Source of the DNA: an uncultured delta proteobacterium
Lineage (GTDB): Bacteria > RBG-13-61-14 > DRUE01
Direction: 5' to 3'
Length of the DNA stretch: 17,994 nucleotides
Assembly: GCA_903930515.1 (NCBI GenBank)
Contig: CAIYYW010000243.1
Location: forward strand, 1 to 17,994
Shown here: in pieces, positions 1 to 17,994 of the stretch
Layout of the letters: each line of letters opens with the position of its first letter
How positions within the stretch are numbered: the first letter of the stretch is position 1
The notes under the pieces: generated by a model
Told to the model about the DNA's origin: nothing
The model's database searches: none
What the model saw: only the letters and a program-made list of their open reading frames with translations
Made by a program: the position numbers and the translations under genes

Positions 1-49
1 TTCACACACTTAGCAGGCGTGTGCCTTAAGCCAGCTCGGCCAACTCTCC
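1..49 (-). tRNA. tRNA-Ser (anticodon GCU), truncated by window edge
   Basis: Read on the minus strand, the gene begins GGAGAGTTGGCCGAG at position 49. It shows a serine-type D arm and an anticodon stem CACGC/GTGTG around the loop CTGCTAA, giving anticodon GCU, which reads AGC and AGU codons. The variable arm, T arm and 3' end lie beyond the left edge of the window. It lies 22 bases downstream of the second serine tRNA (three less if that gene's encoded CCA is counted), so the two are probably co-transcribed. Confidence 0.85.
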
Positions 50-71
50 GCTGTGCTTAACAAAAAATCCA

Positions 72-161
72 TGGCGGAGGAGGCGGGATTTGAACCTGCG
101 GACCCCGTAAGAGGTCAACGGTTTTCAAGACCGTCGCCTTAAACCACTCGGCCACTCCTCC
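72..161 (-). tRNA. tRNA-Ser (anticodon UGA)
   Basis: A complete class II tRNA on the minus strand. The acceptor stem GGAGGAG (161-155) pairs with CTCCTCC (82-76), the discriminator base is G, and CCA is encoded at 74-72. The anticodon stem ACGGT/ACCGT encloses CTTGAAA, so the anticodon is UGA and it reads UCN serine codons. A long variable arm with a GACC/GGTC stem fits serine. The T stem GCAGG/CCCGC has an A-C mismatch at its middle pair. A -10-like TATAAA (174-169, minus) lies 7 bases before the mature 5' end, but I see no good -35. Confidence 0.95.
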
Positions 162-263
162 GGTCTGATTTATAATTTAATGGATTTAAGGTGTTCTGTC
201 AATGAGCGATATGAATGGCGCGCAAGCCGGAGTGTCTGCGCCACGAATCAAAGGAGAGGGCAA

Positions 264-824
264 ATGGATGAAAAGATCGCCGATTTGAAAAATGCTTACC
301 GGATGAGCCTGATTATCGGGCTGGCCATGGTCGCGAGCGTGGTCATCAATACCTTGATCGTGGAGCTGATGAAGCGGCAAGGGGGATTCTCGGGCAATTC
401 GCTTCCGGACGAAACCGCAAACCTCTTGCGATATATTTTCCTGGGCGTCGCGGCAATGGACATTTTCCTGATCATCCTCTTGAAGCGCATCATGCTCGGC
501 CGCAAAATCGCGGACTCGCCGCCCGCGGCGCCGCCGCCTCCCTCGCCTGCCCCTTTCATCGGGGTTTATAAAATGAAAGGGTTCAACTATCCGGCGCCGG
601 TCCAGGCGCTCCTGACTTCGTCCATAGTCACCTACACGCTTTGCGAGGCCGTGCTTATTTTGGGGCTGGCGCTGTTTTTCATGGCGCACAAAGCCGCTGA
701 TTTTTACCTGTTCCTGGCGCTGTCCCTGATCTTGTTCGCGGTGTTTTTCCCGAGATACAGTCAATGGGAAGCCCTGATCAAAGAACGGGAAATGGATGCG
801 ATGCTCACTCAGGGCAGGATTTAG
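264..824 (+). CDS. Four-helix integral membrane protein, unknown function
   Basis: A 186-residue protein of no family I recognise. It has four hydrophobic segments at about residues 14-36, 54-75, 113-141 and 145-163. Between helices 2 and 3 is a proline/alanine-rich cytoplasmic-type linker (about 84-97), so it looks like two helical hairpins joined by a flexible hinge. The C-terminus is short and charged. The start at 264 is chosen because GGAGAGG (253-259) sits 4 bases before it. The frame is open back to an ATG at 180, but that start has no ribosome site and would add a hydrophilic extension with none of the features of the rest. A TATAAT at 171-176 could be the -10 of its promoter, without a matching -35. 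The Tim44-like gene follows after 190 bases. Both are membrane proteins, but a shared role is only a guess. Confidence 0.75.
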   Translation: MDEKIADLKNAYRMSLIIGLAMVASVVINTLIVELMKRQGGFSGNSLPDETANLLRYIFLGVAAMDIFLIILLKRIMLGRKIADSPPAAPPPPSPAPFIGVYKMKGFNYPAPVQALLTSSIVTYTLCEAVLILGLALFFMAHKAADFYLFLALSLILFAVFFPRYSQWEALIKEREMDAMLTQGRI

Positions 825-1014
825 CGTCTATCTAATATGGTTAAAAGCAAGGATCAAAGGCCGACTCTGTCCACGATCTTCCCCGCCTTTCTCAAGCTGG
901 GCCTGACCAAGACATAATTCATAGATGTCGCCGGATATGTCGCAGTCCGCGGCTGGTTGCAATTGCGCAAAATGCATAGTAAAAAGTAATTGAGAAAAAA
1001 ACGGGAGGATGACT

Positions 1015-2160
1015 ATGAGCAGGATGCGTAAATCCAAGATGATATTTTTGGTCCTGGCCGTGTTGGCGGCGATGACCCTGGTATTGTTCCCGTTGGGATT
1101 GGCCCTGGCCCGGGCCGGGGGCGGAGAGAACTATGGGGGCGGTGACAGTGGCGGAGGCGGTGGAGGCGGAGGCGGAGGAGGCGGTGGCGGGAGCGGAGGC
1201 GGAGGCGGAGACGGCGGCTTGTTCGCGGTTTTGTTGGCGTTGGTTTTTTCGCGTCTGCCCTGGCCGCTCAAGCTGCTTGCGATTATTGTCATCATCGTGT
1301 TTATTGTCCGGGCCTCCAGGAAGAAAAAGGGGATTGGATCCGTAATAGACACCATTGTGCAGCGTTCCCCGGGATCTGCCAATGTTTATAACTCGGTGAG
1401 CTCAACCGCCGCGGCCATTGATGTTGGCGCGCAGATGGAAGAGTTGAAGACGCGCGACCCCAATTTCAGCAAGCAGCAGTTTGAAGATTTGGCCTCAACC
1501 GCCTTTTTCAAGATCCAGGACGCCTGGAGCAAAAGGGAGATGTCTTCCGCCCAGGCCTTTGTCAGCCCCAGCCTGCTGGGGAGGTTCAGCGCGCAACTGG
1601 ACGGCTTCAAGCGCGAGGGCAAGATCAACAAGGTGGATAAACTCGCGGTCGGCTCGGTTGAGATCGCGGAGGCGGCTCACGACGGGGGCAACGATTACAT
1701 CACCGCGATGATCAAGGCGGCTGCCGCGGATTATATTGTTAACGAAAAAACCGGCCAGATCCTTTCCGGATCAACCGATGTCACGCAGTTCACCGAATTT
1801 TGGACCTTCCTCAGGTCCGACCAGGTCAAGACCCCGGCCGGCGCCCCGGAGCTGATTTCCAAGCATTGCCCCAACTGCGGAGCGCCGATGGCGGTGAACG
1901 CGATCGGGAAATGCGAATACTGCGGGTCCGAACTGACCTCCGGACAGTTCAGTTGGGTCTTGAGCGAGATCACCCAAGCCTCGGTCTGGAAGCCGAGAGC
2001 GGTCGCGGTCCGGCCCCAAAATGTCTCGCCCCTGGCAGCGGGAAGGTATGTCCTCGGAATCGTCCAATGCCCGAAGTGCGGGGCCAATGTCCAGGACATC
2101 GCCGGAATCACCAACGAAAAATGCTGGAGGTGCGGGGGAACGGTGACCACCGAGAAATAA
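1015..2160 (+). CDS. Tim44-like domain membrane protein with polyglycine linker and two zinc ribbons
   Basis: A 381-residue protein. A hydrophobic N-terminal segment (8-33) ending in ALARA looks like a signal peptide or anchor. It is followed by an almost pure glycine linker (41-68), a second membrane helix (about 86-99) ending in RASRKKK, a predicted Tim44-like domain (about 148-270), and two C-terminal zinc ribbons (C285/C288/C300/C303 and C352/C355/C370/C373). Bacterial Tim44-like proteins are membrane-tethered and thought to help membrane protein handling; mitochondrial Tim44 links the import channel to Hsp70. The positive residues after helix 2 place the Tim44 and zinc-ribbon part in the cytoplasm. 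The start at 1015 is preferred because GGGAGG (1003-1008) lies 6 bases upstream; the in-frame ATG at 1009 abuts that site. Upstream, TTGCAA (957-962) and TAAAAA (980-985) with a 17-base spacer form only a weak promoter candidate. Domain calls are from pattern recognition; the client is unknown. Confidence 0.8.
   Translation: MSRMRKSKMIFLVLAVLAAMTLVLFPLGLALARAGGGENYGGGDSGGGGGGGGGGGGGGSGGGGGDGGLFAVLLALVFSRLPWPLKLLAIIVIIVFIVRASRKKKGIGSVIDTIVQRSPGSANVYNSVSSTAAAIDVGAQMEELKTRDPNFSKQQFEDLASTAFFKIQDAWSKREMSSAQAFVSPSLLGRFSAQLDGFKREGKINKVDKLAVGSVEIAEAAHDGGNDYITAMIKAAAADYIVNEKTGQILSGSTDVTQFTEFWTFLRSDQVKTPAGAPELISKHCPNCGAPMAVNAIGKCEYCGSELTSGQFSWVLSEITQASVWKPRAVAVRPQNVSPLAAGRYVLGIVQCPKCGANVQDIAGITNEKCWRCGGTVTTEK
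1150..1218 (+). repeat. Low-complexity GGN codon run encoding polyglycine
   Basis: About 23 codons, nearly all GGC, GGA or GGT, encode glycine with single serine and aspartate interruptions. The DNA is a purine-rich imperfect repeat of GGCGGA-type units. Because the units are multiples of three bases, slippage would usually change linker length without breaking the frame. Confidence 0.9.
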
Positions 2161-2240
2161 TCCGGAGGTGGACGATAGAGCTTTATCGCCGCCTGATCCT
2201 GATCTTGCCCGGCTCTAGGATGATCAAATTTCCCTGGAAG

Positions 2241-2441
2241 TCACTTTGGGCAAGCGGAGGCATACTTCAGCGCCGCCAAGAGGTTTTCTTTTTCTAGACC
2301 ATACTCATCCATCACCTGCTCATAGGTCATTCCCGCGGCCAGTTTGCCGAGGACCAAATCAACCGGAACCCGGGTACCCTTAATTACGGGTTTTCCAAAC
2401 CGAACTTTTTCGTTAACCTCGATTCCAGGCGCGATTTCCAT
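2241..2441 (-). CDS. DUF433 family antitoxin-like protein
   Basis: A 66-residue protein matching the DUF433 pattern. It opens with short strands, then the signature around GKPVIKGTRVPVDLVLGKLA (residues 17-36), then a helical part with MTYEQVMDEYGLEKENLLAAL. DUF433 proteins are small helix-turn-helix-type proteins usually encoded beside a PIN-like (DUF5615) toxin and taken to be the antitoxin. Here no such partner is visible on either side: 80 bases downstream comes the convergent end of the Tim44-like gene, and upstream is the end of the phospholipase-like gene. The start at 2441 is chosen because GGAGG (2453-2449) lies 7 bases upstream. A longer in-frame start at 2489 has no ribosome site. 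Confidence 0.85.
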   Translation of the reverse strand: MEIAPGIEVNEKVRFGKPVIKGTRVPVDLVLGKLAAGMTYEQVMDEYGLEKENLLAALKYASACPK

Positions 2442-2467
2442 GGCAAGGCCTCCTTCTAATCGCATAT

Positions 2468-2497
2468 ATTTTAGCATAGCTTCGGCCAAACATTAAA
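2468..2497 (-). promoter_or_regulatory. Candidate sigma-70-type promoter of the DUF433 gene
   Basis: On the minus strand, TTTAAT (2497-2492), an 18-base spacer and TAAAAT (2473-2468) lie upstream of the DUF433 start, in an AT-rich patch that stands out from the GC-rich surroundings. The -10 matches five of six consensus bases, the -35 only three. Confidence 0.3.
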
Positions 2498-2531
2498 TAA
2501 AGACCAGGCCGCGGCTTTGCGGTGAGCGTAT

Positions 2532-3632
2532 TTATTTCAAGGTTGAAAATTTCCAGGAATAATTTTGCAAAAGGGATTTTCCGTTTATGCCAATGATGCC
2601 GGGGGTCAGGACGACCGTGTAGGCAGCGCCCGGCTTTAATGACGCGCCGGGAATGAACTCGGAAAAGATGGTCAGCTCGGATCGGTTTTTATTCTGGTTC
2701 CGGACGGTTCCTTGCACCGGTTTTTGATCCGGGCCGGTCAGGATGATGCTTGAGCTATTCAAAGTCCCGGTCAGAACCGGCTGATTGAACATAAGATAGA
2801 TGCGGGTTTCCAGGGGGATGCCTTCCGCTCCGGAGGCGGGATATGCGGCGTTGATCAGCGCGAGTCGGTCGTCTTTCCCGTTCAGCCTCAGCCATAACGC
2901 TTCCCAGTAATCGGCGACGATCCCCGCGGTGTAATCAATCCCGCCCGGCGCGGAATAAATATTCTTGATCTCCCAGGGGATTTTCTTTTCCAGAGACGCC
3001 TTCTCAAAGGGAGCAAGCAGACATTCCCCGACCAGGGCGTCTTTATGGACCTGGTTGCCGGTAACGATGGTTTTCTTTTTATAGTCCTTGCCGAGCTTCT
3101 GAAAAACCTTCTCCAACTTATCCGCGGGGACATAATATTTCGGAAGGTTTCGGCAGCGATCATACCAATTGATCAAAATGAAATCCCCGCTTTCGTCCAG
3201 GTTGGTTTCCATGGCCCGGGCATCCATCCTCTCCCGCTCGTCATTGAAAAGGGTGTGATAGATTCCGTCTTCCATATTATGAGCCTGGGTCCCCATAAAA
3301 TGCGCCAGCAGTTGCGGGCAATCTGCAAAGGGCGCCCGGCAATCGGCCTTGAGCTCGGCCAGGTAAGCCTCGGTGAATTCAGGCAGGTGGGTGAATTCGC
3401 TGTAGTTCTGGTCCTCCCGGGCAAACGGAGAATAGGCATAGCCATTGCCGGTGTCCGGGAAGATGGACCCGGTAAGCGCGGCGTCTCGGTTAGCCTGGAG
3501 CAATGCCTTCAATTCCGGGTCGGAAATTTTATCCAGCGCAATTTCGGTGATAACCATATGGGTCGCCATTCCCGCGGCAAAAACCCTGCCGCCCAGGGCA
3601 AGCAAGATCATCAACAGCGCCATTTTTTTCAT
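2532..3632 (-). CDS. Exported zinc-dependent phospholipase C-like protein with C-terminal Ig-like domain
   Basis: A 366-residue protein. Residues 1-20 form a signal peptide ending VFA-A without a lipobox cysteine. Residues about 22-250 resemble the zinc-dependent phospholipase C/S1-P1 nuclease fold. Candidate metal ligands are H25, D60 in GSIFPD, H81, H111, and H118/D122/H126 in the HNMEDGIYH motif. Residues about 265-366 look like a bacterial Ig-like (Big_5-type) domain, with ETRIYLMFNQPV near its start and YSWKFST at its end. Family members hydrolyse phosphodiesters in phospholipids; the actual substrate is not readable here. It sits 18 bases downstream of the DUF362 gene and is probably translated from the same mRNA. 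The start at 3632 follows GAGGG (3642-3638) by 5 bases; an ATG at 3644 overlaps that site and is less likely. Confidence 0.75.
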   Translation of the reverse strand: MKKMALLMILLALGGRVFAAGMATHMVITEIALDKISDPELKALLQANRDAALTGSIFPDTGNGYAYSPFAREDQNYSEFTHLPEFTEAYLAELKADCRAPFADCPQLLAHFMGTQAHNMEDGIYHTLFNDERERMDARAMETNLDESGDFILINWYDRCRNLPKYYVPADKLEKVFQKLGKDYKKKTIVTGNQVHKDALVGECLLAPFEKASLEKKIPWEIKNIYSAPGGIDYTAGIVADYWEALWLRLNGKDDRLALINAAYPASGAEGIPLETRIYLMFNQPVLTGTLNSSSIILTGPDQKPVQGTVRNQNKNRSELTIFSEFIPGASLKPGAAYTVVLTPGIIGINGKSLLQNYSWKFSTLK

Positions 3633-3650
3633 CGCAGCCCTCATTTCATT

Positions 3651-4883
3651 TTATTTTATGGCAATTCCCAGTTTCCGCGCGATCATTCCCCAGGCCAGGT
3701 CCCGGAGCCGCGAGTTGAGCGGCCCCAACACCCCTTTGCGGGTAAGCAGGAAGGTGATTGCCATCGGAGGGATCGGGCAACCGGGTATGAAACTGCCGAG
3801 ATCTTTGTGCTCGGCCGCGCAGTCCCCGACCACGACGGTCTTTTTAGGGTTCAAATCATCCGGTATTTTTCCCACCGACTTGCCCGTGATAAAGGTGTAC
3901 CCGGCCAGCTTATCGCAGCGATTGGAAATCAGCCACCGGTCCAATGACCCGCGGATCATCCCCACGCATCCCTCCGGGCAGGCCAATTCTTTCCCGACCA
4001 GGAATCGGATCGTATCCGGGAATCCGGAAAAATCCCGGTTCGGCCGGATCAATTTTTGGGTGCGCTGCTCCAGGAGTTCCTTGCCCCGCAGCTCAATCTC
4101 ATTTAATTCAATCGGTCCCAGCCCTTTTTCCCAAAGATATACCAGGTGCGGCACTTCTTTGGGATCGTAGCCCATCAGGCGGCAGGAAACGGTATCCACG
4201 GCCAGCCCGTTCTTGCCGGCGATGATCACATTGAGCTTGACCGGTTCCGCGTTCATCGGCCCTTGCCCCTGCCCGGCCATAATCGCGTCCGCGATGATGA
4301 AATCCGGCATCCGGGTCCGGTAGAGGTCCGCGATTTTTTTATGGATGTTATAGTGGTGGTTGCTCAGGCGGTCCTTTGCCAGCAGCAAGCCGATATTATT
4401 TTTCACCGAAAGCGTGACCACCGCGTACATATTGACCTTGAGCTTGGGCAGGCTGATAAATAAATCAGCGTCCATAAGTTTTTCCGGGAGCAGGAACCGA
4501 TCCTCAATCAGGGCGTCCTTTATCCGCACTTCCCGCCTCGGCTCGTCCAGGAGATATAACGGCTCCGCGATCCCGCGCAGATATGGGAGCACGCCCATAG
4601 CCAGAAAACCGGACTGGGACGGGCCCACCAGGCAGTCTTCCGCCACCCAAATTTTTTTCGCGCCCAGGTCCTTAAGCGCCCGTGCCACTCCGCCGACAAA
4701 CTCCGGCTGGGTATTGATCCCGCGGTTGAGCGGGGGCCGGGCCGGATAGACAAAGCTCGGCTTGACAAAAACGGTCTTGCCCCGGACCGGGACCTGCTCG
4801 GATTCCAGGATGGCCCTGACTTGGGACCGGATTTGCTCCGGGTCATACCCGGATTGGTCCGCGATGTAAACCAGGGGTTTCAT
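3651..4883 (-). CDS. DUF362 domain-containing protein
   Basis: A 410-residue protein of the DUF362 family. Family-typical stretches are GKTVFVKPSFV (35-45), DADLFISLPKLKVN (138-151) followed by TLSVKNNIGL (157-166), the AGQGQGP loop (203-209) and GLAVDTVSC (226-234). DUF362 proteins often carry ferredoxin clusters and occur with anaerobic redox genes, but their reaction is undefined. Here the C-terminal third has scattered cysteines (C302, C306, C323, C355, C369) instead of a clear ferredoxin motif; they could still bind one cluster. There is no signal peptide, so it is probably cytoplasmic, unlike its operon partner. No Shine-Dalgarno site precedes the ATG; a TATATT hexamer ends 10 bases before it, which suggests a leaderless or nearly leaderless mRNA. 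Confidence 0.8.
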   Translation of the reverse strand: MKPLVYIADQSGYDPEQIRSQVRAILESEQVPVRGKTVFVKPSFVYPARPPLNRGINTQPEFVGGVARALKDLGAKKIWVAEDCLVGPSQSGFLAMGVLPYLRGIAEPLYLLDEPRREVRIKDALIEDRFLLPEKLMDADLFISLPKLKVNMYAVVTLSVKNNIGLLLAKDRLSNHHYNIHKKIADLYRTRMPDFIIADAIMAGQGQGPMNAEPVKLNVIIAGKNGLAVDTVSCRLMGYDPKEVPHLVYLWEKGLGPIELNEIELRGKELLEQRTQKLIRPNRDFSGFPDTIRFLVGKELACPEGCVGMIRGSLDRWLISNRCDKLAGYTFITGKSVGKIPDDLNPKKTVVVGDCAAEHKDLGSFIPGCPIPPMAITFLLTRKGVLGPLNSRLRDLAWGMIARKLGIAIK

Positions 4884-4893
4884 ATTATTCTTG

Positions 4894-4899
4894 AATATA
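4894..4899 (-). promoter_or_regulatory. -10-like element just upstream of the DUF362 start
   Basis: TATATT on the minus strand (five of six consensus bases) lies 10 bases before the ATG at 4883. A normal start-site distance would give a leader of only a few bases, and no Shine-Dalgarno sequence is present. No good -35 is seen at 16-18 bases, so support is weak on its own. Confidence 0.3.
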
Positions 4900-4954
4900 T
4901 GATAGAATGATTGCAGATATTTTTCATTAGTTCAAGTCTAATATATTTATCAGG

Positions 4955-4988
4955 GTCAATCTTCAGGGGAGATGGGTAAAAGATTGAC
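4955..4988. repeat. Perfect 9-bp inverted repeat in the divergent intergenic region
   Basis: GTCAATCTT (4955-4963) and AAGATTGAC (4980-4988) are perfect inverted copies separated by 16 bases. They lie 46 bases before the PQQ-propeller start and 72 bases upstream of the divergent DUF362 gene. It could be an operator with two half-sites or a 5' leader hairpin of the propeller gene. The TTGACA in the right arm looks like a -35 but has no -10 at proper spacing. Confidence 0.5.
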
Positions 4989-5033
4989 AAGAATAACCGT
5001 TAACCAAGGAGAGGAAAAAGCAGGGAGGCATAA

Positions 5034-7661
5034 ATGAAGCCAAGGCCGGGATGGTTTGCATTGATTTTGATGGCTTTTTCGTTGACCGCGGGAATCTCAT
5101 ACGCCACCCCTCCTGAAAAATCAGGTTCTCCCTATCTTCCCAATGCGGCCTGGCCGGTGATGCGCGGGGATTTGCAGAATACCGGCAGAGGCAAGGCCGG
5201 AAAATGGGAGCCGTCCCCCAAGGGCATTTCAGAAGTCCGCCGATTCCAGACCGGGAACGGCATTTTTTCCACCCCGGTGATTGACGATCAAGAGCGGATT
5301 TATGTGGGGAGCGCGGATCATTATTTTTACGCCCTGGACCCGGTCTCGGGCAAGGAGCTTTGGAAGTTTGACGCGCTTGAGTTGATTGATTCCGCCGGGG
5401 CAGTATCCAGAGATGGCCGGGTGTATGTTCCGGCCGGAGCGGCGATTTACGCTTTGGATCCGGAGGGCAACCGGCTCTGGGCCTTTGATGTGACCAATCA
5501 CCGGCCCGAAGGTCTTTATACCTTTGGCACCAATTACTGGTGGGAGGGAAATGTGGTGATCGGGCCGGACCAAAATTTATACGCGGGCAACGACGATTTC
5601 TTTTTTTACAGCATCAACCCGGATGGAAGCTTAAGATGGGCGCATCGCACCGGGTTTCTGATCTGGTCGGTCCCGGCCTTTTCCCCGGATGAGAATACCC
5701 TGTACTTTGCCGGGTTTGATATGAAGGTTTACGCCCTGGACCGCGCGACCGGCAGGTTGAAATGGAAGAAGAACCTGAAAAATCCCCTGGTGGCGTCGCC
5801 GGCGCTGGGAGAGGACGGCACGCTTTTCCAGGGAAGCTTTGACGGGAAACTCTATGCCCTGGATTCCCGGAACGGCAGGATCAAGTGGGCCGCTCAAACC
5901 GACAGCCACATTTACGCCTCCGCGGCCCTGGACCAAAAAGGAAGGGTCTATGTCCCTTCCACCGATGGTTTCCTTTACTGCCTCAATGCCGATACCGGGA
6001 AGGTGCTCTGGACCTTTTACACCGGAGACGCGGTCAGGTCTTCTCCGGTCCTGGGCCCGGACCCGGAGGGCAAAGCGGAATATTTGATTTATTTTGGAGG
6101 CGGCCAGGGAGAGTTCTATGCGATTGAGCCTTCGGGCCGGAGGAGATGGTCTTTCAATACCCTGGCCCTGACCGACCGGGTGGACTATCCCAACCTCAAT
6201 GGCTCTCCGGCGTTGGGTAAAAATGGGATTGCCGCGGCAAATGCCAATGGCGATGTTTTTTATATTCCCTACCAATATTATTTAAACCCGGCTCCGGCTG
6301 GAATCACCCGGGACCCTTCGGATGGTTTTGGAGAAGAAGGCGCTCATTGGCATTATCTCAGTCCCGGCGGCTTGATTGACCGGCGGCCGGAGAGTGAAGC
6401 CGATCCCAAACAAGAGCGCTTGGTCCATCCTTCCCAGGCAATCATCGTCCGCTTGATTGTCCGAGGAAACAACGGAACCGTCAGCGCCAGGCTCTTGCCT
6501 GATTCCGCGCGCCTGCAAGCGGAGCCGGATTTTAAATATAGGATCGCGGCGATCGGGGATGACAAGACCCTCTGCATCATCCCGGAGCAAGGCCTGGAGC
6601 CGGGCAGGGAGTACCTGCTGCATCTGACCGCATCCTATCAAAGCCGGGACGGGCGGGCGGGAAAGGTTTCCGGCAATCTGAAAATCCGGGTCAAAGACGC
6701 CGGGGCTGTAAACCCGCTGATGCAGGCTGGAAACCGGGGATTTGCGCTCACCCATATGTCATTTGCCCAGCCCGCGATCGTGCCCAGCCTGGACCAGATC
6801 GGGATCGCGGTGATGCGGATCCCGTTTGCGGTGGTGGAGACCGATCCGAAAAAGGGGACTTTCGTGGCCTGGGCGGTTCAGAAGTGGGGGCAAAGTGCCG
6901 GGGGAGAGGAGCAGGGGATCCCGGATTCCCGCAGTTTGTTTTACGCCTTTTCCGGAAAGGTCAACGGAGATTTCTTTGAAATGGAGTCGCGGAACTGCTC
7001 TTTTGAAGAAAGCTCGTTTCCTTTTCCCCTTGATTTATTTCGGGTCTCCGGAAGGATCAACCCCGAGGGCACGGCGGGAAAGGATGCTTCGCTGCTGGCC
7101 GAATATGACCCGCCCGGAATCCTCAAGGCCCTGAATATGCTCAGCGTTTCAAGTGAGGAGGACCGCGCCGGCCAAAAAAAATATCTGAGCGGCGCCGTCT
7201 CCGGGGGGGACTCCCAGGGATTCATCCGGGCGGCTTTGGCCACCGGGCCTACGGTCCTGGGGTATATCGCCGATCGCGTCTGGGGCGCCTGGGGATTTTA
7301 CAATTGGCAGGGAGACTTTGTGGCCGCCGGCACCTTTCAAATGGAGCCTCAGGCTTTGCCCGCGGCTGGCGCGGTTAAGGTGAAAAGGTTTGAATATGAC
7401 CCCCGGAAAAGGGAAATCGTGGCGGAGGTTGAGGTTCCCGGGGCGGATAAAAATATGACCGCCATCGGGATCCTGCTGGTTGATCGGGAAACCGGCAAGC
7501 CGGTTCCGATCAACTACAATATTGAAATGAGGCGCCAGCGCTTGGATCAATCAACCAAACGGACCATCCTGAAACTACCGGACCGAAAAATTCATAGCGG
7601 AAACCTGACCGCGTATTTGATGGCGGACCTCGCTCCGCTGGGAAGTCTTATCCTGAAATAA
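5034..7661 (+). CDS. Exported PQQ-type beta-propeller protein with long C-terminal extension
   Basis: An 875-residue protein. Residues 1-24 form a signal peptide (cleavage near ISYA-T, no lipobox). The mature part opens with WPVMRGDLQNTGRG, typical of PQQ-like (BamB/quinoprotein-type) propellers. Blade motifs of the form YALD-x-GxxxW recur at about 99-110, 139-149, 191-202, 233-244, 274-285, 315-326 and 362-372, so about seven or eight blades span 35-412. Residues about 455-565 look like an Ig-like domain. Residues about 570-875 are a domain I do not recognise. No dehydrogenase catalytic residues are evident, so a binding or scaffold role on the cell surface or in the periplasm is more likely than an enzyme. 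GGGAGG (5023-5028) gives a clear start 5 bases later. The gene is divergent from DUF362, sharing a 150-base region with an inverted repeat. Confidence 0.8.
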   Translation: MKPRPGWFALILMAFSLTAGISYATPPEKSGSPYLPNAAWPVMRGDLQNTGRGKAGKWEPSPKGISEVRRFQTGNGIFSTPVIDDQERIYVGSADHYFYALDPVSGKELWKFDALELIDSAGAVSRDGRVYVPAGAAIYALDPEGNRLWAFDVTNHRPEGLYTFGTNYWWEGNVVIGPDQNLYAGNDDFFFYSINPDGSLRWAHRTGFLIWSVPAFSPDENTLYFAGFDMKVYALDRATGRLKWKKNLKNPLVASPALGEDGTLFQGSFDGKLYALDSRNGRIKWAAQTDSHIYASAALDQKGRVYVPSTDGFLYCLNADTGKVLWTFYTGDAVRSSPVLGPDPEGKAEYLIYFGGGQGEFYAIEPSGRRRWSFNTLALTDRVDYPNLNGSPALGKNGIAAANANGDVFYIPYQYYLNPAPAGITRDPSDGFGEEGAHWHYLSPGGLIDRRPESEADPKQERLVHPSQAIIVRLIVRGNNGTVSARLLPDSARLQAEPDFKYRIAAIGDDKTLCIIPEQGLEPGREYLLHLTASYQSRDGRAGKVSGNLKIRVKDAGAVNPLMQAGNRGFALTHMSFAQPAIVPSLDQIGIAVMRIPFAVVETDPKKGTFVAWAVQKWGQSAGGEEQGIPDSRSLFYAFSGKVNGDFFEMESRNCSFEESSFPFPLDLFRVSGRINPEGTAGKDASLLAEYDPPGILKALNMLSVSSEEDRAGQKKYLSGAVSGGDSQGFIRAALATGPTVLGYIADRVWGAWGFYNWQGDFVAAGTFQMEPQALPAAGAVKVKRFEYDPRKREIVAEVEVPGADKNMTAIGILLVDRETGKPVPINYNIEMRRQRLDQSTKRTILKLPDRKIHSGNLTAYLMADLAPLGSLILK

Positions 7662-7663
7662 GT

Positions 7664-7972
7664 TTTTTCCCCGGGTCCGGTCCGGCAAAATTTGAAATTA
7701 TCAACCGGCGGGATACGGTAAAAAAATGGAAAGCGCCCCGGACCGGGAAAATAGAACGGGTGATGCTGATCTTCCCGCCCCAACTGCCCGGGATCGCCAC
7801 CGATGAGTTCAACCCGCAAAGGGCCTTGAAAAAGATCAGCCGCAATTATTGGTTCTTCACCAAATATTTGCGTTGGATTCTCAGGCCCCAAACCATCAAA
7901 ACCCCGGCCAAGACCATCATCTTCGCTTTGCGCGCCGGGACCAATAAAAGCGATCCCTCGGCCGGGGTTTGA
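7664..7972 (+). other. Gene-poor stretch holding an open frame, possible gene remnant
   Basis: The 369 bases between the propeller and phosphatase genes contain no confident gene. One plus-strand frame is open from about 7664 to a stop at 7970-7972. Its middle (about 7688-7800) reads protein-like, with a basic stretch then VMLIFPPQLPG. That hydrophobic strand-plus-proline opening is seen at the start of some cobalamin-binding radical SAM proteins, but nothing after it supports that family. The first usable starts are GTG 7760 and ATG 7763, without a ribosome site. It may be a decayed N-terminal fragment, a small unknown protein or chance. The stretch also has CCGGTCCGG (7677-7685) and its inverse (7738-7746), which GC-rich DNA produces easily. 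Confidence 0.2.
7899..7970. repeat. Nested inverted repeat (11-bp outer, 7-bp inner stem)
   Basis: AAACCCCGGCC (7899-7909) is the perfect inverse of GGCCGGGGTTT (7960-7970). Inside it, TCGCTTT (7923-7929) is the perfect inverse of AAAGCGA (7947-7953). RNA from either strand could fold into a two-tier hairpin with an asymmetric internal loop (13 and 6 bases). It has no T tract on the plus strand and only four Ts on the minus strand, so a simple terminator is doubtful. It lies about 60 bases upstream of the phosphatase-family gene. Confidence 0.45.
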
Positions 7973-8030
7973 GCGGCCCTCTTGAAAAAATATCTCAATG
8001 TTTTAGGATCAGATCGGGAAGGAGCCGTTG

Positions 8031-8909
8031 ATGAGAAAAATTACGGGAATGGTTCTGGTCATTCTGGTCTTGGCCGCGGCCGCCCTGGGCAAGGAAAACC
8101 AAGCTCCGGCTCCGGATTCCTCCGCTTCTCAAATTCGGGTGATGAGTTACAACATCCGCTGTCTCAATCTGGAAAATGATTTCCAAGACCTCTGGTGGCT
8201 CCGGAAAAAATACCTGGCCGGACTGATCCGGAAAAACCAGCCGGACCTGATCGGGATGCAGGAGGTTTACACCCTGCAGGCCGATGATTTGGCGCAGGCA
8301 CTCGCCGGATACGCCTGGTTCGGGCCGCCCCGCGATGACGGCAGGAAAAAAGGGGAACGCTGCCCGATTTTTTACCGCAAGGACCGGGTTGAGTTGTTGG
8401 AACAAAATACCTTCTGGCTCTCGGAAACCCCGGATATCCCCGGGTCCATCTCCTGGGACGCGGCCTGCCGGAGGGTGGTCACCTGGGGAAAATTTCAAGA
8501 CCGGCGGTCCGGCAAAATATTTTTCCAATTCAACACCCACTTTGACCATAAAGGAGAAATCGCCCGGGAAAAAAGCGGCCGGCTATTGACCCAAAAAATC
8601 CAACAGATCGCCGGGCAAAACCCGGTGTTCGTGACCGGCGATTTCAACACCGCCCCGGAATCGGCTCCCTACCGGACCATCAATTCTCTGCTCTTGGATT
8701 CCCGAAAGATCGCCCAGGTCCCGCCCCGGGGACCTCATAACACCGCCTGGGATTTCCAGCCCGGAAACCCGCCCACCGAAAGGATTGACTATGTTTTCGT
8801 CTCAACCGGAATCGCGGTCAAAGAATATCTCGCCCTGGATCAAACCTATCGCAACGACCGAAGGCCCTCCGATCATATTCCGGTGCTGGTTACCATCATC
8901 ATCCCTTAA
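8031..8909 (+). CDS. Exported endonuclease/exonuclease/phosphatase family hydrolase
   Basis: A 292-residue protein with a signal peptide (1-20, cleavage near AAALG-K). The rest is a full-length endonuclease/exonuclease/phosphatase domain. The expected active-site motifs are all present: N41 in MSYNIR, E78 in GMQEVY, H170 and D172 in FNTHFDH, D204 and N206 in GDFN, D253 in ERIDYVF, and D281-H282 in SDHIPV. The family cleaves phosphodiesters in a Mg-dependent way. Members range from DNases to sphingomyelinases and phosphoinositide phosphatases, and sequence reading does not settle the substrate. Export argues against DNA repair and for nutrient phosphate or nucleic acid/lipid turnover. The ATG at 8031 follows AAGGAG (8019-8024) by 6 bases; a TTG directly before it is less likely. 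Confidence 0.85.
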   Translation: MRKITGMVLVILVLAAAALGKENQAPAPDSSASQIRVMSYNIRCLNLENDFQDLWWLRKKYLAGLIRKNQPDLIGMQEVYTLQADDLAQALAGYAWFGPPRDDGRKKGERCPIFYRKDRVELLEQNTFWLSETPDIPGSISWDAACRRVVTWGKFQDRRSGKIFFQFNTHFDHKGEIAREKSGRLLTQKIQQIAGQNPVFVTGDFNTAPESAPYRTINSLLLDSRKIAQVPPRGPHNTAWDFQPGNPPTERIDYVFVSTGIAVKEYLALDQTYRNDRRPSDHIPVLVTIIIP

Positions 8910-9003
8910 GGGGCGAGCGACTTCAGGCGCGATTCAATTTTTTCTCAGGCACTCTTCACAAGCGATGGCCAGGTTGAGGGGCATAAAATATTCACACTGA
9001 AAC

Positions 9004-9031
9004 TTGAGCGCACCACGCAAGCTGGTAGAAT
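9004..9031 (+). promoter_or_regulatory. Promoter for the glycosyltransferase gene, extended -10, apparently leaderless
   Basis: TTGAGC (9004-9009), a 16-base spacer and TAGAAT (9026-9031), with TG one base ahead of the -10 (9023-9024), form an extended -10 promoter. The -10 ends 8 bases before the ATG at 9040, so transcription should begin at or within a base or two of the start codon. There is no Shine-Dalgarno sequence, as expected for a leaderless mRNA. Confidence 0.55.
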
Positions 9032-9039
9032 CTAAAACA

Positions 9040-10071
9040 ATGAATCAGTTGATCGCGCAAGATTTAAAAAAAATACTGGTCATCCAACTCCGCCAGATCG
9101 GAGATGTCCTGCTCACCACCCCCGCCCTGGCCGCGCTTCGGAAAAAATTTGCCCAAGCTAAAATCGCCTTCCTGGTGGATAAGCCCTTTGAGCCTTTGCT
9201 CAGGCACAATCCCGACCTGGACTTGATTTTGACCAGAGACCCGGCCGAGAGCTTGGAGGCAATCAAGACCATCCGCCAGGTCCGCCAATTCGCCCCGGAT
9301 TTGGTGATTGACTATCTGGCCAATCCCAGGACCGCAATCATCACCCTTCTTTCCGGCGCAAAAGTCAGACTCTCTTACGCCAACAAGCGCCGATCATTCC
9401 TCTATAGCCTCCGCGTCCAGCCTCAAGGACAATATGTCGCCGAAGAAAAGATTTCCTTGCTCGGACCGCTTGGAATAAAAAACGCGGGACTTGACCTGGT
9501 CCTCAAATACCCAAAGGAAGCGGATGAAAAAATTGACAGCTTGCTAGAGGAAATGGGAATCGCAAAGCAATCCTTGGTGGTCCTGGACCTGTTCCATAAA
9601 CGACCGGCCCGGCAATGGCCGCTAAATTATTTTATGGAACTCGCGGACCGGCTCGCCAAGCAACATCAAGCCAAAGTCATCATCACCTGCCTGCCGGGAA
9701 ATCGCGTCCGCGCCGAGCAAGCGATTTCTCAAGCCCGGCAAAAACATTTCATCGCCTCCAGCCTGGACCTTCTTGAACTCGCCGCGCTCATTCATCGCGC
9801 CAAATTATTCCTCGGCGGGGACGCCGGGTCCAAGCATCTTGCCGTGAGCCAGAAAATTCCCACCTTCACCATCCTCGGTCCCAGCGGCCTGCAATGGACC
9901 CCGCCTTCGCCTCTTCACCAGAGCGCGTTCCTGGACCTGGACTGTCGTCCCTGCGGCGAACACGAATGCCCCAAGCCGGAAATAATTTGCCAGACCCGGC
10001 TCACCCCGGATATGGTTTGGGCCAAACTTGATCCGTTTATCAAAAAAATAATTCACCCGTTTGAAACTTGA
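9040..10071 (+). CDS. Glycosyltransferase family 9 (heptosyltransferase-like)
   Basis: A 343-residue protein of the GT9/heptosyltransferase type. The N-terminal Rossmann domain has the signature ILVIQLRQIGDVLLTTPALAA split over residues 12-32. The C-terminal domain holds the donor-binding loop GGDAGSKHLA (259-268), the counterpart of the usual GxDSGPMHLA. Family members transfer a heptose or related sugar from an ADP-activated donor to lipopolysaccharide core or other surface glycans at the inner face of the membrane. A cysteine group near the C-terminus (C302, C305, C310, C317) might bind a metal. The ATG at 9040 is chosen over a TTG at 9004 because the protein family starts there and the TTG lies inside the promoter's -35. 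It stands alone: no other glycan gene is adjacent, and the formate dehydrogenase operon begins just after it. Confidence 0.85.
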   Translation: MNQLIAQDLKKILVIQLRQIGDVLLTTPALAALRKKFAQAKIAFLVDKPFEPLLRHNPDLDLILTRDPAESLEAIKTIRQVRQFAPDLVIDYLANPRTAIITLLSGAKVRLSYANKRRSFLYSLRVQPQGQYVAEEKISLLGPLGIKNAGLDLVLKYPKEADEKIDSLLEEMGIAKQSLVVLDLFHKRPARQWPLNYFMELADRLAKQHQAKVIITCLPGNRVRAEQAISQARQKHFIASSLDLLELAALIHRAKLFLGGDAGSKHLAVSQKIPTFTILGPSGLQWTPPSPLHQSAFLDLDCRPCGEHECPKPEIICQTRLTPDMVWAKLDPFIKKIIHPFET

Positions 10072-10097
10072 CAAATACGGCCGGATTGCGATATAGA
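10068..10097 (+). promoter_or_regulatory. Candidate promoter of the formate dehydrogenase operon
   Basis: A perfect TTGACA (10068-10073), overlapping the stop codon of the glycosyltransferase gene, is followed after 18 bases by TATAGA (10092-10097). The implied leader is about 85 bases and contains a small hairpin (10111-10128, stem GCTG/CAGC extended past one mismatch). The -10 matches only four of six consensus bases. Confidence 0.45.
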
Positions 10098-10187
10098 TTT
10101 GGAGGTTGAGGCTGTTCTGAGGATCAGCAATAATAGTCTGCAAATCAACTGGCAACTTAGGAATCCAAGCGATAGGGGAGGGCAGAT

Positions 10188-10697
10188 ATGAAAGAAACAA
10201 GTCCTTCAGAGATAAAATCTGTTCTGAAAAGGGTGGAATCGTCCCTGCCGGCCAAGCGCGCCAGTCTGGTCCCCGCTTTGCAGATGGTCCAGGAAAAACT
10301 GGGATGGCTGCCCAAGCTGGCGATGCTCGGGATCGGCAAATACCTGAAGGTCCCGGAGAGCGAGGTCTGGGGAACCGCCAGTTTTTACGCCCAGTTCCGG
10401 TTCAAGCCGGTCGGGGAAAATATCCTGACCGTCTGTCGCGGGACCGCCTGCCATATTTGCGGAAGCGCCGCGATTCTGCGGGACCTGGAACGGGAAGTCG
10501 GGGTCAAGGCCGGGGAGACCACTCCGGACTTGAAATTCACCATCCAGCAGGTGGCCTGCTTCGGGTCTTGCGCGGTCGCGCCGGTGCTGGTGGCGAACGG
10601 CAAGGTTTACGGACGGCAGACCAGCCCGTCAATGAAAAAGTTATTGGGCCGGATAAAAAAATCAACCTCAACGAAAGCGAAATCCAAAAAATCCTGA
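10188..10697 (+). CDS. NuoE/HndA-like [2Fe-2S] subunit of the formate dehydrogenase complex
   Basis: A 169-residue thioredoxin-like ferredoxin of the NADH dehydrogenase 24-kDa (NuoE) family. Helical residues 1-75 include the typical LVPALQMVQEKLGWLP and VWGTASFYAQF. The [2Fe-2S] cluster ligands are C83 and C88 (CRGTAC) and C124 and C128 (CFGSC). It passes electrons to or from the FMN/Fe-S NuoF-type subunit encoded next. The length suits the family except for a lysine/serine-rich C-terminal tail (157-169). It is the first gene of a three-gene operon with a NuoF fusion and FdhA, which is the arrangement of soluble NAD(P)-dependent formate dehydrogenases and HydABC-type bifurcating enzymes, not of membrane complex I. 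GGGGAGG upstream of the ATG gives a strong start. Confidence 0.9.
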   Translation: MKETSPSEIKSVLKRVESSLPAKRASLVPALQMVQEKLGWLPKLAMLGIGKYLKVPESEVWGTASFYAQFRFKPVGENILTVCRGTACHICGSAAILRDLEREVGVKAGETTPDLKFTIQQVACFGSCAVAPVLVANGKVYGRQTSPSMKKLLGRIKKSTSTKAKSKKS

Positions 10698-10728
10698 TTG
10701 CTTTCAAGAAATCCTGATCACTTTGAGG
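10689..10728 (+). repeat. Imperfect 20-bp tandem duplication at the first operon junction
   Basis: Two adjacent 20-base units (10689-10708 and 10709-10728) match at 16 of 20 positions and both contain AAATCCTGAT. The first copy includes the NuoE stop codon. The second runs into the Shine-Dalgarno site of the next gene. Confidence 0.6.
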
Positions 10729-10738
10729 AGGACTTAAC

Positions 10739-13700
10739 TTGAACCTGAACCAACTCCGGGAAAAGGCCAGGGCGGAATATCAGAAGCTCGGCGGCGGTCA
10801 TCTGCCGGCGATCTTTGTCGGGAACGCCACCTGCGGCCAGGCAGCGGGCGCGATGGAGCTGATGGACCTGATCCCGGCCGAGCTGAAGAAGCTTAAGGTC
10901 CGGGCGCGGATCATCCCGGTCGGCTGCATCGGCGTCTGCTGTTATGAGCCGCTGGTGGACATCCAGATTCCGGGCCAACCCCGGATCTGCTATCACCGGA
11001 TGACCTTGCCAAAACTCAGAAAAATACTCCGCGACTACCTGGTCAAGGGAGACCCGCATCCGGAACTCGCGCTCGGGATCGTGGGCGAGGGCAAGCTGGA
11101 CGGGATCCCGTCCCTCTTTGATCACCCTATGCTCAAGCCCCAGCTCCGGATCGTGCTCAAGAATTGCGGGATCATTGATCCGGAAAAAATGGATCATTAC
11201 CTGGCCAGGGACGGGTTCCTGGGCCTGGAAAAAGCCTTGGCGATGAGTCCGGAAGCCGTGATTGAGGAGATGAAAAAATCAGGGTTGCAAGGAAGGGGCG
11301 GCGCCGGTTTTTCCACCGGTCAGAAATGGGGGTTCGCCCGCAAGGCCAAAGGCGCGGACAAATACCTGATCTGCAACGCGGACGAGGGAGACCTGGGGGC
11401 GTTTATGGACCGGTCGCTCCTGGAAGGAGACCCGTTCGCGATCCTGGAGGGGATGGTGATTGCCGGCTATGCGATCGGAGCCGGCCACGGATACATTTAT
11501 TGCCGCGCGGAATATCCGCTTGCGATCAAGCGCCTCCAGATCGCGATGGCTCAGATGGAAAAGGCCAACCTGCTCGGACAAAATATTTTAGGCTCCGGAT
11601 TTGATTTACAGCTCAAGATCAAGGAAGGCGCCGGCGCGTTCGTGTGCGGGGAAGAGACCGCGCTGATCGCGAGCATTGAAGGGAAACGCGGGATGCCCAG
11701 ACAGCGTCCCCCCTTCCCGGCCCAGGCCGGCCTGTTCGGGAAGCCGACCAATATCAATAATGTGGAGACCTTCGGCAATGTGCCGCATATTTTGCGCCAG
11801 GGAGCGGCCTGGTACGCGGGCTTCGGCACGGAAAAAAGCAAGGGAACGAAAACCTTTGCCCTGACCGGAAAGGTCAAGCGCACCGGCCTGATTGAAGTGC
11901 CCATGGGGATCAAGCTCAAGGACATTGTTTTCGGGATCGGCGGCGGAATCCTCAACGATAAAAAATTCAAGGCCGCGCAAACCGGCGGCCCCTCGGGCGG
12001 ATGCATCCCGGCTGAGTATCTTGATCTTCCGATGGATTATGAGCATCTGGCGGAAGTCGGCTCCATTATGGGCTCGGGCGGCCTGGTGATCCTGGACGAG
12101 GACACCTGTATGGTTGATCTGGCCAGATACTTTTTGGCCTTCACCCAGAACGAGTCGTGCGGGAAATGCACGCCTTGTCGGATCGGCACGCGCCAGATGC
12201 TGAAAATTTTGGAAGAAATTTGCGAGGGCAAAGGCCGGCCCGGGGATATTGAACTTCTGCTGGAGATCGGGGACACCATCAAGAAGGCCAGCCTGTGCGG
12301 CCTGGGCCAGACCGCTCCCAACCCGGTGATCACCACCATCAAGTATTTCCGCGAGGAATATGTGGAGCACATCAAGGACAAGAAATGCCGCGCCGCGGTC
12401 TGCCCGGAGATCGTGCAAGCTCCTTGCAAGCATACCTGCCCGGCCAATGTGGACGCGCCCAGATACATCCGGCTGGTGGAGCAGGGAGATTTTGCCTCGG
12501 CGCGAAAAGTGGTCCAGGAGAAAATACCGTTCGCCTGGGTCTGCGGATTGGTCTGCGCTCATCCCTGCGAGACCCGCTGCAAGCGCGGGAGCGTGGACGC
12601 GCCGATCGCGATCCGGGTTCTGAAACGGGCAGCCGTGCAATTCGGGGCCGGGGTGAGCGATCCCGCGAAGATGTTGGTCAAGGCCCGCGGGAAGAAGATC
12701 GCGGTGATCGGTTCCGGCCCGGCCGGTCTGACCGCGGCGTATTATTTGCGCAAGCTCTGCGGTTATGAGGTTACGGTGTTTGAAGCCCTGCCCAAGCCGG
12801 GCGGGATGCTCCGATACGGCATCCCGGAATTCCGTCTTCCGCAAAAAGTTCTGGACGCGGAAATCGCCCGGATAAAAAAGCTCGGGGTCAAGATCAGGCT
12901 CAATCAAAAAATTGAAAACCCGGACTCGCTCCGGAAAAAGTTTGACGCCATCTTTGTCGGGGTGGGCGCGCACGAAAATGTCAGGTTGAAAATTCCGGGA
13001 GAGGATTTGGAGGGGATGCTCAACTGCGTGACCCTGCTCCGGGAGGTGAAGCTGGGAAAGAAGATCAAGCTCGGTCAAGATGTGGCCGTGATCGGCGGGG
13101 GCAATTCCGCGATTGACGCGGCCCGGACCGCGCTCCGCCTCGGCGCGAAAAATGTCTCCATCCTCTACCGGAGAACCGAAAGAGAAATGCCGGCCAATGC
13201 GGAGGAGATTGAGCAAGCCAAGGATGAGGGGATCAAACTGGAAATTCTGGTCGCGCCTCTGCAAGCGGAAAAGAAAAACGGAAGAATCCGGCTGCGGCTT
13301 CAGAGAATGGAATTGGGAGAGGCGGACCGGAGCGGAAGGCCGCGTCCGGTTCCGGTCAAGGGAAGCGGGTTTGATTTGGAGTTTGACCAGGTGATCGCCG
13401 CGATCGGACAAAGACCGGGCACGGATGCCAAGATGGGGCTTGCGCTGAATCAAGACGGCGCCATCAAGCTCAACCCGGACACGCTGGAAACCAGCCTGCC
13501 CGGAATTTTCGCCGGAGGAGACGCGGCGCTCGGCCCGGCCTCGGTGATTGAAGCGATCGCGATGGGACGGAAAGCCGCAATCGCGATTGACCGTTCCCTG
13601 GGCGGGAAAGGGGTGATTGACGAGAAGCTCGCGCCGGAAACCGCGGGGATGAAAAAGCTGCCTCGCCCGGAAGAGACCGGGGAGCGGAAGCGGCCGGGAA

Positions 13701-13822
13701 TGAAATACTTGAACGCCGGTCAAAGGATCAAAGGGTTCAGGCAGGTGGAATGCGGATACAGCAAACAACAGTCAACCAAAGAAGCGTCAAGGTGTTTGCA
13801 GTGCGACCTGGAAGAGAAATAA
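10739..13822 (+). CDS. NuoF-type NAD-binding flavoprotein fused to a GltD/NfnB-like oxidoreductase
   Basis: A 1027-residue fusion. Order: Trx-like Fe-S domain (about 20-100; C32, C63, C67); NuoF FMN/NAD domain (about 180-345) with GRGGAGF (185-191), CNADEGDLGAFMDR (212-225) and GEETALIASIEG; SLBB-like part; [4Fe-4S] region C474, C477, C480, C520; DPYD/GltD-type Fe-S domain (about 550-620) with C550, C555, C563, C567, C602, C606, C610, C614; then a two-dinucleotide-fold flavoprotein with FAD motif GSGPAG (658-663), NAD(P) motif VIGGGNSAIDAA (784-795), YRRTEREMPA (810-819) and closing FAGGDAA (924-930). The RR pair is where GltD/NfnB relatives hold the NADPH 2'-phosphate. So the protein should carry NAD and NADP sites plus FMN and FAD. 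It starts at TTG 10739, 7 bases after GAGGAGG (10725-10731); no nearby ATG exists. It is 12 bases upstream of FdhA. Confidence 0.85.
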   Translation: MNLNQLREKARAEYQKLGGGHLPAIFVGNATCGQAAGAMELMDLIPAELKKLKVRARIIPVGCIGVCCYEPLVDIQIPGQPRICYHRMTLPKLRKILRDYLVKGDPHPELALGIVGEGKLDGIPSLFDHPMLKPQLRIVLKNCGIIDPEKMDHYLARDGFLGLEKALAMSPEAVIEEMKKSGLQGRGGAGFSTGQKWGFARKAKGADKYLICNADEGDLGAFMDRSLLEGDPFAILEGMVIAGYAIGAGHGYIYCRAEYPLAIKRLQIAMAQMEKANLLGQNILGSGFDLQLKIKEGAGAFVCGEETALIASIEGKRGMPRQRPPFPAQAGLFGKPTNINNVETFGNVPHILRQGAAWYAGFGTEKSKGTKTFALTGKVKRTGLIEVPMGIKLKDIVFGIGGGILNDKKFKAAQTGGPSGGCIPAEYLDLPMDYEHLAEVGSIMGSGGLVILDEDTCMVDLARYFLAFTQNESCGKCTPCRIGTRQMLKILEEICEGKGRPGDIELLLEIGDTIKKASLCGLGQTAPNPVITTIKYFREEYVEHIKDKKCRAAVCPEIVQAPCKHTCPANVDAPRYIRLVEQGDFASARKVVQEKIPFAWVCGLVCAHPCETRCKRGSVDAPIAIRVLKRAAVQFGAGVSDPAKMLVKARGKKIAVIGSGPAGLTAAYYLRKLCGYEVTVFEALPKPGGMLRYGIPEFRLPQKVLDAEIARIKKLGVKIRLNQKIENPDSLRKKFDAIFVGVGAHENVRLKIPGEDLEGMLNCVTLLREVKLGKKIKLGQDVAVIGGGNSAIDAARTALRLGAKNVSILYRRTEREMPANAEEIEQAKDEGIKLEILVAPLQAEKKNGRIRLRLQRMELGEADRSGRPRPVPVKGSGFDLEFDQVIAAIGQRPGTDAKMGLALNQDGAIKLNPDTLETSLPGIFAGGDAALGPASVIEAIAMGRKAAIAIDRSLGGKGVIDEKLAPETAGMKKLPRPEETGERKRPGMKYLNAGQRIKGFRQVECGYSKQQSTKEASRCLQCDLEEK

Positions 13823-13834
13823 GGAGCGGCAAAA

Positions 13835-16522
13835 ATGACCGAACCGGGAAAAGTACGACTGAGCATAGACGGGAAAGAAATTGAGACGAGTGCCAAAGCG
13901 ACGGTGCTGGATGCGGCGAAGCAGGCCGGGATTCACATCCCGACCCTGTGCGCGGACGATCAGCTCGCGCCTTATGCCGGATGCCGGCTCTGCATTGTGG
14001 AGATAGAAAAGATGCGCGGACTGCCCCCCTCCTGCGCCACCAATGTGGCGGAGGGAATGGTGGTCCGGACCAATACCCCGGAGCTGCACCGGGTCCGGAA
14101 GATGCTGATGGAGATGCTTTTATCCGACCATCCCTACGACTGTCTCGCCTGCGCCAAAAACCTCCATTGCGAGCTTCAGAAAATGGCAGAGGAATTCGGC
14201 ATCCGCGAGCGCAAGCTCCGGCATCTAACCCGCGAGAGCGTCTTGGACGAGTCCAATGCCTTTTATTCCCGGGATATGACAAAATGCGTCCTCTGCGCCA
14301 AGTGCGTGCGCGCCTGCAAAGAGATCAACGGCGTGACTGCGATTGACCTCAGCGGCCGGGGCTTCAACAGCATCGTCCAGCCCTTCGGGGACGGGCCGAT
14401 CAGCGAGAGCGTATGCGAGAGCTGCGGCGAATGCGTGGAGCGGTGCCCGACCGCGGCGCTCAGCATCAAGAAGCAGGTCTGGCCGGACAAGGAAGTTTCA
14501 ACCATTTGCCCCTATTGCGGGACCGGATGCGGGATCCTGCTCGGGATCAAGGACGGAAAAATCGTGGGAGTGCGCGGGGACAAGAACAACCCGGTCAGCC
14601 GGGGGCAGCTCTGCGTGAAGGGAAGGTTCGGCGCGTTTGAATTCATCGGTCATCCTGCCCGCTTGAAAAAGCCTTTGCTCAAAAAGAACGGCGAGTTCGT
14701 GGAAGCGTCCTGGCCGGAGGCCCTGGATTATATGGCGGAAAAGCTCAAGCCCTACATCGGCGCCGACCGGTTCGCCGCGCTCTCTTCCGCCAAATGCACC
14801 AACGAGGAGAACTATTTGATGCAGAAATTCGCCCGGGCCGTGATGAAGACCAATAATATTGATCACTGCGCGAGATTATGCCACGCCTCAACCGTGGCCG
14901 GGCTTGCGGATTCTTTCGGCAGCGGCGCGATGACCAACAGCATTGACGAATTCCGGGACGCCGAGTTGATCCTGGTCACCGGGTCCAATACCACCGAGAA
15001 CCATCCCATCATCGGATACCGCATCCGCGAGGCGCTCCGCAAGGGCGCGAAATTGATCGTGTTTGACCCGCGCGAAACCTGGCTCGCCAACCAGGCCTGG
15101 CTCTGGTGCCGGCAAAAACCCGGAACCGATGTGGCCTGGATCAACGGCCTGATCCGGATCATCTTGAAGGAAGGGCTGGAAAATAAAAAATTCATTTCGG
15201 AGCGGACCGAGGGGTTTGAGGACTTGAAAAAAACCGTTGATAAATACACCCCGGAATATGTCTCCAAGATCAGCGGCGTCCCTGAAGAGCAGCTCTTTCA
15301 AGCCGCCCGCGCTTACGCCACCGCTGGAAAATCCAGCATCCTCTATTCTATGGGCATCACCCAGCACAGCCACGGCACGGACAATGTCCAATCCCTCGCC
15401 AACCTGGCAATGGTCTGCGGACAGATCGGCAGGGCGGCCACCGGCGTCAATCCCCTGCGCGGCCAGAACAATGTCCAGGGGGCCTGCGATTTGGGCGCGC
15501 TCCCCGATGTCTTCCCCGGATATCAAAAAGTCGCGGATGAAGCGCTCCGGAAAAAATTTGAGGACGCCTGGGGGGTTCCGCTTTCATCCCATCCCGGCCT
15601 GACCATCGTGGAGATGCTGAACGCGGCCGCAGACGGAAAGATCAAGGCGCTTTATATTATGGGCGAAAACCCTCTGCTCTCCGACCCGGATTTACATCAT
15701 GTGGAGCAGGGGCTGAAAGCGCTTGATTTTCTGGTGGTGCAGGACATCTTTCTCACCGAAACCGCCCAGCTCGCGGATCTGGTTCTCCCCAGCGCATGTT
15801 TCGCGGAAAAGGAAGGCACTTTCACCAATACCGAGCGGAGGGTGCAGCTATTGAATAAAGCCCTGGACCCGCCCGGGGAGGCCAAACCCGACTGGGAAAT
15901 TATTTGTGAGCTGGCTGACAGATTGGGTTACCCGATGAGCTATCCTGATCCCGCGGAGATTATGGAAGAGGCGCGCAAGCTGACCCCGCAATACCACGGG
16001 ATCAGCCATTCCCGTCTGAAAGGCGGCTGCGATCTGTGCTGGCCCTGCCCGAATCAGGACCATCCCGGCGCCAGGATTCTGCACCAGGATCGGTTCACGC
16101 GCGGGAAGGGGAAATTCACCGCGATTGAGCATCTTGGCCCGGCCGAGCTTCCGGACAAACAGTACCCGTTCACGCTCATCACCGGCAGGATCCTATATCA
16201 TTTCCATACCGGGACCATGACCCGAAAGAGCGCCGGCCTGAACCAGATCGTGCCCGGACCCTATGCCGAGTTGAACCCGGTTGACGCGAAAAAGATGAAA
16301 GTCAAAAACGGGGACCAGCTCCGGGTCGCAAGCCGGCGCGGAGAGATCAAGGTCGCGGCCCGCGTCACCGAGGTGGTCAATATCGGCGAGCTTTTCATCC
16401 CATTCCATTTCTATGAAGGCGCCGCCAATGTCCTCACCAACCCCGCCTTGGACCCGGTGGCGAAGATCCCGGAATTCAAGGTGTGCGCGGTCAAGGTTGA
16501 AAAAGCAGCAGGGGAAAAGTAG
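13835..16522 (+). CDS. fdhA: Formate dehydrogenase catalytic (alpha) subunit, cysteine type
   Basis: An 895-residue cytoplasmic molybdopterin enzyme oxidising formate to CO2 (or reducing CO2). The N-terminal NuoG-like Fe-S chain has [2Fe-2S] C39, C50, C53, C67; His-Cys3 cluster H99, C103, C106, C112; and two [4Fe-4S] clusters C151/C154/C157/C161 and C194/C197/C200/C204. The catalytic part binds a [4Fe-4S] cluster (C225, C228, C232, C260) and a bis-MGD Mo or W cofactor. The metal ligand is C349 with neighbouring H350 in RLCHASTVAGL, where selenium-type enzymes have Sec; the codon is TGC. The C-terminal MGD-binding domain includes TLITGRILYHFHTGTMTR. Unusually, the segment before WPCP reads GGCDLCWPCP, giving C732/C735/C738 in a C-x2-C-x2-C pattern. 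AAGGAG (13821-13826) overlaps the previous gene's stop, so translation is tightly coupled. No transmembrane segment or twin-arginine signal is seen. Confidence 0.93.
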   Translation: MTEPGKVRLSIDGKEIETSAKATVLDAAKQAGIHIPTLCADDQLAPYAGCRLCIVEIEKMRGLPPSCATNVAEGMVVRTNTPELHRVRKMLMEMLLSDHPYDCLACAKNLHCELQKMAEEFGIRERKLRHLTRESVLDESNAFYSRDMTKCVLCAKCVRACKEINGVTAIDLSGRGFNSIVQPFGDGPISESVCESCGECVERCPTAALSIKKQVWPDKEVSTICPYCGTGCGILLGIKDGKIVGVRGDKNNPVSRGQLCVKGRFGAFEFIGHPARLKKPLLKKNGEFVEASWPEALDYMAEKLKPYIGADRFAALSSAKCTNEENYLMQKFARAVMKTNNIDHCARLCHASTVAGLADSFGSGAMTNSIDEFRDAELILVTGSNTTENHPIIGYRIREALRKGAKLIVFDPRETWLANQAWLWCRQKPGTDVAWINGLIRIILKEGLENKKFISERTEGFEDLKKTVDKYTPEYVSKISGVPEEQLFQAARAYATAGKSSILYSMGITQHSHGTDNVQSLANLAMVCGQIGRAATGVNPLRGQNNVQGACDLGALPDVFPGYQKVADEALRKKFEDAWGVPLSSHPGLTIVEMLNAAADGKIKALYIMGENPLLSDPDLHHVEQGLKALDFLVVQDIFLTETAQLADLVLPSACFAEKEGTFTNTERRVQLLNKALDPPGEAKPDWEIICELADRLGYPMSYPDPAEIMEEARKLTPQYHGISHSRLKGGCDLCWPCPNQDHPGARILHQDRFTRGKGKFTAIEHLGPAELPDKQYPFTLITGRILYHFHTGTMTRKSAGLNQIVPGPYAELNPVDAKKMKVKNGDQLRVASRRGEIKVAARVTEVVNIGELFIPFHFYEGAANVLTNPALDPVAKIPEFKVCAVKVEKAAGEK

Positions 16523-16560
16523 CAAGGGACAAGGGAAATATTGTTTCCGGTTCCCGGCTT

Positions 16561-16587
16561 AAAACGCGAAACCCGGCTTCGCTTTTT
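16561..16587. terminator. Bidirectional Rho-independent terminator
   Basis: GCGAA (16566-16570), a 7-base loop and TTCGC (16578-16582) form a hairpin followed by TTTTT on the plus strand and preceded by AAAA, which gives a T run on the minus strand. It lies between the convergent ends of fdhA (16522) and the Fe-S protein gene (16645) and can serve both. Confidence 0.65.
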
Positions 16588-16644
16588 CAAAGCTGCGCAG
16601 GGCAGACCCGAAACCTTTAAAGCCTGAACGCTCCGCCCAATCAA

Positions 16645-17889
16645 TCACCGGAACTTGCGCCACACGCTCCAGGCATTCCGGAGATATCCGGGGGTGCTTT
16701 TGAGCAGGAGCGAGAGCATCGTTGCCGGAGGCGCCTGGTAGTTTCGGTTGGTCTCCATTTCAATGGCTTTCTCCTTGTCGCACGCAACCTTGCACAACCC
16801 GCAGCCGATGCATCTCAGCAACAGATGCTCATAAGTCTTGCCCCGGGTGTCCATCTTGATCGCGGCCATCGGGCAGGCCAAAGCGCATTTGCCGCAATAG
16901 CTGCATTTTGTCGGATCCACCCTGGGCAGGAAATGGGGCGGGGCGATGTTGCCGGGCGCGTTGAATTCGGTAACGGTCCTGAGCATATGACAGCAACAGC
17001 CGCAGCAGGAGCAGGACCCGGAGGTGCCCTGTCCCGACTCCTCATAGATCATCCAGTTCACCAGACCCGCGGCTTCCGCCTCCATCTTGATCTCCAGAGC
17101 TTCCTTCTTGCTAACCTTCCGGTGCAATCCGCGCGCCACCGCAACCTCGGTCCAGGGGCCCATCATCAGGCAGTTCTCCTTCGGCCTCCCGCAACCCCGG
17201 CCCATAATTTCCTCCGCCATCCGGCATTGGCAATTGGTCACCCCGAAAGATGAATACCGGTCCAGGATCCCCTCCATCTGGTCGGCCGGAAGGGCCATCG
17301 GATGCGCCCCGATCGCCTGCCCGACCGGCACATAGCGCACAATCGGAGAAGCATGCTCGGCGTAATCCACGAAGTATCCGGTCTCCCACAAAGCCTCAAA
17401 CAACGCGGCGAAGCCGCGGTTCCAATCCGTGAGCGAATCCATTGAGGTCCGCATCATTGAATGTTCAAAGGCGCCCGGCACAATCGGCATCAAATAAAAA
17501 ATCCTGGTCCCGTCCTTCTCCCGGCTGATGATCACCCGCTTCTCAAACGCCAGCCGGTCCATAATCAAAGCCGCCTCCGACTCCGTCCGATGCTCCGCCT
17601 TGGCCAACTCCGAAGCGCTCTTGCCGAACAGCGGCCTAAGATGCCTCACCAATCCCGCCTCTTCCTCCGTGAACATATGCCGGATCAACGCGATCAGCTC
17701 GTCGCAAATCGGAGGCCCCAACAGCAACGGGCTGGAATATAACTTGGAAACTTCCAGCAACGCCGATGCCACTTCCGGATAGTCCCCGATACTCCGCATC
17801 CGGACCTTACGAGCCTTAGCCTCCTTCGGCCCGATCACGCCCGCCTCAATCCGGATGATCCTGCTCCGCGCTTCTTTCTCCTTGCTCAT
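16645..17889 (-). CDS. Winged-helix-like and multi-cluster 4Fe-4S protein
   Basis: A 414-residue protein of a family I know only as 4Fe-4S dicluster proteins in anaerobes. Residues about 72-135 look like a winged helix (TEEEAGLVRHLRPLFGKSA through RVIISREKDGTRIFYL). The middle (about 135-300) has NCQCR (C220, C222), C233, C240 and a dense cysteine run at 293-300 (C293, C295, C296, C298, C299, C300) before HML. The C-terminus has two classical [4Fe-4S] motifs, C329/C332/C335/C339 and C360/C363/C366/C370. No membrane helix or signal is evident. It could be a redox-responsive regulator, an assembly factor or an electron carrier; the neighbouring formate dehydrogenase makes a link plausible but unproven. 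It has no Shine-Dalgarno site, and a promoter ends 6 bases before the ATG. Confidence 0.75.
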   Translation of the reverse strand: MSKEKEARSRIIRIEAGVIGPKEAKARKVRMRSIGDYPEVASALLEVSKLYSSPLLLGPPICDELIALIRHMFTEEEAGLVRHLRPLFGKSASELAKAEHRTESEAALIMDRLAFEKRVIISREKDGTRIFYLMPIVPGAFEHSMMRTSMDSLTDWNRGFAALFEALWETGYFVDYAEHASPIVRYVPVGQAIGAHPMALPADQMEGILDRYSSFGVTNCQCRMAEEIMGRGCGRPKENCLMMGPWTEVAVARGLHRKVSKKEALEIKMEAEAAGLVNWMIYEESGQGTSGSCSCCGCCCHMLRTVTEFNAPGNIAPPHFLPRVDPTKCSYCGKCALACPMAAIKMDTRGKTYEHLLLRCIGCGLCKVACDKEKAIEMETNRNYQAPPATMLSLLLKSTPGYLRNAWSVWRKFR

Positions 17890-17895
17890 AATAAG

Positions 17896-17924
17896 ATGGT
17901 AGCCCGGCCCGACCGGGGGGTCAA
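17896..17924 (-). promoter_or_regulatory. Promoter of the winged-helix Fe-S gene, apparently leaderless
   Basis: On the minus strand, TTGACC (17924-17919), exactly 17 bases, and TACCAT (17901-17896) sit upstream of ATG 17889 with only 6 bases between the -10 and the start codon. The -35 matches five of six consensus bases, the -10 four. No ribosome site is present, so the mRNA should begin at or next to the AUG. Confidence 0.55.
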
Positions 17925-17937
17925 CGCCCGATTATTT

Positions 17938-17966
17938 TAGACAGGCGGAGCGGTCTGATATATAAT
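17938..17966 (+). promoter_or_regulatory. Strong sigma-70-type promoter for the right-edge gene
   Basis: TAGACA (17938-17943), a 17-base spacer and a perfect TATAAT (17961-17966) precede the start codon at 17987. It is divergent from the Fe-S gene promoter, with only 13 bases between the two -35 elements, so the two could share a regulator. Confidence 0.7.
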
Positions 17967-17986
17967 ACACAAAACAGGAGGTTGGG

Positions 17987-17994
17987 ATGAAAAA
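17987..17994 (+). CDS. Start of a further gene, cut by the window edge
   Basis: ATGAAAA at the right edge follows a strong Shine-Dalgarno site AGGAGG (17976-17981) by 5 bases and a near-consensus promoter. Only two codons and part of a third are visible (Met-Lys), so no function can be given. Confidence 0.7.

Follow-up and report, generated by a model that had tools for sequence, protein, structure and literature searches.

A predicted NADP-linked formate dehydrogenase with a GltD-type module in place of the ferredoxin domain of a Bfu-type core

A compact operon consisting of genes for a NuoE-like protein, a NuoF-GltD fusion and the formate dehydrogenase catalytic subunit FdhA was found in the window, i.e., the whole 17,994-nt stretch of DNA analysed from an uncultured delta proteobacterium (contig CAIYYW010000243.1). 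The operon is predicted to encode a soluble formate dehydrogenase with three subunits, built like the Bfu (HydABC-like) enzymes but with an NADP(H) outlet where these have their ferredoxin outlet, a reading to which we assign a probability of about 0.55. The architecture, the cluster ligands, the exact replacement of the B3/B4 domain, the invariant junction and the evolutionary exchange of the outlet are evident from the sequences.

The three genes named in the preliminary description were recovered at the same positions by ORF and Pfam analysis (Table 1), with intergenic gaps of 41 bp between NuoE and the fusion and 12 bp between the fusion and FdhA. For NuoE, the best relatives were NuoE genes that lie in the same Fdh-Bfu operons. 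For FdhA, Pfam detected Fer2_4, NADH-G_4Fe-4S_3, Fer4, Molybdop_Fe4S4, Molybdopterin and Molydop_binding, but no GltD domain, and a full-length match to the NCBIfam equivalog Fdh-alpha (TIGR01591) was obtained with 878 bits (cut-off 666); formate dehydrogenase activity is predicted for the complex. A long antisense ORF (11606–13768, minus strand) appears to be an artefact of the fusion's reading frame.

Table 1. Features of the formate dehydrogenase operon (positions in the window)
Feature	Position	Strand	Basis
NuoE/HydC/BfuC-like subunit, thioredoxin-like [2Fe-2S] (cluster C1), 169 aa	10188–10697	+	ORF list, Pfam PF01257
Shine-Dalgarno AGGAGG, 7 nt 5′ of the TTG start of the fusion	10726–10731	+	
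BfuB(NuoF/HydB)-GltD fusion, 1027 aa, TTG start	10739–13822	+	ORF, Pfam, alignments, AF2 model
N-terminal thioredoxin-like domain (B5 region, Cys32/63/67)	10808–11083	+	alignments
FMN/NAD(H)-binding domain (Complex1_51K), aa 178–349, Bfu signature GAFMDR (Ala221, Met223)	11270–11785	+	
B1 [4Fe-4S] and B2 [2Fe-2S] ligand region	12107–12403	+	alignments
GltD-type two-[4Fe-4S] domain (Fer4_20, aa 548–634)	12380–12640	+	
Junction Cys555-(7 residues)-Cys563, between last B2 ligand and first distal GltD cluster ligand	12401–12427	+	
FAD/NADP(H)-binding module (Pyr_redox_2, aa 653–943), GGGNSA and YRR (Arg811-Arg812) NADP motif	12695–13567	+	
C-terminal Cys1019-x2-Cys1022, permuted NfnL/GltD N-terminal Cys pair (distal cluster)	13793–13804	+	
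FdhA, 895 aa: NuoG-like Fe-S arm and Mo/W-bisPGD formate dehydrogenase domain	13835–16522	+	
FdhA active-site Cys349	14879–14881	+	
Terminator-like hairpin and T tail, 44 bp past the FdhA stop	16566–16582	+	consensus match only

The domain search of the 1027-residue protein that had been proposed detected Complex1_51K (residues 178–349), SLBB (373–421), NADH_4Fe-4S (460–544), Fer4_20 (548–634) and Pyr_redox_2 (653–943). The PF01512 and PF10589 matches cover the FMN domain and B1, whose ligands are Cys474, Cys477, Cys480 and Cys520, and the B2 ligands Cys457, Cys495, His544, Cys550 and Cys555 were all present. His544, the diagnostic B2 histidine, was kept in 49/49 fusions, as were Ala221 and Met223; the ligand identities and the Bfu Ala/Met signature (A202 and M204 in A. 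mobile) are those given in PMC9304861. With B1, the complete set of B2 ligands (His544 among them) and the Ala/Met pair specific to Bfu all retained, the NuoF half is a Bfu/HydB-type core. A simple complex I NuoF was rejected on the B2 histidine, the GAFMDR signature and the presence of a separate 432-aa NuoF-like gene at C278. In the B5 region, Cys63 and Cys67 were kept in the fusion alignment and Cys32 was present, which gives three candidate ligands out of four; StnB lacks two of the four B5 ligands. No Fer4 match was found by Pfam anywhere in the fusion, and the B3/B4 ferredoxin domain (IPR017896) was absent.

In unfused BfuBs the chain continues with a ferredoxin domain that holds two [4Fe-4S] clusters; in all fusions it turns to Fer4_20 directly past Cys555, and by its position in the alignment the GltD module takes exactly the place of the B3/B4 domain. 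The length of the junction was exactly 7 residues in 50/50 full-length fusions. A gap of this size limits the Calpha distance between the B2 ligand and the distal ligand to about 30 Å, which makes electron transfer from B2 to GltD plausible. By analogy with dihydropyrimidine dehydrogenase and StnC, Cys563 and Cys614 were assigned to the distal cluster and Cys567, Cys606, Cys610 and Lys629 to the proximal one. The permutation of the C-terminal cysteine pair was seen in an alignment in which query residues 438–478 match residues 4–43 of T. maritima NfnL. B1, B2 with its histidine, and the distal and proximal GltD cysteines were invariant in 49/49 full fusions, except that position 495 is variable and one row is short at the C-terminal pair; at the Lys629 position, lysine was found in 40 of the 49, histidine in eight and arginine in one.

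The FAD module with the VIGGGNSA (residues 784–791) and YRRTEREMPA (810–819) motifs, noticed earlier, was confirmed, and the GGG and YRR motifs were kept in at least 47/49 fusions. In the T. onnurineus NADP-FDH Fdh3B, a pair of Arg residues of the NADPH pocket has been assigned to the 2′-phosphate (PMC8965080); for the window enzyme, NADP(H) is predicted as substrate from the YRR motif only. The proximal-cluster ligand in NfnB is Glu (PMC10482914), and by its permuted Cys pair and Lys ligand the window module would be of the StnC kind, not of the bifurcating NfnB kind. An NfnB-type bifurcating FAD was rejected as the default on Lys629; such a flavin is unsupported because the module has StnC features and the FAD of StnC does not bifurcate. 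The earlier view of a HydB-like core joined to an NfnB-like module thus holds as to the fusion of a Bfu core with a GltD module of the NADP(H) type, but the GltD is StnC-type, and B3/B4 is replaced rather than the core being complete.

The AF2 model of the fusion reached a pLDDT of only 35.6 from the single sequence, and a pLDDT of 90.6 and pTM of 0.85 with a 69-sequence alignment. Chains of Stn/Nfn-Bfu enzymes were its best structural matches: C. saccharolyticus NfnB (9bp5_B) gave a Z score of 56.7 and 1.7 Å over 530 residues, and the GltD half matched the StnC-type chains 9bov_A and 8oh5_C.

The same architecture with its cluster ligands kept recurs in 49 other full-length sequences, which argues that the fusion is not a chance event, and BfuB-GltD fusions were found in at least 18 phyla. 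Among the matches listed, which are a biased sample of the contig scan, the fusion partners were FdhA, the [FeFe]-hydrogenase HydA and other input subunits. Within the genus, the junction is visible in one assembly, the only other genome having the fusion gene split over contig ends (residues 1–448 and 601–1027). The window NuoF part shared 69–73% identity with the unfused BfuB of Fdh-Bfu enzymes from two other genomes, and the FdhA, NuoE and NuoF parts were orthologous to Fdh-Bfu enzymes that retain the ferredoxin domain. A single clade for all fused NuoF (B) parts was rejected (p-AU 2.25e-7); one clade for the fused GltDs was not rejected (p 0.62), and neither was a grouping of the window with locus L052 (p 0.46). 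This orthology, and the fact that the fused B domains do not form one clade, indicate that the outlet was exchanged within the Fdh-Bfu clade of the window; an independent origin of its GltD is not claimed. Among the papers searched, no description of a NuoF/HydB-GltD fusion was found, nor any of the formate version.

Compared with known systems, the window shares with type 1 Fdh-Bfu (BfuABC; Schut et al., 2022, PMC9304861) NuoE, the BfuB core and an FdhA with pterin domain at the BfuA position, except that its BfuB has GltD instead of B3/B4. The Stn/Nfn-Bfu transhydrogenases (S. ovata StnABC, PMC10482914; C. saccharolyticus, 9bov; T. sibiricus, 9n5u) also combine a Bfu core with a permuted Lys-ligand GltD. 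In Stn, however, the GltD is part of the NuoG-like subunit C, and B3/B4 is retained in StnB; in the window the GltD forms the C-terminal part of subunit B, and the place of subunit A is taken by a real FdhA that has the active-site Cys. M. thermoacetica SfrB2-SfrA2-FdhF3 and T. onnurineus Fdh3 resemble the window in that FdhA feeds a GltD-like NADP(H) module with an Arg pair for the 2′-phosphate; by their descriptions, the GltD-like subunit is separate and no FMN/NAD Bfu core stands between it and FdhA. NfnAB (T. maritima, P. furiosus) has the same GltD/NfnL fold with two [4Fe-4S] clusters, FAD and the NADP(H) motif, but the Cys pair is N-terminal, the proximal ligand is Glu, the FAD bifurcates and there is no NuoF core.

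The same architecture was found in Moorella, where locus L051 contains six adjacent genes (DRTGG-HydC-ATPase-like-Trx-fusion-HydA). Its fusion, of 1011 aa and about 52% identical to that of the window in the same alignment, has a BfuB core with C-terminal GltD, all cluster ligands and the 7-residue junction, as does the window fusion. Both loci encode a NuoE-like subunit, and in both the catalytic subunit has a NuoG-like Fe-S arm; L051 differs by an H-cluster hydrogenase in place of FdhA and by the additional DRTGG, ATPase-like and Trx subunits, compared to three genes in the window. A HydA motif adjoined the fusion in 8/8 Moorella loci checked. PMC11328732 reports H2-dependent NADP reduction by the purified hexameric [FeFe] hydrogenase HydABCDEF of M. 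thermoacetica, the original work being that of Rosenbaum and Mueller (2024; doi 10.1111/febs.16989), as cited there and in PMC13040438. From gene count and context, L051 is probably the HydABCDEF locus. Extracts of Moorella grown on H2+CO2 showed an H2 + NADP+ activity of 1.06 U/mg (PMC13040438), which in a crude extract could also be compatible with traces of NAD or ferredoxin.

In the proposed NADP-linked enzyme, oxidation of formate would take place at the Mo/W centre of FdhA, whose Fe-S arm would carry the electrons to B1 and FMN; they would then pass via NuoE/B2 to the two GltD [4Fe-4S] clusters, the FAD and NADP+; the reverse direction, NADPH-driven CO2 reduction, would be equally possible. 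The clusters and flavins are presumably occupied along this path, with NADP as the specific acceptor and one nicotinamide probably sufficing for turnover. Counting against a simple NADP wire of this kind is the whole bifurcating gate (His544, Ala221, Met223 and the NAD/FMN site), which was conserved in 49/49 fusions, since such a wire would not need it.

Bifurcation coupled between NAD and NADP is possible but less likely: the FMN/B2/NuoE gate would be working, with NAD(H) as high-potential partner at FMN, NADP(H) on GltD as low-potential partner in the place of ferredoxin, and formate/CO2 coupled obligatorily to both. Every Bfu-mechanism residue tested (those of Schut et al.; B1, B2 with His544, Ala221/Met223) was kept (49/49), the GltD clusters sit exactly where B3/B4 would, and coupling makes energetic sense for CO2 reduction (E′ about −270 mV for NADH and −370 mV for NADPH; CO2/formate E0′ −432 mV; PMC13040438). 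For formate oxidation, however, it is unneeded, because electron transfer from formate to NADP+ runs downhill or close to equilibrium as it is; a Moorella hydrogenase seemingly of the same architecture is reported with H2 + NADP+ alone (PMC13040438), and the Syntrophomonas wolfei HydB without B3/B4 does not bifurcate (PMC11406978). If true, one complex would, without ferredoxin, divide the electrons of formate among NAD+ and NADP+, or combine NADH and NADPH for CO2 reduction, and in many phyla the same unit would work together with hydrogenase and other input subunits.

It is rather doubtful that GltD swings back to the Fe-S arm of FdhA, giving two uncoupled outlets (NAD at FMN, NADP at FAD) through which formate, NAD(H) and NADP(H) equilibrate. 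The same permuted module of StnC feeds the NuoG-like arm (C7-C6-C5...) and not B2 (PMC10482914), and Lys629 and the permutation mark the window module as StnC-type, but the invariant 7-residue junction to the B2 ligand binds the distal cluster to B2 and not to the arm. Uncoupled equilibration would furthermore be a short circuit between the NAD and NADP pools.

That ferredoxin is still a partner of a four-substrate enzyme, with the GltD [4Fe-4S] pair as its port on the precedent of the NfnL clusters, which pass electrons to ferredoxin in NfnAB, is very improbable. T. onnurineus Fdh3 can reduce ferredoxin slowly, but its catalytic subunit alone matched that activity (PMC8965080), B3/B4 is missing from the fusion, and Lys629 is as in the non-bifurcating StnC and not the Glu of NfnB. 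Of the link between formate, NAD, NADP and ferredoxin suggested beforehand, the formate/NAD/NADP part is plausible from the operon with FdhA; ferredoxin coupling is unlikely, having lost its structural basis because GltD replaces the ferredoxin-reducing domain.

The search by which the Bfu family was defined requires the B3/B4 ferredoxin domain (IPR017896; PMC9304861), so NADP(H)-outlet enzymes, which turn out to be common in BfuB-GltD form, would escape its census. The exchange of the outlet alone among closely related formate dehydrogenases would constitute a natural experiment on the B2 gate without a ferredoxin partner, and it bears on predictions, for uncultured anaerobes, of whether the metabolism of formate and H2 leads to NADPH or to ferredoxin.

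The preliminary description's gene set of NuoE, a NuoF-GltD fusion and FdhA was borne out on the 17,994-bp contig, each product and part being confirmed by Pfam and NCBIfam. The three genes share a common direction with intergenic spacings of 41 and 12 bp, are preceded by good Shine-Dalgarno sites and are followed by a terminator-like hairpin 3′ of fdhA. The Pfam domain order of the fusion was Complex1_51K, SLBB, NADH_4Fe-4S, Fer4_20 and Pyr_redox_2. FdhA contained both an Fe-S arm like that of NuoG and a complete formate dehydrogenase domain, Cys349 being its active-site Cys. An orthologous FdhA from a genome of the same order (G002) contained an in-frame stop near this position, suggesting selenocysteine there as opposed to Cys in the window.

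Features at the fusion and in compared loci
Feature	Locus	Position	Strand	Description
nuoE-fusion-fdhA	G000:C243	10188-16522	+
nuoF-gltD fusion	G000:C243	10739-13822	+	1027 aa
Antisense open frame	G000:C243	11606-13768	-	720 aa, wholly within fusion gene; nothing supports its being a gene
Protein convergent with fdhA	G000:C243	16645-17889	-	414 aa; C-terminal two-[4Fe-4S] domain, CSCCGCCC motif
Stn-like operon	L048 (G000:C35)	1628-7668		Separate, complete: NuoE, unfused BfuB, 1246-aa GltD/NuoG-like subunit
PF01645 protein	L049 (G000:C245)	2027-3613
PF01645 protein	L045	11266-12846
fdhA orthologue	L041 (G002:C16)	9231-11909		In-frame stop
Fusion with Hdr/Mvh-like genes	L042 (G056)	1-10763

The closest solved relatives of the NuoF half were Bfu/HydB subunits of bifurcating enzymes (A. 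mobile NiFe-Bfu, StnB and C. saccharolyticus NfnB). The AF2 model of the fusion (69 sequences; pLDDT 90.6, pTM 0.85) matched 9bp5_B with Z 56.7 and 1.7 Å across 530 residues. The fusion retained the B1 and B2 ligands, including the His, as well as Ala221 and Met223 of the FMN/NAD site, all of which Schut et al. tie to bifurcation; the B2 His is absent from non-bifurcating homologues (PMC9304861). Adjoining these signature residues, position 219 (GDLGAFMDR) was Leu in the window versus Pro in 49/49 other full fusions and in unfused relatives.

In alignments, the last B2 Cys of unfused BfuBs was followed by the B3/B4 ferredoxin domain with its two [4Fe-4S] clusters, in place of which the fusion contained the GltD module, entered 7 residues past that Cys; this spacing was found in 50/50 full-length fusions. 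The Schut census of the Bfu family required the ferredoxin domain IPR017896 (PMC9304861), so BfuB-GltD fusions would have been left out.

By HMMER, the C-terminal RCLQC segment matched the N-terminus of T. maritima NfnL, and the module is thus circularly permuted, as in StnC, the GltD-bearing subunit of Stn transhydrogenase. By analogy with dihydropyrimidine dehydrogenase, we take Cys563, Cys614, Cys1019 and Cys1022 to be the distal cluster ligands, and Cys567, Cys606, Cys610 and Lys629 the proximal ones. Among 49 fusions the Cys ligands were invariant, save for a single row truncated at the C-terminal pair, and position 629 was occupied by Lys (40), His (8) or Arg (1). This ligand is Lys in StnC, whose FAD is described as non-bifurcating, and Glu in NfnB (PMC10482914). 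The module first described as NfnB-like was of GltD type, predicted to use NADP(H), but in permutation and Lys629 it resembled StnC rather than NfnB. The GGGNxA...YRR motif predicts NADP(H); in T. onnurineus Fdh3B, two Arg residues of the NADPH pocket were assigned to the 2′-phosphate (PMC8965080).

The window's NuoF part showed 69–73% identity to unfused BfuBs of G002 and G026, and the best FdhA and NuoE matches, after the sister genome, came from this same set of loci. A tree of 48 rows joined these BfuBs, the window's NuoF part and a fused relative (L052) in a starred clade mixing fused and unfused proteins, and monophyly of all fused B domains was rejected (delta lnL 219, p-AU 2.25e-7). 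Judged from these sequences, the C-terminal outlet has evidently been exchanged, in one of the two directions, with the remainder of the complex kept. GltD-part trees did not resolve the source of the window's module.

The fusion was present in 9 of 60 mostly unrelated genomes, and a scan of named genomes gave further fusions, at least about 60 from at least 18 phyla among the matches listed. In 73 fusion loci, a sample biased towards the query, the neighbours were [FeFe]-hydrogenase HydA (21), FdhA (13), a short Fe-S protein with a glutamate-synthase-like protein (11), an Fe-S subunit only (14), contig ends (10) and others (4). These varied neighbours argue that the fusion is a core accepting exchangeable input subunits.

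A 528-aa protein with PF01645 (glutamate synthase FMN region) as sole match was found in L049, L045 and about ten fusion loci, beside fused or unfused BfuB and a short NuoG-like Fe-S protein; it is possibly an undescribed third-substrate module of Bfu enzymes. Five loci from Omnitrophota, Elusimicrobiota and one Thermoplasmatota contig (L117, L118, L119, L120 and L123) contained a ~700-aa Fe-S-arm and GltD subunit beside NuoE and unfused BfuB, resembling a shortened StnC that lacks the pterin-like domain. HdrC-, HdrB- and HdrA-like genes, assigned by eye, flanked the fusion in L042 and L044, with MvhD-, MvhG- and MvhA-like genes, likewise assigned, also in L042, hinting at larger complexes joining Hdr/Mvh with the fusion.

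In Moorella (L051), six adjacent genes were found: DRTGG, HydC, ATPase-like, Trx, fusion (1011 aa) and HydA. The fusion was present in 10 of 11 genomes of this genus, one split by a contig end, and was followed by a HydA motif in 8/8 loci read. From gene number and context we infer that L051 encodes HydABCDEF, the purified hexameric hydrogenase of M. thermoacetica DSM 521 that is reported to catalyse H2-dependent NADP reduction (PMC11328732); H2 + NADP+ activity was also measured in extracts (PMC13040438). The hexamer genes are reported to be absent from some Moorella species (PMC11328732), which does not quite match the 10 of 11 genomes. If the two are the same, HydABCDEF differs from the window's three-gene FdhA enzyme in its catalytic HydA and its DRTGG, ATPase-like and Trx genes.

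By analogy, formate electrons would enter via FdhA and B1 to FMN, and NuoE/B2 followed by the GltD clusters would then carry them to FAD and NADP+. Flow from NADPH to CO2 would also be possible; CO2/formate and NADPH are energetically close (PMC13040438). As the bifurcation gate is retained, the enzyme might couple NAD(H) and NADP(H); against this counts S. wolfei HydB, which lacks B3/B4 and is non-bifurcating (PMC11406978).

With its Stn-like operon, the host appears to have a ferredoxin-linked transhydrogenase in addition to the fusion enzyme. Its genome contained one distant Fe-hydrogenase-like protein, one canonical cytosolic FdhA and formyl-THF ligase; neither CdhC nor a canonical pyruvate formate-lyase was found in it. 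This gene set would suit an enzyme that either uses NADPH to supply formate to C1 metabolism or oxidises formate from outside.
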